Positions 1 through 61,035 of a stretch of DNA of 61,035 bases are shown in pieces. The first letter of the stretch is position 1. Each line of letters opens with the position of its first letter. A program made the translations under genes and the position numbers. The notes beneath the pieces were generated by a model. The model was given only the letters and a program-made list of their open reading frames with translations, made no database searches and was not told the DNA's origin. Origin of the DNA: a virus; IMG/VR virus record IMGVR_UViG_3300025141_017123, positions 1-61,035 of that record. One strand, given 5' to 3'.

Positions 1-1188
1 TCAACTTTTACAGACATCAACAATGTGATCAATCAATAAATTGAGTTTCCTGAAGTCATAACGAACATGAATCGACTTAACCTTTTTAAACTGTTTTGTA
101 TAGTGCTCTTTCTCTTCTAAGGCACCGTGATACGTTTTCATGTCACTCTTATATAAAGACCACCTGACAACAGGTTCCTTGCTCACCTTGTAAGATAAAT
201 CTAGAAAACACTCAATAGCGACCGCTTTACCATTTACATCCGCATAATGCCTACCGGTTGGCCCTTCAGTCACAAAATTGGAAAACTCTTCCAAGTCTGG
301 GAGCTTCATAACCTTTAGATTTCTTGGCGCTTTAATCTCAGCCGTCTTCTCATACTTCTCAACCCCTTCAGCATCGTTATCAAAGATAAAAAGACATTTG
401 TTAAGCATCCCAATACTCGACAAGCCTTGAAAAAACTTATACAAACTACCCGTTCCAGTAAATGGATAATGCTCTTTCATATCTACATAGGTAAAAAAGT
501 CAGTAACATCAGGCCTTAGAAGCGTCATAGCTTTCTTAATAATAAATAAATCAGATGACCCTTCCGTTATAATCAAAAATTTATGTTCGTCATCCACGCC
601 AGTATGAAGCTCATCTTTGGTAACCAACCGTCCTTCAACTATTTCCTGCGTTCTCCACATAACTTTCACATGTTGATTCTTTGGGTTTTCAGCGAGCAGT
701 CGCATATATGCATACGGATGAAGACGGTTTAAAAATATAAAAAAATTATCACTGTTTGCGAGTATTGGCTCTTTTGCATCCTCAAAACCATTTTGTTTAA
801 AAACAACCTCAGAGAGATAGTCATAAAACGTTAAACCTGAGTTTTCTGAAAGGCTCTCTAAGTCATCAATATTCATAGCTGATACGACTTTTACAAAATC
901 CTCAAAAGAGACCAATTCCAAAAATGCCTCTTCAAAAAAATCTAAAATACTCTTCTCATAAACAGTTTGGATATCTTTAAGTTTATAGCCCAACAAATCT
1001 AACCTTAACTTTACTTTACCCAACGTGCGTGAAAAGCCAGTTTCTTCATGCAATTCATCCTCATATATATGTGTGTTTATCACGCCATAATCAGACTGCA
1101 TAAACAATTTTGAGTGATTGTTGAAATACTCACCCTTACTATAATCGAGCTCCAAAGAGCCTACATCTAAAGAAACAGAAGAACCCAC
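1..1188 (-). CDS. HEPN/TOPRIM-associated domain protein
   Basis: 395 residues, complete: the TGA stop is the first codon of the window. It starts at GTG (1186-1188), preceded six bases upstream by AGGGAG. A TOPRIM-like core is visible: an Asp/Glu-bearing strand (ITEGSSD, Glu about 209) followed by FIFDNDAEG with the DxD pair at about 270-272. The N-terminal ~130 residues (GSLELDYSKGEYF and following) resemble the HEPN/Toprim N-terminal region found in this family. TOPRIM folds bind divalent metal and act in primases, topoisomerases and OLD-type nucleases; HEPN proteins are often RNases. A defence role is inferred from family and neighbourhood, not shown. No partner gene adjoins it on the right (330 bp gap). 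Confidence 0.7.
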   Translation of the reverse strand: MGSSVSLDVGSLELDYSKGEYFNNHSKLFMQSDYGVINTHIYEDELHEETGFSRTLGKVKLRLDLLGYKLKDIQTVYEKSILDFFEEAFLELVSFEDFVKVVSAMNIDDLESLSENSGLTFYDYLSEVVFKQNGFEDAKEPILANSDNFFIFLNRLHPYAYMRLLAENPKNQHVKVMWRTQEIVEGRLVTKDELHTGVDDEHKFLIITEGSSDLFIIKKAMTLLRPDVTDFFTYVDMKEHYPFTGTGSLYKFFQGLSSIGMLNKCLFIFDNDAEGVEKYEKTAEIKAPRNLKVMKLPDLEEFSNFVTEGPTGRHYADVNGKAVAIECFLDLSYKVSKEPVVRWSLYKSDMKTYHGALEEKEHYTKQFKKVKSIHVRYDFRKLNLLIDHIVDVCKS

Positions 1189-1518
1189 TTAAATCTCCCT
1201 ATAAACAAAATTAAGTATTCTAATAAACGATAAAGCTAACCTCTACCCATACCACCTAAATCAAACCTGGTCGACAAAAACCCAACTATATGGTCGTTCC
1301 CGATGGTTAACAATCAAGCAAAGCAAAGTCATAAACTAAAATAACGGTTTCAATATGTAGAGCTCTTTCTCAAATTCATCCAAACCACCTAAATGAATTA
1401 ATTTAAGAATACTTCGTCATAAATTGTTCCCAAAAAAACGCCTTACTTCAACCATTTTGGTGGATATGTACAAGTTTGAAAGCTTTTTTTAGCATACAGA
1501 TACTACTAGACAGTATAA
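1189..1518. other. intergenic region without a recognisable gene
   Basis: 330 bp between two leftward genes. It holds the GTG-proximal ribosome site of the gene to the left and AT-rich DNA. A decamer CCACCTAAAT occurs twice (about 1252 and 1385), with no other structure I can support. No clear promoter or terminator was identified. Confidence 0.5.
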
Positions 1519-2253
1519 TTAGAGGCCTATGCTCTCACATCGGCTTTCAACTACATCATTTTGACTCTTTTGTAGCTTTGAAATCTTCATAGCTCTAGTG
1601 CACTCCCAATCATCAACAGGATACATTTTATCCCAGGCACTCATTAGCTGGCGTTGCGCTTTACTCATGTTGTATCGTTTATAGGTGTTTTCCATATACA
1701 AATAAGTACGTGCAATTTGCCCTCTGGCTATTTCAGGTGGCTCAGCTTTTCTCTCGTCAATTTTCATCGCACAACGTCCAAAGTCGCTTTGAGCTGCTGG
1801 AAGCATAGTAAAGTTATAATTGCTTCTGAGAGCATTAACAGCGCCAATGGCCGGATAAAGGTTAAACATATCAGCTTGCATAAAACGATATTCTGTATTT
1901 ACTTTTTCCGCACACCTTCGACCTTTAAATGACTTACCCTTACTATTTACACACTGCTTATGCCCATCTCGCCATTCGCTAAAAGTACGACCAAAGTTTT
2001 CTGCTGGAACAACGTGCTCCCATTCAATTTTTTTAGCTCTTTTGACGTACTTTGTTGTAGAAAACCCCTCAGGTGCAGTTACTTTTTTACTAGCATCAAA
2101 TGTCGCGCCACAATAAAGGGTAATGCGGTGATTGTTATAAACCTGCTTTTCTAGAAGTCGTTTAGCTTTGCTGAAAGAGTCGACTTCTTGATTTGCTGAA
2201 GAGGAAGCAGAGAAAATAAGTATTGATAACAGTGTAATTGTGGATGCCTTCAT
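1519..2253 (-). CDS. endA: secreted/periplasmic endonuclease I
   Basis: 244 residues, the usual length for the EndA/Dns (endonuclease I) family, which cuts double-stranded DNA outside the cytoplasm. A Sec signal peptide is obvious (MKASTITLLSILIFSASSSA). The metal-binding core is present as WEHVVPAENFGR, followed by the conserved FMQADMFNLYPAIGAVNALR block with the Asn and Arg typical of the family. Paired cysteines (CGATF, KQCVNS, RRCAEK, GRCAM) fit disulphide formation in the periplasm. In marine bacteria such nucleases degrade extracellular DNA for phosphate or limit uptake. It is a housekeeping-type gene rather than obvious cargo. Confidence 0.9.
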   Translation of the reverse strand: MKASTITLLSILIFSASSSANQEVDSFSKAKRLLEKQVYNNHRITLYCGATFDASKKVTAPEGFSTTKYVKRAKKIEWEHVVPAENFGRTFSEWRDGHKQCVNSKGKSFKGRRCAEKVNTEYRFMQADMFNLYPAIGAVNALRSNYNFTMLPAAQSDFGRCAMKIDERKAEPPEIARGQIARTYLYMENTYKRYNMSKAQRQLMSAWDKMYPVDDWECTRAMKISKLQKSQNDVVESRCESIGL

Positions 2254-2347
2254 TATGATTCTTGATACCTATTTTGGTTTAAATATGTCACATATAATAT
2301 TTAATTGTAGAACTCAGACATTATGCTTTTAAAATTCAATGGGAAAG

Positions 2348-2857
2348 CTACTTACCAGTCCATGTATTGTCATTTTGGTACTGCCCAGAGCAAGCGCTGT
2401 TATATGCAAATTGGCCCGTAGACTTATCTCGACAGCGCCAAACTAAGTAATAGTTGCCATCATAAAACTGGTCCCATGCATAGCCAGAAGAATAGTTATT
2501 TGAACCGCCAGCTCCTGCAGCAGCAACAGCTAAAACAACGACACCTACCGCAACGACAGCAGCAACAACGCCTTGAGCTATTTCTTTTCTGTCTTGTACA
2601 GCTAATATCTCACATTTGTACTGAGTGAGTGTTCTATATTCAACTTCTCTGTTAAGTGCGTAGATATAGTTCGCTTCATCAGTATTCTCGGTGGTATAAC
2701 TTTTAGCGAGGATATCTTTATCATTAAGGTAGTTTCGACACACTTGAGCATCGGTTAATTCAGAGTCACCGGCAATGATGGCGCGTCTAGAGGCCGAACA
2801 GCCAGTAATAAAGCTATGTATCAGAAAGGATACGATAGTGTTTTTAATTGAAGTCAT
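2348..2857 (-). CDS. predicted lipoprotein of unknown function
   Basis: 169 residues. A lipobox ITGC places the lipidated cysteine at residue 20 after a short hydrophobic stretch, so the protein should be membrane-anchored from the periplasmic side. Around residues 95-120 lies a strongly hydrophobic VVAAVVAVGVVVLAVAAAG segment that could be a second membrane span, followed by a Gly/Ser/Tyr/Trp-rich tail with two cysteines. I do not recognise the family. It reads in the same direction as endA, 94 bp upstream of it. Confidence 0.6.
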   Translation of the reverse strand: MTSIKNTIVSFLIHSFITGCSASRRAIIAGDSELTDAQVCRNYLNDKDILAKSYTTENTDEANYIYALNREVEYRTLTQYKCEILAVQDRKEIAQGVVAAVVAVGVVVLAVAAAGAGGSNNYSSGYAWDQFYDGNYYLVWRCRDKSTGQFAYNSACSGQYQNDNTWTGK

Positions 2858-3054
2858 TAGTAAACTATTCCATGTTTAAAATAAGCTTTGACTAAGCTCA
2901 TAATTCCTTCGTCAAATATTAACAAACGAAGCCAGATTTTACTAATTGTTAATAACAGGTTTTTAATATTAAAGCATGCAACCTGCTTACATCAGCCCTG
3001 ATAAAACTATCATCTTTACAAAAAGAATCTTGGCTTAATTTAAACCTTAATTTA

Positions 3055-3074
3055 TACTGTATATACAAACAGTA
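3055..3074 (+). promoter_or_regulatory. LexA (SOS) box
   Basis: TACTGTATATACAAACAGTA matches the gammaproteobacterial LexA consensus (CTGT-N8-ACAG) in both halves. It lies 12 bases before the umuD-like start codon, so transcription of the umuDC-like pair is expected to be SOS-controlled. Confidence 0.9.
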
Positions 3075-3086
3075 TTCGAGGTGTGT

Positions 3087-3503
3087 ATGTTCGTTATTCC
3101 AATTTTTATAGAAGCAGGTATTACCGGCTTTGAATCTCCCGCAACAGAGTATATAGAGCTAGGAATCTCTATTGACGAGCTAATTATTAAACATCCCAAC
3201 GCCACATTCATTGGGTTAGCGTCGGGCCAATCGATGCAAGATGTAGGTATATTCGATGGAGACTTACTTGTTGTTGATAGAGCTGAAGATGTAAGTTCAG
3301 GCGATGTAGTCGTTGCGAGTTACAATGGGTCGTTTGTTTGTAAAATAATAGATAAAACAAACCGCTTGCTAATCTCAGCATCCAAAAGCTACAAATCCGT
3401 TTATGTTTCACCTGAAGATGACTTCAAACTCGAGGGTGTAGTCACAACCAGTATCCGCTTACACAAAAACAAAATAGAGCTCAGTCGATGTTTGCCCTCG
3501 TAG
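3087..3503 (+). CDS. umuD: UmuD-like autoprotease subunit of translesion polymerase V
   Basis: 138 residues from the ATG at 3087, chosen because GAGG lies five bases upstream; an in-frame GTG two codons earlier is possible. It is an S24 serine peptidase: SGQSMQDVGI carries the nucleophile (Ser49) and FVCKII the lysine (Lys86). In UmuD, RecA-stimulated self-cleavage gives UmuD', which pairs with UmuC. The segment TGFESPATEYIE aligns with the UmuD cleavage region CGFPSPAADYVE, so the bond would be Thr13-Gly14 instead of Cys-Gly, and the N-terminal arm is about 11 residues shorter than in E. coli. It overlaps umuC by 16 bases. Confidence 0.88.
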   Translation: MFVIPIFIEAGITGFESPATEYIELGISIDELIIKHPNATFIGLASGQSMQDVGIFDGDLLVVDRAEDVSSGDVVVASYNGSFVCKIIDKTNRLLISASKSYKSVYVSPEDDFKLEGVVTTSIRLHKNKIELSRCLPS

Positions 3504-4747
3504 ATGCTGTCGCTTTTTACGCGAGTGCGGAGAAAGTATTTGACCCTTCGATTCGCTCTAAACCAGTTGTAGTACTTACAAATAACGATGGATGTATTTG
3601 CGCCATATGCCCTATCGCACGAAAGTTGAACATCCCCAAATTTCAGCCTTACTTCAAGATTAAAAACTATTTAGAACAGCACCATGTCGTGGTTCGCTCT
3701 TCTAATTATGAGCTTTACGCTGATTTAAGTGAAAAAATGATGACTGTTATAAATCGGTTTTGTGATGACCACTATGTATACAGTATCGACGAATCGTTCT
3801 TACGATTTACGGGGTTCACTAAAATCATCAATGACTGGGCTGACTATGGGCAAATAATACGTCGTGCAGTATGGCGAGAAACAGGGTTACCCGTTGGTGC
3901 TGGCTTTGGCACAACACCTACCCTAGCAAAAGCGGCCAACCATGCAGCCAAAAAACTATCAGGGTACAACGGTGTAGCCGTCATTAACGATGAAAAATCT
4001 CGTAAAGAAATACTGATGCGCATGGATGTCACTGATGTCTGGGGTATTGGCTCTCGTTTAGGAAAAAAACTTAAGTTAATGGCGATTAATACTGCCTGGG
4101 ACTTAGCTTGCCAAAACCCTAAAGCAATGAGGCGCATGTTCAGTGTTGTCGTAGAGAGAACTGTTAGCGAATTAAATGGTATTACCTGTTTAAGTTGGGA
4201 TGAAGTAAAGCAAGATAAGAAAGAAATATACTCAACTAGAAGTTTTGGTGAAAGAGTCACTGATTTAACAACATTAAAATCGGCTTTAGTAACACATGCC
4301 GCCATTGTTGGGCGAAAACTCAGAAGACAACAATCATTAACAAAGCGTGTAGTTATTTTTGCTGCCAGCTCGCCGCATGAAGATGAGCACTACAAAAAAT
4401 CACTTCTATATGAGTTTCCCATACCGACATCAGACACCAGCGTTATAGCTAAGGCTGTTTCTGCGGTTATTGATAAAATTTATAAACCGAATACGCGCTT
4501 TTATCGCTGCGGTATAGGAGCTATAGAATTAGAAAGTGAATCATTTCAACAAGCCGATATGTTCTCTGTGAGTGAGGATAAACCTAAAATGTTGGAATGC
4601 TTAGATGTAATAAATAAACGCTATGGTGTAGGAACTTTATCTATAGGTAGTGAAAAGCTAACAAAGTCATGGAACATGAAAAGGGCTTTTTTATCGCCCC
4701 ACTACACAACCCGCTGGTCAGACATTCCTATCATAGATTGTGATTGA
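3488..4747 (+). CDS. umuC: UmuC-like Y-family DNA polymerase
   Basis: 419 residues against 422 in E. coli UmuC, so full length. The Y-family catalytic residues are present: FALVDAVAFYAS (Asp6) and YSIDESF (Asp101-Glu102). The helix-hairpin-helix region GIGSRLGKKLK and the C-terminal little-finger segment follow as expected. It copies damaged DNA with low fidelity as part of polymerase V. It starts inside the umuD-like gene, implying coupled translation under the LexA box. Such umuDC pairs are common on islands and plasmids as well as at the core locus, so its chromosomal status is open. Confidence 0.92.
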   Translation: MFALVDAVAFYASAEKVFDPSIRSKPVVVLTNNDGCICAICPIARKLNIPKFQPYFKIKNYLEQHHVVVRSSNYELYADLSEKMMTVINRFCDDHYVYSIDESFLRFTGFTKIINDWADYGQIIRRAVWRETGLPVGAGFGTTPTLAKAANHAAKKLSGYNGVAVINDEKSRKEILMRMDVTDVWGIGSRLGKKLKLMAINTAWDLACQNPKAMRRMFSVVVERTVSELNGITCLSWDEVKQDKKEIYSTRSFGERVTDLTTLKSALVTHAAIVGRKLRRQQSLTKRVVIFAASSPHEDEHYKKSLLYEFPIPTSDTSVIAKAVSAVIDKIYKPNTRFYRCGIGAIELESESFQQADMFSVSEDKPKMLECLDVINKRYGVGTLSIGSEKLTKSWNMKRAFLSPHYTTRWSDIPIIDCD

Positions 4748-5086
4748 ATCAGTTAAGTTAATATTGAATATGTTCCATTCCGACCAATCAAAGCATGAAC
4801 ATTTGTAGTTAAGCTCGGTTGTGGCTTTTTCACAACTTTGAATTTTAAGTCTTTGTTACAAATTCATCTAGACTTGGACTAAAAGCATAATGAAAAGGGA
4901 TATTACTCTTATCACCATAAAGCAAACGCTTATACTCACTGGATTACCTTAAGTATAGGATCTCTTAGCAAACAAAGGTAAGACCGGCTCCTTAATCGTG
5001 CAGGTCATGTAATATGCACTCACACTCATATTCTCAGTAAGCAGCCATGCTATAATTCGAAAATATTTCAGTAAAAGGAAGTTACA
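4748..5086 (+). other. intergenic region with a weak stem-loop
   Basis: 339 bp after the umuC-like gene. A small hairpin (GTTGTG 4818-4823 with CACAAC 4831-4836, T-rich loop) could end umuDC transcription, but it lacks a proper T-run after the stem. The 3' part must contain the promoter of the ATPase gene at 5087, which has AAAAGGAAG just before its ATG. No gene was recognised. Confidence 0.4.
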
Positions 5087-7432
5087 ATGCTAGAAAGAAT
5101 ACAAAAAATAGAAAACGTCGGTAACTACAGTCGAGCCCTTGCTGGCGGCTTCCCTCTTGGTCGCGTGAGTGTAATCTATGGTGAAAATAGAAATGGTAAG
5201 AGCACTCTTTGCGATATTCTTTACTCATTATCGCTTAATGATCCTCAGCTAGTCCTTGATAGAAAATCAGTAGTTCAAGGTCATGAGCCAGATACTATCA
5301 ATCAACAAATCGAATTAAAGTTCTCCGATAGACAGCAAACCGTTAAGTTCAGAAATTCAGAATGGGACTCTCAACCACCTGAAGAATCAAATCTATATAT
5401 CTTTGACCACGGATTCATTCATCGAAATGTATTGGCTGGAACAAAGTACAGTCGTGAGAATTCAACTAACGTTTCAAGGTTTATCTTAGGTGAAAACATA
5501 GCGGCTTTTGATGACCTCGAAGTTCGTAATCAACAACTAAGAACTGATAGACAAACGTTAAACAGACATAAAACAGAATTGGAGGGTCACGAAATTGGTG
5601 ATTTTAAAGCGTTTGTTGAGTTACCAGTACCGACCAAAACGCTTGATGAGTTAGATGCTGACATTCGAGTATCAAAGCAGGCTCAAGAACAGCTCGCAAC
5701 TCAAATCACGAATACAACGCAAATCACTCAACGCTCGAATCTAAATGGCTTATTTAATGGTGTTTCTATTACCTCCACATCACAAGAAATCAACAATTGT
5801 TTAGCTCTTTCTATGGTCAACGTACATGACGCATCTAAGGCTATAGTTACTGAGCATAAGAACAAGGTTAACAACAAAGAATCATTTAATGGATGGGCTG
5901 CTAGTGGTATCGAACACTTAGATGAAGATTGTCCTTTCTGTGGGCAAGAATTAGGTGCTGACGCTCAAGAACTAATAGAGAGCTACAGAACTGCTTTTGA
6001 TGACGCTTTCCAAAATTTTGTAAGAAACACCAAAACAGAAGTAACCCGACTGAGAGCTAAAACGCTTATAGATGTTAGCCTTGAAAAATTAACAGAGAAG
6101 CATGATCAGAATGTCGCTACTTTAGAAACTTACTCCGAAGGTACTATCAACGACAAGTTACGGGAACTCGACCACGAAGCAATGTTAACTCAGCGTTTCG
6201 AATCAGTTACTGAAGCACTTCTAGCTCTAATTGATGAATCAGTTACAACTAACAATGCGATTGATACAGCATTATCAGATAAATATGATGCGCCTTACAA
6301 TGCTTTTAATTCAATTGATTTCGATGAGTTGCAATCAAATATAGATGCTTTTAATGGAGCTATTCAAAGTTATTCGGACGCTATTGCACCTTTGAATGCA
6401 ATGTTAAGCGAGTTTAAAAACGGTCAAAATGTAGCTGATTTAAGGGAAAAGAAACAGTTAGAAGCAGAAAATGAAGTTGGCATAGCTATTAGTCGTAAAC
6501 GATTAAATTTAGATGTTCTTTGTGTTCAGTATAATAATCTAAAAGCACAGATTGACATAGATAAAGCAAGTTACGATGCTGATAAAGAAGCCCTTGAACT
6601 GGCTCAAGAGGCGTTTTTGAATACGTATTTTGTAACTATCAACGACCTATTCAGACGTATTGGCTCAACTGACTTTGCTATATCTCGTAAGGTTAACCGT
6701 GGTGGGGCTAGAACCGTCTATGACCTTGAAGTTAAGTTTAAAGGTCAACTGATAAACAACTCTAAGCTTCATTGTTTGTTCAGTGAGTCAGACCGTCGAG
6801 CTTTGGCTCTTTGTATATTCTTAGCCAAAATACAACAACTTTCATATGAAGCTAAAGCGAAGGCTATCTTGGTTATGGATGATCCTGTTACAAGCTTTGA
6901 TAGTGAGCGTATTTCTAGCATTTTGCAAATACTGCATGCTATAGAGCCTAGTATTAAACAGATGATTATAACGACCCACTATAAGGGCATGGCATCTGCG
7001 GTTATGAAAAAATTCGTAGATGTAAATGCACTTAAAATCTATCAAGATGAAACAGGCTCAAAATTCGTTGCAACAACAAAGGCAGAGATGACGGCGACAC
7101 CTCACGATGAGCGTTATGCTGAAATCATGGCTTTTGTAGAGCGTAGAACTCAAGAGAACCAAATAGGAAAGCTTCGCCTATTTATTGAAGATGAAATGAG
7201 ACAGAGATATAAACTTCCACTATCTAACCTCAACCTTACTGTGAGAGATAAATTTAGTGACTGCATCAACGCTCTTCGGGATGGAAATTACATTGATGCT
7301 GACATAGCACACTCATTGGATGACTACCGAACGACACTTAACGGAACTGCTCACGAACTAGAAGAATGGTCACTTGAGGACTCACGAGGGTACGCTGAAG
7401 GTATGATGGAGTTCATTTATCAAAGATTATAA
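5087..7432 (+). CDS. SMC/Rad50-like AAA ATPase with zinc hook, RloC/PrrC-like
   Basis: 781 residues. Walker A is YGENRNGKST (31-40), the ABC signature is LFSESDRRALALC (about 564-576), Walker B is VMDDP (596-600) with the D-loop VTSFDSERI, and the switch histidine lies in TTHYKG. Between them is a coiled-coil region holding CPFC (Cys282/Cys285), a zinc-hook motif like that of RloC. The C-terminal ~100 residues are helical and contain R697-x3-E701 (RLFIE) and a later His756 (GTAHE), reminiscent of the Arg-Glu-His triad of PrrC/RloC anticodon nucleases, though the His spacing is longer. Known PrrC/RloC cut tRNA during phage infection or DNA damage; that activity here is inference. It is a stand-alone gene. 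Confidence 0.8.
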   Translation: MLERIQKIENVGNYSRALAGGFPLGRVSVIYGENRNGKSTLCDILYSLSLNDPQLVLDRKSVVQGHEPDTINQQIELKFSDRQQTVKFRNSEWDSQPPEESNLYIFDHGFIHRNVLAGTKYSRENSTNVSRFILGENIAAFDDLEVRNQQLRTDRQTLNRHKTELEGHEIGDFKAFVELPVPTKTLDELDADIRVSKQAQEQLATQITNTTQITQRSNLNGLFNGVSITSTSQEINNCLALSMVNVHDASKAIVTEHKNKVNNKESFNGWAASGIEHLDEDCPFCGQELGADAQELIESYRTAFDDAFQNFVRNTKTEVTRLRAKTLIDVSLEKLTEKHDQNVATLETYSEGTINDKLRELDHEAMLTQRFESVTEALLALIDESVTTNNAIDTALSDKYDAPYNAFNSIDFDELQSNIDAFNGAIQSYSDAIAPLNAMLSEFKNGQNVADLREKKQLEAENEVGIAISRKRLNLDVLCVQYNNLKAQIDIDKASYDADKEALELAQEAFLNTYFVTINDLFRRIGSTDFAISRKVNRGGARTVYDLEVKFKGQLINNSKLHCLFSESDRRALALCIFLAKIQQLSYEAKAKAILVMDDPVTSFDSERISSILQILHAIEPSIKQMIITTHYKGMASAVMKKFVDVNALKIYQDETGSKFVATTKAEMTATPHDERYAEIMAFVERRTQENQIGKLRLFIEDEMRQRYKLPLSNLNLTVRDKFSDCINALRDGNYIDADIAHSLDDYRTTLNGTAHELEEWSLEDSRGYAEGMMEFIYQRL

Positions 7433-7933
7433 TTAATTTCAGACAATTAACTCCCTATTTCGATATTCGTTTTAAGATGAAACCGTTCTCTACATACAAG
7501 TTAACCCCAGCTTCCCGAAGCGGTATTCGGATTAGTAAGTTAAATGCCAAACTAATAGAGCGTGGCTAAATCAACTTGAAACTCAAAATGGGGCAGAAAC
7601 GAGTTTGGATTTCCCAGCTTTCACTAGACACCGGCTTATAATCTTAAAGTACAAAACGGAAGTAGACTTCCGATTTTAAGCCTATATTGACATATTTCGG
7701 AAGTAAACTTCCGTTTCTAGGGCTCAAAGGTAGTTATCGGAAATATATTTCCGTTTTTGATAGCGGTGTTAACCTAGATAGCTATATTAGCTACTTTTCA
7801 GGGTCTTATTTGAGCGAGAAGCAGACGGTCGAGTAAACTCGTTTTTGGACAAAAGTTGGTTAGTGCAATGGCACTAACTCAACCTTAATAGATTAGTAAA
7901 AATATCTTGGAGACCTTAAACAATTGTAGCAGC
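7433..7933. other. intergenic region between two convergent genes
   Basis: 501 bp lying between the 3' ends of the ATPase gene and the leftward gene at 7934. It holds a copy of a 17-bp dispersed motif (7589-7605), three regularly spaced palindromes (7657-7753) and a further hairpin with arms TTAGTGC/GCACTAA (about 7862-7880). No gene was recognised. Confidence 0.6.
7657..7753. repeat. three 16-bp palindromes at 40-41 bp spacing
   Basis: CGGAAGTAGACTTCCG (7657-7672), CGGAAGTAAACTTCCG (7698-7713) and CGGAAATATATTTCCG (7738-7753). Starts are 41 and 40 bp apart, about four helical turns. As RNA each would form a 6-bp stem with a four-base loop, and each is followed by a T-rich stretch. They sit between convergent genes, so bidirectional terminator or protein-binding site are both possible. 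Confidence 0.85.
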
Positions 7934-9289
7934 TTAGCCCCAAATGTTTCGAGAAATCAAAGTATACGGCTTCTGCTGATTGTCTATAGTTTTAGTTTCT
8001 GGATCATAGAAGTAGTGAGTGATTTCGTAATTTCTAAACTCATCTAATGATAAGGGTTTTTCGGCGAAAGGATTATGGTGAATTTGAAGCCCATCTAAAT
8101 GAGTTTCAAAGTGAATTTCATTACTTTTCATTTCCATCACTAGACCTTGAGATGGATGATACCAACTGGAACGAATTTCACGTTTAAGGTTGCTTTGAGT
8201 GATCGCTTTTCCAAGAGTAGCTGTAGTTGAGAAAATAACTGCACTAATATGTTTAAACTTATCCGTTGTGAAGAGCCCCAGTTCCAATGGAGTTTTGCCA
8301 TTTTTTATCGCTAGATTCACTTCAACTTCAGAAAACCCATTATTTTTATCTACACCCTGTGCATATAGAACTCGGATAATAGCCTCATTATTTTGGATGA
8401 AGAACAATGGCTGCTCATACGGTGCAACGGCTATTACGTAAGGGTTGGATTTAACATGATCGTGTTTTTCGTAGGTTTCGAAATATTTTTTACTTTTAAA
8501 GTCAATTGCGTTCAACAATCGTACACACGAAAAATTAAGGAACTCTTTATCCTCAAGTAGATTTGCCCCATATCCATCCCACTCTGGTATAGAATCATGA
8601 GCATGGTTAGCAGTAACCGCCTCAACGTTAATTAGGTTTCCGTTAAGCGTATTTAAGGTGAAATCAGGGCTAGGTTGAGTAAAATCGACCTCCATCTTCA
8701 AATCTTTAAAGCACTGGAAAAGATATAGTTCCCAAAAAGACGAGTTGAATGTTTCCTGAAACTGGCGATTAAATTTGTTGTCCCTGTCTTCAAAACCACT
8801 TGCCCAACGGTTGAGTACTTCTCTCACTGGCGCATACTCTTCGGAGAGTATATGTTTAAAATTCGGATTTAATTTCTTACTTTCAGCAACAATATCAAAT
8901 AATGCTAAAGGCTTCTTCGCTGTTCTATACTCAGAGCTCAAGAAATAGCGTCCAAACATATAATGTTTTAGCACGTATTCGACAATCGTGATTCTAACCA
9001 TTGCAGCGATTTCACGATCTTTTTTCTCAGCTATAAATGCAGTTACATCTAATAAATACTGCTGAGGACCTGTTGGTCCATCGACGTCTTCACAGCTATT
9101 TTCAAGAGCACCTTTGTAATCAGATTCATTGATATAAAACCTCTGTACTCGGTCAACTACAAATGCAGTCCCATGCTGCGCAGCATCAAGCTCTTCAAGA
9201 ATAAATTGCCATGCGACACTTTTGTTATTCTCTTTAAAATCAATTATTTCTATGATTTTCTGAACTGCCGCATTAATAAATTGTTGCAT
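7934..9289 (-). CDS. PD-(D/E)XK-like hypothetical protein
   Basis: 451 residues, ATG at 9289 with AAGG six bases upstream. The middle of the protein reads FWELYLFQCFKDL (Glu187), SPDFTL (Asp209) and INVEAVTAN (Glu223), the order E...PD...E-x-V seen in restriction-endonuclease-like folds. The usual lysine after the third acidic residue is missing, so it may be a variant or inactive nuclease. N-terminal ~170 residues are helical with no motif I know. It converges on the zinc-hook ATPase gene, separated by the palindrome array; whether they form a system is unknown. Confidence 0.55.
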   Translation of the reverse strand: MQQFINAAVQKIIEIIDFKENNKSVAWQFILEELDAAQHGTAFVVDRVQRFYINESDYKGALENSCEDVDGPTGPQQYLLDVTAFIAEKKDREIAAMVRITIVEYVLKHYMFGRYFLSSEYRTAKKPLALFDIVAESKKLNPNFKHILSEEYAPVREVLNRWASGFEDRDNKFNRQFQETFNSSFWELYLFQCFKDLKMEVDFTQPSPDFTLNTLNGNLINVEAVTANHAHDSIPEWDGYGANLLEDKEFLNFSCVRLLNAIDFKSKKYFETYEKHDHVKSNPYVIAVAPYEQPLFFIQNNEAIIRVLYAQGVDKNNGFSEVEVNLAIKNGKTPLELGLFTTDKFKHISAVIFSTTATLGKAITQSNLKREIRSSWYHPSQGLVMEMKSNEIHFETHLDGLQIHHNPFAEKPLSLDEFRNYEITHYFYDPETKTIDNQQKPYTLISRNIWG

Positions 9290-9690
9290 TGATTACCTTA
9301 CTTAAAATCCATCAGCTAACAACTTCTATACGACTCTGCGCCGCATTTAACGCCGATATAATACAGTCTTTTCAAAATTTAATCGATAGGTTAGTGACTG
9401 CAGTGAGAGGTTCGATCGCTTAGAGAAGCATAATTTCTAGATGTACTGTATTCGGATAACTTTTGGTAGGGCAAACGCATTCCAACAAAATATGAATGAG
9501 TATTTACGCTAGCTTTTTTTGGGGCAAAGGCGAGTTAAATACATAACCCGCCTCTGGACAATTATGAGTTAGTGTCGACGGGCGGTTCTGTGCCATACAG
9601 CGGTCGTTAGCGCTTCGCTAAGCGGAAAATAATGGTTGGCTATAATCGCATAGCGATGGCCAACTGTTATTTTTCCGTTTAAGCAACTAG
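9290..9690. other. intergenic region with long inverted repeat
   Basis: 401 bp between leftward genes. It contains the 17-bp motif variant at 9520-9536 and a long imperfect inverted repeat at 9618-9683. No promoter for the gene at 9289 was pinned down beyond its ribosome site, and no gene was recognised. Confidence 0.5.
9618..9683. repeat. imperfect inverted repeat, cruciform-like, possible degenerate attC
   Basis: Arms of about 23-26 bp (9618-9640 and 9658-9683; CTAAGCGGAAAATAATGG against the complement of TGTTATTTTTCCGTTTAAG) enclose a 17-bp loop that is itself palindromic (ATCGC-TAT-GCGAT). Its place just after the stop of the gene at 9691 is where an attC site would lie, but GTTRRRY and RYYYAAC core sites are not clear. 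Confidence 0.6.
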
Positions 9691-9969
9691 TTAGTTTTTG
9701 TCGCCTATAGCATTTACTTCAAAGAAACCGCCACATGGTCGAGTTCCATCTTCAATACCATTACAAAACAAACCTTTAGTTGAAAGGTTGTTTTCAATCA
9801 TTTTATTAATTACATCGTCTACACGTAAGCTTGGCTTGCTGCATAATTCTTTAGAGCAATATATAGGAGTATTTATATCAGAATAACTTCGTGATATGGG
9901 TGGTTCACTACTACCCATTTCGTCGAATTCAAAGATATAATTTTTAGTAATATTTTCTTGATTGGACAT
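9691..9969 (-). CDS. small hypothetical protein, possible cassette gene
   Basis: 92 residues from the ATG at 9969, chosen because AGGGTG precedes it by five bases; a start 12 codons upstream has no such site. It contains four cysteines, two in PIYCSKELC and two in FCNGIEDGTRPCGG, which could bind a metal, but no known family is apparent. It is the last leftward gene of the cassette-like row, followed by a strong inverted repeat. Confidence 0.5.
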   Translation of the reverse strand: MSNQENITKNYIFEFDEMGSSEPPISRSYSDINTPIYCSKELCSKPSLRVDDVINKMIENNLSTKGLFCNGIEDGTRPCGGFFEVNAIGDKN

Positions 9970-10253
9970 ATTCACCCTTTTGAAAACTAACAGCTTATTG
10001 AACACGGTTTTGGTGGTTTATAACACACCAAAAAGGCCTATATTACATACCCTGATAATTTCACCAATAATTATCATTGTAAACACGTAATTACAATAGC
10101 TAGGAATTAAGCTCGTTATTTTGCATCAAAACGACGGATAGTAATGTTATCGGGCAAGGTTAGGCTCCTACTCGAAATAAATTTAACTTTTCAGTGAACA
10201 GCCTAGCTTCGCAAAAGTACCAACCGCTGACATTAGCAACGCACTAAAAAAGC

Positions 10254-10724
10254 CTACGATTGCACCGTGAACCCACATTGAAGACATCGTTCGCCACCAT
10301 AGTTTTCATTGTAACTAAGCCCTAAACCACTGCCACATTCAGGGCAGAATTCTGATATATCTAGTGATGCCCATTCCCAAACGTCCGCATACTCTGGAAT
10401 ACCATCACTATCATGCCCTATCAGTTCACCAGCATTAGTTTGTTTGGCTATGTAGCTACAGTAACTGTGCACTTTTAGTAGTTCTAAAACTATCTCGTGA
10501 TTTATTTCGAACCACTCGCCAATAACGTTTACAGTGCTGTATTTCTGATGAAATTCTTTTTCTAGTTTCCGGTCTTTATCGCTGTTGATCCACCCCATAA
10601 GAGCTAATCTTCGGGAGTTGCCCGTTTGAAGAGTTTTAAGACGTTGAGTTGGGTTATTACTAATACCGATCTTAATTCTTTGGTTCACCAAGTCTTCATT
10701 TTCAATGATAAAGTAGAGTGCCAT
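10254..10724 (-). CDS. GIY-YIG (T5orf172-type) domain protein with C-terminal zinc ribbon
   Basis: 156 residues from the ATG at 10724, preceded by AGGAG at good spacing; the longer reading frame adds 14 residues with no ribosome site. The N-terminal half (ALYFIIENE, IKIGISNNPTQRLKTLQTGN, KLEKEFHQKYS, GEWFEI) matches the T5orf172/Mug113 branch of GIY-YIG nucleases. The tail has CPECG and CLQCG, a zinc ribbon. Small proteins of this type occur in phages and gene cassettes. No clear attC lies directly after it, so its membership of the cassette row is uncertain. Confidence 0.7.
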   Translation of the reverse strand: MALYFIIENEDLVNQRIKIGISNNPTQRLKTLQTGNSRRLALMGWINSDKDRKLEKEFHQKYSTVNVIGEWFEINHEIVLELLKVHSYCSYIAKQTNAGELIGHDSDGIPEYADVWEWASLDISEFCPECGSGLGLSYNENYGGERCLQCGFTVQS

Positions 10725-10885
10725 ATATCTCCTTGTAGCCCTAACGATTCTATAGAAAAACCCCAACAGCCGAATTCAATTAAATAATAAGCTCCTACAG
10801 CAAACCTAAGAGCTTTCTCACACTAGGTAATGCATTTGGAACTCATAAAAGCGGTCTATTTTCTTAAAAAAGAGTAATTCTACAG

Positions 10886-10945
10886 CCTCAACGCCAGCAG
10901 CAAGCGCGCCGCTTTTTGGCATCGCCTTGACTGCTTTTGTTAGCC
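10886..10945 (-). other. attC-like recombination site (integron cassette)
   Basis: 60 bp. On the minus strand it runs from GGCTAAC to GTTGAGG. Internal arms AAGCAGTCAAG and CTTGCTGCT pair with two extra-helical bases, the hallmark of attC. The TAA stop of the upstream gene (10940-10942) lies inside the first core, as is common in cassettes. Confidence 0.68.
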
Positions 10946-11209
10946 TCTTGCTTCGCGCCCGGGCTCATCTTCGGCTACTCGGTAGCGCCAGTAACGATCC
11001 GGCTTTACCCAGACAACATTATGCTCAGTAATGTTCTTAAACTCAGCTAAGACTTCACGACCTAACACAAGATTACCGTCTGCATTTTCGCGCAAGAGCT
11101 TTTCGGCACCATCCTTTATAAGATGATCGACCGCATCGTCTTGGTAGATGCAGCCATCTTTTTCAATCTGAGATAGCATCCATGAAGTTGTTTGCTTAGC
11201 ATCTGTCAT
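10940..11209 (-). CDS. DUF6953-like small protein
   Basis: 89 residues. WMLSQIEKDGCIYQDDAVDHLI, then GNLVLGREVLAEFKNIT and VVWVKPDRYWRYR match a family of small cytoplasmic proteins (DUF6953, function unknown). It begins 2 bp after the stop of the DUF2158-type gene, so the two are translated as a pair. Its stop codon is embedded in the attC-like site. Proteins of this kind are frequent cargo of integron cassettes. Confidence 0.65.
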   Translation of the reverse strand: MTDAKQTTSWMLSQIEKDGCIYQDDAVDHLIKDGAEKLLRENADGNLVLGREVLAEFKNITEHNVVWVKPDRYWRYRVAEDEPGREARG

Positions 11210-11211
11210 GA

Positions 11212-11397
11212 TTAAGACTTATCTACGGATTCTAGGGAGTCGTTAGGAAAATTACCCTGCTCAAGTTTCTTCCCCGCAAACCACTGGCAAATATAGTACG
11301 CAGCATGCTGTGACGGTACAGAACGAACAGTCATCTCTGGACCGCCAGACTTGATCTTTACGATATCTCCGACTTCGAAATTAGCGTTTTTTGTCAT
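11212..11397 (-). CDS. YodC-like DUF2158 family protein
   Basis: 61 residues with GAGGTG before the ATG. The sequence VGDIVKIKSGGPEMTVRSV followed by CQWFAGKKLEQGNF is the DUF2158/YodC signature (VGDxVxLKSGGPxMTV ... CxWF). Function unknown; the fold is a small beta barrel. It is the first gene of a two-gene cassette between attC-like sites at 11427-11481 and 10886-10945. Confidence 0.8.
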   Translation of the reverse strand: MTKNANFEVGDIVKIKSGGPEMTVRSVPSQHAAYYICQWFAGKKLEQGNFPNDSLESVDKS

Positions 11398-11426
11398 GAA
11401 TACACCTCTTATTTTTTCAGTTTATT

Positions 11427-11481
11427 GGCTAACGCCGCGAACAGCTGCGGCTTTGTAGTGGATTGTTTTGCATTGTTATAC
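11427..11481 (-). other. attC-like recombination site (weaker)
   Basis: 55 bp. On the minus strand it runs from GTATAAC to GTTAGCC and contains GCCGC...GCGGC. The long paired arms seen in the other sites are only partial here, so it may be degenerate. It lies between the stop of the gene at 11486 and the DUF2158 start. Confidence 0.55.
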
Positions 11482-11485
11482 GCGC

Positions 11486-11929
11486 CTACTGGTTTAAATA
11501 GGGGCTCATTTTGTTTTTTAGCTCTGTTAGCTGCTTGCCAAACCAAAAAAATGTTTCTTGTGAAATTTTAAACCCTTCAACAAACTCAGGGGTTCCTGAA
11601 ATCTCCTTTCCATGCTGTTTAAAGCCGGTAATCTTGAATGACTCCGAATGCATTAAGTCAAGAAGCTCGAAAATACTGGAATCTTCAGAAAATAGAAACC
11701 TGGATGCTTCTTTACTGGCAATAAAAGAACGGTGGGTTTCTTGGCTAACTTTCTCATCAACAAGCTCCTGATAGAAGCGGAGTGTGTCTGTGTATACAGA
11801 AAAGCGCTTATTATAAAGATCAAGATTTAACTTTCTTTTATTAATTGCCATTTGTTGATATGCGATATAAGCCAGAAATGCAGCCATTATCGCTGACGGA
11901 ATAAGCTCTATTAACTTTGAACAAATCAT
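11486..11929 (-). CDS. hypothetical membrane-anchored protein, cassette gene
   Basis: 147 residues with one N-terminal membrane segment (LIPSAIMAAFLAYIAYQQ) and a helical cytoplasmic part (LYNKRFSVYTDTLRFYQEL and following). Proteins of this layout (short anchor, then a NKR-x-xVY helix) are seen as unnamed cassette or island cargo. No ribosome site is evident, which is usual for cassette genes. It is bounded by attC-like sites on both sides. Confidence 0.6.
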   Translation of the reverse strand: MICSKLIELIPSAIMAAFLAYIAYQQMAINKRKLNLDLYNKRFSVYTDTLRFYQELVDEKVSQETHRSFIASKEASRFLFSEDSSIFELLDLMHSESFKITGFKQHGKEISGTPEFVEGFKISQETFFWFGKQLTELKNKMSPYLNQ

Positions 11930-11950
11930 TTATTGCGACTCACTAATTTC

Positions 11951-12037
11951 GTATAACGCCTCACATCACCGGACACAAAAAGCCCAGCGAGGAACGAGCG
12001 GCGTTTTTTGTGATCCGAGTGCATGTGATTGTTAGCC
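11951..12037 (-). other. attC-like recombination site
   Basis: 87 bp. On the minus strand it runs from GGCTAAC to GTTATAC. The arms CACATGCACTCGGATCACAAAAA and TTTTTGTGTCCGGTGATGTG pair over most of their length with a few unpaired bases. It starts 7 bp after the stop of the gene at 12044. Confidence 0.75.
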
Positions 12038-12043
12038 AATTCT

Positions 12044-13276
12044 TTATTTATCTGACGGGATATCATATAGCTGTGTAGTAACAATTATTTCTTTTCCAGG
12101 CTCTGACTCCTTAATAAGAGTGTAGCGAGAGTCTCCGTCGGGATGATGAAAAACAGTCTTACGATGTTCCGGTAACGACTCCATTGCTTCATGCATCTTT
12201 TGCCTTACAGCATTAGAGTCTTTTGTTCGGTTAAATACCATCAGGGCGCATTTTGAGTCGCGCCATGTCAAATAGCCAAGAAGTTGGCTAACGGCGTCAT
12301 TAAATACTTTTTGGCCCCGCCAGAATTTACACTCAGCAATGAATACATTCTTATTTTCTTCTCGTATGAGAATGTCAGTTTTTCCTGACGCATTGAATGT
12401 TTCCCCAGTTGCCCCGCCTTCATAATGGCCATTTAACTGCAAAAGAAAATGATCGCGGATTGATTCTTCATCAAGTGAAGCAAATGACGCGGGATTACGC
12501 TCAATAACTAACGACATACTGCGAATGATTTCCAATATGTGCAGGTATTCTTTTTCATCGAGCACAGGTTCCGGCTGATAAGAGCCCGTCTCCACCGTAG
12601 GTTTTTTCGTTGGTTTCGTTCGTCGTTTCGCGGGGATAGTGAAAGTCGGTGATGCATCTGCTCTCTTTACAGGAATACCTAACGCGGCAACAGCACCAGT
12701 GGTTGCCTGAGCCAGTTCTCTTTTCCTTTTTAGTGCCTGCTTCACCGTGTTTGGAACAGAGCCATTATGATTCGATACATCATTTTTAAGGTAACCGATG
12801 GCATCTTCTAAAGACTTTATATTTCGATTGATATCTGCCTTAAGCTTGTCCGGATTCGCTGAATCATCTGGAAAGCTTACGCTCATTATAATCTCACCAC
12901 CTCTTACTTCTATGTCTGGGTAACCACCCGAACTCCATGTAGATGCGCGCACTCTCCAAAGCATAGGATCACCTTCAAATGGAATGGCTATATCTATCTT
13001 TGTTCCTCTTACAACAGCCCGCTCTCCTAGAAAGACCGCTCTACTGAAATCATGACTCACGTCAATCTGGGTACCAGATTGGCTTTTTATATACTGCTGA
13101 TCTGAATGAAGAACTATAGGCTCAACTAAGGCCTTATAAATATAATGTTCTTCAAGCTCTGCTTCTGATGCTTTCAAAACATATTCATTGCCCAGCGCCT
13201 TAATCTCATTGGTCACTGAATCAACGATGTTTCTGAAAGTGGCAAAAGTATCTCCCTCTCTAAACGGGTACATCAT
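12044..13276 (-). CDS. PD-(D/E)XK nuclease-domain protein, cassette gene
   Basis: 410 residues. The C-terminal domain has GKTDILIREENKNVFIAECKFW, giving Asp301, Glu316 and Lys318 of the D-x14-E-x-K motif of restriction-endonuclease-like (Mrr-type) folds. The N-terminal ~200 residues carry a beta-rich region (TKIDIAIPFEGDP) I do not recognise, joined by a basic linker (KRRTKPTKKP). The second Met (13273) has the better-spaced GAGGAA. Large for a cassette, but attC-like sites flank it on both sides (13293-13351, 11951-12037). A role in cutting foreign DNA is inference. Confidence 0.7.
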   Translation of the reverse strand: MMYPFREGDTFATFRNIVDSVTNEIKALGNEYVLKASEAELEEHYIYKALVEPIVLHSDQQYIKSQSGTQIDVSHDFSRAVFLGERAVVRGTKIDIAIPFEGDPMLWRVRASTWSSGGYPDIEVRGGEIIMSVSFPDDSANPDKLKADINRNIKSLEDAIGYLKNDVSNHNGSVPNTVKQALKRKRELAQATTGAVAALGIPVKRADASPTFTIPAKRRTKPTKKPTVETGSYQPEPVLDEKEYLHILEIIRSMSLVIERNPASFASLDEESIRDHFLLQLNGHYEGGATGETFNASGKTDILIREENKNVFIAECKFWRGQKVFNDAVSQLLGYLTWRDSKCALMVFNRTKDSNAVRQKMHEAMESLPEHRKTVFHHPDGDSRYTLIKESEPGKEIIVTTQLYDIPSDK

Positions 13277-13292
13277 TGTTCCTCTTTCTTTT

Positions 13293-13351
13293 GGCTAACA
13301 TTTTAGTATTTATGCGACACGCTGTTTGTGTTGCATAATCACTTGTTGGAC
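13293..13351 (-). other. attC site, 59-base-element type
   Basis: 59 bp exactly. On the minus strand it runs from GTCCAAC (perfect RYYYAAC) to GTTAGCC. Inner arms AGTGATTATGCAACAC and GTGTCGCATAAATACT pair with two mismatched bases. It would belong to a cassette upstream that is no longer present, now replaced by the IS91-like region. Confidence 0.78.
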
Positions 13352-13614
13352 TGAGCCGCTACCTGCTCGGTGTGTCAGAGTTGGTGTTGTTTATGCTATG
13401 GGAATTTGCTTTTTAGAGGCTCTCACTTTCCTCGCTAATTTAATCAGCTTAGCGAGTGTTATGTAAGCTTTCCCTGCATTGCTCAGCGCTTATTATGTAT
13501 TCATTACACCTAAATTTCCCTTAATAAGCAATTATATTTTTTACACGTACAGAGGCCGCTAGCCTGAACAATTAAGCAGGTTAACTTATTGATTTGATGC
13601 AGCAAGCAAGGCTG
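13352..13614. other. intergenic region, probable IS91-like 3' end
   Basis: 263 bp between the attC site and the transposase stop. It should contain one end of the IS91-family element; such ends lack inverted repeats and I could not place the exact boundary. Small repeats around TTAGCGAG/CTCGCTAA (about 13432-13457) form a hairpin. No gene seen. Confidence 0.4.
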
Positions 13615-14706
13615 CTAACTCGTTCGCGCTACTTTGTTTGTCGCCTCATCTAAATTCATCACACCAATAAGTCGTAAAGTACCCGTCTTGCATGACTGGC
13701 AAGGCCAATGGGGTATTAATCGTTCTTGCTCTACCTTCGGCTTCACCGCTTTGCATGGGGTTGCTGATACTTGAGCCTTTATTAACCCTAACTTTCGCTT
13801 GCGACACGCATTAGCTAAAAAGCCATAGTGGCGAATGCGCATAAACCCTTTCGGCAATACATGTTGTAAGTAACGATGTAAAAATTCGTCACAACTCAGT
13901 GTCATGACCTTATCGCGGTTATTATCTGCATAATCGTGGTATTTAAAGCTCACTGACTGCTCATTCGCTGACACTAATCGCGATTCTGACATCACGCCTT
14001 TTCGTGTATAACGAGCAAGGTAACTAACTAGCTTTTCACTGTACGTTAAACAGGCTTTGCTATACACGCACCATTTTGTTGGCGTGTTTATCTTCACGAA
14101 TGAACCATCTGATTCGTTTAACGCCGCCAGCATTTTTCCTCTAAACACTGTTGATAACGCTTTTACGGGGTATAAGTAGCCTTTTTCTATTTCATGCCAG
14201 TGCGTTTTTTCAAGTGCACCTGCGGGTATCAAACAATGCAAGTGGATATGCTGACTTAAGTTTTGCCCCCACGTATGCAGTACGCTTGTCATGCCTAACT
14301 GGCCATGCCTCTTTCGTTTCGCAAATTTGCTCAGCGTTTGCCATGCGGCTTTAAATAAACACTGGTACAACGCGCTTGGGTTATAGTGCGCAATGATATT
14401 CAACTCATGAGGGAGCGTAAAAACAAGGTGGAAATACCGACACGGTAATAAATCCTCTTGCTGTCTTTGCACCCACTTAGCCATAGCCATGCCTTGGCAA
14501 CGCGGACAATGACGGTCTCGACAACTACATCCAATCTTTTGCGACTCACCACAGTTATCACATTGCCATGCTTGGTAACCAAGCTGACCTGTTCTGCATG
14601 ATTGAAGGTGCTGACAGACACGCAGTTGTTGATAGCTCATCGTATGATGCTGTCGATAATTCTCAAGATTTGAGTTTAAAATATCAGCGAGATGCAAAGC
14701 GCTCAC
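13615..14706 (-). CDS. tnpA: IS91-family HUH transposase
   Basis: 363 residues. An N-terminal zinc finger (CDNCGESQKIGCSCRDRHCPRC) is followed by the HUH motif in QHIHLHCLIPAGAL and a later catalytic tyrosine region (YLARYTRKGV). These are the features of the transposase_32/IS91 family, which nicks single strands and replicates by a rolling circle. The start ATG overlaps the recombinase stop by four bases (ATGA), indicating coupled translation. The frame is intact and so probably functional. Confidence 0.93.
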   Translation of the reverse strand: MSALHLADILNSNLENYRQHHTMSYQQLRVCQHLQSCRTGQLGYQAWQCDNCGESQKIGCSCRDRHCPRCQGMAMAKWVQRQQEDLLPCRYFHLVFTLPHELNIIAHYNPSALYQCLFKAAWQTLSKFAKRKRHGQLGMTSVLHTWGQNLSQHIHLHCLIPAGALEKTHWHEIEKGYLYPVKALSTVFRGKMLAALNESDGSFVKINTPTKWCVYSKACLTYSEKLVSYLARYTRKGVMSESRLVSANEQSVSFKYHDYADNNRDKVMTLSCDEFLHRYLQHVLPKGFMRIRHYGFLANACRKRKLGLIKAQVSATPCKAVKPKVEQERLIPHWPCQSCKTGTLRLIGVMNLDEATNKVARTS

Positions 14707-15539
14707 TGTTTACCCCAACTCGCAAGCAAATCAATGCCGCCATGCCCTAATTCAGGTAACCAGTGTAAGTAACTTTGTGTCGTTTTAATATCACTGTGAC
14801 CAAGCTGATGTTGCAATTGATGAAGTAGCATACCTGATTCAAGTTGGTGTGTTGCATAAGCATGGCGTAAAGAATGTGGATTACAGTGCTTTAAGCCACA
14901 TGCTTGTGCATGTTTTCTCAATGCCTTTCTGAAGCTTGAGGGTGATATGGGTTTATCCATTAACAACCGCGAGTAAAACATCCAGCCCGTTGGATGATAC
15001 ATTTTCCAATAACAACGTAATTGATTCAGCACACTGTCTGATACAACCACATACCGTGACTTATCCCCTTTACCCTGTTCAATTAAAATGGTTTTACGCT
15101 GTCCATCTATGTTTTGCACTTTAATGTGCAACAGCTCGCCAATACGTAAACCACACCCGTAACACACCACTATTAACGTTTTTAGTCGCATATCATCCGT
15201 GCAGCTCTCTATCAGCCGCCGCATATCATCACGTGATAAATAGGTGGGTGCGCGCGACTTCACTTTTGGCAATGCGACATCTAAGTTCAATGGCCGGTGT
15301 AAAATATTCTTAAACAAAAACCAAATGCTGTTTATCTGTACTTTTTGGCTTGCTCTAGACAGTTTACGAATAGCGGGATCGTTAAAAAAGGCGTTAAGTT
15401 CGTCATCAGTAATCGAATCGAGTGGTCTATTAAAATAATGACTGAGTTTTAGTAAATGTTCACAGTAGCTTTTACAGGTACTTTGCGAATAACCACGATA
15501 GGTTATTTCAGTTTTGACTTGTTCAATGAGTGTATTCAT
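14703..15539 (-). CDS. tyrosine recombinase of IS91-type element
   Basis: 278 residues with an N-terminal SAM-like core-binding domain (SQSTCKSYCEHLLKLSHYF) and a full catalytic set: Arg in GCGLRIGEL, HSLRHAYATH (His-x-x-Arg), and LGHSDIKTTQSYLH (His and Tyr nucleophile). It lacks the extra helix block diagnostic of integron integrases, so it is not IntI. In this IS91 branch the recombinase accompanies the transposase; its exact role is unclear. Confidence 0.9.
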   Translation of the reverse strand: MNTLIEQVKTEITYRGYSQSTCKSYCEHLLKLSHYFNRPLDSITDDELNAFFNDPAIRKLSRASQKVQINSIWFLFKNILHRPLNLDVALPKVKSRAPTYLSRDDMRRLIESCTDDMRLKTLIVVCYGCGLRIGELLHIKVQNIDGQRKTILIEQGKGDKSRYVVVSDSVLNQLRCYWKMYHPTGWMFYSRLLMDKPISPSSFRKALRKHAQACGLKHCNPHSLRHAYATHQLESGMLLHQLQHQLGHSDIKTTQSYLHWLPELGHGGIDLLASWGKQ

Positions 15540-15541
15540 GA

Positions 15542-15576
15542 CTTACCTCCAAGTTATGGGATAACCCCAAGGTAAG
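15542..15576. repeat. palindrome just upstream of the recombinase gene
   Basis: Outer arms CTTACC/GGTAAG and inner GTTAT/ATAAC make a 35-bp interrupted dyad, three bases before the recombinase ATG (minus strand). Likely an operator or an end structure of the element. Confidence 0.6.
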
Positions 15577-15966
15577 TGTGGTTCAAATGGTAAGAATAGG
15601 ATCTCCGCGTAGCGGCTTAGTTCAACATTTTAATAGTGCGCTCATCGCGCATATTTCTGCCGACTAAACACTCATTTTTCTGCATGATATAGTTTTAACT
15701 AATAACCTAATGTATTACTATCACTAATTTTTCTAGAATTTTAAGTAAAGTTTAATAGAGCAATAATGCGCGCGTCGCTCATTTTCATGAATATATGCGC
15801 AAAGAACAGTTTAACCAATCAATTAACGACGATATTTAGCCACTTTCAATGACCGGTTATCGGTCATTTGCGACGCTCAACTAAACTCATTTTGGGGCAG
15901 AAACGAGTTATACCGGAATAGCTTCTTTTAGCACTCAGGCGTACTTAGGCAAAGAGCGATGACCAG
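15577..15966. other. intergenic region between the IS91-like element and the TOPRIM gene
   Basis: About 390 bp. It should hold the other end of the IS91-like element, the left inverted repeat (15781-15858), a GACCG-N5-CGGTC hairpin (15851-15865) and a copy of the 17-bp dispersed motif (15893-15909). No gene seen. Confidence 0.5.
15781..15858 (+). repeat. left copy of 78-bp inverted repeat
   Basis: Matches the reverse complement of 17636-17713 at roughly 85% by eye, including the shared blocks CAGTTTAACCAAT, ACGATATTTAGCCA and TCAATGACCGGTT. It lies on the 3' side of the TOPRIM gene. Confidence 0.85.
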
Positions 15967-17472
15967 TCATTCTGAAATAGTTTCGTTCTCAAACGTTTCC
16001 GCATTCATGGTAATTACTTTTATGTGATAATCGTACCTTGCGGATCTTGACTGTAAAACATAATGAAGTGTAGTTATAAATGGTCGTTCTTTCCCATTTA
16101 TAAAAGGGTTAGTAATGGCGTATTCACCAAGAATATTACCCCACTCTTCGCCTTTTAACCCTACGCCTCTTCTTGATAGAACTTTATATCTTTCTTCAAA
16201 TTTACTTCCACTTTTTATACCGGACCAGTCGCCTTTTGCTAGTTCATCAGTATTAATTTTATGTTTCTTATCCAGCGAAATTGCTAAATTAATTAATTCC
16301 TTGAGTTCAAAGTTAGCAAATTCAAAGTCGGGATTATTACAATTCACATAGCCAACAATATTACCTCTACTTACCTGAGTTTTTATGAATTTTACATTTT
16401 CAGATACATCTGTATCGAAGGTGATAATGCTAAACCTCTTTAGTTGTTTATCTTCTTTTAGGTTTTCAGCAAGAGTGAGAGGTATTGATTTTCTTTGACT
16501 AAGCAAACCTTTTAAATTTATGAGCTCAACGCCAGCTTGAGCTGCACTTGGGAGTATATTCTTTACGGCGTAATACTCGGTTTGACCTTCTAGGTACCAC
16601 TTCACAATACTACCTCTATATAAACCGAACTCAAACGCGATGTGTGATCTTAAAGATAATACATTATCAAGTGGACGCTCGTTACCATATAATGTTGTTC
16701 TTGCACCAGGAGCCCATTGACCAAACGCTTCATCCTCTTCCTTCCAAGTAACACCGTGAGTATCGAAAAATGCTAGCCTGATTAACTCCGCAATATGTTT
16801 GATCCACATACTTCCAGATATTTGACCTGTAATTCGCTCTCTTCTAGTCCAAGGTGAGCATCTCAATAACATATATAGATTACTGTTATCATCCAGACCT
16901 GCGCTATGAATGCGTAATTGCTCATGATAGTTATCCCATAACTCCGGCGATAATTTCTTTACCAAATCCAATGCCTTAACCCTATATTGATTAATCTCCT
17001 CGTCATACTTTCCTTCCGGAAAACTGTATGAAACTAAACCTGATATTGATGGCCAATAAATAGGTTCTAAAATAATCGCAAGGTCAGCTATGAGATCAAA
17101 TACTTTTACTTTATTACCTATGTTGTCATTTTCTGGTAAAAAGTTTATACATGCATCAAGACATTGTGAAAGAGACTCTTTATTCAAAGTAGAGGTTGCT
17201 GATATCCTTATCCTGCATAATTCGACTCCCTTGAACACCGGCAATAACCTGAAGGGATGAAATAAATATTTGTGATTGTTATTATTGTCATTAGTTAACC
17301 AACCTAATTCACAAAACTTGCTAGGATCACCTTGCAAGACTCCGGAGACAGCTATACCTCGGTCTTTTATAAATCTAATAAACTTAGATTCCCGCATAAG
17401 CTTATTTTGGAGTAGCCTATAACGTTGTTGTGAAGTATCTCTAAAAAACTCTTTTACGTAAAACTCGTCCAT
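15967..17472 (-). CDS. TOPRIM-domain protein of unknown function
   Basis: 501 residues; AGGAG lies nine bases before the ATG. The third quarter holds WYLEGQTEYYAV (Glu295) and FSIITFDTDVSE (Asp353, Asp355), the acidic signature of a TOPRIM fold such as that in OLD-type nucleases. No ATPase motif is seen, so it is not a complete OLD protein, and the N-terminal ~280 residues are unfamiliar. It is a single gene bracketed by 78-bp inverted repeats, next to an IS91 element, in a row of defence-like genes. A defence function is inference from context. Confidence 0.6.
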   Translation of the reverse strand: MDEFYVKEFFRDTSQQRYRLLQNKLMRESKFIRFIKDRGIAVSGVLQGDPSKFCELGWLTNDNNNNHKYLFHPFRLLPVFKGVELCRIRISATSTLNKESLSQCLDACINFLPENDNIGNKVKVFDLIADLAIILEPIYWPSISGLVSYSFPEGKYDEEINQYRVKALDLVKKLSPELWDNYHEQLRIHSAGLDDNSNLYMLLRCSPWTRRERITGQISGSMWIKHIAELIRLAFFDTHGVTWKEEDEAFGQWAPGARTTLYGNERPLDNVLSLRSHIAFEFGLYRGSIVKWYLEGQTEYYAVKNILPSAAQAGVELINLKGLLSQRKSIPLTLAENLKEDKQLKRFSIITFDTDVSENVKFIKTQVSRGNIVGYVNCNNPDFEFANFELKELINLAISLDKKHKINTDELAKGDWSGIKSGSKFEERYKVLSRRGVGLKGEEWGNILGEYAITNPFINGKERPFITTLHYVLQSRSARYDYHIKVITMNAETFENETISE

Positions 17473-17635
17473 GTCAATGTATCTCCTAGGTGAAAAACGT
17501 TTGAAAAATTTTATCTATTAACAAGAAAGGTTACCATACTTACTTTTTATATAACGTATTTTTAAAAATTCTAATATAAATTGAATAAGTGACCGAGCAC
17601 AATTGACACTTTTGCGAAGTTCGGCTGTGAGCGAA

Positions 17636-17713
17636 AACCGGTCATTGAGATTGGCTAAATATCGTAGTTTGTTAATTGGTTAAACTGCTCTTTACGTATA
17701 TATTTATGGAAAT
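17636..17713 (-). repeat. right copy of 78-bp inverted repeat
   Basis: Reverse-complement partner of 15781-15858. It overlaps the leader of the lipoprotein gene at 17750. Its outer neighbour (17607-17634) is also repeated directly at 18611-18638. Confidence 0.85.
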
Positions 17714-17749
17714 AAGTGATTCGCACATTATTAAGCATTTAGGGAGAAT

Positions 17750-18502
17750 ATGGTGCCATTATCGAAGAGTTTATTTATGTTACTTGTCCTTTTACTAAGT
17801 GCATGTTCGACGAAACCATTTGATGGCCCTAATTCATCGATCAAGAAATTTACTTACTACGATGAACAAGATGTGAATGACATGTATAGCGCGTTGTTTT
17901 CTGATCATAAAATATTGGGGAAAATTAATAATAATGATGTCATAAGTGACAAGTCACTATATTCAATAGCTGAAAAATATAAAGCAGATATTATTTTAGC
18001 TAATATGAGATTATTAAGTGTTGGGGCTCCTCGAATAGCGGGGCAAGTTAATGTAAACGGTAGTTTTTCTATTTACGAAACCGTAGGAGAAAGTAACTGG
18101 TCAAACCAATATCTATTTTTACAACAACCCAATAAAAAAAAGTATTTTTGGGAAAAAGAGTTACCTAAAAATATACAGTTAGCAACAAGAACTGAATGGG
18201 TTCAATGCGCCACTGTCGAATGTGAAAGAACATTCGGTTTTATTGATGTTGTTAACTTTGAAACAACGCAATATATGATTGTAAAGGGAAATAAAATACC
18301 TTTTGCAAAGTTTGAGTTAAGCTCAGGAATTGGAGTTGTATTGGATATAGTTGATGGCATAACACCTCATGTAGCTACATTTGAAAAACAAACCCACGGT
18401 TTTAAAATAAAAAGCAAAGAAAGCAATAGATTATTTATTCCTCTAAAGTTATACAATAGAATATCAAAAGAAGTAAATAAACCTGACATTACGATATATT
18501 AA
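17750..18502 (+). CDS. predicted lipoprotein of unknown function
   Basis: 250 residues. AGGGAG precedes the ATG at 17750. A signal peptide ends in the lipobox LSAC with Cys19, so the mature protein should be anchored in a membrane facing the periplasm. A Cys pair (QCATVECERTFG) is visible around residue 155. I do not recognise the rest. It is AT-rich and lies between 28-bp direct repeats (17607-17634, 18611-18638), which suggests acquisition as a unit. Confidence 0.65.
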   Translation: MVPLSKSLFMLLVLLLSACSTKPFDGPNSSIKKFTYYDEQDVNDMYSALFSDHKILGKINNNDVISDKSLYSIAEKYKADIILANMRLLSVGAPRIAGQVNVNGSFSIYETVGESNWSNQYLFLQQPNKKKYFWEKELPKNIQLATRTEWVQCATVECERTFGFIDVVNFETTQYMIVKGNKIPFAKFELSSGIGVVLDIVDGITPHVATFEKQTHGFKIKSKESNRLFIPLKLYNRISKEVNKPDITIY

Positions 18503-18772
18503 ATGCTTACAAATCACTTAAACGGATAAATAACAGTAGCTATGCAAATTATAGCCAAAGAGGACAAGTCTTAATTTCAGACATTATAACTTCTGAACGT
18601 CTGTTTATGGCACTTTCGCGATATTCAGCTGTGAGCGATCAGTAATAAATTATGATATATGAAGTCAAGGTTTTATCCCGTTGACTCTATAAATTATAAA
18701 TATGAGCGTGCCGATAATAGAGATGTATGTGATACAAGCACTATTAAATTGCTAAATTAACTAGAGGTTTTT

Positions 18773-19551
18773 ATGCTTACTTTTAACGAAGTTCTCTCAT
18801 TAAAGAGTGATATATTTAGATAAATATCAGGTGAAATATGTGAGACATAAAGATAGTCGAAAAGAATATCGTGAATTAATAAAAGATCGTGGAGAATTAT
18901 TAAAATATCAAGCAGAGCAAGCTAATAATGTATTTGAAAAATGTGACTATATCGCGTCATTTGTAGGAATAGAGCAATCTAAAGCTGTATTTATCGGAAT
19001 GTTTAAAGTTGATGGAGCTAGTTAAATATGTTCTAAATGAGGTGGAGGGATTTGAAGACTTTAAAGAGCGTTTAGTTATTGATTGGGGAAGAAGCGCAAT
19101 AAAATGGCATCAGTGGGTTAAGGCCAATCCTAAAAATGTCGCTGAAATTTTACCTAAAGGCTACCTTGGTGAATTCCCAGGTCTTTTAAACTTTACGCTA
19201 GATTATAGTGAGCTTAGAAAATTAGGAGAAAATTTAAGTGCAAATCGTGAGTGGTATCTACAATTATCTTCGATAAATGGTATTTATCTAATATTGGATA
19301 AATTGACAGGAGATCAATATATCGGTTCTGCGTATGGTAAAAAAGGTATTTGGCAACGCTGGAGTGAGTACTCTAAGACTGGACACGGTGGCTATACATT
19401 ACTCAAAGAGCTGTGTTTAATTGACAATCAATATTATAAAAACTTCCAATTCACAATTTTACAATCTTTACCTAGTAACCTTTCAGACTCCTTAAGCTTT
19501 CTCTATCAAAGCCCTCTAGTATCTATCATTATGTATTACCTCCAAAAGTAA
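18773..19551 (+). pseudogene. GIY-YIG nuclease family gene, frameshifted
   Basis: An ATG at 18773 opens MLTFNEVLSLKS and stops early. The same protein continues in another frame at about 18807 (RHKDSR, EKCDYIASFVGIEQSKAVFIGMFKVDG), then in a third from about 19020 (KERLVIDWGRS, FPGLLNF, GIYLILDKLTGDQYIGSAYGKKGIWQRW, KTGHGG). Intact relatives read all of these in one frame, with GIY-YIG represented here by GIYLI...YIGSAYG. The C-terminus also departs from the family after ILQSLPSN. At least two frameshifts make it a pseudogene unless sequencing errors are responsible. Confidence 0.75.
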
Positions 19552-19582
19552 AAAATAGGCAGATCAGAAGGCGATGAGCGTC

Positions 19583-19930
19583 TTATGTATCTTCCATAAT
19601 ATCTTTAAATGCTATGCGTTTTAACTGCGTGCCATCGCGGTATCCTTTTACTATCAAATCTTCTAATACAGCACCAGTGTAGAATGTGTAACCATTCTCT
19701 TCACCAACGGGGAGCTCATATGTAGACCCTGATATTTGAGGCCAAGTCCAGTAATTCCCGCATGATGATAATTTAGGTAGAACCATTGAACCTGAACTAA
19801 CTCTCCACTCATCATCATTTCGCCATGAACAAAACAATACATAACATGGTTTATCATCAACTGTTTGAAACGTTAAAACAACCCATCCGTCTGGCCTATG
19901 TTTTATATTCAATTTCATCCCTTTATACAT
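19583..19930 (-). CDS. hypothetical protein
   Basis: 115 residues, convergent with the GIY-YIG pseudogene. It is rich in Trp, Tyr and Gly, looks like a small beta-rich protein (GWVVLTFQTVDDKPCYVLFCSW and following), and has no motif I recognise. The start is uncertain: the first ATG (19930) has no ribosome site, while AAAGGG directly abuts the fifth codon. Confidence 0.45.
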   Translation of the reverse strand: MYKGMKLNIKHRPDGWVVLTFQTVDDKPCYVLFCSWRNDDEWRVSSGSMVLPKLSSCGNYWTWPQISGSTYELPVGEENGYTFYTGAVLEDLIVKGYRDGTQLKRIAFKDIMEDT

Positions 19931-20626
19931 TAAAATTAAACTTAGTATTCATATTAATCCTAACTCAATAAATCAAATTATTAGTTTTCCTAGAAAATGA
20001 AAGAAAAAATCATTAAATATTTTTGATACCTTATCGATAGAAACAAAGTCTGTTGATCGATATTTAAAAGGAACAAGTGACGTTAAGCACCTTATTACAA
20101 TTGGTACTACTGCAGGTCAATTTAACGATGTCGTGCAGATGTTTTGTCAAAATCCGGCCCTGTGATTCATAGAACGAAAAGCTGGATTGACGATGTAATT
20201 AGGTAATACAACAATTGGGTTATCACCTTTAACAGTTGGTAAGTACCAAAAGTTATTTTGCCATATTTACGTAGTGTAATATCACAGCAAAGACAATGAA
20301 TTGTCAAAGCTCTTATAAGCTTTATATGAAAATTTAAGAAAACTACAAACTAAGTTATCAACCCAGCTCAATACTTAAATAAAGAACAATTAGATTTACA
20401 TGCAAGAGAAAAAATAGGTCTAGTCGTTAGAGGTAGAGCATAGGACTAGTATAACATTTCTTTCTTAATGGGTGGCCAAAATCACTGTACCACTACAGTA
20501 CATGTACCAAATAGTTGAAAATAAATAAAAACTCCATAAAATTCAGCTGGCCAACTTGAAAAAATCGTGTGTACTTACTCTTTTACAAATATTAGTTAAA
20601 TAAGGTAAATTAATACATAATCAAAG
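19931..20626. other. decayed DNA left of the prophage
   Basis: About 700 bp without an intact gene. A readable fragment at 20025-20165 is listed separately. The rest is AT-rich with scattered stops in all frames and is best read as degenerate host or island sequence. Confidence 0.5.
20025..20165 (+). pseudogene. fragment of an unidentified coding sequence
   Basis: An open stretch without a start reads DTLSIETKSVDRYLKGTSD then VKHLITIGTTAGQFNDVV and ends at TGA. The composition is protein-like, but stops close both sides and I cannot name the parent gene. Confidence 0.35.
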
Positions 20627-20700
20627 TGTAAGGGGTTGTTCATTTCTAGAATAATGATGATATTGTAAGGGGTTGTTCATTTCTAGAATAATGATGATAT
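20627..20700. repeat. 37-bp perfect tandem duplication, candidate left phage end
   Basis: Units 20627-20663 and 20664-20700 are identical and each begins TGTAAGGGGTTG. DDE phages of the Mu type end in 5'-TG and carry repeated transposase sites at their termini, so this is the best candidate for the left end. It precedes the first prophage gene by 245 bp. Confidence 0.6.
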
Positions 20701-20945
20701 GAGGATTTTCGCCCTCGTCTTTTGGAAAAGCCTATTATTACTGGGTTTAGTGAACCCTGAGCGCAAAATTCAATAAATCTAGATTACGCTTGGTTTTAGA
20801 CGAAACTTGTTCAAACTGACTCATTATCCAATCATTCCTGCTCATTATACGTTTAGAATTAGATCATTGTTGATCGTTTAACTTTCCTTTAAATACACTT
20901 TAAACGCCTTTTAAACACTGTTTAAATATTTTGAGCTGCTGATAT
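20701..20945. other. left-terminal noncoding region of prophage
   Basis: 245 bp between the 37-bp duplication and the stop of the head morphogenesis gene. It holds a GGGTT-N5-AACCC hairpin (about 20740-20754) that could end the long leftward transcript, and the first 11-bp TTTAAA array (20877-20926). Confidence 0.5.
20877..20926. repeat. five TTTAA(A/C) motifs at exact 11-bp spacing
   Basis: Motif starts at 20877 (TTTAAC), 20888, 20899, 20910 and 20921. It lies in noncoding DNA at the left end of the prophage. See also 28593, 30653, 40193, 45046 and 52548. Confidence 0.85.
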
Positions 20946-22088
20946 TTAAACTTTTTCGGCAGCTACAATTGTATTAAATGTTGGGCCTAGCTCTACAGTG
21001 ATCATAAAACCTTGATACGATATTTTTACTTGATTGCCTATATAAGCAAATGTATTTGGTTTTTGAACAGCGTTCATTAGTTCGTGAACTTGTTCAATTG
21101 CTAGCTGGCCAGTTAAGAACTTTTCAATTTGAGCACTGCTGATAGTAACAGCGCTACTATATATAGGTGCGTTTTTACGTGATAGCTCGTTTAGTAAATT
21201 TACAGGCAAGTGCCCTAACGTAAATTGCTGGGTATCTGGTACCGACTTTTTAAGCGCTAACTTTGCTGCATGTAAGTTTACCTGCTTTATATAGTACTGC
21301 TGAGATTTTAAAACTGCTTCGTTAAATTGTGGTACCGCTAGCTTTTGAATGTCAGTTGATATAGTCATAACTGATTTTCCCGCTGCAATGTCTGCGCCTA
21401 GCCATGCTTTACCAGGATTATAATCCCAACCCAAATCAATGCCTGGTAACTTACTCAGTTCTTCACCTGTTGATGGGTCTACAAATTTAAATGACTCAGT
21501 AAACTTTTTAACTGATTCTGGTTTAGTTACTGATAATCCCATGCGTGCAATATCACGCGCATTAAGTGATACCACCTTGCACCTGCAGTTATAACCATTC
21601 GGCGGATAATGCGTATCCCAAAACGAATGATCCACTGCCAGTAAAATGTAATTCCACTTACCGTGATCAGGTCTTACGCGGCTATCACCTGCAGTTAAGT
21701 ATAATAAATAAGGTCTGCGCTCTTTTAAACGCTCTTGTTGTTGCCAGCGTCCAGCTGCACGCGCAGTGTTTTTGTTGTTTTGATAAATAACTTTTGTACG
21801 CCAACCCCGTTTGCCATTGTATGACCAACCGTGATCATCAACTATTTTGTCAAAGCGTTTTCTAAAGTCCGATATAGTCTCGCCGTCACTTATCGCTTTA
21901 TCTACTGCTTTATATAGCTCGTTTATAATTTCGATTTGTGTTGCACCGGCAACGGTAAATGCTTTGGCGTGAATTAAGCCCTGTAAGTCTTTATATGACT
22001 CACTGGTAAGCTTAATTTTATCTTTGAAATGAGAAATGGCTTCCTCGAACTTAACAAGGTCGCCATATTGTGGAGCTAGTAAGGCCAT
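20946..22088 (-). CDS. phage head morphogenesis protein (Mu gp30/SPP1 gp7 family)
   Basis: 380 residues. The family domain covers about residues 75-172: VIYQNNKNTARAAGRWQQQ, YLLYLTAGDSRVRPDHGKW, FWDTHYPPNGYNCRC, with the typical His, PPNG and NCRC motifs. Proteins of this family sit near the portal and take part in procapsid assembly or early DNA release. It is the last gene of the leftward arm, downstream of holin, terminase and portal genes. The C-terminal ~200 residues are not part of the known domain. Confidence 0.85.
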   Translation of the reverse strand: MALLAPQYGDLVKFEEAISHFKDKIKLTSESYKDLQGLIHAKAFTVAGATQIEIINELYKAVDKAISDGETISDFRKRFDKIVDDHGWSYNGKRGWRTKVIYQNNKNTARAAGRWQQQERLKERRPYLLYLTAGDSRVRPDHGKWNYILLAVDHSFWDTHYPPNGYNCRCKVVSLNARDIARMGLSVTKPESVKKFTESFKFVDPSTGEELSKLPGIDLGWDYNPGKAWLGADIAAGKSVMTISTDIQKLAVPQFNEAVLKSQQYYIKQVNLHAAKLALKKSVPDTQQFTLGHLPVNLLNELSRKNAPIYSSAVTISSAQIEKFLTGQLAIEQVHELMNAVQKPNTFAYIGNQVKISYQGFMITVELGPTFNTIVAAEKV

Positions 22089-22089
22089 A

Positions 22090-22632
22090 TTAGTGCTCTT
22101 TTAGCGACTGTTGAATGTCTTGAATTTCATTTCTACGAGAATTATCACGGCTATTACCAAAGAAGAAATTCAATATTGACGCTACAACGGTGCCCAAAAT
22201 AAAGCCCAAAATGGTGTCTGCAAAGCGTGTTGCGGTCTCCGGTATGGTTAAAAACGTTATACAACCTATGTATATAACCGTTGCGACCGACCAAAACCAC
22301 GCATAGTAATAAATGAAGCGTTTAGAAAACTTATCATCTTGATTAAGTGCCTGTATTTGCATGTTTCGGGCGCTTTGAGTGTTTTTAAACGCTAAATCAT
22401 CAAGCTCTTTTTCACGGTTTAAAATGCTTTGCCTAAGTTCTTGCTGCAACGAGCTGGATTGCTGGATACGGTTCATTGCTTCTTGTGGAGACCCCCCATT
22501 GGTGATGGTTTGCGCCATATCAACAACTTTAGACGCGACCTTTGATCCATTATCCCCCCCTATCCAACCGCCTATTTTTTTATCCAGGCCTGTGAGCTTT
22601 GCAAGGCCAAGTGCTATCGTAATCGGGTCCAT
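22090..22632 (-). CDS. holin-like membrane protein (GTA_holin_3TM type)
   Basis: 180 residues. Two strong membrane segments (FIYYYAWFWSVATVIYIGCI and ILGFILGTVVASILNFFFG) follow a helical region with SARNMQIQALNQDDKFSKRF. The end, FFFGNSRDNSRR, is typical of the 3TM holin family of gene transfer agents and phages. It would make membrane lesions for lysis. Its position among head genes, about 5 kb from the endolysin, is unusual for a lysis cassette. Directly abuts the head morphogenesis gene (1 bp gap). Confidence 0.65.
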   Translation of the reverse strand: MDPITIALGLAKLTGLDKKIGGWIGGDNGSKVASKVVDMAQTITNGGSPQEAMNRIQQSSSLQQELRQSILNREKELDDLAFKNTQSARNMQIQALNQDDKFSKRFIYYYAWFWSVATVIYIGCITFLTIPETATRFADTILGFILGTVVASILNFFFGNSRDNSRRNEIQDIQQSLKEH

Positions 22633-22634
22633 AG

Positions 22635-23078
22635 TTATACCTTTATATAGTCATCGTAAGTTTTGCCGCAAATTTTAATAAGCTCTAAACCTTCAAGCTT
22701 TTTATACTGACAAACCAGGCTTTTAGCAGTTGTAAAATCGCATGTGTGGTATTGAGTTACTTCATAAAGCTCTGGCATTTCTTTTTTTGCACGGCGCTTA
22801 CCCCATATTTTTTCAAAACTTTTAATTGATTTAGCCGTATATTTTGCACGGGTTCGTTTCCGCCAAACATCAGGAATACATGCAGGGCGCTCGTTGTCTT
22901 TAGAGTACCAGCCGCCCTTAATTACATCGTCTACATAAACAACTAAGCTTGTTTTAGACTCAGATACGCGCCCGCGTATCACGGTTATTTCAAACTCACC
23001 GTATTTGAAAATGACAGAGCCAAAAAGGCCAGCTAACTGCTTTTCTATCTCTGCCCACTGCTCTTTAGAAATGGCCAT
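22635..23078 (-). CDS. hypothetical phage protein
   Basis: 147 residues, basic, with a long Lys/Arg-rich helix (KRTRAKYTAKSIKSFEKIWGKRRAKKEM). Located between DUF3164 and holin-like genes with almost no spacing, so clearly part of the leftward operon. No family recognised; basic character would suit nucleic-acid binding. Confidence 0.6.
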   Translation of the reverse strand: MAISKEQWAEIEKQLAGLFGSVIFKYGEFEITVIRGRVSESKTSLVVYVDDVIKGGWYSKDNERPACIPDVWRKRTRAKYTAKSIKSFEKIWGKRRAKKEMPELYEVTQYHTCDFTTAKSLVCQYKKLEGLELIKICGKTYDDYIKV

Positions 23079-23087
23079 GAGCGCCCC

Positions 23088-23702
23088 CTACAGTTTTGCT
23101 ATATCGAGTGAAACTGCTTGCTCTATGCCTTTATCATCTTGCTTGTAAAAGCGGATAAAACGGGTTGAATCAACCACTCCAACAGACTCAGCAATAATAT
23201 TCATTGCTTTGGTCCACTTGCCAGAATCGTCTGAAATTTCAAGTTTACGCAGGGCTAAAATGCGTTGCGGGTTAAGTGAACCTTGCTTATCGGTATTGAA
23301 TGTTTTGCTTACAATGGCTTTAATGTTTTGGTTGCCGCCTTCGGTCCATTCGTCCAGGCATTGATCGATTAACTCTTTTGCAAGGCTAAGCTCTGGACCA
23401 AGTTCAATGCGTTCTTGAGTTTGTAGGGTGACTTTTAATTGGCTGTCAAAAGTGCGTAGTGTCACATTGCCTTTTTTACCGCCTAAGTTAACGCCATGCT
23501 CTTGCGCTAATAGCTCTATAAAATCGTCAGCTTCAGCCATTAGGCTTTGTTTAAATTCTGCCAGTGTTTCTTGCATTTCAAGGGCTTTATCAATGGCTTT
23601 TTTAACAAACTCATCTTTGATCAAGTCAGTTTGTTTAATGTTTGCAATGGCAACTAAATTACCTTTACCATCTTTTAAGTAACCTTCAGGAACATTATTC
23701 AT
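23088..23702 (-). CDS. DUF3164 family phage protein
   Basis: 204 residues. Opening PEGYLKDGKGNLVAIANIK, the middle helix pair, and ALRKLEISDDSGKWTKAMNII match DUF3164, a family nearly confined to Mu-like phages and usually encoded near the transposition genes. Here it lies between portal and holin genes, another sign of rearranged gene order. Function unknown. Overlaps the portal gene by eight bases. Confidence 0.8.
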   Translation of the reverse strand: MNNVPEGYLKDGKGNLVAIANIKQTDLIKDEFVKKAIDKALEMQETLAEFKQSLMAEADDFIELLAQEHGVNLGGKKGNVTLRTFDSQLKVTLQTQERIELGPELSLAKELIDQCLDEWTEGGNQNIKAIVSKTFNTDKQGSLNPQRILALRKLEISDDSGKWTKAMNIIAESVGVVDSTRFIRFYKQDDKGIEQAVSLDIAKL

Positions 23703-25197
23703 CGTCTATCTCCACAGTTTTTGAATTAGCCTCGTTCATGCCTGCCATAAATTCATACTCCATAGCTGTTTTGGTAACGTCTACCAGTGCTGAGTTTGAA
23801 ATATCAGGAAATTGTGAGGTTATTTTTTGCTTAAGTTCGTCTAGGCTTTTAGCTGCCTGAGCAAATTGATAAATCTGTTTAATGGTGTCGTCAGTTGCGT
23901 GGTCAAATACATCCAATTCGTGGGTAAGCTCTACGCTGTCGGTTGGTTTTTTGGCAAACTCAGTTTTAGCAGGTGTTGCAATGCCATGGCCTTCGTCGGG
24001 CACATCAAGTATTGCTTCACCGTCTTTTGGCTTTGGTACACCGAGCTCTTGATATGCCCACTCTTCACCAACTGGCACAATACGCGCTGTTTCGCGTACG
24101 CGTGTTACTGTGTCAGTGTTAATTTCGCGTTTGTCTTTAAATATGAATTTTGGCGGCTCACCACCGTCAAAATTTACCGTATGAAGCGAATTTAAAAGCT
24201 GATTACGATAAGAGGCTACAAGTGCCCTGTCTGAGCGTTGGTTGTCGCCAGCACGTTTTGCATGGGTTTCGCTGGCAGCACGTGCGCCGCCATTTTTTTG
24301 CTCTGTTGCTAAGGTTTGACTGGTTAAAGCTTTGCTTATTTCAGCATTACAAAAGTTAACTAAGCGCTCGGGCACTGGCTCGCCAGAAAGCTTGCTTTCA
24401 ATAATATCAATGCTGGTGTCATCGGGTATGGCGGCTATGCCATCTTGAACAAGCTTAGCTAACCCATCAAGTAAGTTATTTATGTCTGAATCTTTACTGC
24501 CTATTGGGTATTTACCCACAGGAAATGGAATACCAAAGCGCTCGCACAGCTGCACAAAAAACTTAAAGCCGCCATGCTTGAACGTCCATGGCCAAAAGCA
24601 ACTACTTAATAATGCAATACCATACGGGTTTTCGGCGCTTGGCATATGGCGAACACATGACCAACGGCGCGGGTCTATGATTTCGCCTTGTGGTTTGTCG
24701 CTGGTTTTTACTAGTAGTTCGTGATCACTGTTAAATGCAAAACGGCTATTACGCCAGGTCTCTACATACTCAGGTTGCCAATGACCATCCTGTTTAATGT
24801 ATTTGCCCAAATGGGTGACACTAAAACCGTTTAAAATTGCGCTGTAATTGTGCCAGTCCATATCGGCCCATTCTGTATGAGCACAGGGTTTACGAGCAAA
24901 AAAGGCTTTAGCCAGTTCATAACTTTTTAAACTGGCAGCATCGTCACCGCCTGGCACAAGCTCAGTATTAAAACTGAATAAGCCACTGCGTAGCGAGCGC
25001 AACTCGCCAATAACGTGTGCATCACGGGCTATCTCTTCATAAATAGCGGTGTTTTTACCTGCGCGGCGTAATATTGGATCAGGGTTTGGTAGCTCAGTAA
25101 TAAGCGACGTTAGGCTTGGATCTAAACGGTTTTGGTCAAACATACGGGTAAGCGCTGCGTATGCGTTAGATTTAATACGTGGCTTGCTTTTAAACAT
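23695..25197 (-). CDS. portal protein (Mu gp29-like, DUF935)
   Basis: 500 residues, the normal size for gp29-type portals. Recognised from ARDAHVIGELRSLRSGLFSF, MPSAENPYGIALLSSCFWPW, FKHGGFKFFVQLCERFGIPFPVGKYP and the ATEQKNGGARAASETH stretch. The portal ring is the channel for DNA packaging and the head-tail connection. The gene overlaps the terminase gene by eight bases, and the gp30-type partner follows after the short insertions at 22-23.7 kb. Confidence 0.9.
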   Translation of the reverse strand: MFKSKPRIKSNAYAALTRMFDQNRLDPSLTSLITELPNPDPILRRAGKNTAIYEEIARDAHVIGELRSLRSGLFSFNTELVPGGDDAASLKSYELAKAFFARKPCAHTEWADMDWHNYSAILNGFSVTHLGKYIKQDGHWQPEYVETWRNSRFAFNSDHELLVKTSDKPQGEIIDPRRWSCVRHMPSAENPYGIALLSSCFWPWTFKHGGFKFFVQLCERFGIPFPVGKYPIGSKDSDINNLLDGLAKLVQDGIAAIPDDTSIDIIESKLSGEPVPERLVNFCNAEISKALTSQTLATEQKNGGARAASETHAKRAGDNQRSDRALVASYRNQLLNSLHTVNFDGGEPPKFIFKDKREINTDTVTRVRETARIVPVGEEWAYQELGVPKPKDGEAILDVPDEGHGIATPAKTEFAKKPTDSVELTHELDVFDHATDDTIKQIYQFAQAAKSLDELKQKITSQFPDISNSALVDVTKTAMEYEFMAGMNEANSKTVEIDDE

Positions 25198-26929
25198 GAT
25201 AGCCCCTTATTTGTTTGGTCACTTTGCGGCTATTAACACGGGGAATACCGCCCGCACCAGTACTGGCTACTATCCATAAAATGGCTAAGCCACAGCTTAA
25301 ATCGTAGTGATGGTTTGTTTGCTTCTCTGGCCAGTTTTCAAGCTCATCAAGGAGTAAACGACACCGTGAGTGAAAGGCAATTTGTGCGGGAGTATTCGTT
25401 ACATATGTTTCTAACGAGCCTATACGTTCCTCAGCAGGTATGGTTGCAGTAACACCGCGTAACGGTAGCGCTATACCTTGCTCTAGGCCTGTAGTAATAA
25501 ATTGGCTGCGCATAAAATCAAAGGCGTTATTGTTCTCAAAGCCCCACACTCGACAGTTATATTCTTTTTGTGCGCGTATTAAATCGTTAAGTAAACGGCT
25601 GGTACCACGAACTTTACGGCTTTCATATTCAACATGTAGCTTTTGCAATTCATTAGAGTAAAAGCCTACTAATATAGCGCTGGGGTCAGCCTTTTCGGTT
25701 TTGCCCATGCTTGGGTCACATGCACCGTAGGGTATCCAATCGCTTAGGCGGTCAACCCAAAAATCAAACTGATAAAATATGGCTTCTTCGTCACTTTTGG
25801 CAATACCTTGCATTTCGCGGTTAAACTCACGCTTATTAGCCGCCCACATACACATTAAATCGTAAAGCGAACGCACACTTGGCCAACTGGTAGTTGCACC
25901 TTTAAGCATTTGCTTTTTACGCTTTAACCAAAACTTAAACGAGGGTTTTTGCTCGGTTGAGACCGCATCACCTTTGGCTGCGGCACGTTTTTCAAAGCGT
26001 TTGTCATCATGCACCATTAAATCGCGGCATTCTTCCCATAGGTCCATGCGTTCAGGCATTTGTTCAATGGCTTTAAAGCGGTGAACAATGTGCCCTGGTG
26101 CTTCTTCGGCGCGGCTTATTGGGTCATCATTGTTTAAAACAGTGTTTACACCTAGGAATTTAACGGTGCCATCTGGTGGGCCAAGGTATTGCACTGCTGC
26201 CTCTAAGAAGCGCCAGCGGTTATCACGTTCAGTGGGAGATTTCGCCTCGGCATCGGTAATAATGTCATCGGATAGCAGTAGCTTAGGGCGGCTTGCGCCA
26301 TGGAACGTACCACGTACAGATTGCTCAGCACCACGGCTTTCAAACCGCACACCTTGCGCCGTTACAAACTCGCCTAATTTCCATACGGGGGATTTTTGGC
26401 ACACTTCGGGAAAGTCTAACGCAAGGTTATTATTGTTAAGCAGCTCGGTTTTAACTACCTCGAGTGTTTTGGTTGGCATTTTGGTTTCTGCGCCAAACAA
26501 AATAACAAAGTCGATGAATTGGGTTATCTTCTCTAAGCCCAGGTCTTGGCATATATCAGGGTCTTGTAGTAGTGCCTGCACAGCAACATACACGGGCGCT
26601 ATTTTTACGCCAAGGGTACTTTTACCCTCACCACGCGGGGCCACAAACCAGTTTTTCCACCCGTTTTTAAGCTTGAGTGCTTCGGGAAACCAGTTCATAA
26701 AGTAGCTTTGAAACTCAGAAGCCTCTTGATTGTCATCAAGCCACATATGATGTGGGAAATACGTATACACAAAAAACTCAAAGTCGCCACTAAGTACACG
26801 TTTACGACGCTCTTTAATTGCTGCGGGGCTTGGGTCAATGTTGCGCTCTTTTGCTTCAATATCGCGGCGTAGTGAACCGGTGATTTGCTCTATTTCAGCT
26901 AAAAATTCACGTGAATTCATATCAGCCAT
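25190..26929 (-). CDS. terminase large subunit (Mu gp28-like)
   Basis: 579 residues. ATPase motifs: Walker A APRGEGKST (97-105) and Walker B LLLSDD (217-222). The C-terminal RNase H-like nuclease is represented by YGACDPSMGKTEKADPSAILVGF. It pumps DNA into the procapsid and makes the packaging cuts. It begins at the stop codon of the DUF1804 small-subunit gene (shared base), as in Mu-type packaging operons. Confidence 0.92.
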   Translation of the reverse strand: MADMNSREFLAEIEQITGSLRRDIEAKERNIDPSPAAIKERRKRVLSGDFEFFVYTYFPHHMWLDDNQEASEFQSYFMNWFPEALKLKNGWKNWFVAPRGEGKSTLGVKIAPVYVAVQALLQDPDICQDLGLEKITQFIDFVILFGAETKMPTKTLEVVKTELLNNNNLALDFPEVCQKSPVWKLGEFVTAQGVRFESRGAEQSVRGTFHGASRPKLLLSDDIITDAEAKSPTERDNRWRFLEAAVQYLGPPDGTVKFLGVNTVLNNDDPISRAEEAPGHIVHRFKAIEQMPERMDLWEECRDLMVHDDKRFEKRAAAKGDAVSTEQKPSFKFWLKRKKQMLKGATTSWPSVRSLYDLMCMWAANKREFNREMQGIAKSDEEAIFYQFDFWVDRLSDWIPYGACDPSMGKTEKADPSAILVGFYSNELQKLHVEYESRKVRGTSRLLNDLIRAQKEYNCRVWGFENNNAFDFMRSQFITTGLEQGIALPLRGVTATIPAEERIGSLETYVTNTPAQIAFHSRCRLLLDELENWPEKQTNHHYDLSCGLAILWIVASTGAGGIPRVNSRKVTKQIRGYHV

Positions 26930-27435
26930 TAGTCATCTAACTCCGTGTCGAGCTTAGGGCCAAAGGCGGTAAGTATTTCAACAAACTCTGGCGCAAATTC
27001 AGGGTATTTCGTGGATACAAACTTAGCCAAAATTTTAAGTACTTCGGTAGCAATAGTCCGCTTTTCAAGACGTTTATTACCGCCCGACACTTTCATGACT
27101 TTGCTCATCATATCGGTGAGTGAGCTGAGTATTTTGGTTCGTTGATCAAGTGGCAGCGCTGCGCCCTCAGGTGATTTTAAAAGCTCAAATGTTTCGTTAA
27201 CTTGAATGGTGAATTCTTCAATGAAATCGGTAGTAAACTCCCCTGCAGTACCTTCGCTACGGCGGCTTGCTGCACGGGCTAAATCCCAATCGTCGCCGTT
27301 TTCTTTGGCTTCCATTTTCCATCGCCTTGCGGTCCCATCGGCCACATTGTGCTTAATCGCAGCAACACTCAGCGCAAGCAACTCTGTTACATAGCTGTGA
27401 CGAACTGCGTTCTTCTTTTCAGCTGGGTGTGCCAT
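26929..27435 (-). CDS. DUF1804 protein, putative terminase small subunit (Mu gp27-like)
   Basis: 168 residues. Basic N-terminus with a helix-turn-helix-like segment (LSVAAIKHNVADGTARRWKMEAK), then FTTDFIEEFTIQVNETFELLKS and DQRTKILSSLTDMMSKVMKV. DUF1804 proteins precede gp28-type large terminases in Mu-like phages and are thought to recognise the pac site. One-base overlap with both neighbours. Confidence 0.82.
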   Translation of the reverse strand: MAHPAEKKNAVRHSYVTELLALSVAAIKHNVADGTARRWKMEAKENGDDWDLARAASRRSEGTAGEFTTDFIEEFTIQVNETFELLKSPEGAALPLDQRTKILSSLTDMMSKVMKVSGGNKRLEKRTIATEVLKILAKFVSTKYPEFAPEFVEILTAFGPKLDTELDD

Positions 27436-27773
27436 TAGCCCGCCATCCCATTTTTTACAGCATAGGCAATAAGCGACACAGCCAAACCCGCAGTGCCACC
27501 CATGGCAGCTACTTTAACGCGTTGGTTTGTTAGTTTTTCTTCAACCTTCGCTAAGCGGTCATCTTGCTTATTAATGGCTGCAATCTGGCGTTTTTCGCTT
27601 TTTTCTATATCAAGCTTTAATCCGTCAGTTATCTCTTTTTGGCGCGCTTCGCTTTTTTCGATGCTTTGATGGATATCGGCTTTAATGTCTTTTAAGTCAT
27701 TTAAAATAGCCGCCTGACTACCCTGAATTTCACCGATGGCTTGAAATAATAAGTTTTCTTGTTCTTGGTTCAT
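27435..27773 (-). CDS. coiled-coil protein with C-terminal membrane segment
   Basis: 112 residues. About 75 residues of heptad-like coiled coil (IKADIHQSIEKSEARQ, LDIEKSEKRQ) are followed by one membrane span (VAAMGGTAGLAVSLIAYAV). This layout resembles XhlA-type holin partners or small spanin-like proteins, and the neighbouring gene is the endolysin. A lysis role is inferred from position only. Confidence 0.6.
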   Translation of the reverse strand: MNQEQENLLFQAIGEIQGSQAAILNDLKDIKADIHQSIEKSEARQKEITDGLKLDIEKSEKRQIAAINKQDDRLAKVEEKLTNQRVKVAAMGGTAGLAVSLIAYAVKNGMAG

Positions 27774-27782
27774 GGGTGGTCC

Positions 27783-28226
27783 TTACGGGTTAAATACTTT
27801 AATGCCCGTCCATGTAGGCGTGCGTACATCAAAATGAAACCAACTCACTTGCCCTTCAATGGCAGTGATATAGGGGAATTCTTGCGGGTGGGCTAATACG
27901 TAATTACGTACTTGCTGAGCGGTGTAATTAGTAAAACTGCAATCGAATGCTTTACCTAGCTTGTGCTGGCTGCGTTTTGCGCCAATAGTGCAATCCAGTG
28001 GGCGATAGCCACGGTATTGATTAGCGCCACCCCAGCTCCAGCTATTTACGGTGCATGGGCCAAACGTGTCGCGTAACTTTTGCAGCATACGCAATGCGCG
28101 ATCATCAAATAGGTTGATTAAAAATAAAGGGTCGTCTTGATAAAGCTCAAATATGACTTTTGGTACTAATTCTTGAAACGTAAAGCTTGGGGCAGTTGGT
28201 ACCACCACTTTTCTTTTAAGCGCCAT
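27783..28226 (-). CDS. endolysin, peptidase M15 family
   Basis: 147 residues. The zinc site of M15 peptidases is visible: SQHKLGKAFDC (His88, Asp95) and WFHFDVR (His131). Such enzymes cut peptide cross-bridges of peptidoglycan (D,D- or L-Ala-D-Glu bonds) to release phage. It has no signal peptide, so it needs a holin. Overlaps the preceding small gene by 11 bases. Confidence 0.88.
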   Translation of the reverse strand: MALKRKVVVPTAPSFTFQELVPKVIFELYQDDPLFLINLFDDRALRMLQKLRDTFGPCTVNSWSWGGANQYRGYRPLDCTIGAKRSQHKLGKAFDCSFTNYTAQQVRNYVLAHPQEFPYITAIEGQVSWFHFDVRTPTWTGIKVFNP

Positions 28227-28467
28227 GCTGCTGAGTCCTCATTTTAGTTAAACGTTGTTTTGTTAGGACGTAACAGGCAGGTAAGCGAGTACTACGCACC
28301 GGTTTTTTGTTAGCTGGGTTTAGCAGCTGTTTAACGCGGGAACGCAATGCGGGCAGGTCTTTTAACGGGCAACGGCGAGAAATTGCTATTTGCTCGGCTT
28401 TAGAACTGGCCTTAATAATTTGTTGAGCTAAAAACTCAATAATTGGCGCATGCACTGTATTTGTCAT
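28216..28467 (-). CDS. small hypothetical phage protein
   Basis: 83 residues, basic C-terminal half (RSRVKQLLN, RLTKMRTQQ). It is the first gene downstream of the candidate late-promoter element at 28504-28523 and overlaps the endolysin start, so it is likely to open the leftward late operon. No family recognised. Confidence 0.55.
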   Translation of the reverse strand: MTNTVHAPIIEFLAQQIIKASSKAEQIAISRRCPLKDLPALRSRVKQLLNPANKKPVRSTRLPACYVLTKQRLTKMRTQQHGA

Positions 28468-28503
28468 GCTGGTAGTAAATCAATTTAGGGGATTGGGTAA
28501 CAC

Positions 28504-28523
28504 TGTAAAGTTGTTTGCGGCTG
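28504..28523 (-). promoter_or_regulatory. candidate late-promoter activator site (leftward operon)
   Basis: Plus strand TGTAAAGTTGTTTGCGGCTG fits the element TGTAAA-N4-TTTCCAGC-N-G with two mismatches. It sits 37 bp upstream of the first gene of the leftward lysis/packaging operon, in inverted orientation relative to transcription. Orientation and a -10 hexamer are less convincing than for 41479 and 51121. Confidence 0.45.
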
Positions 28524-28592
28524 GGGCTTTCGGGCTGGTCTATTAGGGTAGAATAAAAAGGCTTACCAATACAAGGGGGCAAGCCAATTTAA

Positions 28593-28620
28593 TTTAAATG
28601 AGGTTTAAACATAGTTTAAA
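28593..28620. repeat. three TTTAAA motifs at 11-bp spacing
   Basis: Starts at 28593, 28604 and 28615, in noncoding DNA between the genes ending at 28626 and starting at 28467. Confidence 0.8.
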
Positions 28621-28625
28621 TACAA

Positions 28626-28844
28626 TTATATTTTTTTGAAACTGGCGTCCCAGTCGCTGTAATCAGTATCGATAAAATCAATCGGTGCGCGTGTTACTTT
28701 AAGTTGCACTTGTATTTCTTCTTTACCACTTAATAATACCCCTAATGAAACTTCATTGTCCGCGTAATCACCAGCAAACATATCAGTAAGAAGTTCTTCT
28801 ATGTTATCAACTGCTTTTTCTGCTATTTCTCTTGCTCCACTCAT
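28626..28844 (-). CDS. small acidic hypothetical phage protein
   Basis: 72 residues, acidic, with AAGGG before the ATG. Contains LGVLLSGKEEIQVQLKVTR and a terminal Asp/Tyr/Trp-rich segment. It ends the transcript coming from the regulatory gene cluster, just before the TTTAAA array and late-promoter region. Function unknown. Confidence 0.55.
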   Translation of the reverse strand: MSGAREIAEKAVDNIEELLTDMFAGDYADNEVSLGVLLSGKEEIQVQLKVTRAPIDFIDTDYSDWDASFKKI

Positions 28845-28846
28845 TA

Positions 28847-29035
28847 TTAACCCTTTATTTCTCTAAATGCTTCGCGGTATTCGTCCATCATGCCTGTTGT
28901 ATCTAGGCCAAATAGCTTGCGTTGGTTGATATACCGGTTAAGCAGGTTTAAACCATATTGGTACTGCCACTGCTTAGGTTTAGCGCCGCCGCTAAGTTGC
29001 AAGGCAGTGAGCAGTACAAAGTTATTGTTTTGCAT
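28847..29035 (-). CDS. small hypothetical phage protein
   Basis: 62 residues. KPKQWQYQYGLNLLNRYINQRKLFGLDTTG suggests one compact helical domain. It overlaps the zinc-ribbon gene by 14 bases and ends 2 bp before the next start, so it is part of the leftward operon. No family recognised. Confidence 0.55.
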   Translation of the reverse strand: MQNNNFVLLTALQLSGGAKPKQWQYQYGLNLLNRYINQRKLFGLDTTGMMDEYREAFREIKG

Positions 29036-29273
29036 GTTTGTGCTTGGGGTAAGTTTGGATTCTTACCTCAGTACCGTCGGTAATACGGATAAACTCAAAC
29101 CAACAATGAATGCACACAGTGTGATCGTTATAAACCTCGCCCTGTGGTGGGCGCATGGTTTTTAACGTGTTATTGCACTCAGGGCATTTGTAATGAATTA
29201 CAGGCTTACTACGCAATATTGCCCCATTAAAAAATGCCTGGCATTCAGCTTTAATGTCTTTTAATAGCTCCAT
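29022..29273 (-). CDS. small zinc-ribbon protein
   Basis: 83 residues with CPEC and CIHC pairs 25 residues apart, a zinc-ribbon or treble-clef pattern. Located directly after the Mor-like activator. In Mu, the zinc-finger protein Com is a translational regulator, but there is no sequence reason here to equate them. Confidence 0.6.
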   Translation of the reverse strand: MELLKDIKAECQAFFNGAILRSKPVIHYKCPECNNTLKTMRPPQGEVYNDHTVCIHCWFEFIRITDGTEVRIQTYPKHKHAKQ

Positions 29274-29282
29274 GGTTTCACC

Positions 29283-29690
29283 TTACAAACTTAAATTTAA
29301 TTGTGTTTCGTGCGCCCGTTCGTCTTGATATGCACTGTAAATACTGCTTACTTGTTGGCGGGTTATTTTAAAACGCTTAACCAGCTGCTGAATGTTGCAG
29401 GTTTTGGTGTCTAGCGCCTCACAAATTTGCTGATTACGAATTTGCATAAGCACTTTGTGCAGCATGGGTATTTGATAGCTTGAGCCTACGTTTGCGTCTA
29501 TCAGTTCTTGCACCAGGGCTTTACCAAATACCTTTACTACTTCGTGATCCTCGGTAGGCTTTTCAGGGATATAAAACATTTGCCCTTGTTGCTCGGTGAG
29601 TACCGCAATGGTTTGTTCAACACCCAAGTGTTTAACAATACGGCGCAGGCCGTGCGGTAATGCCCGTAAATCTATCGTTGATTCGCTCAT
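29283..29690 (-). CDS. mor: Mor/C family transcription activator
   Basis: 135 residues. The first part carries a beta-strand-like segment ending in YIP, the middle has SSYQIPMLHKVLMQIRNQQICEAL, and a C-terminal helix-turn-helix reads IQQLVKRFKITRQQVSSIY. This is the layout of the Mor family, which in Mu activates middle and late promoters by binding an imperfect dyad just upstream of the -35 region. No second (C-like) activator is visible, so this one protein may run late transcription. Candidate sites are at 28504, 41479 and 51121. Confidence 0.8.
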   Translation of the reverse strand: MSESTIDLRALPHGLRRIVKHLGVEQTIAVLTEQQGQMFYIPEKPTEDHEVVKVFGKALVQELIDANVGSSYQIPMLHKVLMQIRNQQICEALDTKTCNIQQLVKRFKITRQQVSSIYSAYQDERAHETQLNLSL

Positions 29691-29884
29691 GATTGCTCCT
29701 CAAATAAATAATCTAAGCCATTTTCCCGGTCTATTTTGCGTTGCTCTTGGTAAGCCTCTACATCACGTCGAATACGGCATTTTTGCTTGTCTTTATCTTT
29801 AACATTACGATAGCGCTTTTCCTCGGTATAAGGCGGCTTACGCGGGTTAATAGTAAAGTTTTGGTACTCTTCGTAATTAGCCAT
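29687..29884 (-). CDS. small charged hypothetical phage protein
   Basis: 65 residues, very rich in Lys, Arg, Glu and Tyr (KRYRNVKDKDKQKCRIRRDVEAYQ is its core). It overlaps the mor-like gene by four bases. Function unknown. Confidence 0.55.
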   Translation of the reverse strand: MANYEEYQNFTINPRKPPYTEEKRYRNVKDKDKQKCRIRRDVEAYQEQRKIDRENGLDYLFEEQS

Positions 29885-30283
29885 TTACGCCCCCTGCTTT
29901 GCTTTATGGCGTGCAAGCCATTGCTTAAGTACTTCAATAATGTGCGGCCATTGCTGGGCGCTTTGGCTGAGCTTTTTGCCTTGTAAGTGTTTTTCACAAA
30001 ACGCATCGCAGGCCTGTTTTGAATCAATGTTTACCGCACCTGCGCGGCTTAATTGGCCCCATAGGCTGTAAATCATTTTTAGCTGTGCGGGTAACTGTGT
30101 TTTACCCGCATTTGGGTTCATAGCACGGTAACGTGCAAGCAGCTGCTGTTGTTCAAGCTTGGTTAGCCCTGTGCTGGTGTTTACACGGCCATCGCAAATG
30201 TATGACACATTAAGTTGGTGGGTATCTTGGTCGATACCCGCCGCCTTTTGTGCAATTTTGATTTGTTGGATCAAGTTACTCAT
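29885..30283 (-). CDS. gemA: GemA-like protein (Mu gp16, DUF1018)
   Basis: 132 residues. TQLPAQLKMIYSLWGQLSRAGAV, then QACDAFCEKHL and WPHIIEVLKQWL match the GemA/DUF1018 family, whose Mu member alters host gene expression and DNA supercoiling early in infection. It lies, as in Mu, between the MuB-like gene and the mor-like gene. Overlaps its upstream neighbour by four bases. Confidence 0.82.
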   Translation of the reverse strand: MSNLIQQIKIAQKAAGIDQDTHQLNVSYICDGRVNTSTGLTKLEQQQLLARYRAMNPNAGKTQLPAQLKMIYSLWGQLSRAGAVNIDSKQACDAFCEKHLQGKKLSQSAQQWPHIIEVLKQWLARHKAKQGA

Positions 30284-30639
30284 GCGCTTTCCTCCAGAGC
30301 TTCAATTTCAAACTGTGGGGCTTGGCCTATACCAATAATTTTAATGCCCCAATCTTTCATGCCCTCGGTATAAATAAGCGGGAATTCACGATATATGGTA
30401 TTAAAACGCCTAGCAGTATGTGCATGTGAGTTAACTTCGTGTACATGATGAATACTAAATAACTTGTCGGCAGTAAGGGTTGCAAAGGCCGCTTTAATGT
30501 TGCCATCGCATTTGTCTATTAGCTCGCCTTGCGGGTCTTTTTTAGCAAGTAGGCTTAGCATTGTTGCGTTTGTTACCAACGAGCTAAACGCTAAATGTGC
30601 TGTATAACGTGATGTGTTTAATTTTATTGTAAATGGCAT
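30280..30639 (-). CDS. hypothetical phage early protein
   Basis: 119 residues from the ATG at 30639, chosen because AAGGA lies eight bases upstream; the longer frame would use TTG without a site. Contains NSRYTAHLAFSSL-like N-terminal strands and several histidines (SIHHVHEVNSHAHT). No family recognised. An 11-bp TTTAAA array covers its leader. Confidence 0.6.
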   Translation of the reverse strand: MPFTIKLNTSRYTAHLAFSSLVTNATMLSLLAKKDPQGELIDKCDGNIKAAFATLTADKLFSIHHVHEVNSHAHTARRFNTIYREFPLIYTEGMKDWGIKIIGIGQAPQFEIEALEESA

Positions 30640-30652
30640 AATTAAATCCTTA

Positions 30653-30680
30653 TTTAAAGTGTGTTTAAACAACGTTTAAA
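30653..30680. repeat. three TTTAAA motifs at 11-bp spacing
   Basis: Starts at 30653, 30664 and 30675, spanning the stop of the MuB-like gene and the leader of the next gene. Confidence 0.8.
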
Positions 30681-31911
30681 CTGCTGGTTTATTAAGTACT
30701 GATGAAAAAATGCCATTGACTAACAACTTGTCTACGGCGGTGTCAGGGTTTTTGTTAGTGTGGTTAAGCAAGTGCGGTAGTAAGTTTTCAACCAGTTCAC
30801 GGGCGTTACCCTCAACGCGTTTGTGCAGCCATTGCCACCACTTTGCGTCGTCTTGGGCAAGTTTTACGGTGCCTTCGGTGAGCTCTAAAAACAGGGTGCG
30901 AATATCTTCAACGGTAATTTGGCCGATAGGCTTAGGCCAAAAGCACACGCGGCTTGCAATGAGTTCGTAGCGCTCTTGGGTTTGTAGCTTGTCTACTAAC
31001 TGAATATTTCCAACCAGGGTTACGCCTACAATGGCTTGGTCGCTTATGGTGCGCAGTGGGTCGAGCGAGTTAGGTTTGCACTTGTCGGCCTCGTCTAAAA
31101 TTATTAAACGGTCGGTATCGCGCAGTGCTTGAATAATTTTTTGCATGTTTTTGTACGCGCTTGGGCAGCGCGATAAGCCCAGGGCTAAAGTTAGTTGCTC
31201 AAGCACTTGGGTGCTGCTGGTTTGCTCACTGCCAGCAATTAAAATGGCTTCTTTGTTGTGGCGGCAATACTCCGCAATACCTTTGGTTTTACCCAGCCCT
31301 GCTTGGCCTGCAAACACACTAAAGCGTTTACGTTGGCGAGCTTGGTCGCAGGCCATAGCAATAAGCTTTGATGTACTGGTAGGAATAAAGCGCACATCAC
31401 CGTACACAATGCTTATTTGTTTGCGCTCTTTACTAGGTTTGCCTTGATCAACTTCTGCAGGGCAAATAAGTGCCCAAATATCATGTAAATGTTTAGTAGG
31501 TTTTGCGTTGTATTTACCATTAATTAATTGGCTAATAGATGCAGGACTTTTACCCATACTCACTGCAATGCTTGCGCTAGTAATGTTTTGTTCGCGTATT
31601 TCAGGTGATTGTAAGCGCAGGCAAATACGTCCTGCCAGCTCACGATCAGCTTTGTTATACGACTTATTAAAGCCGTTACGTTTTTCAATATCTGTAATGG
31701 CCGCTTCACCAAATAACTGGTGCCAAATTTGTGTAATTATTTTTTCAGGGTTGATGGTGCATTTGTTCGCGAGTACTTCTTTTACTGACTGCAGTGCAAA
31801 GCCACAGTTAAGTTCTTCGGCGGTCATGCCTGTGGTGCTTAGCTCTTGATTAATTAGCTCAACACGCAGGGTTTGCTCGGGCGTGTATGGGTGTGGTTGG
31901 CTATAGCTCAT
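30676..31911 (-). CDS. MuB-like transposition ATPase
   Basis: 411 residues. Walker A is FAGQAGLGKTKGIAEY and Walker B LIILDEADKC, in an AAA+ ATPase that follows a helix-turn-helix-like N-terminal region (SIAVSMGKSPASISQLINGKY). MuB binds target DNA, stimulates the transposase and gives target immunity. Overlaps the transposase gene by 11 bases, as expected for an A-B operon. Confidence 0.9.
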   Translation of the reverse strand: MSYSQPHPYTPEQTLRVELINQELSTTGMTAEELNCGFALQSVKEVLANKCTINPEKIITQIWHQLFGEAAITDIEKRNGFNKSYNKADRELAGRICLRLQSPEIREQNITSASIAVSMGKSPASISQLINGKYNAKPTKHLHDIWALICPAEVDQGKPSKERKQISIVYGDVRFIPTSTSKLIAMACDQARQRKRFSVFAGQAGLGKTKGIAEYCRHNKEAILIAGSEQTSSTQVLEQLTLALGLSRCPSAYKNMQKIIQALRDTDRLIILDEADKCKPNSLDPLRTISDQAIVGVTLVGNIQLVDKLQTQERYELIASRVCFWPKPIGQITVEDIRTLFLELTEGTVKLAQDDAKWWQWLHKRVEGNARELVENLLPHLLNHTNKNPDTAVDKLLVNGIFSSVLNKPAV

Positions 31912-33565
31912 AAGTTGTTTCCTTTCGTAAATTAGGTTGGTCTAGTAATTCGTTTAGGTCGATTTCGTGTTGTGGTTGTGCTGGTGTTACATCAAAATCA
32001 AAAATGTTTACCGGTGCTTCTTGTGCTTCAATACCTTTAATGGGTGCTGCAAACTTCGCCACTGAGTCAACATCAATAATGCGCTCCTGATTCTCTTGGG
32101 CTTCAATTTCACGGCGTTTGGTGTCTATGCGTTTTAAGCGACCAGTACGGCGTTTGCTTTCGGCTTGCTCGATGCGAGATGTAGGCACCGCGTGCGATTT
32201 AGTTTTTAAGTTAGCGAACATTAAAAACTCACCGTTTAGCTTATAAAGCTTGGTGTAGCTGTCGTCGTGTAGGTCGTAAGCGGCAACAAGCTCTTGGCCG
32301 TTAAACTGGTGTAAAAAGTCAGCTGAATAATCACGTTGATGCAGGCGGAAACGGCCACGGCGAATATTGACGGTTTCGCGTGGTAGCATGACAAAATCAC
32401 CCTCTACCGGTGGCACGCGCTCAATGTTTTCATCCCACACTTGTTGGCGGGTTTTACCTTTAATCTCGGGGTGTTCGCTATTGTGGTAGTCGTTTAAAAA
32501 TGCTTTAAACTCAGCTATCCATTCGTCTACTGTCGGTAGCTTACGTTTACCCTGTTTAGCCTCTTTAAGTACCAGTTGCTTATGGCGATCGTCGTGGTCA
32601 CGCCCGCAATAGGTACTAAAACGTTTACCAACACGGTCTTCCATGTGTAAAAAGAACCGCTCAATCCACTTAACACGGGCATTGCCTGGTATGGCAAATA
32701 TTACGTCTATTTCAAACTGAGCATAAAAACCGGTGGTGTCGTCGTTCATTAGTTTGTTTTTGTAGCCAGAGCCGTTATCGAGATAAAACATGGCAGGCAC
32801 GTTGTTATGTACTTTAATGGCGCGGCTAATAGCTGCGAGTGTATCGAGCGTACTTTCTGCGTAGCCGAGTTCCCAGCCCACAATGCAGCGGCTTGCTACG
32901 TCTTGAAACGCAGTTAACTCAGCGCGGTATGGCTTACCCGTTTTAGGGTGCGCTAGGTATACGTCGAGCGTGTGGCCATCGCCGTTATACATAACACCAG
33001 GCTTTAAGTTGTCGGTTGAGCGCAACAAGTGGTCTTTATGTTTTTCACGATATAGTTTTGCACCCATACGATACGGGCTTTGTGGCCCTAGCTCGTGTGG
33101 CAGCGCATTTATAAAACGGCGTACTTGGTGATGCTCAGCCTTGTAGCCCTCTTTGTTTAACTGATCTGCCACTTGCGCAAAGCTTGGGCTATTAGGGCTG
33201 TGGTAAAGCTCAAGGCTACGGGCAAGCCAGCTGTACTGGGTTTGTGCTTTGCCTTTATGGTTAGGTAGTAACCCATTAATGCCGTTGTCTTTATAGGCGT
33301 TGCACCAATTATAAATGGTTGCGCGCCCGGGTAATTTACCCAGTGCATCAATAGCGATTGAAAGTGTAGCCATTGCTGTATTGGTGCGGTAGGCATTAAC
33401 CAGTGCTTCAAACGCTTTTGGTAACGCGCATTCTTGGGTTAATAAATGGCGTACTATTACCGCCCTACTTTGGGCTTTTTTACGGGCTGTTTCGCTGGCA
33501 TTTTGCCAACTTAGCTCGTTACCTATACTTGGTAACTTATTGTATTTTTGAACTGCAGGATGCAT
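31901..33565 (-). CDS. MuA-like DDE transposase
   Basis: 554 residues. The rve-type catalytic core has Asp at NGDGHTLDVY (196 or 201), YLDNGSG (Asp263) and KWIERFF (Glu302), with D-to-E spacing of about 39. It is followed by the beta-barrel Mu C-terminal domain (RGRFRLHQRDYSADFLHQF and onward). The N-terminal part includes a helix-turn-helix (RATIYNWCNAYKDNG). It is shorter than MuA (663) and closer to the D3112/B3 type. It integrates and replicates the phage by transposition; its binding sites should lie at both phage ends. Confidence 0.92.
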   Translation of the reverse strand: MHPAVQKYNKLPSIGNELSWQNASETARKKAQSRAVIVRHLLTQECALPKAFEALVNAYRTNTAMATLSIAIDALGKLPGRATIYNWCNAYKDNGINGLLPNHKGKAQTQYSWLARSLELYHSPNSPSFAQVADQLNKEGYKAEHHQVRRFINALPHELGPQSPYRMGAKLYREKHKDHLLRSTDNLKPGVMYNGDGHTLDVYLAHPKTGKPYRAELTAFQDVASRCIVGWELGYAESTLDTLAAISRAIKVHNNVPAMFYLDNGSGYKNKLMNDDTTGFYAQFEIDVIFAIPGNARVKWIERFFLHMEDRVGKRFSTYCGRDHDDRHKQLVLKEAKQGKRKLPTVDEWIAEFKAFLNDYHNSEHPEIKGKTRQQVWDENIERVPPVEGDFVMLPRETVNIRRGRFRLHQRDYSADFLHQFNGQELVAAYDLHDDSYTKLYKLNGEFLMFANLKTKSHAVPTSRIEQAESKRRTGRLKRIDTKRREIEAQENQERIIDVDSVAKFAAPIKGIEAQEAPVNIFDFDVTPAQPQHEIDLNELLDQPNLRKETTYEL

Positions 33566-33574
33566 TGCTCTTTC

Positions 33575-34495
33575 CTACTTTTGGGTATTAATACGGTCGT
33601 TAAACATGGCGAGCATGTATTCACGGTTTGCTTGGGCGTCTTGCCATTCGTCTTCGGCAAATTGTGGTATGCACTCAGCGCCGGCTAAATGCTCTGGGCC
33701 AAACTCACCGCTTAAACGGTTTAACATGTGGGTAATGCGTTGCTGTACGGCTAACCATAAATGCCAGGTTGTTTGCGCTGCGCCTATACGGTGGTTTAAA
33801 TCAAGGTCGCGGGCGTTACAAAGTTGCTCGGCCATGGCTATAAACTCTTCGAGCGACTCGTTAACAACGGCATTATGTGCAAACGACTTTTGGCGCACCT
33901 GTGCAACCAGCATAGGCAGCTCGTACATTTGCTTTGGGGCCTTGGTTAAGCGCTCAGTCTCTAAAGCGTTTATGAGCGTGGTTGTTTGATCTTCAAGCTC
34001 GGTGTGTTTGTTTTTAAGCTTGCGAATTTCTTTACGGAACTCACGTACTGATAAGTCATTAAGTGTTTCAAGGTCGTCGTCATCTAACGATTCAACAGTT
34101 TCAACCGGTAAGCGAGCCATTTCAATTAGCTTGCTTTTGTTCATGTTTAAAACGGCGGACGTCCGCCGTTTTGACTCCGGCAATGCTAAAAACATTTTCG
34201 CGACAGTCATTGATTCCCTAACAGTTCTAGGAGCTAATGAATACTCACGTATTTTTGATTCAAACTCGCCGTGAGCGGAATGCATTTTGATAGACATATA
34301 CAACAGCCCGCGTTTTGCTGTATCTATAAGTGCTTGCTCTTCCATCTGAATAACTAGCTGCCATGCACTTTCAACATTGTCAGGCATCACTAGATGAACT
34401 TGAGTAGCCATAGATTCAATTTTTTGAGCTAGCTGTTGTTGCTCTTCTGCACTAAAAACCTGAATTTCAGACGGTTCTTGGTCTTTGATAGTCAT
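33575..34495 (-). CDS. KorB/DUF3102-like DNA-binding protein
   Basis: 306 residues. Residues about 55-120 (GLLYMSIKMHSAHGEFESKI, LAPRTVRESMTVAKMFLALPES, LNMNKSKLIEMARL) look like a DUF3102/ParB-type helix-turn-helix region, followed by a coiled coil (FRKEIRKLKNKHTELEDQ). It lies immediately upstream of the transposase in the early operon. It is a candidate ligand for the dispersed TTTAAA arrays, purely by inference. A perfect 24-bp palindrome lies within the coding sequence (34149-34172). Confidence 0.6.
   Translation of the reverse strand: MTIKDQEPSEIQVFSAEEQQQLAQKIESMATQVHLVMPDNVESAWQLVIQMEEQALIDTAKRGLLYMSIKMHSAHGEFESKIREYSLAPRTVRESMTVAKMFLALPESKRRTSAVLNMNKSKLIEMARLPVETVESLDDDDLETLNDLSVREFRKEIRKLKNKHTELEDQTTTLINALETERLTKAPKQMYELPMLVAQVRQKSFAHNAVVNESLEEFIAMAEQLCNARDLDLNHRIGAAQTTWHLWLAVQQRITHMLNRLSGEFGPEHLAGAECIPQFAEDEWQDAQANREYMLAMFNDRINTQK
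34149..34172. repeat. perfect 24-bp palindrome inside a coding region
   Basis: Half-site AAAACGGCGGAC followed directly by its complement. GC-rich centre with A and T flanks gives a terminator-like stem in both directions. Confidence 0.9.
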
Positions 34496-34544
34496 TATCT
34501 TTTAGCCTTAGTTGGGTTTTATAGCGGGTGGTGTAATGGTGACG

Positions 34545-34997
34545 TCATTCTTGATTGTCGTCGTTTGTCAGTAACGACTCTGCAATATAGCGTTGCATGG
34601 CAGTGCGCTCTTCTATTTCCATTTGCAGCTCAGCGTGTTGCTGCAATAACTGCGAGCGCTGATCGACCGCTTTAAATAAAATAGGTTTGAGCAATATATT
34701 GGCAGGCTCGGTTGAGCGCACGGCGTAACAAAGTGCCGGTAAAAAGTGCATGGGCATGTAGTGTGCTTGGCTGGGTGCTAGCCATTTATTAAGTTTGGCT
34801 TGGTCAACTTCGTTGTTTTGCGAGTGTAGTGCGTCGTTCATGCGGTCAGCTATTACTGGGCGGCTAAAGCCTGAGCGCTTCATAGCAGAGCAAACACTGT
34901 GAATAAACAAATGGTATATATCGCAATCTGGCGCTACGTCTGCGTCAAGTATGCTTTTGGTCATCTGTTTTTGTTGTGCCATTGTTAACTGTTCCAT
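34545..34997 (-). CDS. hypothetical phage early protein
   Basis: 150 residues. Contains GFSRPVIADRMNDALHSQNNEVDQAKLNKW, which looks like a helix-turn-helix-type DNA-binding segment, then a C-terminal coil. Related proteins appear near the transposase in B3/D3112-like phages. No firm function. Located between the Ner-like and KorB-like genes. Confidence 0.6.
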   Translation of the reverse strand: MEQLTMAQQKQMTKSILDADVAPDCDIYHLFIHSVCSAMKRSGFSRPVIADRMNDALHSQNNEVDQAKLNKWLAPSQAHYMPMHFLPALCYAVRSTEPANILLKPILFKAVDQRSQLLQQHAELQMEIEERTAMQRYIAESLLTNDDNQE

Positions 34998-35053
34998 AGG
35001 TAAAAATCTCTTACAAAATTACATTGATTTAAAATGCGTAATTACCGATGCTG

Positions 35054-35317
35054 TCACTCAGCCGATAAAAGCTCGCGCAGCGCTTGTACTTTTTGGCTGC
35101 GGGTGTCTTTATTTTTGGTATAAGCGGGTACGTCAGGAAAAATAGCCTCTACCGGTTTGCCAATTATTTTGGCAATGGCAGCGGCCACTTTGTAGGATGT
35201 GGTGTGCTGATAAACAACACTGCTTACATGAGATAGGTTTAAGCCAAGTGCGGCTGCCACAATTGACAGTGAATAGCCTTTTTCTTCAAGTGCTTGTTTT
35301 ATTTGCTCTGGTTTCAT
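35054..35317 (-). CDS. ner: Ner-like DNA-binding regulator
   Basis: 87 residues. IKQALEEKGYSLSIVAAALG, LNLSHVSSVVY and YKVAAAIAKIIGKPVEAIFPD match the Ner/Nlp family. In Mu, Ner is a Cro-like repressor that turns down both the early and the repressor promoters. It is the first leftward early gene and is divergent from the CI-like repressor. An inverted repeat TGTAAA...TTTACA (35318-35340) abuts its start codon. Confidence 0.82.
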   Translation of the reverse strand: MKPEQIKQALEEKGYSLSIVAAALGLNLSHVSSVVYQHTTSYKVAAAIAKIIGKPVEAIFPDVPAYTKNKDTRSQKVQALRELLSAE

Positions 35318-35340
35318 TGTAAAGTGCCTTTTGGTTTACA
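35318..35340. promoter_or_regulatory. inverted repeat at the ner start, candidate operator
   Basis: TGTAAA (35318-35323) and TTTACA (35335-35340) form a dyad separated by 11 bp in the 94-bp divergent control region between ner and the repressor. Confidence 0.5.
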
Positions 35341-35404
35341 TACGCTTTTATGTTCTTTGGCGAGATTTAAAGTGTATGTTTTTGTTAATGTGTGGTGAGA
35401 ATAG

Positions 35405-35416
35405 GACATATATGTC
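35405..35416. promoter_or_regulatory. palindromic operator overlapping the repressor start
   Basis: GACATATATGTC, a perfect 12-bp palindrome that includes the ATG at 35412. A related palindrome lies 31 bp downstream. Confidence 0.65.
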
Positions 35417-36131
35417 TACATATCAACCCTTGCAAGACATAAATGTCTGTGAATTATTTAAAAAAGAACGTAACCGACTGAATTTAAGTCAAAAAGAAAT
35501 TGCAGATTTTTTAGGAATGTCATCAAAACAGATCAGTCGATGGGAGACTCAAATTGCCATCCCATCTGATAAATTAGCTTTATTATCTGGTTTAGGATTT
35601 GACACTAATTATATTATTACTGGCATAAGTGGTGATTCGTTAACAGTTGCCGCTGCACCTACTCAAATCACAGCACTGCAAACCAGCCATGCTGATTTAA
35701 CGGCTGTGCCACAATACGATTTAGCGGCCAGTGCGGGTGGTGGTGCTTTGGTTATTGCCGAACACCCTATAGCACGGTTTGAGCTTTCTACCCGTTGGCT
35801 GCAACAAAATAACCTACATAATAAAAAGCTGACGGTAGTACCTGTGCGCGGCGACAGTATGGAAGGTACGCTATACGATGGTGATTTGACTCTCGTTTCA
35901 CTGGTAGACGACCCTGCTGATGCGCGTGAAGGTGTTTGCGTGCTTAGATTTGATGATGAGATTTTTGTAAAGCGTATACAGTACGACTTTAAAAGTAAGG
36001 GTTACAGCATTACCAGCGACAACAGCGCATACTCTGGCTTTTTTGTTGATGCGGATGATATTAACGCTGGGCGTTTTAGTGTACTTGGTCGTGTAGAACG
36101 TGTGTTACAACGGACACGTAAAGTGGATTGA
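35412..36131 (+). CDS. CI-like S24 phage repressor
   Basis: 239 residues from the ATG at 35412, preceded by AGGA; a longer frame beginning at 35331 has no ribosome site. The N-terminal helix-turn-helix is LSQKEIADFLGMSSKQISRWE. The C-terminal S24 domain has Ser149 (VRGDSMEG) and Lys187 (IFVKRIQ). An Ala108-Gly109 bond in AASAGGG is in the right place for RecA-stimulated self-cleavage, so the prophage is probably SOS-inducible, unlike Mu whose repressor is not cleaved. It should bind the two palindromes at its own start. Confidence 0.88.
   Translation: MSTYQPLQDINVCELFKKERNRLNLSQKEIADFLGMSSKQISRWETQIAIPSDKLALLSGLGFDTNYIITGISGDSLTVAAAPTQITALQTSHADLTAVPQYDLAASAGGGALVIAEHPIARFELSTRWLQQNNLHNKKLTVVPVRGDSMEGTLYDGDLTLVSLVDDPADAREGVCVLRFDDEIFVKRIQYDFKSKGYSITSDNSAYSGFFVDADDINAGRFSVLGRVERVLQRTRKVD
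35435..35448. promoter_or_regulatory. second palindromic operator inside the repressor gene
   Basis: AGACATAAATGTCT, related to the site at 35405; centres are 31 bp apart, about three helical turns. Confidence 0.6.
36109..36129 (+). repeat. 21-bp direct repeat, copy 1
   Basis: AACGGACACGTAAAGTGGAT plus one T; includes the last codons of the repressor. The identical copy 2 is at 36523-36543, so the small gene between them is exactly bracketed. Confidence 0.9.
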
Positions 36132-36149
36132 TAATAAAAAGGAATGCAG

Positions 36150-36524
36150 ATGGAGCTGTTAGAGCGCAAATATGTACGAGAGTTGGCTAATCAACATAAC
36201 ATAAGGCTGCTTGCTGCTGCCCTAAATAATACCTCCCCGCAACTACTGCTTGATTTAGACGATGAACTAAGTGAGTTAACTAAAGACCTTAGCGAAGAAG
36301 AAGTTAAAAAGTTTGATCTGATTTACTGTCAAGAAATGGATGCTTTAACGGCAATGAAGGAAGTAGAAATTGCAAAGGACAAATTGAAAATTGCTGAACT
36401 TGAGGCCAAAACCGCTGAGGTAGAGTTGAATCAAGCGCAAGAGCAAAGCGAAATTAATATTATTAGTTATGTTGTGGCCTTTGCAATCATATTTTTTGTT
36501 GGACTGTTTATTTTTGGTAAGTAA
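36150..36524 (+). CDS. small coiled-coil membrane protein (cargo)
   Basis: 124 residues from the second ATG (36150), which has AAGGA six bases upstream; the ATG at 36144 is too close to it. A Glu/Lys-rich coiled coil (about 60-105) is followed by a C-terminal membrane span (ISYVVAFAIIFFVGLFIFG). A tail-anchored protein of unknown role. It is inserted between 21-bp direct repeats just after the repressor, in the usual position of lysogenic-conversion genes. Confidence 0.65.
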   Translation: MELLERKYVRELANQHNIRLLAAALNNTSPQLLLDLDDELSELTKDLSEEEVKKFDLIYCQEMDALTAMKEVEIAKDKLKIAELEAKTAEVELNQAQEQSEINIISYVVAFAIIFFVGLFIFGK

Positions 36525-36543
36525 CGGACACGTAAAGTGGATT
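36523..36543 (+). repeat. 21-bp direct repeat, copy 2
   Basis: Identical to 36109-36129. It begins at the stop codon of the small cargo gene. Confidence 0.9.
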
Positions 36544-36575
36544 AGTAAAAATTTAAATAATAATTAGAGGGAACT

Positions 36576-37490
36576 ATGGCAAATAAAAACTATAACTTTG
36601 ATTTTTATCAATGTATAACAGCCAACTCAGACGTAAATGCAGAGCAAAGAACAACAGGCCAATTGCTTGATGATACATTTACACGTTTTGAGCAAGGCAA
36701 CAGCTGTGTAAAAGAAATAGCATCTTATACCTACGAACTACGCTTATTTGAACGCACAGAGTTTGGGTATCGAGGAGTAATAGGAAAGCATAGAACCAGT
36801 GACTTACCCAATGCCGCCATTGTTGGTGGTGAAGAACGAGAATTACAATTAGCGCCTAATGAAAACCTTTTAGAAAAATCTTTCTTTCATTTTTATAGAG
36901 ATTACTCGTTACTTATAGTGCAAAGAAACCATATGTGCATTGGGTTTAATAACCTAGCTAAATACTTTTCGTCGGGTGGGTATGTTACTGCGCTATCTCC
37001 TGTTATAGCTCCTGCCGATGTGTTGTTGTTAATGCAAAACAACATACTGATACGACATGCTGACTTTTCAATTGCAAAGCCTACAAACCCTGATTTATTT
37101 GAGGGTATTGAACATGACTTTGCTAATAATATAATCTCTACTTTAAGTGGCTCGGGCACGGCTATGCTAAACCTGACTCTTAGGGGGAATGCGAGATCGG
37201 ACGTTGCTGATGAGAGGTATTTAGCATCAAATTTGAAAGGTGCATTCAGAGAACTTAACTCTAAGTTTGATGTTAAAAAATGTAAATTGCTATTAGAAGA
37301 CGCCGATACACTGGTAACTCACCCTATTGATTTAGTTGCAGATAGACTGGTTTATTATGCAAAAGTGAATATCGAAGGGCGTTATCCTTCAGCTGCGGCA
37401 ATGTGGCAAGCGATGGAAGATGCTAGAGACTCAAAGGAATCTGAGCTAGAATTATACTTTGGGAGCTTAGAGCGTCAGAGATTAGGATAA
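36576..37490 (+). CDS. soluble cargo protein of unknown function, pairs with membrane gene
   Basis: 304 residues with GAGGGA before the ATG. No signal peptide or membrane segment. The N-terminal third is strand-rich (SYTYELRLFERTEFGYRGVIGKHRTSDLP) and there is a conserved-looking LLEKSFFHFYRDYSLLIVQRNH stretch; the rest is mixed. I cannot assign a family with confidence. It ends 3 bp before the membrane protein at 37494, so the two form an operon. Size and pairing (about 300 residues soluble plus about 150 residues four-span membrane) recall two-gene membrane defence systems, but I see no sequence match to a named one. Confidence 0.6.
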   Translation: MANKNYNFDFYQCITANSDVNAEQRTTGQLLDDTFTRFEQGNSCVKEIASYTYELRLFERTEFGYRGVIGKHRTSDLPNAAIVGGEERELQLAPNENLLEKSFFHFYRDYSLLIVQRNHMCIGFNNLAKYFSSGGYVTALSPVIAPADVLLLMQNNILIRHADFSIAKPTNPDLFEGIEHDFANNIISTLSGSGTAMLNLTLRGNARSDVADERYLASNLKGAFRELNSKFDVKKCKLLLEDADTLVTHPIDLVADRLVYYAKVNIEGRYPSAAAMWQAMEDARDSKESELELYFGSLERQRLG

Positions 37491-37493
37491 CCT

Positions 37494-37958
37494 ATGTGGC
37501 AAAGTGCTAAAAAACACCATGTTATGATTATGGCTAGCGTGTCTTTTGTTATTTGCATGTTTATATGGCCTGTTGTGGCTGACTTTAGTGCTAAGCAAAT
37601 ACAACCCATTGCCTCTGCGGTGTCTACCATTGCAGGGATTTTGTTTGGCTTTGTAATGGCCTCGATCACGTTATTTGCCTCAGCTAAAGACAATACTCTA
37701 ATACGTAATACTACCTTAACAGGCTACTTACCTAAGTTAGTTAATAAGCTGCATTTTACTATGGGGTTATTATTGGCTGTGTGTTTTATTTTTTTGGTAG
37801 TGCTGTTTATTCCTGATACAGCAAACTTTGATATTAATGATAAAACAATAAAGCTGGCGGCTGTGGTGATGATTGTTGGTGTATTTGTGATGTTAAATGC
37901 GTTCGCTAACTTTTTTGTTTCCTGGAATAAGTTTAAAGCGTTTTCAGCCCATATGTGA
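37494..37958 (+). CDS. four-span membrane protein, partner of 36576 gene
   Basis: 154 residues. Hydrophobic segments: MIMASVSFVICMFIWPVV, SAVSTIAGILFGFVMASITL, TMGLLLAVCFIFLVVLFI and LAAVVMIVGVFVMLNAFANF. AGGATAACCT precedes the ATG. The transcript ends in the terminator at 37975-37998. Expected in the inner membrane. Possible roles are superinfection exclusion or an effector pore activated by the soluble partner; both are inference. Confidence 0.65.
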   Translation: MWQSAKKHHVMIMASVSFVICMFIWPVVADFSAKQIQPIASAVSTIAGILFGFVMASITLFASAKDNTLIRNTTLTGYLPKLVNKLHFTMGLLLAVCFIFLVVLFIPDTANFDINDKTIKLAAVVMIVGVFVMLNAFANFFVSWNKFKAFSAHM

Positions 37959-37974
37959 TGTGTAATGTTTGAAG

Positions 37975-37998
37975 AAGCCCCTAGTTAGGGGCTTTTTT
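37975..37998 (+). terminator. rho-independent terminator
   Basis: Stem AAGCCCCTA/TAGGGGCTT with a three-base loop and a T6 run, between convergent genes. A-run on the left side makes it bidirectional. Confidence 0.92.
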
Positions 37999-38719
37999 AA
38001 TTTACTAAAGACAAATAAAATTTACCTAAGTCTTCATGTTGCGCAATACCTGCTGCTAAAGTAGTAAAGCTAGCAAGAAAATGAAAAGCACCGAGTAACT
38101 TTTCTCCGAAACCACTTTCCTTCAATTCATCTCTGTAAGCAATATCAGTAACGGCATGACCTAAAACCATATCTAAGCTATCTATAATTGGGTTTATACC
38201 TGTAATAATATATGAATTAATATGCTCTAGTATTTGATTTAATGCCTTATTTAAGTATTGTTTAAATTCTTTTGATAAGTCTGATTTAATCATTTCATCT
38301 ATAAGATCTTGAACCTTAACTCTCATTGAATTTAATGAATCTTCAGGAAGAACCTTTGTGCTAGTTTTGCCAGCGATTAGATCACTCAATAAACTGAGAT
38401 TATCTAATGAATGGTTATCGATTTTTGTTATAAAAGTACTGAATTGGCCATTGTAGTCTTGCTTTAAAAAAGCACTATTGACTTGCTTTGTCCAGTGCGT
38501 AGTTGTGCTTAATTGATTAGGGTATTCATTTTTTACAAATTCGAAAATTTCATAGGGAAGACTTGAAACTTTACCCATGTGCATTAAGAACTTAGATTCG
38601 TTTTCAGATGAAATATTTAAAATATCAGACCACATAGCTCTACAATTTTGATTATTAGGCTTACCTTTTGCTTTCACTAAAATAGCATGTAGCCTTGCTG
38701 CTGGATTATCTCCATTCAT
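37997..38719 (-). CDS. hypothetical cargo protein
   Basis: 240 residues from the ATG at 38719 (GAGGAA seven bases upstream); five further codons are possible. Mostly helical; contains CRAMWSDIL near the N-terminus and a hydrophobic C-terminal segment (LLGAFHFLASFTTLAAGIA). The only leftward gene among the right-arm cargo besides 40216. No family recognised; it may be constitutively expressed in the lysogen since it faces away from the late transcript. Confidence 0.6.
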   Translation of the reverse strand: MNGDNPAARLHAILVKAKGKPNNQNCRAMWSDILNISSENESKFLMHMGKVSSLPYEIFEFVKNEYPNQLSTTTHWTKQVNSAFLKQDYNGQFSTFITKIDNHSLDNLSLLSDLIAGKTSTKVLPEDSLNSMRVKVQDLIDEMIKSDLSKEFKQYLNKALNQILEHINSYIITGINPIIDSLDMVLGHAVTDIAYRDELKESGFGEKLLGAFHFLASFTTLAAGIAQHEDLGKFYLSLVN

Positions 38720-38838
38720 TGTTATCTTCCTCAAATTAAAAAAACAATCTAACTTTTAACCTCTTACGTGTAAATACTAGATGTAGATATAGAGAATTTT
38801 TCACGGGGTGGTTTTTGTAAAAGCGAGATAGAATTATT

Positions 38839-38979
38839 ATGCTTGCTAGGAAAAGTCACGACTATTACTGCATTGTCCACAGGTTATTATTGAAAATGGT
38901 TGATTTGTGGATTATATTGCTATTATCACTTTTAGTAGTTGTGACTATGGGTTGGGTTAAGGGATCACTTCCCTTTTAA
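38839..38979 (+). CDS. 46-residue single-span membrane peptide
   Basis: A short frame from ATG 38839 to TAA 38979. A basic/aromatic N-terminus precedes one membrane segment (LWIILLLSLLVVVTMGW). An internal ATG (codon 20) would give a 27-residue version. No strong ribosome site is seen, so existence is uncertain. It ends 12 bp before the next small gene. Confidence 0.4.
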   Translation: MLARKSHDYYCIVHRLLLKMVDLWIILLLSLLVVVTMGWVKGSLPF

Positions 38980-38991
38980 TGGAGGTGTAGT

Positions 38992-39159
38992 ATGTTTAAA
39001 TTTATTAAGAAATTTTTTACGTATAAAGAAAATACAGACGAAATTAAAGTAAAGGTTTCTGGTGGAAAGTATTTTATTGCTGATTTAGATTCACTATCAA
39101 AGAGTGAAGTAGTTAAAGATCAGGTTAGGCAAGCTAGAGCTTATGTAAGACAAAGCTAG
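38992..39159 (+). CDS. 55-residue hypothetical protein
   Basis: Begins at ATG 38992 after an excellent GGAGGTG site and ends at TAG 39159. MFKFIKKFFTYKENTDEI, then KVKVSGGKYFIADLDSL and a helical basic C-terminus. It is followed seven bases later by a strong terminator, so it is likely a real expressed gene. Function unknown. Confidence 0.65.
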   Translation: MFKFIKKFFTYKENTDEIKVKVSGGKYFIADLDSLSKSEVVKDQVRQARAYVRQS

Positions 39160-39165
39160 CAAAAG

Positions 39166-39190
39166 AAAAGCGCCGTAAGGCGCTTTTTTT
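39166..39190 (+). terminator. rho-independent terminator
   Basis: Stem AAAAGCGCC/GGCGCTTTT with a GTAA loop and a long T run, ending the two-peptide unit and lying 11 bp before the next start codon. Confidence 0.92.
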
Positions 39191-39201
39191 ATAAGGAAAT
39201 T

Positions 39202-40032
39202 ATGATAAAACCTACTGTTATATTTATTCTAGTTATTACTATCGCTGGGCATATTTACAGAAAAACAAATTATAAACTTTACCCAAAATATGAGGCATCT
39301 AAAGGCTATCATACTTTTTTGCTTGCTGCTTCTACAGGCTTAATCCTCTTTTTATGTGCATATATCTTTGTCACTGTGATTGCTCAATACTGCTTTGCTC
39401 AATCTATTGGAGCATGGTTTAGCTCTCAATTAAGTGTATTAAGCCCTTCCGTTGGACAGAGTTTTGAAACTGTAAATTTAATTTCTGTACTTTTTTTTAC
39501 TTTTTTATTTAGCTGGTTTATTCCAAGGGTTAAGTACACGGTAGCTAAAAAAAGGCAGGAGAACCCTATTCTAAATAGCTGGAAAAGAGCGGCAAGGAAA
39601 GATTTAACCCCTGAGTTTACTTACCTTGCATTTAATTCTTGGGAATATGGTTTACCCATCGCTTTTACTTTATCAAACGATAAGGTGTATATAGGCTATA
39701 TATCTGAAATCGGTATTGATAGTAATGATATTCACCTTTTGCCTATTTTAAGTGGTTACAGGTGTGATGAAAAGAAAGACCTTATTTATTTGATTGATTA
39801 TAAGCCCGTTATAGAGCACATCTTAAATGAAGAGTGTGACGCTACTAGTGAGGATGTCGAAAAGAAAAGTAAAATGGGAGTCTACAAAAAGTTTGCTATT
39901 GCAATACCACATCGCGAGGTGGTTCATGCAAACCTCCATGACACTAGCTATAAAAAGCACTTTGATAGACACCGTTATGATCGCAAAGAAACTAAACCTT
40001 CTGATGTGAAATTTACTCTTAATGAATTATGA
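39202..40032 (+). CDS. membrane protein with cytoplasmic domain (cargo)
   Basis: 276 residues, AAGGAAATT before the ATG. Three hydrophobic segments (residues about 4-19, 39-61, 91-108) are followed by a ~160-residue soluble part with WEYGLPIAFTLSNDKVYIGYISEIG, a strand-rich stretch like domains that follow membrane anchors in other unnamed proteins (for example DUF6338-like; unverified). Because a terminator lies between it and the upstream gene, it may have its own promoter or be read only under antitermination. Confidence 0.6.
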   Translation: MIKPTVIFILVITIAGHIYRKTNYKLYPKYEASKGYHTFLLAASTGLILFLCAYIFVTVIAQYCFAQSIGAWFSSQLSVLSPSVGQSFETVNLISVLFFTFLFSWFIPRVKYTVAKKRQENPILNSWKRAARKDLTPEFTYLAFNSWEYGLPIAFTLSNDKVYIGYISEIGIDSNDIHLLPILSGYRCDEKKDLIYLIDYKPVIEHILNEECDATSEDVEKKSKMGVYKKFAIAIPHREVVHANLHDTSYKKHFDRHRYDRKETKPSDVKFTLNEL

Positions 40033-40192
40033 AATAGAGAGCATAACCTTCAAAGCTTGAGATGACTCATTTTTAGTGCAGCTTTTGTATAAGGCTAAAA
40101 AACATAATCACCTGTAAGCGATTTTAAGCATCCTATTTTATTTGGTGGCTACATTGGCATACATAAACCTTGTTTAAACAAGCACAAACGAA

Positions 40193-40231
40193 TTTAAACA
40201 TGGTTTAAACATGGTTTAACTCTGATTTAAC
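40193..40231. repeat. four TTTAA(A/C) motifs at 11-bp spacing
   Basis: Starts at 40193, 40204, 40215 and 40226, with a further TTTAAAC at 40173 out of phase. Covers the end of the gene at 40216 and the noncoding DNA after it. Confidence 0.8.
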
Positions 40232-40572
40232 GGTAATACTTTTTCAAAATCTGATTTAGCCTTTTTTAGAGAGTAATTTATTTTAAGTTCAGATTGCAAC
40301 GGCTTATTTATGGCAAGTTGCTGTTGGGCTATTAATACATACTCTTCAGTAGAAATGTAACCATCATCTGTGTAGTGATTGTTTATGTAAGTAGTAAGCA
40401 CGGAGTTTTGCTGGATAGCGATTAGCTTTGTAAGCGTATCGTACATAGTAGGTGATATTTCATCGGGTTTACCATATTCGACATTTTGAATGGGGCTATT
40501 TTGAAAAAACATACTTAAGTAAAAGGCAGTTAAACCAACTATAACTAAAAAGATTATTTTGTTTGCTAGCAT
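40216..40572 (-). CDS. small membrane-anchored hypothetical protein
   Basis: 118 residues, AAGGA seven bases before the ATG. N-terminal membrane anchor or uncleaved signal (IIFLVIVGLTAFYLSMFF), then a helical part outside the cytoplasm (QQNSVLTTYINNHY, EYVLIAQQQLAINKP). Leftward, nine bases from the divergent upstream frame. No family recognised. Confidence 0.55.
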   Translation of the reverse strand: MLANKIIFLVIVGLTAFYLSMFFQNSPIQNVEYGKPDEISPTMYDTLTKLIAIQQNSVLTTYINNHYTDDGYISTEEYVLIAQQQLAINKPLQSELKINYSLKKAKSDFEKVLPLNQS

Positions 40573-40641
40573 ATCCAGTCCTTGGTTAATTTGGATTTCT
40601 CTAATATAGTACCCTGCAAATTATGTTCAAGGGAATTGATA

Positions 40642-41418
40642 ATGAACAATAAGATTTTAAAATTTTTTACTCGTTGTATCAAAATTGATGAAAGTAGAGC
40701 ATTACATAAGAACTGTTCATTTTGGTTTGCGCTATTAACTCCAGCAATTATTGCATTACTACTTAGTCTGAATTTAACTAGAGAGCTAGTTATACATGAA
40801 AGGTTCGATTTTGGTTTTACGGCTGCTCACTTAGATTCATTTATTAAGTATTACAAGTTTCCTATCGGTCTTTTACCAATATCGATATTACTGAGTGTTA
40901 TGGTTGCCCGTTTTCATGCATCAAAGCAAACCGTTCAACAAACCCACCTCAAAAATTATTTTGAGCATCACGAATATTTTGAGTTTTATTGTAATTACTT
41001 AGAAAAACAGCATCACGTTAGCATCCGAAGCCGTGAGTTATATTTACTACTTTATCCTAGTTCTACAATCATGGAGTTTTCACCTAAACCAAGCACTAAT
41101 ATCATTGATAATTTTGTTGAGCTTACTGATAAGTTAATTAATTCTGGTGATGAAATCGAAGTTCAAGAACAAATTGTTGAGGTTTTCGACTTAGTGATTG
41201 AATTTGAAAAGAAAAACATGATTTATTTTAAAGAAAACCAATTAGAAGAAGACCGAATGTTGACTCTAAGTATTTTAGAGTGGCATGAGAGTATGTCATT
41301 TATCCTTAGAGATATTTACTCATTTAAAGGCAATTTAATTAGTTTAGATAGTTTAAATTCAATGACGGAGATATTTAGAGATTTAAATATGAAACTCAAA
41401 TTATCTAGCGAAGAATAA
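40642..41418 (+). CDS. two-span membrane protein, possible superinfection/abortive function
   Basis: 258 residues from the ATG at 40642 (AAGGG upstream); a longer frame starts at 40582 without a site. Two membrane segments (FWFALLTPAIIALLLSLNL and IGLLPISILLSVMVARFHA) are followed by QTHLKNYFEHHEYFEFYCNYLEK, a pattern broadly like AbiC-type proteins: membrane pair, then a helical effector region. The resemblance is in layout only. It is the last cargo gene before the capsid operon. Confidence 0.55.
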   Translation: MNNKILKFFTRCIKIDESRALHKNCSFWFALLTPAIIALLLSLNLTRELVIHERFDFGFTAAHLDSFIKYYKFPIGLLPISILLSVMVARFHASKQTVQQTHLKNYFEHHEYFEFYCNYLEKQHHVSIRSRELYLLLYPSSTIMEFSPKPSTNIIDNFVELTDKLINSGDEIEVQEQIVEVFDLVIEFEKKNMIYFKENQLEEDRMLTLSILEWHESMSFILRDIYSFKGNLISLDSLNSMTEIFRDLNMKLKLSSEE

Positions 41419-41478
41419 AAACAACTTGATAACTCTAACAACACAATTTAGCCTATATCCGTAACCCTCCCCTAACGC

Positions 41479-41498
41479 TGTAAAGTCTTTTCCAGCGG
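41479..41498 (+). promoter_or_regulatory. late-promoter activator element upstream of protease operon
   Basis: TGTAAAGTCTTTTCCAGCGG. A -10-like TACACT starts 40 bp from the left end of the element (41519). The same element with TATACT at the same offset lies at 51121. Distance to the ATG is 81 bp. Confidence 0.65.
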
Positions 41499-41526
41499 TT
41501 CAATAGTCACTCTCCCCATACACTGG

Positions 41527-41552
41527 GTGCCACTTAGTAAGTTTATTGGCAC
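41527..41552 (+). repeat. inverted repeat in the leader before the protease start
   Basis: GTGCCA (41527-41532) pairs with TGGCAC (41547-41552), seven bases before the ATG. A similarly placed hairpin precedes the gene at 51201. Confidence 0.55.
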
Positions 41553-41559
41553 TTGGAAC

Positions 41560-42705
41560 ATGGCAAACAAAACAACCCCAAATACCAAATTTAATTGGTT
41601 TGAAGTTTTTAGAGCAGGTACCCAAACTGACTCTAAAGGCGTTACTCATACATTTAGTGAAGCTGATTTAAACAGCGTTGTAAGCAACTTTAAACCTAAA
41701 ACCGCTCCGCTGGTAATTGGCCACCCTAAAATGGACGACCCTGCTTGGGGCTGGGCCAGTGAATTAAAAGCGGTTGGTGGCTCATTGTTTGCCAAAGCTG
41801 AAGACGTATGTGCAGAGTTTGCCCAAGCGGTTGAAAGCAAGCGCTACCCTAACCGCTCAGTAAAACTTGAAAAAGTGGCTAATGGCTACCAACTTGCGCA
41901 CATTGGCTATTTGGGCGGTAAAGCCCCTGCGGTTGAAGGCTTAGCCTGGCAGTTTAACCAAGCTGATGACGCCGATACCCTTACCCTAGAATTTGCTGCC
42001 GGTGATATTGACAACATATCGCTGCACACATCAAACGCCCTTACCCGCCTTATGAGCAATTTACGCAGCTTTTTAACTGACCGTTTTGGTAGTGAAGCGG
42101 CAGATAAAGTTGTGCCGCATTACGAAGGCGAATGGTTAAAAGAAGAAACCATTATTGCTGAGCACGAACGTGCTAAAGGGATTGAGGGTGAAGGTGCTGA
42201 ATTTAGTAAAGGCGAAGATGACGCCACCCCACCCACCCAAGAGGACAATGCAATGGATGAAAAAGAAAGAAAGGCGCTGCAAGACCAGATTGATGCAGCT
42301 AACGCTAAAAACGCGAAGCTTGAATACGCGCAGCGTGTTGCAGCGGCTAACACCTTTATTAACACCGAAGTAAATAGCGGTAAAGCTCCGCGTTTAACCA
42401 ATACTGAAGGTGTGGCTGAGTTTATGGCCAAGCTGGATGACGGCGACACCACCTTTGAGTTTGCTGCCGCTGACGGTAATAGCCAGGCGCTAAAACCAGC
42501 AGAATGGTTTCAGGGTTTTTTAAAGGGTCTGCCTGAACAAACGGGTTTAACTCACGAGTTTAATAAAGACGACAAAGACGGCGAAGTCACTGACGACAGT
42601 GCAGAAACATTGGCAGCGAAAGCGCTTGAATTTCAACAATCACAATCTAGCAAAGGCATTGAAATTAGCATTACTGCCGCGTTAGACCACGTTAAAAAGG
42701 CATAG
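41560..42705 (+). CDS. phage prohead protease and scaffold (Mu gpI-like)
   Basis: 381 residues from ATG 41560; an upstream GTG at 41527 is part of the leader hairpin and less likely. The N-terminal half (TAPLVIGHPKMDDPAWGW, ESKRYPNRSVKLEK, HIGYLGGKAPAVEGL) is the Mu I-type protease, with the GHP and YxNRS motifs. The C-terminal half is a charged scaffold region (KALQDQIDAANAKNAKLEY). The protease removes scaffold during head maturation. It opens the rightward late operon and carries a likely internal start for a separate scaffold protein. Confidence 0.85.
   Translation: MANKTTPNTKFNWFEVFRAGTQTDSKGVTHTFSEADLNSVVSNFKPKTAPLVIGHPKMDDPAWGWASELKAVGGSLFAKAEDVCAEFAQAVESKRYPNRSVKLEKVANGYQLAHIGYLGGKAPAVEGLAWQFNQADDADTLTLEFAAGDIDNISLHTSNALTRLMSNLRSFLTDRFGSEAADKVVPHYEGEWLKEETIIAEHERAKGIEGEGAEFSKGEDDATPPTQEDNAMDEKERKALQDQIDAANAKNAKLEYAQRVAAANTFINTEVNSGKAPRLTNTEGVAEFMAKLDDGDTTFEFAAADGNSQALKPAEWFQGFLKGLPEQTGLTHEFNKDDKDGEVTDDSAETLAAKALEFQQSQSSKGIEISITAALDHVKKA
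42253..42705 (+). CDS. nested scaffold protein from internal start
   Basis: In-frame ATG at 42253 (MDEKERKALQDQ), preceded at eight bases by GAGG. It would give a 150-residue protein identical to the C-terminal scaffold part of the protease. In Mu the scaffold gpZ is made this way inside gene I. Start choice rests on the ribosome site and that precedent. Confidence 0.6.
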   Translation: MDEKERKALQDQIDAANAKNAKLEYAQRVAAANTFINTEVNSGKAPRLTNTEGVAEFMAKLDDGDTTFEFAAADGNSQALKPAEWFQGFLKGLPEQTGLTHEFNKDDKDGEVTDDSAETLAAKALEFQQSQSSKGIEISITAALDHVKKA

Positions 42706-42709
42706 AACC

Positions 42710-43105
42710 ATGGCACAACCAGGATTAATTAGAAACTTTAGCGCTGAAGACGTTATACCGGCTAACCGTTTAGTGGTTGTGTCGGCAGCAGCAGACTTTC
42801 ATGTTGGGTTGGCGATTGATGCCAGCGCAATGTATGCAGGCGTTACTGAGCAAGGCACTGATGAACATTTACGTGTTGACGTGGTAATGACTCAAAGCGC
42901 ACCGATTGAGTTTGGTGAAGCATTAATTGCAGGTACGCCAATTGTGGCTGATAGCGAAGGTAAAGCGGTTGAGTTTGACCCAGCTAACTTTGTGGGTGAA
43001 ACACAAGTATTCGTTGCAGGTTGGGTTATGGAAGATGGCGAAGCCGGTGTGATTGGCGACGTATTTTTAAACCCACATGTAGTAGCAACAATTCCTAGCG
43101 CTTAA
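42710..43105 (+). CDS. capsid decoration/cement protein (DUF2190-like)
   Basis: 131 residues, short and beta-rich: AEDVIPANRLVVVSAAADFHVGLA, YAGVTEQGT, RVDVVMTQSAPIEFGEALIAGTPIVADSEGK. Matches small capsid-cement proteins encoded between protease and major capsid genes. Starts 4 bp after the protease stop. Confidence 0.75.
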   Translation: MAQPGLIRNFSAEDVIPANRLVVVSAAADFHVGLAIDASAMYAGVTEQGTDEHLRVDVVMTQSAPIEFGEALIAGTPIVADSEGKAVEFDPANFVGETQVFVAGWVMEDGEAGVIGDVFLNPHVVATIPSA

Positions 43106-43146
43106 TGCGCTTGGGTTAACTTAAATTTATAAAGTGAGGATTTGCC

Positions 43147-44082
43147 ATGAGTAATGGTATGCCATTTACCCCCGACGTTGAGCAAACGGCCATAGCCATT
43201 GCTTATCGTAATAGAGCATTGGTTGCGGATACACTTGCACCTTATTCACCTGTTGGTTTACGTAACTACAAGTGGACCGAATTTAAAAAAGGTGAAAAGT
43301 TTACGGTTGTAGACGATAAAATAGGTCGTAAATCAACTCCCAATCAAGTTGAGTTTAGTGTTGAAGAGAGAACAGGCTCAGTGGTTGATCATGGCCTATC
43401 TGATGTAGTACCGAATGATGATGTAACAAATGCGCCGGCAAACTACAACCCGCGCACCCATGCTGCGGAAAGCTTAACTGACCTAGTATTGCTTAACCGT
43501 GAAATACGCGTTGCAACTATGTATAACAAAGCGGCTAACTTTGGGAGTACTCAATCATTAGCTGCAGCAGGCCACAAGCGTTTAGATGACGACTCGCTTG
43601 ATATTTTACCGTTCTTTCTAGAAATTCTAGATGCGCCGTTAATGCGCCCTAATGCGATGACATTATCGCAATCGGTGGCAACTAAGTTGCGCACTCACCC
43701 TAAACTACTAAAAGCGTTTAATGGTACCAGCGGCGACCAGGGCTTAGTGCCATGGAGCTACATTAAAGAAGTGTTAGAGCTTGAGCATGTAACCGTTGGC
43801 CAAGCGCGTCTAAATACCGCTAAAAAAGGCCAAGCAGTTAATTTGCAAAAGGTTTGGCAAGATACCTTGTCGTTTACTTACCACGATCCGCTCGCCTCGT
43901 TTAATAACAACCGCATGACCTTTGCGCTCACCGCGCGCTATGGCTCGCGTACGTCGGGGAACCGTGAGGTTTCTGCTGGTTTAAATGGCGGTGTTGAAAT
44001 CATGGTAGGCGAAGCCGTACAAGAACAAATTATTGCGAAAGACTGCGGTATTTTGCTAACCAACGTGCTTACGCCAGCGTAA
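43147..44082 (+). CDS. major capsid protein
   Basis: 311 residues, typical for HK97-type coats of Mu-like siphoviruses. Recognised by position (protease, cement, coat) and by KRLDDDSLDILPFFLEILD, RPNAMTLSQSVATKLRTHPKLLKAF and ALTARYGSRTSGNREV-type segments. GAGG lies ahead of the ATG. An intra-operonic terminator follows directly. Confidence 0.82.
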   Translation: MSNGMPFTPDVEQTAIAIAYRNRALVADTLAPYSPVGLRNYKWTEFKKGEKFTVVDDKIGRKSTPNQVEFSVEERTGSVVDHGLSDVVPNDDVTNAPANYNPRTHAAESLTDLVLLNREIRVATMYNKAANFGSTQSLAAAGHKRLDDDSLDILPFFLEILDAPLMRPNAMTLSQSVATKLRTHPKLLKAFNGTSGDQGLVPWSYIKEVLELEHVTVGQARLNTAKKGQAVNLQKVWQDTLSFTYHDPLASFNNNRMTFALTARYGSRTSGNREVSAGLNGGVEIMVGEAVQEQIIAKDCGILLTNVLTPA

Positions 44083-44105
44083 TTAATCATTGTTGTTCCC
44101 TGTGT

Positions 44106-44142
44106 AAAGGCCCCAGTACCGACTTGCTCGGGCCTTTTTTTT
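44106..44142 (+). terminator. terminator or attenuator after the capsid gene
   Basis: AAAGGCCC and GGGCCTTT enclose a 16-base loop and are followed by a T8 run. It stands between the capsid gene and the next gene of the same operon, so it probably reduces downstream expression rather than ending it. Confidence 0.85.
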
Positions 44143-44158
44143 ACTAACTGAGGTGTGC

Positions 44159-44626
44159 ATGTTTACTACAGAACAAGCAGTTATAGACAAAATAGGTATT
44201 AATACGCTGTTGCAATTTGCGTCGAATAAATTTAACGAGCCAGGCACTCGCGTGACGCGTGATGATGTTGAAGCCGCACTTTTAAGTGAGACGTACAGTG
44301 AGTTGCAAGAGCAAATTAATGCCTGGTATGCGCAAGCACAAAAAAATGTAAATGCAGTTATAGCGGGCTATGTTTCGCGGTTTGCGTTAAACCAAGATGA
44401 TATTAATAACTCTGTTTTACCCGGCATTGCTAACGATTTAATGCATTGTGAGTTAGCCCCTAACATTGCTGATGAAAACCTTAAAGCCCTTAAAAGTAAC
44501 GCGATGGCGATGCTTGATAAGGTTAGTAAAGGTGTGATCCAAATTAAGGAAGATGCGCCTGCAGGCGTAAGAACTGGGATGCGAACCAAACCTGCAGGCT
44601 CTCAATTTAACTGGCCAGGTTATTAA
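44159..44626 (+). CDS. head-tail joining protein (Mu gp36-like, DUF1320)
   Basis: 155 residues from ATG 44159 (GAGG five bases upstream; an in-frame GTG two codons earlier is possible). Helical, with SETYSELQEQINAWYAQAQKNVNAVIAGYVSRF and LPGIANDLMHCELA, as in DUF1320 proteins that follow the coat gene in Mu-like phages. Acts at the portal-tail connection. Confidence 0.75.
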   Translation: MFTTEQAVIDKIGINTLLQFASNKFNEPGTRVTRDDVEAALLSETYSELQEQINAWYAQAQKNVNAVIAGYVSRFALNQDDINNSVLPGIANDLMHCELAPNIADENLKALKSNAMAMLDKVSKGVIQIKEDAPAGVRTGMRTKPAGSQFNWPGY

Positions 44627-44627
44627 A

Positions 44628-45050
44628 TTGGCGGGTGTATTTATACACATAACGGGTAATGCACTGCCCCGCTTAACCCAAATTGCAAATGTAAGCGGTA
44701 ATCCAGCTGATGTATTGGACGACATTGGTGCATTTTTAGACATGGACGTCACCACCCGATTTTTACGGGAAGTAACACCCGAAGGCCGTAAATGGGAGCA
44801 GTCGCAAGCAGCAAAAGACCGGGGCGGTTTAACGCTGACTGATGAGCGCAACCTTGCAGGCTCTGTTACGCACAATGTAAACGGAAATACGCTTGAGCAT
44901 GGCTTAGGCGAAAAGTACGCAGCTATACACCATTATGGTGGTGAAACTGGCCGCAATAAAAGCGTGACGTTACCCGCACGGCCAATACTGGGCATTGCGG
45001 CTGTGCAAGAAAATGAGATTAACGACATTATTACTGATTGGTTAATTTAA
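44628..45050 (+). CDS. virion morphogenesis / tail completion protein (Mu gpG-like)
   Basis: 140 residues, TTG start one base after the preceding stop. TTRFLREVTPEGRKWEQSQAAKDRGG, LTDERNLAGSVTHNV, GLGEKYAAIHHYGG and LPARPILGI are the phage virion morphogenesis family motifs. Needed to complete or join tails. The TTG is accepted because of the tight spacing; no better start is visible. Confidence 0.83.
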   Translation: MAGVFIHITGNALPRLTQIANVSGNPADVLDDIGAFLDMDVTTRFLREVTPEGRKWEQSQAAKDRGGLTLTDERNLAGSVTHNVNGNTLEHGLGEKYAAIHHYGGETGRNKSVTLPARPILGIAAVQENEINDIITDWLI

Positions 45051-45084
45051 AGAGCATTTAAATGGCATTTAACTTTGATTTAAA
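45046..45084. repeat. four TTTAA(A/C) motifs at 11-bp spacing
   Basis: Starts at 45046, 45057, 45068 (TTTAAC) and 45079, covering the junction between two structural genes including the second gene's start codon. Confidence 0.8.
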
Positions 45085-45505
45085 CAACATAGAAACCCTG
45101 CTAAGCCAAACAATCGTTAATGCAACGGTTGGGTTTGCTAGCGACTTTAACCATGTTCGCGAGCATGCCGTACACAGTGCACAGTTGTTTGTATTGCCAT
45201 TGGCCGATGACAACACCAATACCAATGAAGTACATGGTATGGATGAGTATCAGGTTAAAGATGTGTTTGCGGTGATGATTGTGATCCCCTGCGCTGCAGG
45301 TAATGCCCATAGTGATGCACAAGTTAAGCAATTGCGTAGTGATGTAAAAGCCGCTATTGCTGGATGCCAATACCCTGGGTGGGACCCAATAAAGCTTGAT
45401 AAGGGTCGAACCATTGAGCTTAACAAAAAAACCAATAACCTAATTTACCAGTGCCAGTTTAGTGTAACTGGCCTACATACCGTAACTGTGAAGGTGATGC
45501 CATGA
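45062..45505 (+). CDS. tail terminator-like protein (gp37-like)
   Basis: 147 residues. Starts with an amphipathic helix (NNIETLLSQTIVNATVGF), then strands ending in QCQFSVTGLHTVTVKV; layout of gp37/tail-terminator proteins located between gpG-like and tube genes. Role by position and fold-type; moderate certainty. Confidence 0.6.
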   Translation: MAFNFDLNNIETLLSQTIVNATVGFASDFNHVREHAVHSAQLFVLPLADDNTNTNEVHGMDEYQVKDVFAVMIVIPCAAGNAHSDAQVKQLRSDVKAAIAGCQYPGWDPIKLDKGRTIELNKKTNNLIYQCQFSVTGLHTVTVKVMP

Positions 45506-45705
45506 GCAAACAAACCGAACAGCAATCAACGAAACACGCTGAACAAAAGGCTGTTGTAAATACAGGCCCGAAAAAGTCCCGCGCGATGACGATTGCCGAA
45601 AACGTTAACCAGGCGCTTGCAAGTGCTAAAGGTAACAGAGACGAGCTAGCCGGCGCTTTTAACTTAAAAAGTGGTGAGCTGATTAAAGTGGAGATTAAAT
45701 CATGA
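45502..45705 (+). CDS. small phage tail-region protein
   Basis: 67 residues, basic N-terminal half (QSTKHAEQKAVVNTGPKKSRAM) and a short helix. It overlaps both neighbours by four bases, so its translation is coupled between tail terminator and tail tube genes. Small proteins (DUF2635-type) occupy this place in Mu-like phages. Function unknown. Confidence 0.6.
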   Translation: MSKQTEQQSTKHAEQKAVVNTGPKKSRAMTIAENVNQALASAKGNRDELAGAFNLKSGELIKVEIKS

Positions 45706-46598
45706 GTTGGCGATTTAAAGACAAACTCATTTTAGCGGATGCCTTGGGCACAACTTTAACGGGCCTACATGCTATTTATGCCAGTGAAGTTGAATTGACC
45801 CTTGAAAGCGAAAGCGAAAAAGACGAGCTAGAAACCAGTTATAGCGGTGCCAGCCTTGAGACATTTTACGGTGAGCATATAAGCCTTAATTTTAAAACGC
45901 CATTGGCTATGAGTGGCACTGTGGGTAACGAACCTGCATTTGCTCCGCTGTTATTAGCCTGTGGCATGGTGCAAGTGGCTGATGCAAGCAGCGTTACGTT
46001 TACAAAAGGGGCAGCTGTTGCAGTTACATGCTTAGTACGTTTTGGTAAAAATACCCACAACATTAGCGAAATGAAAGGCAACGTGAGCTTTGCGCTTGAA
46101 AAAGGCAAACCCATGCTTAACTGGCAATTTAAAGGGTTATTTAGTGCGCCGGTTGCAAGTACTGCCGCCCCTGCGGTTGATTGGGACCGTTGGGTGCGCC
46201 CCGAAGTGCTCGGCGTAAGTAACAGCAGTGATTTTAAGCTTAACGATGTTAAACGCACCCTGCACAAACTCACAGTCGACTTAGGTAATAACGTGGTATT
46301 TGACCGTGCCATTAACCATGAAGAAATAATGATAACCGGTCACGAAAGCAGCGCCAATTTTACGCTAACCGCCGAAGAACTGGCCACCTTCAACCCGTTT
46401 GACGATGTTGGCAAAGTGCAAAACTTTGAATTTACCCACGGCACTGCTGCAGGTAAAAAAGTCACCATTATTGGCCGCTATCAAATGCCGTGGCCTAAAT
46501 ACACAAGCCTGGACTCAGAATTAACCGGTTATGAGTTTGACGGTAAGTTAGTGCCCAGCGGTGCTGGTTATGACGAACTGACGATAGTTTTTGAATAA
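45702..46598 (+). CDS. major tail tube protein
   Basis: 298 residues, beta-rich. DKLILADALGTTLTGLHAIYASEVELT, YSGASLETFYGEHISLNFKTPLA and the C-terminal MPWPKYTSLDSELTGYEFDG fit siphovirus tube proteins. Located immediately before the tail-assembly chaperone pair, the standard order tube - chaperone - tape measure. Confidence 0.75.
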   Translation: MSWRFKDKLILADALGTTLTGLHAIYASEVELTLESESEKDELETSYSGASLETFYGEHISLNFKTPLAMSGTVGNEPAFAPLLLACGMVQVADASSVTFTKGAAVAVTCLVRFGKNTHNISEMKGNVSFALEKGKPMLNWQFKGLFSAPVASTAAPAVDWDRWVRPEVLGVSNSSDFKLNDVKRTLHKLTVDLGNNVVFDRAINHEEIMITGHESSANFTLTAEELATFNPFDDVGKVQNFEFTHGTAAGKKVTIIGRYQMPWPKYTSLDSELTGYEFDGKLVPSGAGYDELTIVFE

Positions 46599-46651
46599 GG
46601 GGGGAGCGCCTTTTTACCTCTTTTTATTTACCTTTTACAAGGGAAGACACA

Positions 46652-46978
46652 ATGAAATTAAAATTACTAACCGAGTTAAAAACTGCATTGATCAGCGCCC
46701 CACTTAATTTTGAGTTTGGTGGGGTTATTTTTAAATTTACCGCAAAAATTAAATTGGTATCTGAAAGCGAGCTTAAAACACTGACTGAAAAACAAGGTGC
46801 GAATGATGGTGAGATTGTGCGCTCATTGTTAGTGGGTTGGGATGACTTTATCGACGATGGTAAAGACGTACCCTTTGATAAAAGCACCCTTGAAGAAATG
46901 CTGGCATACAGCGGCATTACTGCCCGTTTAAGTGTTGAGTGTATTAACGCCCAGTACCGTATCACTGAAAAAAACTAG
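46652..46978 (+). CDS. tail assembly chaperone, N-terminal (G-like) product
   Basis: 108 residues, AAGGGAAG before the ATG. Strand-rich start (LNFEFGGVIFKFTAKIKLV), then helices. It corresponds to lambda gpG by position. Ends GAA AAA AAC TAG, with the A-AAA-AAC heptamer at 46969-46975. Ribosomes slipping back one base there would continue into the downstream frame and make a fusion of about 230 residues (GT-like), needed for tape measure assembly. Confidence 0.85.
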   Translation: MKLKLLTELKTALISAPLNFEFGGVIFKFTAKIKLVSESELKTLTEKQGANDGEIVRSLLVGWDDFIDDGKDVPFDKSTLEEMLAYSGITARLSVECINAQYRITEKN

Positions 46979-47015
46979 CCGATGTTGCTAGGTGGTTTTT
47001 GGGCGACCTAGCAGC
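46969..47015 (+). promoter_or_regulatory. programmed -1 frameshift signal
   Basis: Slippery A-AAA-AAC in register (46969-46975), an 8-base spacer that contains the zero-frame TAG, and a stem of about 10 bp (46984-46993 with 47006-47015; core GCTAGGT/ACCTAGC) with a 12-base loop. Spacing and arrangement are classical. Confidence 0.88.
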
Positions 47016-47343
47016 AGACAGTAAAACCATTGATGACGACGAAGCCCATTTTGGTGCACCTAAACAAACAGCGCCAAACAAAGACGAGACATTGTTTGTA
47101 TTGCCCCCTAACCATGCGGCTGTAGTGGCACTGACTACCGCTAGCAGCCAATGGCAACGGGATAACCAAGGGGTAGAAATTGCCCTTGATTATGCCAGGG
47201 CTGATATAGCCTGGCGCTATGCAAATATAACCCTTAATCCCGATGATTTTGCAAAACTGCAAACCCTAGAGCGCACCATAATTGGACTAATAAGGCGACC
47301 CGATGAGCAACAACTTGAATTTGGCGTTACGCTTAAGTTATGA
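46975..47343 (+). CDS. tail assembly chaperone T region (DUF1799-like), made by frameshift
   Basis: The -1 frame opens LADVARWFLGDLAADSK at the slip site and runs 122 codons. LFVLPPNHAAVVALTTASSQWQRDNQGVEIALDYARAD matches the DUF1799 pattern (WP-N, TQW, G-LDY), the usual T partner in such phages. The TTG at 46999 is not needed as a start. It overlaps the tape measure gene by 41 bases. Confidence 0.83.
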   Translation, partial: LADVARWFLGDLAADSKTIDDDEAHFGAPKQTAPNKDETLFVLPPNHAAVVALTTASSQWQRDNQGVEIALDYARADIAWRYANITLNPDDFAKLQTLERTIIGLIRRPDEQQLEFGVTLKL

Positions 47344-50179
47344 CGGTAAAGCAGTTACCACCGGTGCGCGCCAAAACGTAAACGAACTAAACCGCATTCC
47401 CCAAGCGGTACAACGCCAAGTTGCCGCAAATCAGCAATTAGGTGCCAGCCAAGCCCGTATTATGCAACAGCAAGGCGCAATGACCCGCCAATTGGGGTTA
47501 ATGAATAGTGCCTACGGGCAAATTGGTGCAACGCTGACTACCTTGGTGGGTATTGGCACCGCGACCATGTTTGTGCGCGATACGGGCGCAGCCCAGTTGC
47601 TAGATACACGCCTTAAAGGGCTAACTGGCTCAGCTGAAAACTACGCCAAAGTACAAGAATATTTATTTGCCACCTCTGATCGTTTAAACACCGGTTACAC
47701 CACCCTTGCCGACTCTTACAGTAAAATTTTAACGCTACAAGAAGTGGGTGTTGTTACTCAAACCCAAGGTAAAGCAATTCTAGAAGGCATGGCTAACGCC
47801 GCCGCTAAAACGGGTGCGAGCAATGTGCAGCTTGCACAAAGCTTATTTGGTATGACGCAAGGGATGACTGCCGGCGTTTTACGCGCTGAAGAGTTAAACC
47901 AAGTAACAGAACCTATGCCAGGGCTTTTGCAAAAACTTGATAAAGCAGCAGGTAAAGCTGCCGGTGGTTTTAGGCAAATGGTGAACGATGGCCAAGTAAC
48001 CAGTCAGATGTTTAAAAACTATCTGATAAAAGCGCTTAACGATTATGCGGGAGCGGCCGAGGCTACCGAAGGTAAAATAAATGCCAGCTTTGCGGAAATG
48101 GGTAACGAGTACCAGCGCTTAATACGTAAATACGAAGAGCCAGTAAACTTCGCTGTAACCAGTATTGTTGATTCAATCACCGATACCATGGCGTATTTAC
48201 GCCAAAATGAAGACGCCGTTGATGATTTAGTATTTGCAACCGGTGCATTAGCTACTGTATTAACGGGGCATTTAGTTGCGGGGCTAAGCGCAAGTACTGC
48301 AGGCTATGTTGCTAATGTGGCCGCTAAGAACCGCGCGTTAATTGCTGATGCAGCCCTAGCAAAACAAAACCAGGCCAATGCTGTTTTAGAGCTACAACGT
48401 GCCGCAGAAATGAAAGTATATGCACAGCATACATTGGCTGTGGCTAATACTACTAATTTACGCACTGCTGCTGTTGCCCGTTTAGCCGCTGCTAATACCC
48501 GCTATACAGCAACACAAGCAGCCGCAACCACCGCAACCAATATTTATACTGCCGCCGCTAGGCGTGCAACCTTAGCAGCGCGTGGCCTTAGCACCGTAAT
48601 GGGGTTGTTAGGTGGCCCTGTTGGTTTATTAGTAACAGCTGGGCTTGGCCTTGCTTACTTTGCAAGCCAGGGCGATGACGCTACAGACTCCGTTAATAAA
48701 CTTAAAGAAGCCAGTAAAGACCTAAACCCGTATGCCAATTTAACAAGTAGCCAAGCACAAGGTTTACTACTAATGGCGCAAGGTCGCATTAAAAATGCGA
48801 TTCAAATGGCTGATGAAGCACGAGAACGTTTTAACAACCCATTCTTAAAGGGTAAGTTCTCGGATGTTGAGGCGGCACAACAGCGCGTGACCGACTTAAA
48901 AAATGAAATTGTGGCTCTGCAACAAGTACTCGCAATTAAAGAAACTGAAAAGCCTAAGCCAGTTGTAACAAGTACAGCCATGCCCGATAACATTAAGCGC
49001 TTAGAAGTCAGCTTAATGGGAGAGCGCGCTAGATTAAAAGATAACTTCGATAAGCAACGACAAATGGTGACCGTTGCGCGTGAGAACGATGTAAGTAACA
49101 AAGCTAAATATGATGGTATTTTAAAGCGCTTACAGTCTAAATATTTTGAAGATCAAGGTAAAATTACTGAACGTGAAAGACAGGCTGAAATACGAAAAAA
49201 AAACCAAGCTGAAGAGTTTCGTAAAAATAAATTACAGCAAGAGCTTGAAGATCGCATAGCCGTTATTAAAGGCCATGCGGATCGTGATGCATTAGCTGCT
49301 TACAATAGTGAATTAGGTGTCGAACAAGCACGCCAACAAGCTCGTGTTGATGCTAAACGCCGCTCACAAATAGGCTTAGCGGCGAATGATGATGTAGGCG
49401 AGCTAAAATACAACACTGATAATCAGCTACGTGATTTAGAACGCCAAACAGAGCTCAATGCCGCTAGTGGTTACCATAGTGAGCGTGAAGCAAGTGAAGC
49501 CGCTCATCAAGAGCGCCTATTACAAATTAAAACCCGCAATATGGGGGCATTACAAAGTAATGTTTTAGCTTTTGCTAACTTTGAAAAACAAACAGAAGCT
49601 GAAAAATCTAACGCGATTGTTGGCTTGGGCGCTGCTACGTTTAAAACGATGGCTGGCCAAAGTAAGACTGCGTTTAAAGCCTATAAAGCGTTTGCAATAG
49701 CTCAAGCTGTTATTAATACCTACCAAGGCGCTACAGCTGCCTTTACTTCATTGGCCCCTATTCCTATTGTAGGGCCTGTTTTGGGTGGAGTTGCTGCCGC
49801 CGCCGCTGTAATGAGTGGTTTACAGCAGGTAAGACAAATTAAAGCACAGCAACCGGCGGGTATTGCGCACGGTGGTTTAGATTATGTGCCGAATGAATCT
49901 ACCTACGTATTACAGCGTGGTGAGCGTGTATTAAGCCCGAAACAAAATACAGAAATTAGCCAAATGGCGCGGCGTTACAATGCTGGCGGCGCAGCTAATG
50001 ATGGTGGTGGCTCTGGTGTAAATATACATATAACTAACCAAATTACTGTGCAAGGCGGTGCTAATGAGCAAACATCGCAATCCGTAGGCCAAGACATAGC
50101 ACGCCAAGTTGTGGGGGTTGTGGTAGCTAATATACAAAGTAACGGTGCAATTATTCGTGCCGTGCGCGGTGCAGCTTAG
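47303..50179 (+). CDS. tail tape measure protein
   Basis: 958 residues. The N-terminal tape-measure domain is recognisable (VRDTGAAQLLDTRLKGLTG, TYADSYSKIL-like helix, GMTAGVLRAEELNQVTEPMPGLLQKL). Hydrophobic spans (VMGLLGGPVGLLVTAGLGLAY; IPIVGPVLGGVAAAAAVMSGL) follow, and the C-terminus has GGLDYVPNESTYVLQRGERVLSP, usual in this family. Its length sets tail length, predicting a tail of roughly 140 nm if the usual ~1.5 angstrom per residue holds. AAGG precedes the ATG. Confidence 0.92.
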   Translation: MSNNLNLALRLSYDGKAVTTGARQNVNELNRIPQAVQRQVAANQQLGASQARIMQQQGAMTRQLGLMNSAYGQIGATLTTLVGIGTATMFVRDTGAAQLLDTRLKGLTGSAENYAKVQEYLFATSDRLNTGYTTLADSYSKILTLQEVGVVTQTQGKAILEGMANAAAKTGASNVQLAQSLFGMTQGMTAGVLRAEELNQVTEPMPGLLQKLDKAAGKAAGGFRQMVNDGQVTSQMFKNYLIKALNDYAGAAEATEGKINASFAEMGNEYQRLIRKYEEPVNFAVTSIVDSITDTMAYLRQNEDAVDDLVFATGALATVLTGHLVAGLSASTAGYVANVAAKNRALIADAALAKQNQANAVLELQRAAEMKVYAQHTLAVANTTNLRTAAVARLAAANTRYTATQAAATTATNIYTAAARRATLAARGLSTVMGLLGGPVGLLVTAGLGLAYFASQGDDATDSVNKLKEASKDLNPYANLTSSQAQGLLLMAQGRIKNAIQMADEARERFNNPFLKGKFSDVEAAQQRVTDLKNEIVALQQVLAIKETEKPKPVVTSTAMPDNIKRLEVSLMGERARLKDNFDKQRQMVTVARENDVSNKAKYDGILKRLQSKYFEDQGKITERERQAEIRKKNQAEEFRKNKLQQELEDRIAVIKGHADRDALAAYNSELGVEQARQQARVDAKRRSQIGLAANDDVGELKYNTDNQLRDLERQTELNAASGYHSEREASEAAHQERLLQIKTRNMGALQSNVLAFANFEKQTEAEKSNAIVGLGAATFKTMAGQSKTAFKAYKAFAIAQAVINTYQGATAAFTSLAPIPIVGPVLGGVAAAAAVMSGLQQVRQIKAQQPAGIAHGGLDYVPNESTYVLQRGERVLSPKQNTEISQMARRYNAGGAANDGGGSGVNIHITNQITVQGGANEQTSQSVGQDIARQVVGVVVANIQSNGAIIRAVRGAA

Positions 50180-50229
50180 TTGTTAAGTGTTTGAGATTGG
50201 TGTAAAAAGGAGTTTTAAAAAGCAAGGGA

Positions 50230-51117
50230 ATGTTTGTGAGTAATAATCTTAAAACAACAAACAAAATTTTGAAACAGTTAATTAAAAACCCCGTAATATA
50301 CTTTATCTTTTTAGCAATATTAGGCTGTAGTATTTTTGTTATTGAGTTCTTCAGCATATTTAATTTTAATTTAAATACCCCTATTGAAAGATGGGTTGCC
50401 ACGGCTACATATTTCAGTAATGTTTTTTCACCGATTTTATTGTTCGTATCGATACTTTTGCTTTATAGGACATGGAAAGATTCCAAAGAGGCTTTAGAGG
50501 TTCAAAAATTAGAGCTTATCGAAACAAGAATAGTTTTAAAGGAGCAATCTGATACACAAAGTTATAGTGTATTCAAAGAAACGCTATTCCAAGTTATTGA
50601 TCAAATTAAAAAGTTAAATGATAAAAAGTGTAAATTAAAACAAGATGAAAGAAAATGGAGTATCTTTACAGATGATAATTTTAATTTCAGAAGTATAAAA
50701 GAATCAGATATGCCATTTGAGACTTTTTTACAAGCCTACTTTTTTGAGATGAGGTCAAAACCGCTGGAAAATGATGAGCTTTCCTTAAGTTTTAAAAGTT
50801 TAATTTTTGATGATACACATATCTATATAGAAAAAATAAAAACGATAGCTCTTTTATTGAATAACATAGAAAATAATAGATATAAGCCTATATTAGAAAT
50901 TGCTATTTTTAACAGGTTAACAATATTTACATGGTTATTCTTTATAGAAATTGTCTATCATTTGTATATCTATAGTAATGATGTAGAAAAGCCTACGTCA
51001 GAACTTGTATTCATGGAAGTTGCTGGTTTAACATGTAGGCAGCTTAAAGATGTTTATTGGATTGATGCTCTTTCGGATGAAGTGCTACTTGAATTAAAAG
51101 CTCGTAAATTACTATAA
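50230..51117 (+). CDS. AbiC-like putative phage abortive infection protein (cargo)
   Basis: 295 residues; a GTG two codons downstream (50236) is better spaced from AAGGGA than the ATG. Two membrane segments (IYFIFLAILGCSIFVIEFF and YFSNVFSPILLFVSILLLY) are followed by the linker YRTWKDSKEALEVQKLELIE and TRIVLKEQSDTQ, then a helical domain starting FKETLFQVIDQIKKLND. This matches the putAbiC family (abortive infection). It is far more AT-rich than the tail genes around it and interrupts the tape measure - tail tip order. Likely a superinfection-exclusion cargo gene. Confidence 0.75.
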   Translation: MFVSNNLKTTNKILKQLIKNPVIYFIFLAILGCSIFVIEFFSIFNFNLNTPIERWVATATYFSNVFSPILLFVSILLLYRTWKDSKEALEVQKLELIETRIVLKEQSDTQSYSVFKETLFQVIDQIKKLNDKKCKLKQDERKWSIFTDDNFNFRSIKESDMPFETFLQAYFFEMRSKPLENDELSLSFKSLIFDDTHIYIEKIKTIALLLNNIENNRYKPILEIAIFNRLTIFTWLFFIEIVYHLYIYSNDVEKPTSELVFMEVAGLTCRQLKDVYWIDALSDEVLLELKARKLL

Positions 51118-51120
51118 CTA

Positions 51121-51140
51121 TGTAAACCCCTTTCCAGCCG
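51121..51140 (+). promoter_or_regulatory. late-promoter activator element upstream of tail-tip operon
   Basis: TGTAAACCCCTTTCCAGCCG, with TATACT at 51161 (40 bp from the left end). Same element and same offset as 41479. Distance to the ATG is 80 bp. Confidence 0.65.
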
Positions 51141-51166
51141 AAAGCTTACTCCTTAAATTTTATACT

Positions 51167-51200
51167 CGTTACCAGTGTTTTATTATGAAACTTGGTAACG
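51167..51200 (+). repeat. hairpin abutting the start codon
   Basis: CGTTACCA (51167-51174) and TGGTAACG (51193-51200) form a perfect 8-bp stem, extended by GTTT/AAAC; the next base is the A of the ATG. It leaves no room for a normal ribosome site. Confidence 0.75.
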
Positions 51201-51806
51201 ATGCGACCACTCCCCCTTCCCAAACGGCCTAAGCTCTCTAACTTTACGTTAGTGCCAAATAGCCAAATACACTTAAATAAAGCCAATAATGCCACTGAGG
51301 TTTACGACCTTGAAGGTGCTTATTGGGAGTTTGAAATTGAGCTTGCCAATGTGCCTGAGCGTGATGCGTTGGCGCTTGATGGTTTTATTGCTAGCTTACG
51401 CGGCCAGGTAGGCACGTTTACTTTAATTGATTACCGCCGTGAGCAGCTTGATAAAGACTTTACTGGTTATGTGCATGGTGAAAACCAAGACGGTAATATT
51501 TTAATTATTGATGGACTCCCCGCTAACCAAACCTTATTAGTTGCTGGCGAACGTATGCAAGTAGGTGTAGGCCAAAACACCGAGCTAAAAGTATTAACCC
51601 AAGATTTAGTGACGGACTCACTAGGCAATGCCACAGTAATATTTGAATCTCCCCTACGTAAAATACCAGCAGACAACACCCTAATTACTTTTAAACAACC
51701 GGTTGGTTTGTTCCGCCTTGCTGATAACAAGCAAGGGCTTGCAAGTGCTCAGTATAAAAACGGCATTGTAACCAGCTGGAAAATTAAAGGGCGGGAGGCG
51801 TTTTAA
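51201..51806 (+). CDS. distal tail / tail-tip protein
   Basis: 201 residues from ATG 51201 (a TTG three codons earlier lies in the hairpin). Beta-rich: RPKLSNFTLVPNSQIHLNKAN, YWEFEIELANVPERDALALDGF, LRGQVGTFTLIDYR, the pattern of tail proteins that precede DUF2163 genes in Mu-like siphoviruses. Assembles at the tail tip below the tape measure. First gene of the segment under the candidate late promoter. Confidence 0.7.
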   Translation: MRPLPLPKRPKLSNFTLVPNSQIHLNKANNATEVYDLEGAYWEFEIELANVPERDALALDGFIASLRGQVGTFTLIDYRREQLDKDFTGYVHGENQDGNILIIDGLPANQTLLVAGERMQVGVGQNTELKVLTQDLVTDSLGNATVIFESPLRKIPADNTLITFKQPVGLFRLADNKQGLASAQYKNGIVTSWKIKGREAF

Positions 51807-52396
51807 TGGAAAGCCTAAACGCTGCCCTACTTGATGATTTAGCCACCAGTGGTCGCGCGCGCTTTTTTGTACGCCTAGCGTTTAAAAGTGGTGATGTTTT
51901 ACTGCATACAGGTGTGGGTGAACGTCGCTTTGCTAATTTAACCTGGCATGGCGTGGGTATGCTCGGCACTGTTAGCGAAATACCCGCCAGCGATAAAAAC
52001 GACAGCACCAGCATACGCTTAACCCTGCATACTCAAGACCAATCCGTATTAGCTGAGGTGGCCGAAAACGACCCCATTAGCCAAGGCTGTGAAATTTACC
52101 TTGTAACCGTTGATGAGCATTACCGCGTTAGCCAAAGCCAGCTGCTTGAAAGCGGCTACATTGTTGCCTGTGACGTAGAGCGCGGCGATGTATCGCAAAT
52201 ACAGCTCAGTGTTGCGGGTGAAAGCGAGCGCTGGAAAGAAGCCCGTTTAAATCAACGTTGGAACGATGCTACCCAAAAATCACTATACCCGGGCGATGTA
52301 TTTTTTAGTGAACAAGCCACCGCCAATAAACAAAACCTACCTGATACACAACCTGGTAACTACATAGGAGGTAAGCGCTATGAACGTCGCCGCTAA
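51806..52396 (+). CDS. DUF2163-type tail-tip (hub) protein
   Basis: 196 residues. LATSGRARFFVRLAFKSGDVLLHTGVGERRF opens a DUF2163-like domain and the C-terminal part has ERWKEARLNQRWNDATQKSLYPGDVFF, matching the family's conserved R-x-N-x-A-x-Q-x3-P-D-x-F-like region. Similar proteins form the tail hub. One-base overlap with the preceding gene. Confidence 0.75.
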   Translation: MESLNAALLDDLATSGRARFFVRLAFKSGDVLLHTGVGERRFANLTWHGVGMLGTVSEIPASDKNDSTSIRLTLHTQDQSVLAEVAENDPISQGCEIYLVTVDEHYRVSQSQLLESGYIVACDVERGDVSQIQLSVAGESERWKEARLNQRWNDATQKSLYPGDVFFSEQATANKQNLPDTQPGNYIGGKRYERRR

Positions 52397-52790
52397 GCTT
52401 AGTGCGTTTATTAACCAACGTAACTGTGAACCGTTTAAATGGGGCAAAAATGATTGTTGTTTATTTGTTGCTGATTGGGTGCTATTTGCAACCGGTAACG
52501 ATGTCGCTGCAGACTTTAGGGGTAACTACCGCACTGAAAACGGTGCGTTTAAACAATTATTTAAACGCGGTTTAAACGATGTTCAAAGTGTGTTTAAAGA
52601 CCGTTTAAACCCATCTATACCTACTGCGTATGCCCGCCGAGGAGATTTAGCAGTAGTTAAGTTTAAAGGTGACCTAGTTGGAGGTATCGTAACGGTTAAT
52701 GCTGTTGTTTGCGTAGGTGAATTCGGTTTAGTTAGCTTACCCATGAACACCATAAAGGCAGTTTATCCTTTGGAGCCGCGCAATGTCTAA
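52380..52790 (+). CDS. DUF6950/NlpC-P60-like tail-tip protein
   Basis: 136 residues. FKWGKNDCCLFVADWVL supplies a catalytic-type Cys in the context of cell-wall peptidase relatives encoded before J-like proteins. The remaining catalytic residues are not obvious, so it may be structural. Overlaps both neighbours. It contains the longest 11-bp TTTAAA array, within coding DNA. Confidence 0.7.
   Translation: MNVAAKLSAFINQRNCEPFKWGKNDCCLFVADWVLFATGNDVAADFRGNYRTENGAFKQLFKRGLNDVQSVFKDRLNPSIPTAYARRGDLAVVKFKGDLVGGIVTVNAVVCVGEFGLVSLPMNTIKAVYPLEPRNV
52548..52609. repeat. six TTTAAA-like motifs, 12/11/11/11/11-bp spacing
   Basis: Starts at 52548, 52560, 52571, 52582 (TTCAAA), 52593 and 52604. Lies inside a coding region, where an 11-bp period cannot come from codon repetition. 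Confidence 0.85.
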
Positions 52791-55700
52791 AGTCGTTGAT
52801 ACTGTTGTAGATACTGGCGGTGATATATTTGGCCTTGGCAGAAGCATTTTTGATAAAACCGTGGGTGCTCTTTGGGACTCTCTATCCCCAGAAGTACCTG
52901 AAGAAGATTTAGCGACCCTTGGCCAGGGGTTACAAAAGGGTATAGACCAGCCTAGGCGCATTACATTTGGACGCGACCTTGTTGGGGGGGTAATTGCACA
53001 CCAAGCAGAAGTTGAAAAAGGTGACAAGAAATGGATGCAGTTAATTGTTTTAATTAACGGTGCGCCCATTGATGCCCTTGAAGAGATTTACATTGCTGAT
53101 AAAAAACTCAAAGAATATCCAAGTGAAAGTTGGGATTATGAGTTAAGCGATGGCCGCCAAACCATTGCAAACACGAAAGCGATGGCAAAAATGGCTGGCT
53201 GGACAAGTGAGCATATTGGCTTTGGTCAAAGCTATATTTTTATAGAAATTGAAAATAACCGCGAAGTGTTTGAAGACGGCATAAGCGATATGGGTTTTTT
53301 AATACGCGGTGCTCGTGTATGGGACCCGCGCGATACAAGCCAAGACCCTGACGATGAAAGCACCTGGATTTGGAGCCAAAACGCGGTACTGTGCGCACTG
53401 CACTATGTACGATTTTATGGTGCATATGAGGTACCGTTTAGCCGATTGCCGCTTCAGTGGTGGATTGCAGCCATTAATGTGTGTGACGAAAACGCCGAAT
53501 TTACCGACGCTGAGGGCGTTGTGACCACTGAGCCACGCTACACAACCAACGGTAGCTTTACGTTTAGTACTAAACCCATTGAGGTACTAAACCAATTAGA
53601 AGCCTGTTTTGCTGGTAAGATATTTAGACAGATGGGCCAGTGGTATGTTCGTGTAGGTGCCTGGTATGGCAACCCTACTCACACTATTAACCAGGATGAC
53701 GTACACGGCAATATTAAAATTAAGTGGCATGCTGATTTACGAGACCGTGCTAATGTTGTACGTGCCACTTTTACAGACCCAGACCAAAACTATGACCGTA
53801 CTGATGCACCGCCCGTAGTGTCTGCTGGGTATCAAGCCATTGATAACCAGATACTTGAAAAGTCTATATCACTCCCATTTGTGCGCAGTAGTACTACAGC
53901 ACAACGCCTTGCGACAATACATTTAGAACAAACACGTTTAGGCGAAATAGAGTTACCCCTTAAACACAAAGGCTTAGCTGCAGCTGTTGGCCGCACTGTG
54001 TATTTAAACTTACCTGGCGAATCGATAAATAATAAGGTTTACCGTGTAACAGAGCGCCGCTTTAGACTAGATGGCGGCGTGACCTTAATGTGTGTTGAAG
54101 ACGCCCCTGATTTATGGGCTGATAATTTAGTACCTGGTGCACAAAATTTAACGCCAAACAGTGACTATTTAGTGGGCAAACCTCAGCCTATTTTTGATGT
54201 ACGGGTTACCATTGATGGTGACGGCAATGGTATTATTAAATGGAACCACCCTGCGCCGCTTGCTGTACACGAGTACGATGTTGAGTTTATTAATACTGCT
54301 GCTAACGAGGCGGTATTTAAAACCTCTGTAACTTATACGCAAGTTGTAATACCTAATTTGCAACTGGGTGAGTACACCGCGCGTATTAGCGCTAAAAACA
54401 TATTTGGCCAGCGCTCATTACTTGTTGCTGTGCAATTTAGTGTACTCACCCCTACTTTGCCGACTGTGCATGTAACTGCTGATTATAACCAAATTACATT
54501 AACCGCCGAGATTACTGCAGCTGGTATTGGCACCGCGTTTGAGTGGGAGTTTTTAGGCTCTGTAGCACAACCGCAAAGTGGCGAACGTGTGCTTGCACAG
54601 ATTTATAATCGCATTGGTTTAAAAAGTGAAACTGAGTATCAATTTAGAGTTCGCAGTGTTAATCACTTAGGTTCGAGCGATTGGGTAAATATTACGGCCG
54701 CTACAACTACCGTTGATTTAACTGAATACATTAATGAATTACCACTTACAAAGCTCAGTAAGGACGCACAAACCCTAATAGAAGATATAAACACGCAAGT
54801 AGACCGCCTACGTCCTGAAACAGAGGATAATTTACCCGACGTACTTAATCGTACAATTAGCGAACTAAATTTAGAGAAAAAAACGCGTGTAGATATTGAA
54901 AAAGGGGTACTTGATCTATCAGCTAACTACACCGCGTGGCGTCAAGAATATGAAAAGCGCCAGCTTAATAATGAGCGCTTAATTGATGCATCGGTATATA
55001 TAGACCCCGACAATGGCACGATAGTTAACCGTGCGTTTGCTTATACAGACAAAACATTTAGTGAAGCTAACATAAAAATAGACGGGGTTAATTCTAAAAT
55101 AGAGTTTGAGGCTAACCGAATTACCGAGAGTGAAAATCGCTTAACGGATGCCGAGTCTAAACTGTTAGTACAAGCCGATAAAATAAACGCCAAAGTTTCA
55201 TTTACTGAAATGCAAGGTGAAATTGCCAGCGCAATTGAAGCCTTAAAGCCCGCCTATAGCTGGCAATTTAATAGCAATGATGAAGATTTTATAGGCGTAG
55301 ATAGCCACAGCGCATTAGGTTATGTTGTGTCGCTGAGCGCTATCACTTCACCGGCAATCAGCTACAACGCAGATGAAAACCCAATGTTTCGTTTACGTGT
55401 ACGCTTACACGAAAACGCAACATGGCTAGGGCAAATAAAATTTAATGATAATAGCAATGTTATAAATGTACCTGCGCCGGTTGGCAACGATTGGCAAACA
55501 CTGCAAGTGGATGCAACGGGAACCGATGGATACACAGGCGTTATAACGACACTTGAGTTTAATTTAGGTGAGTGTGACATTGATTTTATTGAAGTAGGTA
55601 AACGCGGCGCAAATGACCTGGCTTTAAATGATATAACACTACGTACAACATCGCTTGAAAATGACATCGATGGTGCTACGGGCGTTATGGCCCAGTACGC

Positions 55701-58700
55701 GACAACTGCATGGGTAGACGAGCTAGGCTATCAAACGCAATCAAACGTGGACGCCATATTAAACACCTTTGATACTACGTACAAAGTCAGTGCCACGTTA
55801 CAAGAATTTAGCGACAACGATACACTTCAAAAAGCCAATAACGCCGAGCAGTTTATTAACGGCGCAGAGGCTTACATTAAAAGCCAAATCACGTCCTTTA
55901 ATGCTGCAGAGGGTGGCATAGATTCTAAGTTTTCAAATGTTGATCAAAAGCTCGATGCGTTAGACGGTAGTATAAATCAAAATATCGTACAAGTGCGTGG
56001 CCTAGAGCTTGACTTAAAAAACGCCGATTTAAATGCCATTTTGGCCGCTGCCAATGACTTGCTGCGCAACAACGAGTTGCAAAAGCAAGGCGTAAAATTA
56101 GCCATTGCTGAAACAAACTTAAAAGCCAATGCGAACGATCTTGAATCGGTTGCACAGTCAACATTAGACCTGTTCACGATTTTTGATAAAAGCCAAGCAT
56201 CATTTAATGAACTTGTTGATGTGGTATCTAAAGATGGCCAAGCACTCGTAACGGTAGAACAAAACTTAAAAGCTAAGATAGAAGATGATACAAACAAAGC
56301 GTTAGCCACTGCGCAAGAATATACCCGCACAGCTATTGGTTATTGTGTCGATGCCGAGGGCAATATAACCAGCGAAAACGACGCTGTTAAATGTGTAACC
56401 GATGGCGGTTTATGGGTTGATGGCCCACTAGCTGAATACATTGCCAATATGCAAATTAGTGATGGCGATGAAACGGCCAGCATTAAAGAGCTACGCCAGT
56501 TATTTAAAACCGTTGACGGTAAATTAGTTGCCCGAGGCGGCTGGACGCTTGACAATAACGGCCGAGTAACAGGTATTGCTGGTTATAACGATGGCGATAT
56601 TGCCAGCCTTGACCTTGTTGGTGATGTAATACGCCAAGGGGCTATGGTAGGTGGTGAGTTCGTGCCCACATCATATGTTGATAACTCCGATCCACTTAAT
56701 CCGCAACATGTTATACGTGGCCGCTTAGAGCTAGGCGACGGCCACAAAGTCAAATCATTAGACGATATTAAAGCACAAGATGGCAACACGATTGAAATTG
56801 AGCGTGTTTACAGTGTCAATGGTCAAACAGCTTGGCACTTTCCAATGGTTGACGGCGACGTATACCAGCGAGAAAGAAAATTAGTTAATGGTGAGGCTGT
56901 TACCGGCTGGTCGGGCGCTGCAAAAATCAAGGGCGATAAAGGCGACACGCCGACGATCACCGACTTGGGTAACGGTTCGTACCAAATACAAAGTGGCTCG
57001 GATGTTATCACCATACACGATGGTTTAAACGCCCCTATTCCAACAGTGACCGACAACGGCGATGGCACCCACACCATTACCGACGGTGATGGTAATAGCA
57101 TTGTTGTTAGTGACGGTGATACGCCCGTCAAAGGCGTTGATTACTTTGATGGTAAAGACGGATCTTATGTGAGTAATATTTATAAGGCCGCCACGTCAAA
57201 GCCTGAAACGCCAACGGGCGGCAGTTTTGACGGCACAGCGGAGGTTATCCCCACCGGCTGGCAAGATACGCCGTACTACGAAGAAGGAAAAATAACCTAC
57301 ACCTCAAAAAATAGATACCATGACACGGGCGCTGCGCTTTGGGAAAAAGGCGCATGGTCTGATAGTGCAGAGTATATTATAGAAGGAAAAAAAGGCGACG
57401 CCGGTACGAGTGCTATAAACTTCTATACCAGTGCAGGCGCGTTTTCTCGCAATGGCCTTGATTATGTAAAACAAACAAATCAAGGTTGGAACGCTGGGGT
57501 TAGCTCTCAAGAGGTGTTTGTTCACGCCACGGCCTCAGCGCGCGTTTCTTCTACTTCACAAGTCATGTTAGGGCTCAGTTATGAATCCTGCCAAGGAGAT
57601 TACAACAACCTAAATTACGCTTTTTATTCATCGAATGGTGAGTTAGCCGTTTATGAAAAGGGCGAACTAAAAGGTTGGTTTGGGCCAGCGACCGGCGAAA
57701 ATAGGTTAAGCGTGGTGTGGGATGGTGTATTTGTTAAGTATTACAAAGACGCTACGTTAATTTATACCTCAGCAACAAAGCCCACCGCTCCGGTGTTATT
57801 TGATTTATGTGCCTATGATGAGGGCGCCACCTTTGCAGAGCCGATTTTTGCAGCCACAGGCCATGGCGGAGAACGGGGCCTAGACGGTAGCCGAGGCTCA
57901 GTTGAGGTGCAAGTGCCCACCTCAACGGGTGCATGGTCTGACTCTACCGCTACCGCCGCTGTACCTGGCGGCATTCCTGTAGAGCATGACCGCGTAACCA
58001 TTTATAAAGCCGGTGATCCAGCGGTTCAAACTATCAAGCGCTATAACGGCAGTGCATGGGTATCTTATACCTTGCACGTACATGGTAGCGCCTTAATTGA
58101 AGATACCTTGGACGGTAAGGTATTACGTGCGGGCACCCGTATTGAATCCCCTCGCATTGATTTAATTGGTAACAATTTTATGAAAATAGAGTTAGCCAGC
58201 GGTTTTGGCCCTGAGCAGCTTTGGTACTGGTATGGCCCAAAACTAATGAAAAATGGCTTACCCGATTTAGATCAATGCACCCGCGCAAACGCGACTGAAT
58301 GGAAAGACGTAAACGGCAACACGTTTACAAAGGGGACATTTATTGCAGGCGCACTCGAAAGCAGCGTAAGTACCTCGCAACAAGTTAATAACCCCTCAAG
58401 GGAACTCGAATTTACATCAAACGGTAATACCATTTACTTTGCTGTGAGTTACCAGTATCGGCGTACATATTTCGGCCCAAATAACGGTGATCGAATGTCT
58501 GTGTATTGCCCATCAACTCCGATATTTCAACCAGTGTCTGGGACGCTCTATTTAGAGCGCTGGAACGGCAGCAGTTGGGTTGTTGTGGTATCAAACAGTA
58601 TTACGGGTAATTACAGCTGTAGCAACGGGTTTTACGAGAGTGAGCCTGGCACCCCCAACCATCCGTACATAGCTACGACAAGCAGCCAGCGATCATTTAC

Positions 58701-58815
58701 ATACAACCACACACCAGGATCGGGTTATCAAAAATACCGAGTTAGAGCCGCTGTAAACAATTTTATTTCAGGCGCTCAAGTGGGCCAATACTTATCACTC
58801 GCGGCGAGTGAATAA
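52783..58815 (+). CDS. J-like tail-tip / host specificity protein
   Basis: 2010 residues. An N-terminal J-like region (to about 460; includes GRDLVGGVIAHQAEVEKGDKK and the GxRVWDPRDTSQDPDDESTW segment) is followed by two fibronectin III-like modules (about 470-650), coiled coil, a beta-sandwich-like part (SWQFNSNDEDFIGV), collagen-like G-D-K-G-D repeats (about 1370 on), and further strand-rich C-terminal modules. This is the central tail fibre that contacts the receptor. It overlaps the previous gene by eight bases and is the largest gene in the window. Confidence 0.9.
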   Translation: MSKVVDTVVDTGGDIFGLGRSIFDKTVGALWDSLSPEVPEEDLATLGQGLQKGIDQPRRITFGRDLVGGVIAHQAEVEKGDKKWMQLIVLINGAPIDALEEIYIADKKLKEYPSESWDYELSDGRQTIANTKAMAKMAGWTSEHIGFGQSYIFIEIENNREVFEDGISDMGFLIRGARVWDPRDTSQDPDDESTWIWSQNAVLCALHYVRFYGAYEVPFSRLPLQWWIAAINVCDENAEFTDAEGVVTTEPRYTTNGSFTFSTKPIEVLNQLEACFAGKIFRQMGQWYVRVGAWYGNPTHTINQDDVHGNIKIKWHADLRDRANVVRATFTDPDQNYDRTDAPPVVSAGYQAIDNQILEKSISLPFVRSSTTAQRLATIHLEQTRLGEIELPLKHKGLAAAVGRTVYLNLPGESINNKVYRVTERRFRLDGGVTLMCVEDAPDLWADNLVPGAQNLTPNSDYLVGKPQPIFDVRVTIDGDGNGIIKWNHPAPLAVHEYDVEFINTAANEAVFKTSVTYTQVVIPNLQLGEYTARISAKNIFGQRSLLVAVQFSVLTPTLPTVHVTADYNQITLTAEITAAGIGTAFEWEFLGSVAQPQSGERVLAQIYNRIGLKSETEYQFRVRSVNHLGSSDWVNITAATTTVDLTEYINELPLTKLSKDAQTLIEDINTQVDRLRPETEDNLPDVLNRTISELNLEKKTRVDIEKGVLDLSANYTAWRQEYEKRQLNNERLIDASVYIDPDNGTIVNRAFAYTDKTFSEANIKIDGVNSKIEFEANRITESENRLTDAESKLLVQADKINAKVSFTEMQGEIASAIEALKPAYSWQFNSNDEDFIGVDSHSALGYVVSLSAITSPAISYNADENPMFRLRVRLHENATWLGQIKFNDNSNVINVPAPVGNDWQTLQVDATGTDGYTGVITTLEFNLGECDIDFIEVGKRGANDLALNDITLRTTSLENDIDGATGVMAQYATTAWVDELGYQTQSNVDAILNTFDTTYKVSATLQEFSDNDTLQKANNAEQFINGAEAYIKSQITSFNAAEGGIDSKFSNVDQKLDALDGSINQNIVQVRGLELDLKNADLNAILAAANDLLRNNELQKQGVKLAIAETNLKANANDLESVAQSTLDLFTIFDKSQASFNELVDVVSKDGQALVTVEQNLKAKIEDDTNKALATAQEYTRTAIGYCVDAEGNITSENDAVKCVTDGGLWVDGPLAEYIANMQISDGDETASIKELRQLFKTVDGKLVARGGWTLDNNGRVTGIAGYNDGDIASLDLVGDVIRQGAMVGGEFVPTSYVDNSDPLNPQHVIRGRLELGDGHKVKSLDDIKAQDGNTIEIERVYSVNGQTAWHFPMVDGDVYQRERKLVNGEAVTGWSGAAKIKGDKGDTPTITDLGNGSYQIQSGSDVITIHDGLNAPIPTVTDNGDGTHTITDGDGNSIVVSDGDTPVKGVDYFDGKDGSYVSNIYKAATSKPETPTGGSFDGTAEVIPTGWQDTPYYEEGKITYTSKNRYHDTGAALWEKGAWSDSAEYIIEGKKGDAGTSAINFYTSAGAFSRNGLDYVKQTNQGWNAGVSSQEVFVHATASARVSSTSQVMLGLSYESCQGDYNNLNYAFYSSNGELAVYEKGELKGWFGPATGENRLSVVWDGVFVKYYKDATLIYTSATKPTAPVLFDLCAYDEGATFAEPIFAATGHGGERGLDGSRGSVEVQVPTSTGAWSDSTATAAVPGGIPVEHDRVTIYKAGDPAVQTIKRYNGSAWVSYTLHVHGSALIEDTLDGKVLRAGTRIESPRIDLIGNNFMKIELASGFGPEQLWYWYGPKLMKNGLPDLDQCTRANATEWKDVNGNTFTKGTFIAGALESSVSTSQQVNNPSRELEFTSNGNTIYFAVSYQYRRTYFGPNNGDRMSVYCPSTPIFQPVSGTLYLERWNGSSWVVVVSNSITGNYSCSNGFYESEPGTPNHPYIATTSSQRSFTYNHTPGSGYQKYRVRAAVNNFISGAQVGQYLSLAASE

Positions 58816-58842
58816 CAACTTTATATAAACGAGGACTAAACC

Positions 58843-59925
58843 ATGGCAGCATATACCGCCAGTCAAGTATCAATAAGCAACGGCTCAAAAGCCGTTGTGA
58901 TCAACAGCAACGAAAACCCCGAAAGTGTAGCCAAGGGCGATTTTTTATTTTTATCGGGCAGCGACCCAAAAGAAATAAACCGCACATACATAAACGATCA
59001 GCAAAAGCATGTTATAGAGCTAATCGAAAATTGGGATAGTGGCAACAAGACAAACCAACCGGCAATTGTTCTGCCAACCACCGTGAACTTCAAAGCCACC
59101 GTAGACGCCATTCAGAACGCCAACCTACTAATCAACGATAACATGCAAGCTATGAGCGACTGGCAAAGCAAGCTTGGCACAGTCACGTTCATTGGTTTAG
59201 ATGGCACAGAGCGCACCGTACCTACATTGGCGAGCTTTTTAGCAACGTTAGGCACCGCAGCGGATACAGATAAGGTAGTCAATTCCGTAGATGCTACCGC
59301 TGGCAGGCTGACCTCAGTGGGATGGGGCGGTATCGGTGGGGCGCGAATTTCAAAGCAAGCATATGGCAATGATCTACTAAACCTCGCCGCCGAAAATAAT
59401 TATAACGGGTGGATTGTCGAAGTTAGTGTTGACACTGCAAACAAGCCTCCAATGGGTCCGAATAATTTAGCGGGTCATGTTATAAGAGTGCAAAACACCC
59501 TATTAATGATTGCAGGTTACCCTTTTTCAGAAGAAGGTAACATGTATATAGGTTATTGGGATGGAACCACTATAGATTGGTATGCAAGTTATAACTCAGG
59601 AAATATCAACCTCGATGAAATCCGTGTTACAGCGGCGGGGCAAATTATTGCTACGGGAGAGAGGTTCACAAGTAATCTGGCCTTATTCTACATACCTCAG
59701 ATAGCTGCTGAAAGAGCTTCAGGTATTTCTGTGACAGGAACATACACGATAACTGACGGATCTACCAATGTATTAGCAACAGGTATAACTCCCAGCTATC
59801 AGGGTACAACTTCTAACAGCATGCTCCAACTATCTGTAGGAAATCTTAACGGAGCTGTCACTGAGACAGGGCTTCTTAGGCTTATTGCAGATTACGCAGA
59901 TTCAAAAATAAAGGTAAACAGATAA
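58843..59925 (+). CDS. tail fibre / receptor-binding protein
   Basis: 360 residues with GAGGAC before the ATG. An N-terminal beta part (TASQVSISNGSKAVVINSNENP; VAKGDFLFLSG) attaches to the tail, and the C-terminal ~180 residues are the variable, strand-rich domain (MYIGYWDGTTIDWYASYNSG). Likely the distal fibre that sets host range. Confidence 0.72.
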   Translation: MAAYTASQVSISNGSKAVVINSNENPESVAKGDFLFLSGSDPKEINRTYINDQQKHVIELIENWDSGNKTNQPAIVLPTTVNFKATVDAIQNANLLINDNMQAMSDWQSKLGTVTFIGLDGTERTVPTLASFLATLGTAADTDKVVNSVDATAGRLTSVGWGGIGGARISKQAYGNDLLNLAAENNYNGWIVEVSVDTANKPPMGPNNLAGHVIRVQNTLLMIAGYPFSEEGNMYIGYWDGTTIDWYASYNSGNINLDEIRVTAAGQIIATGERFTSNLALFYIPQIAAERASGISVTGTYTITDGSTNVLATGITPSYQGTTSNSMLQLSVGNLNGAVTETGLLRLIADYADSKIKVNR

Positions 59926-60617
59926 TGCTAAAATTCATAAATGACAACGATTTTTTGCTGGTCGATGAATATAAGCAAAATAATGACGGCTCAGTGAGCT
60001 GGACGTACAACGAATCCAACGTAGTTCACAGCGGACTTATTCGTGAAGGGATGACGCGCCCCATTGAGCTGCAAGACGGCACCGAGCAAGTGAAAGTAGG
60101 TGAAAAGCTCGCTTTATACAGCGAAGGCAACCAAAAGTTAGATGACGATGGACAGCCGTTATTCGAGCCCGTTTATGAAGAACAGCCAAAGTATACAACT
60201 GAAACCGTTGATATTTGGGCCAAACTTCAAGCTATGATAGCGCAAGGCAGTGTAGTTGTTGACACTTCTCATTTGTTAGGTGAAGCAAAAGCTACAGCAA
60301 AAGAAGTTATTAACTCTACACGCGATAAACTTAATAACGCCGATATTGATTATAACGGCTATACATTCCAAGCGGGTGAGCAATCGCGTGAGGATATTAT
60401 GGGCGCAGTGGTTACTGGAACAGATACCATTTGGTTAACACGAGACAACCAAGAAATTGAAATGTCAGCCGAAGATATGCGCGGCCTTGGTATTGCCATC
60501 GCTAACCGCAAAAAGTTTTTAGTGTATAAGGCCCGCCACTTTAAAGATGCGCTGGACGAGTTAAGCGATGAAGCCAGCATAAAATCCTTTATCAAAAACT
60601 TAGATTGGAGTGCTTAA
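59925..60617 (+). CDS. tail fibre-associated protein, DUF4376-like
   Basis: 230 residues. The C-terminal region YNGYTFQAGEQSREDIMGAV, WLTRDNQEIEMSAEDMRGLGIAIANRKKFLVYKARHFKDAL fits DUF4376, found in fibre-adjacent proteins. The N-terminal half resembles fibre assembly proteins. One-base overlap with the fibre gene, so the pair is cotranslated. Confidence 0.75.
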   Translation: MLKFINDNDFLLVDEYKQNNDGSVSWTYNESNVVHSGLIREGMTRPIELQDGTEQVKVGEKLALYSEGNQKLDDDGQPLFEPVYEEQPKYTTETVDIWAKLQAMIAQGSVVVDTSHLLGEAKATAKEVINSTRDKLNNADIDYNGYTFQAGEQSREDIMGAVVTGTDTIWLTRDNQEIEMSAEDMRGLGIAIANRKKFLVYKARHFKDALDELSDEASIKSFIKNLDWSA

Positions 60618-60618
60618 T

Positions 60619-61035
60619 ATGCGCGTGATATTTTGCACAAACAACCTGCCGTTTAGCGTGCTTATAAAGCTAGTTACCTGGTCTCAGTGGCACCACTGCG
60701 GTGTGATAGTGAAAGAGCAGAGTATTGATTACGTTATTCATGCAAAAGCAAGTGAGGGAGTGATTAAAGAGCCATTAAGCAAGTTCAAACTAGATTACCC
60801 AAACCACGAAATACGCATTATGAATGGCGATTCAACTGACGCTAACGACCTGCTAGGCCATAAATATGATTTTGGTGGTGCCATTGGTCATTACTTTAGC
60901 GCATGGAATGATCCCGACAAATGGTTTTGTTCTGAACTTGTTGCTTACTGCCTAGACTATGTAAACCTAGATTTTGTTGGCCGTTTCACCCCGCAGCGCT
61001 GTTACGCTATGAGCCTCAGCTATACTAGTAAGTGA
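60619..61035 (+). CDS. papain-like (YiiX/NlpC-P60 superfamily) phage protein
   Basis: 138 residues from ATG 60619 (GGAG eight bases upstream), complete, with its stop at the last base of the window. WSQWHHCGVIV and KWFCSELVAYCLDY give His and Cys in the permuted papain-like order. Such enzymes hydrolyse peptide or acyl bonds in the envelope; here it may act in tail penetration or lysis. It ends the rightward structural operon seen in the window. Confidence 0.7.
   Translation: MRVIFCTNNLPFSVLIKLVTWSQWHHCGVIVKEQSIDYVIHAKASEGVIKEPLSKFKLDYPNHEIRIMNGDSTDANDLLGHKYDFGGAIGHYFSAWNDPDKWFCSELVAYCLDYVNLDFVGRFTPQRCYAMSLSYTSK

Follow-up and report, generated by a model that had tools for sequence, protein, structure and literature searches.

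Layout of the locus

The window, by which we mean the whole stretch of 61,035 nucleotides that was analysed, is a virus record of which only the right part is phage. A Mu-like prophage carrying terminase, Mu F-like and transposition proteins occupies approximately 20664–61035 and is inserted at about 20664. Among prophage loci, 27 match positions 18501–21200; the match ends at 20589–20664 in 21 of them, at 20795 in one and at 20946 in five, the last position being the contig end of those five loci. The left part is host DNA with similarity to Pseudoalteromonas plasmids: 1463–4771 is 90% identical to NZ_CP027525, and 1519–4748 matches both NZ_MN400773 and NZ_CP011038 at 84% identity. The inverted repeats that are the subject of this study are located in this host part (Table 1).

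Table 1. Features of the host part of the window, from left to right, with the basis of each assignment.
Feature	Position	Strand	Basis or remark
PD-T7-5 candidate defence gene	7934–9289	−	PADLOC
Second lineage of head-like sequence	9987–10196	−	Comparison
attC-like site	10889–10942	−	Recognised by eye; its score of 9.0 is no higher than in shuffles
attC site	11951–12034	−	84.5% identical to a Providencia plasmid site
PDC-S54 candidate defence gene	12044–13276	−	PADLOC
Right end of the YR+IS91 unit, resembling attC	13293–13351	−	Similarity to other IS copies stops at 13295–13296
IS91-family transposase	13615–14706	−	Family search
Tyrosine recombinase (YR) of 278 aa, with about 29% identity to IntI	14703–15539	−	Below the IntI cut-off
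Putative head 1, whole: attI, leader (presumed Pc) and 60-bp tail	15624–15866	−	Comparison with the intI-adjacent loci L095 and L096
501-aa protein, OLD-like TOPRIM domain by relatives	15967–17472	−	Between the two tails
Copy 2, putative truncated head without attI junction (profile positions 140–243); right arm	17628–17732	+	Profile
250-aa protein, no family match	17750–18502	+	ORF; start 17 bp past copy 2
Third head fragment, a weak match to the junction side, preceding the UzuA-like gene	18684–18751	+	16.9 bits, E 3e-4
UzuA-like gene, profile positions 100–254 of 278	19009–19551	+	PADLOC

The first-pass annotation described a single gene enclosed by 78-bp inverted repeats at 15781–15858 and 17636–17713. 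Both observations hold: these arms are 86% identical, and the ORF for the 501-aa protein stands alone between them, on the minus strand. At full length the arms span 15762–15866 and 17628–17732, 105 bp each, with 87 of 105 positions identical, and their pairing is far beyond chance (E ~1e-22, BLAST within the loci set). Immediately beyond both arm ends, the identity per 20 bp is 0.15–0.45, the background level. No target duplication was detected at the arms, the best outer match being 5 bp long and off the arm ends, and no empty site without the arm-gene unit was found. The tail region of copy 1, the left arm, is 91–92% identical to copies on five other replicons compared with 83% to copy 2, indicating that the arms are not derived from each other. 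A local duplication of copy 1 into copy 2 was rejected on these values.

The left arm belongs to a recurrent module

Copy 1 lies within a 243-bp module (15624–15866), whose 15762–15866 portion constitutes the left arm. In the plasmid collection, 27 records match 15600–15866 in whole or in part (14 Pseudoalteromonas, 12 Vibrio and 1 Catenovulum), and the module is also present on one viral contig. It recurs on Pseudoalteromonas plasmids and chromids. In two loci, L095 and L096 (NZ_CP013139 and NZ_CP133570), the match to 15624–15801 lies directly 5′ of a divergent, annotated integron integrase. A profile built from copies lacking intI recovered these two loci, with scores of 129 and 121 bits. 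PMC9229058 describes an integron integrase, a homologue of SalintIA, on the Pseudoalteromonas megaplasmid pPBSW1 (NZ_CP013139).

At the inner edge, strong similarity stops near 15866 in the tail-bearing rows of a 19-row alignment. The edge is not fully sharp, as weak similarity continues to about 15909 in L003/L130, L005 and L094. A dispersed short motif containing TTTTGGGGCA occurs at 15877–15909, at about 9497–9570 and at 7571–7605, and also past the tail in L003/L130 and L005. Separately, a palindromic dispersed repeat of about 48 bp (AATGACCGGTTATCGCTCTTTGCCGAAGTTCGG...-like) is found at 15922–15971, 17600–17646 and 18601–18649, at head tails and in intergenic positions; the same repeat is present in L004, L006, L088, L090, L091, L093 and L095. 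It is possibly a recombination or insertion point. No Rfam family reached the gathering threshold in window positions 1–20700.

Module copies resemble integron heads

We compared 29 copies of the module in which the head end is present. Left out were hits below 15 bits, those whose match begins later than profile position 5 (L107, copy 2 of the window and the second pieces of L118 and L129), and the duplicates L130 (of the L101 copy) and L127 (of the L118 copy). The 29 are not all independent: 16 alignment rows trained the profile, L112, L125 and L128 agree in score and junction, and one YR gene is common to six heads. GTT is present at the junction in 24 of 29 copies, as checked in a 9-base stretch around the junction, for which about 0.1 is expected by arithmetic rather than from a shuffle control. 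The exceptions are L088, L104, L116, L118 and the window fragment at 18684–18751. The junction of head 1 reads GTTGAAC (15620–15626, minus strand). An ORF of at least 100 aa that starts within 100 bp of the junction and points away from the module is found in 27/29 copies, compared with a mean of 0.22 at random places drawn from the same loci; with a minimum of 60 aa, every copy has an ORF at the junction side (29/29). Hairpins resembling attC (score at least 10) are located on the junction side of 7/29 copies and on the tail side of 0/29, a comparison that is not blind, since the attC core was narrowed to AACAA after the sites had been seen. An alignment of eight attC sites gave no consensus pairs. 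The integrase gene intI stands beside 2 of the 29 heads, most loci being represented with 1.5 kb of flank. Taken together, the adjacency to intI elsewhere, the GTT junction, the ORFs on the junction side and the attC-like sites on that same side suggest that the module is an integron head.

Genes and attC sites around the two arms

The tyrosine recombinase next to copy 1 scores 168 bits against TIGR02249, for which the cut-off is 265. A tblastn search of the window with an IntI returned only this gene, at 29% identity, and no complete integron was found in the window. The YR+IS91 unit (13295–15623) is placed exactly at the attI junction, as it is in all six heads that carry it, the other five being L005, L101, L103, L105 and L109. 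Where checked, the unit has an attC-like end, as a cassette would. In the window this end (13293–13351) forms a hairpin with a score of 9.0, within the range of shuffles.

The attC site at 11951–12034 is the only firm one in the host part; the others are weak. Its Providencia counterpart is located between two cassettes of an array headed by intI. A first attC scanner reported nine sites on two strands, compared with 1–5 per strand in 10 shuffles, and thus no excess. A second scanner found one site scoring at least 11 in the host part, compared with 0 in six shuffles; in the prophage it found one site scoring at least 12 in one of two stretches.

Two further sequences resemble the module. The stretch 9987–10157 is 75% identical to a sequence beside intI in an Aliivibrio plasmid, and the fragment before the UzuA-like gene is 63–69% identical by BLAST to L090, L092 and L095. 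No sigma-70-like match was found on the reading strand of either head. The PD-T7-5, PDC-S54 and UzuA candidates lie close together, forming a defence-rich stretch beside the prophage.

The gene between the arms

The TOPRIM label given to the enclosed gene in the first-pass annotation is supported only through relatives that share an EGxTE motif; the 501-aa protein itself, which has EGQTE and DTD motifs, passes no family model in Pfam, PADLOC or NCBIfam. Nine relatives align with it over the EGxTE, conserved D and PDFE-like motifs. Eight relatives were scanned against OLD-like_TOPRIM (PF20469): one passes, at 23.3 bits against a cut-off of 23.2 and at the EGxTE motif it has in common with the 501-aa protein, four match weakly and three do not match. 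The protein resembles the OLD-like TOPRIM proteins in its EGxTE motif followed by a conserved D, and in having one relative above the cut-off. It differs from them in that it has no family match of its own and that no ATPase domain was detected. The structure model has a pLDDT of 46.5 and gave no fold match at an E value of 0.001 or better, and sequence searches of the PDB with the protein returned nothing significant.

One relative was found in the plasmid collection and two in genome contigs; none was found in viral contigs and phages. The relatives are scattered, being present in 7 of 301 genomes of one phylum, a count that includes the genome of L008. In L008, the relative is flanked by genes for type I restriction-modification and HerA, which match MADS models as well; the cluster there (604–11613) comprises type I restriction-modification, kinase and HerA genes matching mad2, mad5, mad6 and mad8. 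The relative may be a component of MADS-like systems. No defence neighbours were seen for the relatives in L007, L009, L135 and L138 within the stretches examined. From its family and the PADLOC genes around it, the 501-aa protein is likely to be the product of a defence gene.

Discussion

Based on the sequence comparisons above, we suggest that the two arms are very probably two copies of an integron head, consisting of attI and a leader, with a tail of about 60 bp in the place of intI. Because the heads stand tail to tail, each would face outwards. By position, attI and the leader would also include the cassette promoter Pc. Head 1, apparently whole, would face the minus-strand genes: the YR+IS91 unit exactly at the cassette junction, followed by PDC-S54, the attC site of that gene and further genes. 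Copy 2, which ends just before the plus-strand gene at 17750, appears to have lost its attI half and is therefore not recognisable as a head on its own. We infer that the head promoter would read the cassettes, and that these would have been loaded by an IntI acting in trans, encoded elsewhere in the cell. Since head 1 and copy 2 both face outwards, the TOPRIM gene lies behind both heads. It is probably a separate defence gene with a history of its own, outside both cassette sides.

The opposite orientation of the two heads raises the question whether their pairing is a coincidence. A chance pairing of dispersed repeats had been proposed when the repeats were first noticed. The copies are indeed dispersed, but the repeats have the features of integron heads, and pure chance is not proven, because another close tail-to-tail pair exists: at NZ_CP011027 39568–41835 (L006 14569–16836), two copies about 1.8 kb apart enclose cytochrome b and NYN-domain genes. 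On 14 whole replicons this is the only other opposite pair within 5 kb, and one of its two members is tailless. A wider tail-to-tail pair, of 9.2 kb, is present on NZ_MN400773. These two pairs count slightly against pure coincidence and, together with the palindromic dispersed repeats at the tails, would be consistent with a favoured arrangement, produced by an insertion hot spot or by inversion at those repeats. The window and 14 replicons together yield two close pairs, a number too small for a judgement, and the remaining copies are solitary or far apart; we consider a favoured arrangement rather unlikely. The copies are linked to cargo, which in the window is located on the far side of each arm from the TOPRIM gene.

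Alternatively, the module could represent the left (ter) terminus of the YR+IS91 element, in which case solo copies would be remnants of that element. The YR gene is the first ORF in 6 of the 29 heads, and the YR+IS91 copies include the module. At the same junction, however, the other 23 heads carry different first ORFs. The L096 module stands beside intI with no IS91 within its 8-kb stretch, and the similarity that the IS copies alone share does not start until past the junction, at 15600–15623. As the module is also found beside intI and before other genes, this origin was mostly rejected, and we regard it as improbable.

Least probable of all, and very much so, is the mobilisable single-gene unit of the first-pass annotation, that is, a non-autonomous transposon or MITE-bounded unit in which the arms are terminal inverted repeats and the TOPRIM gene is moved by a transposase in trans. 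Integron mobilisation units bounded by repeats exist, and both the inverted orientation of the arms around one gene and the NZ_CP011027 pair around two genes would fit such a unit. Terminal repeats are fixed at their outer edge. Here, the same module runs past the outer end of copy 1 to 15624 and strong similarity stops near the inner end, which is the reverse of terminal repeats. This mainly inner conserved edge, the absence of a target duplication and the fact that the arms are not each other's closest relatives led us to reject a transposon, and the single other close pair on 14 replicons, with its tailless member, also argues against it. As a caution, an inverted pair around a gene does not amount to a transposon until the conserved edge of the repeat is known.

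The integron heads proposed here share features with several known systems. The attI-Pc region of pPBSW1 (NZ_CP013139) is alike at 76% over 15600–15801 beside intI, with the same junction and with genes on the same side; the window differs in lacking intI, in carrying the tail in its place and in having one of its two copies truncated. A CALIN, a cluster of attC sites lacking an integrase, likewise combines cassette-like genes and attC without intI. CALINs are, however, defined by their attC sites, whereas the conserved piece in the window is attI plus leader, in most cases followed by one gene or a few. An integron mobilisation unit, or integron pieces bounded by MITEs, also bring integron parts and inverted repeats together; in the window the repeats themselves would be the integron parts, and no target duplication is seen. 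According to PMC9229058, ISShvi3 of Shewanella is an IS91-like element beside attC in the variable region of an integron, with a cassette-like structure. The YR+IS91 unit resembles it as an IS91 element of cassette-like form in such a region, and differs from that description in having the tyrosine recombinase first and in sitting at the attI junction (6/29 heads). Integrons, CALINs and an IS91-like element beside attC are thus already known, the last from PMC9229058. For integrase-less attI heads, a literature search of partial coverage found no paper.

We also considered a broader proposal, that attI heads without an integrase form a unit that spreads on its own in Pseudoalteromonas. Such a unit would keep attI and leader, end in a palindromic repeat, receive cassettes (here often defence genes) through IntI in trans, and owe its multiplication on plasmids and chromids to its tail or to a YR+IS91 unit docked at attI. 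We put this forward as a doubtful possibility.

Integron finders search for intI and attC. To our knowledge, an attI bereft of its integrase goes largely unreported. The putative heads in the window point towards candidate phage-defence genes, in a plasmid-like stretch next to a Mu-like prophage. If such heads are common, counts of the sites able to hold and express cassettes would be too low, and in marine bacteria many single genes may follow the leader of a lost integron.
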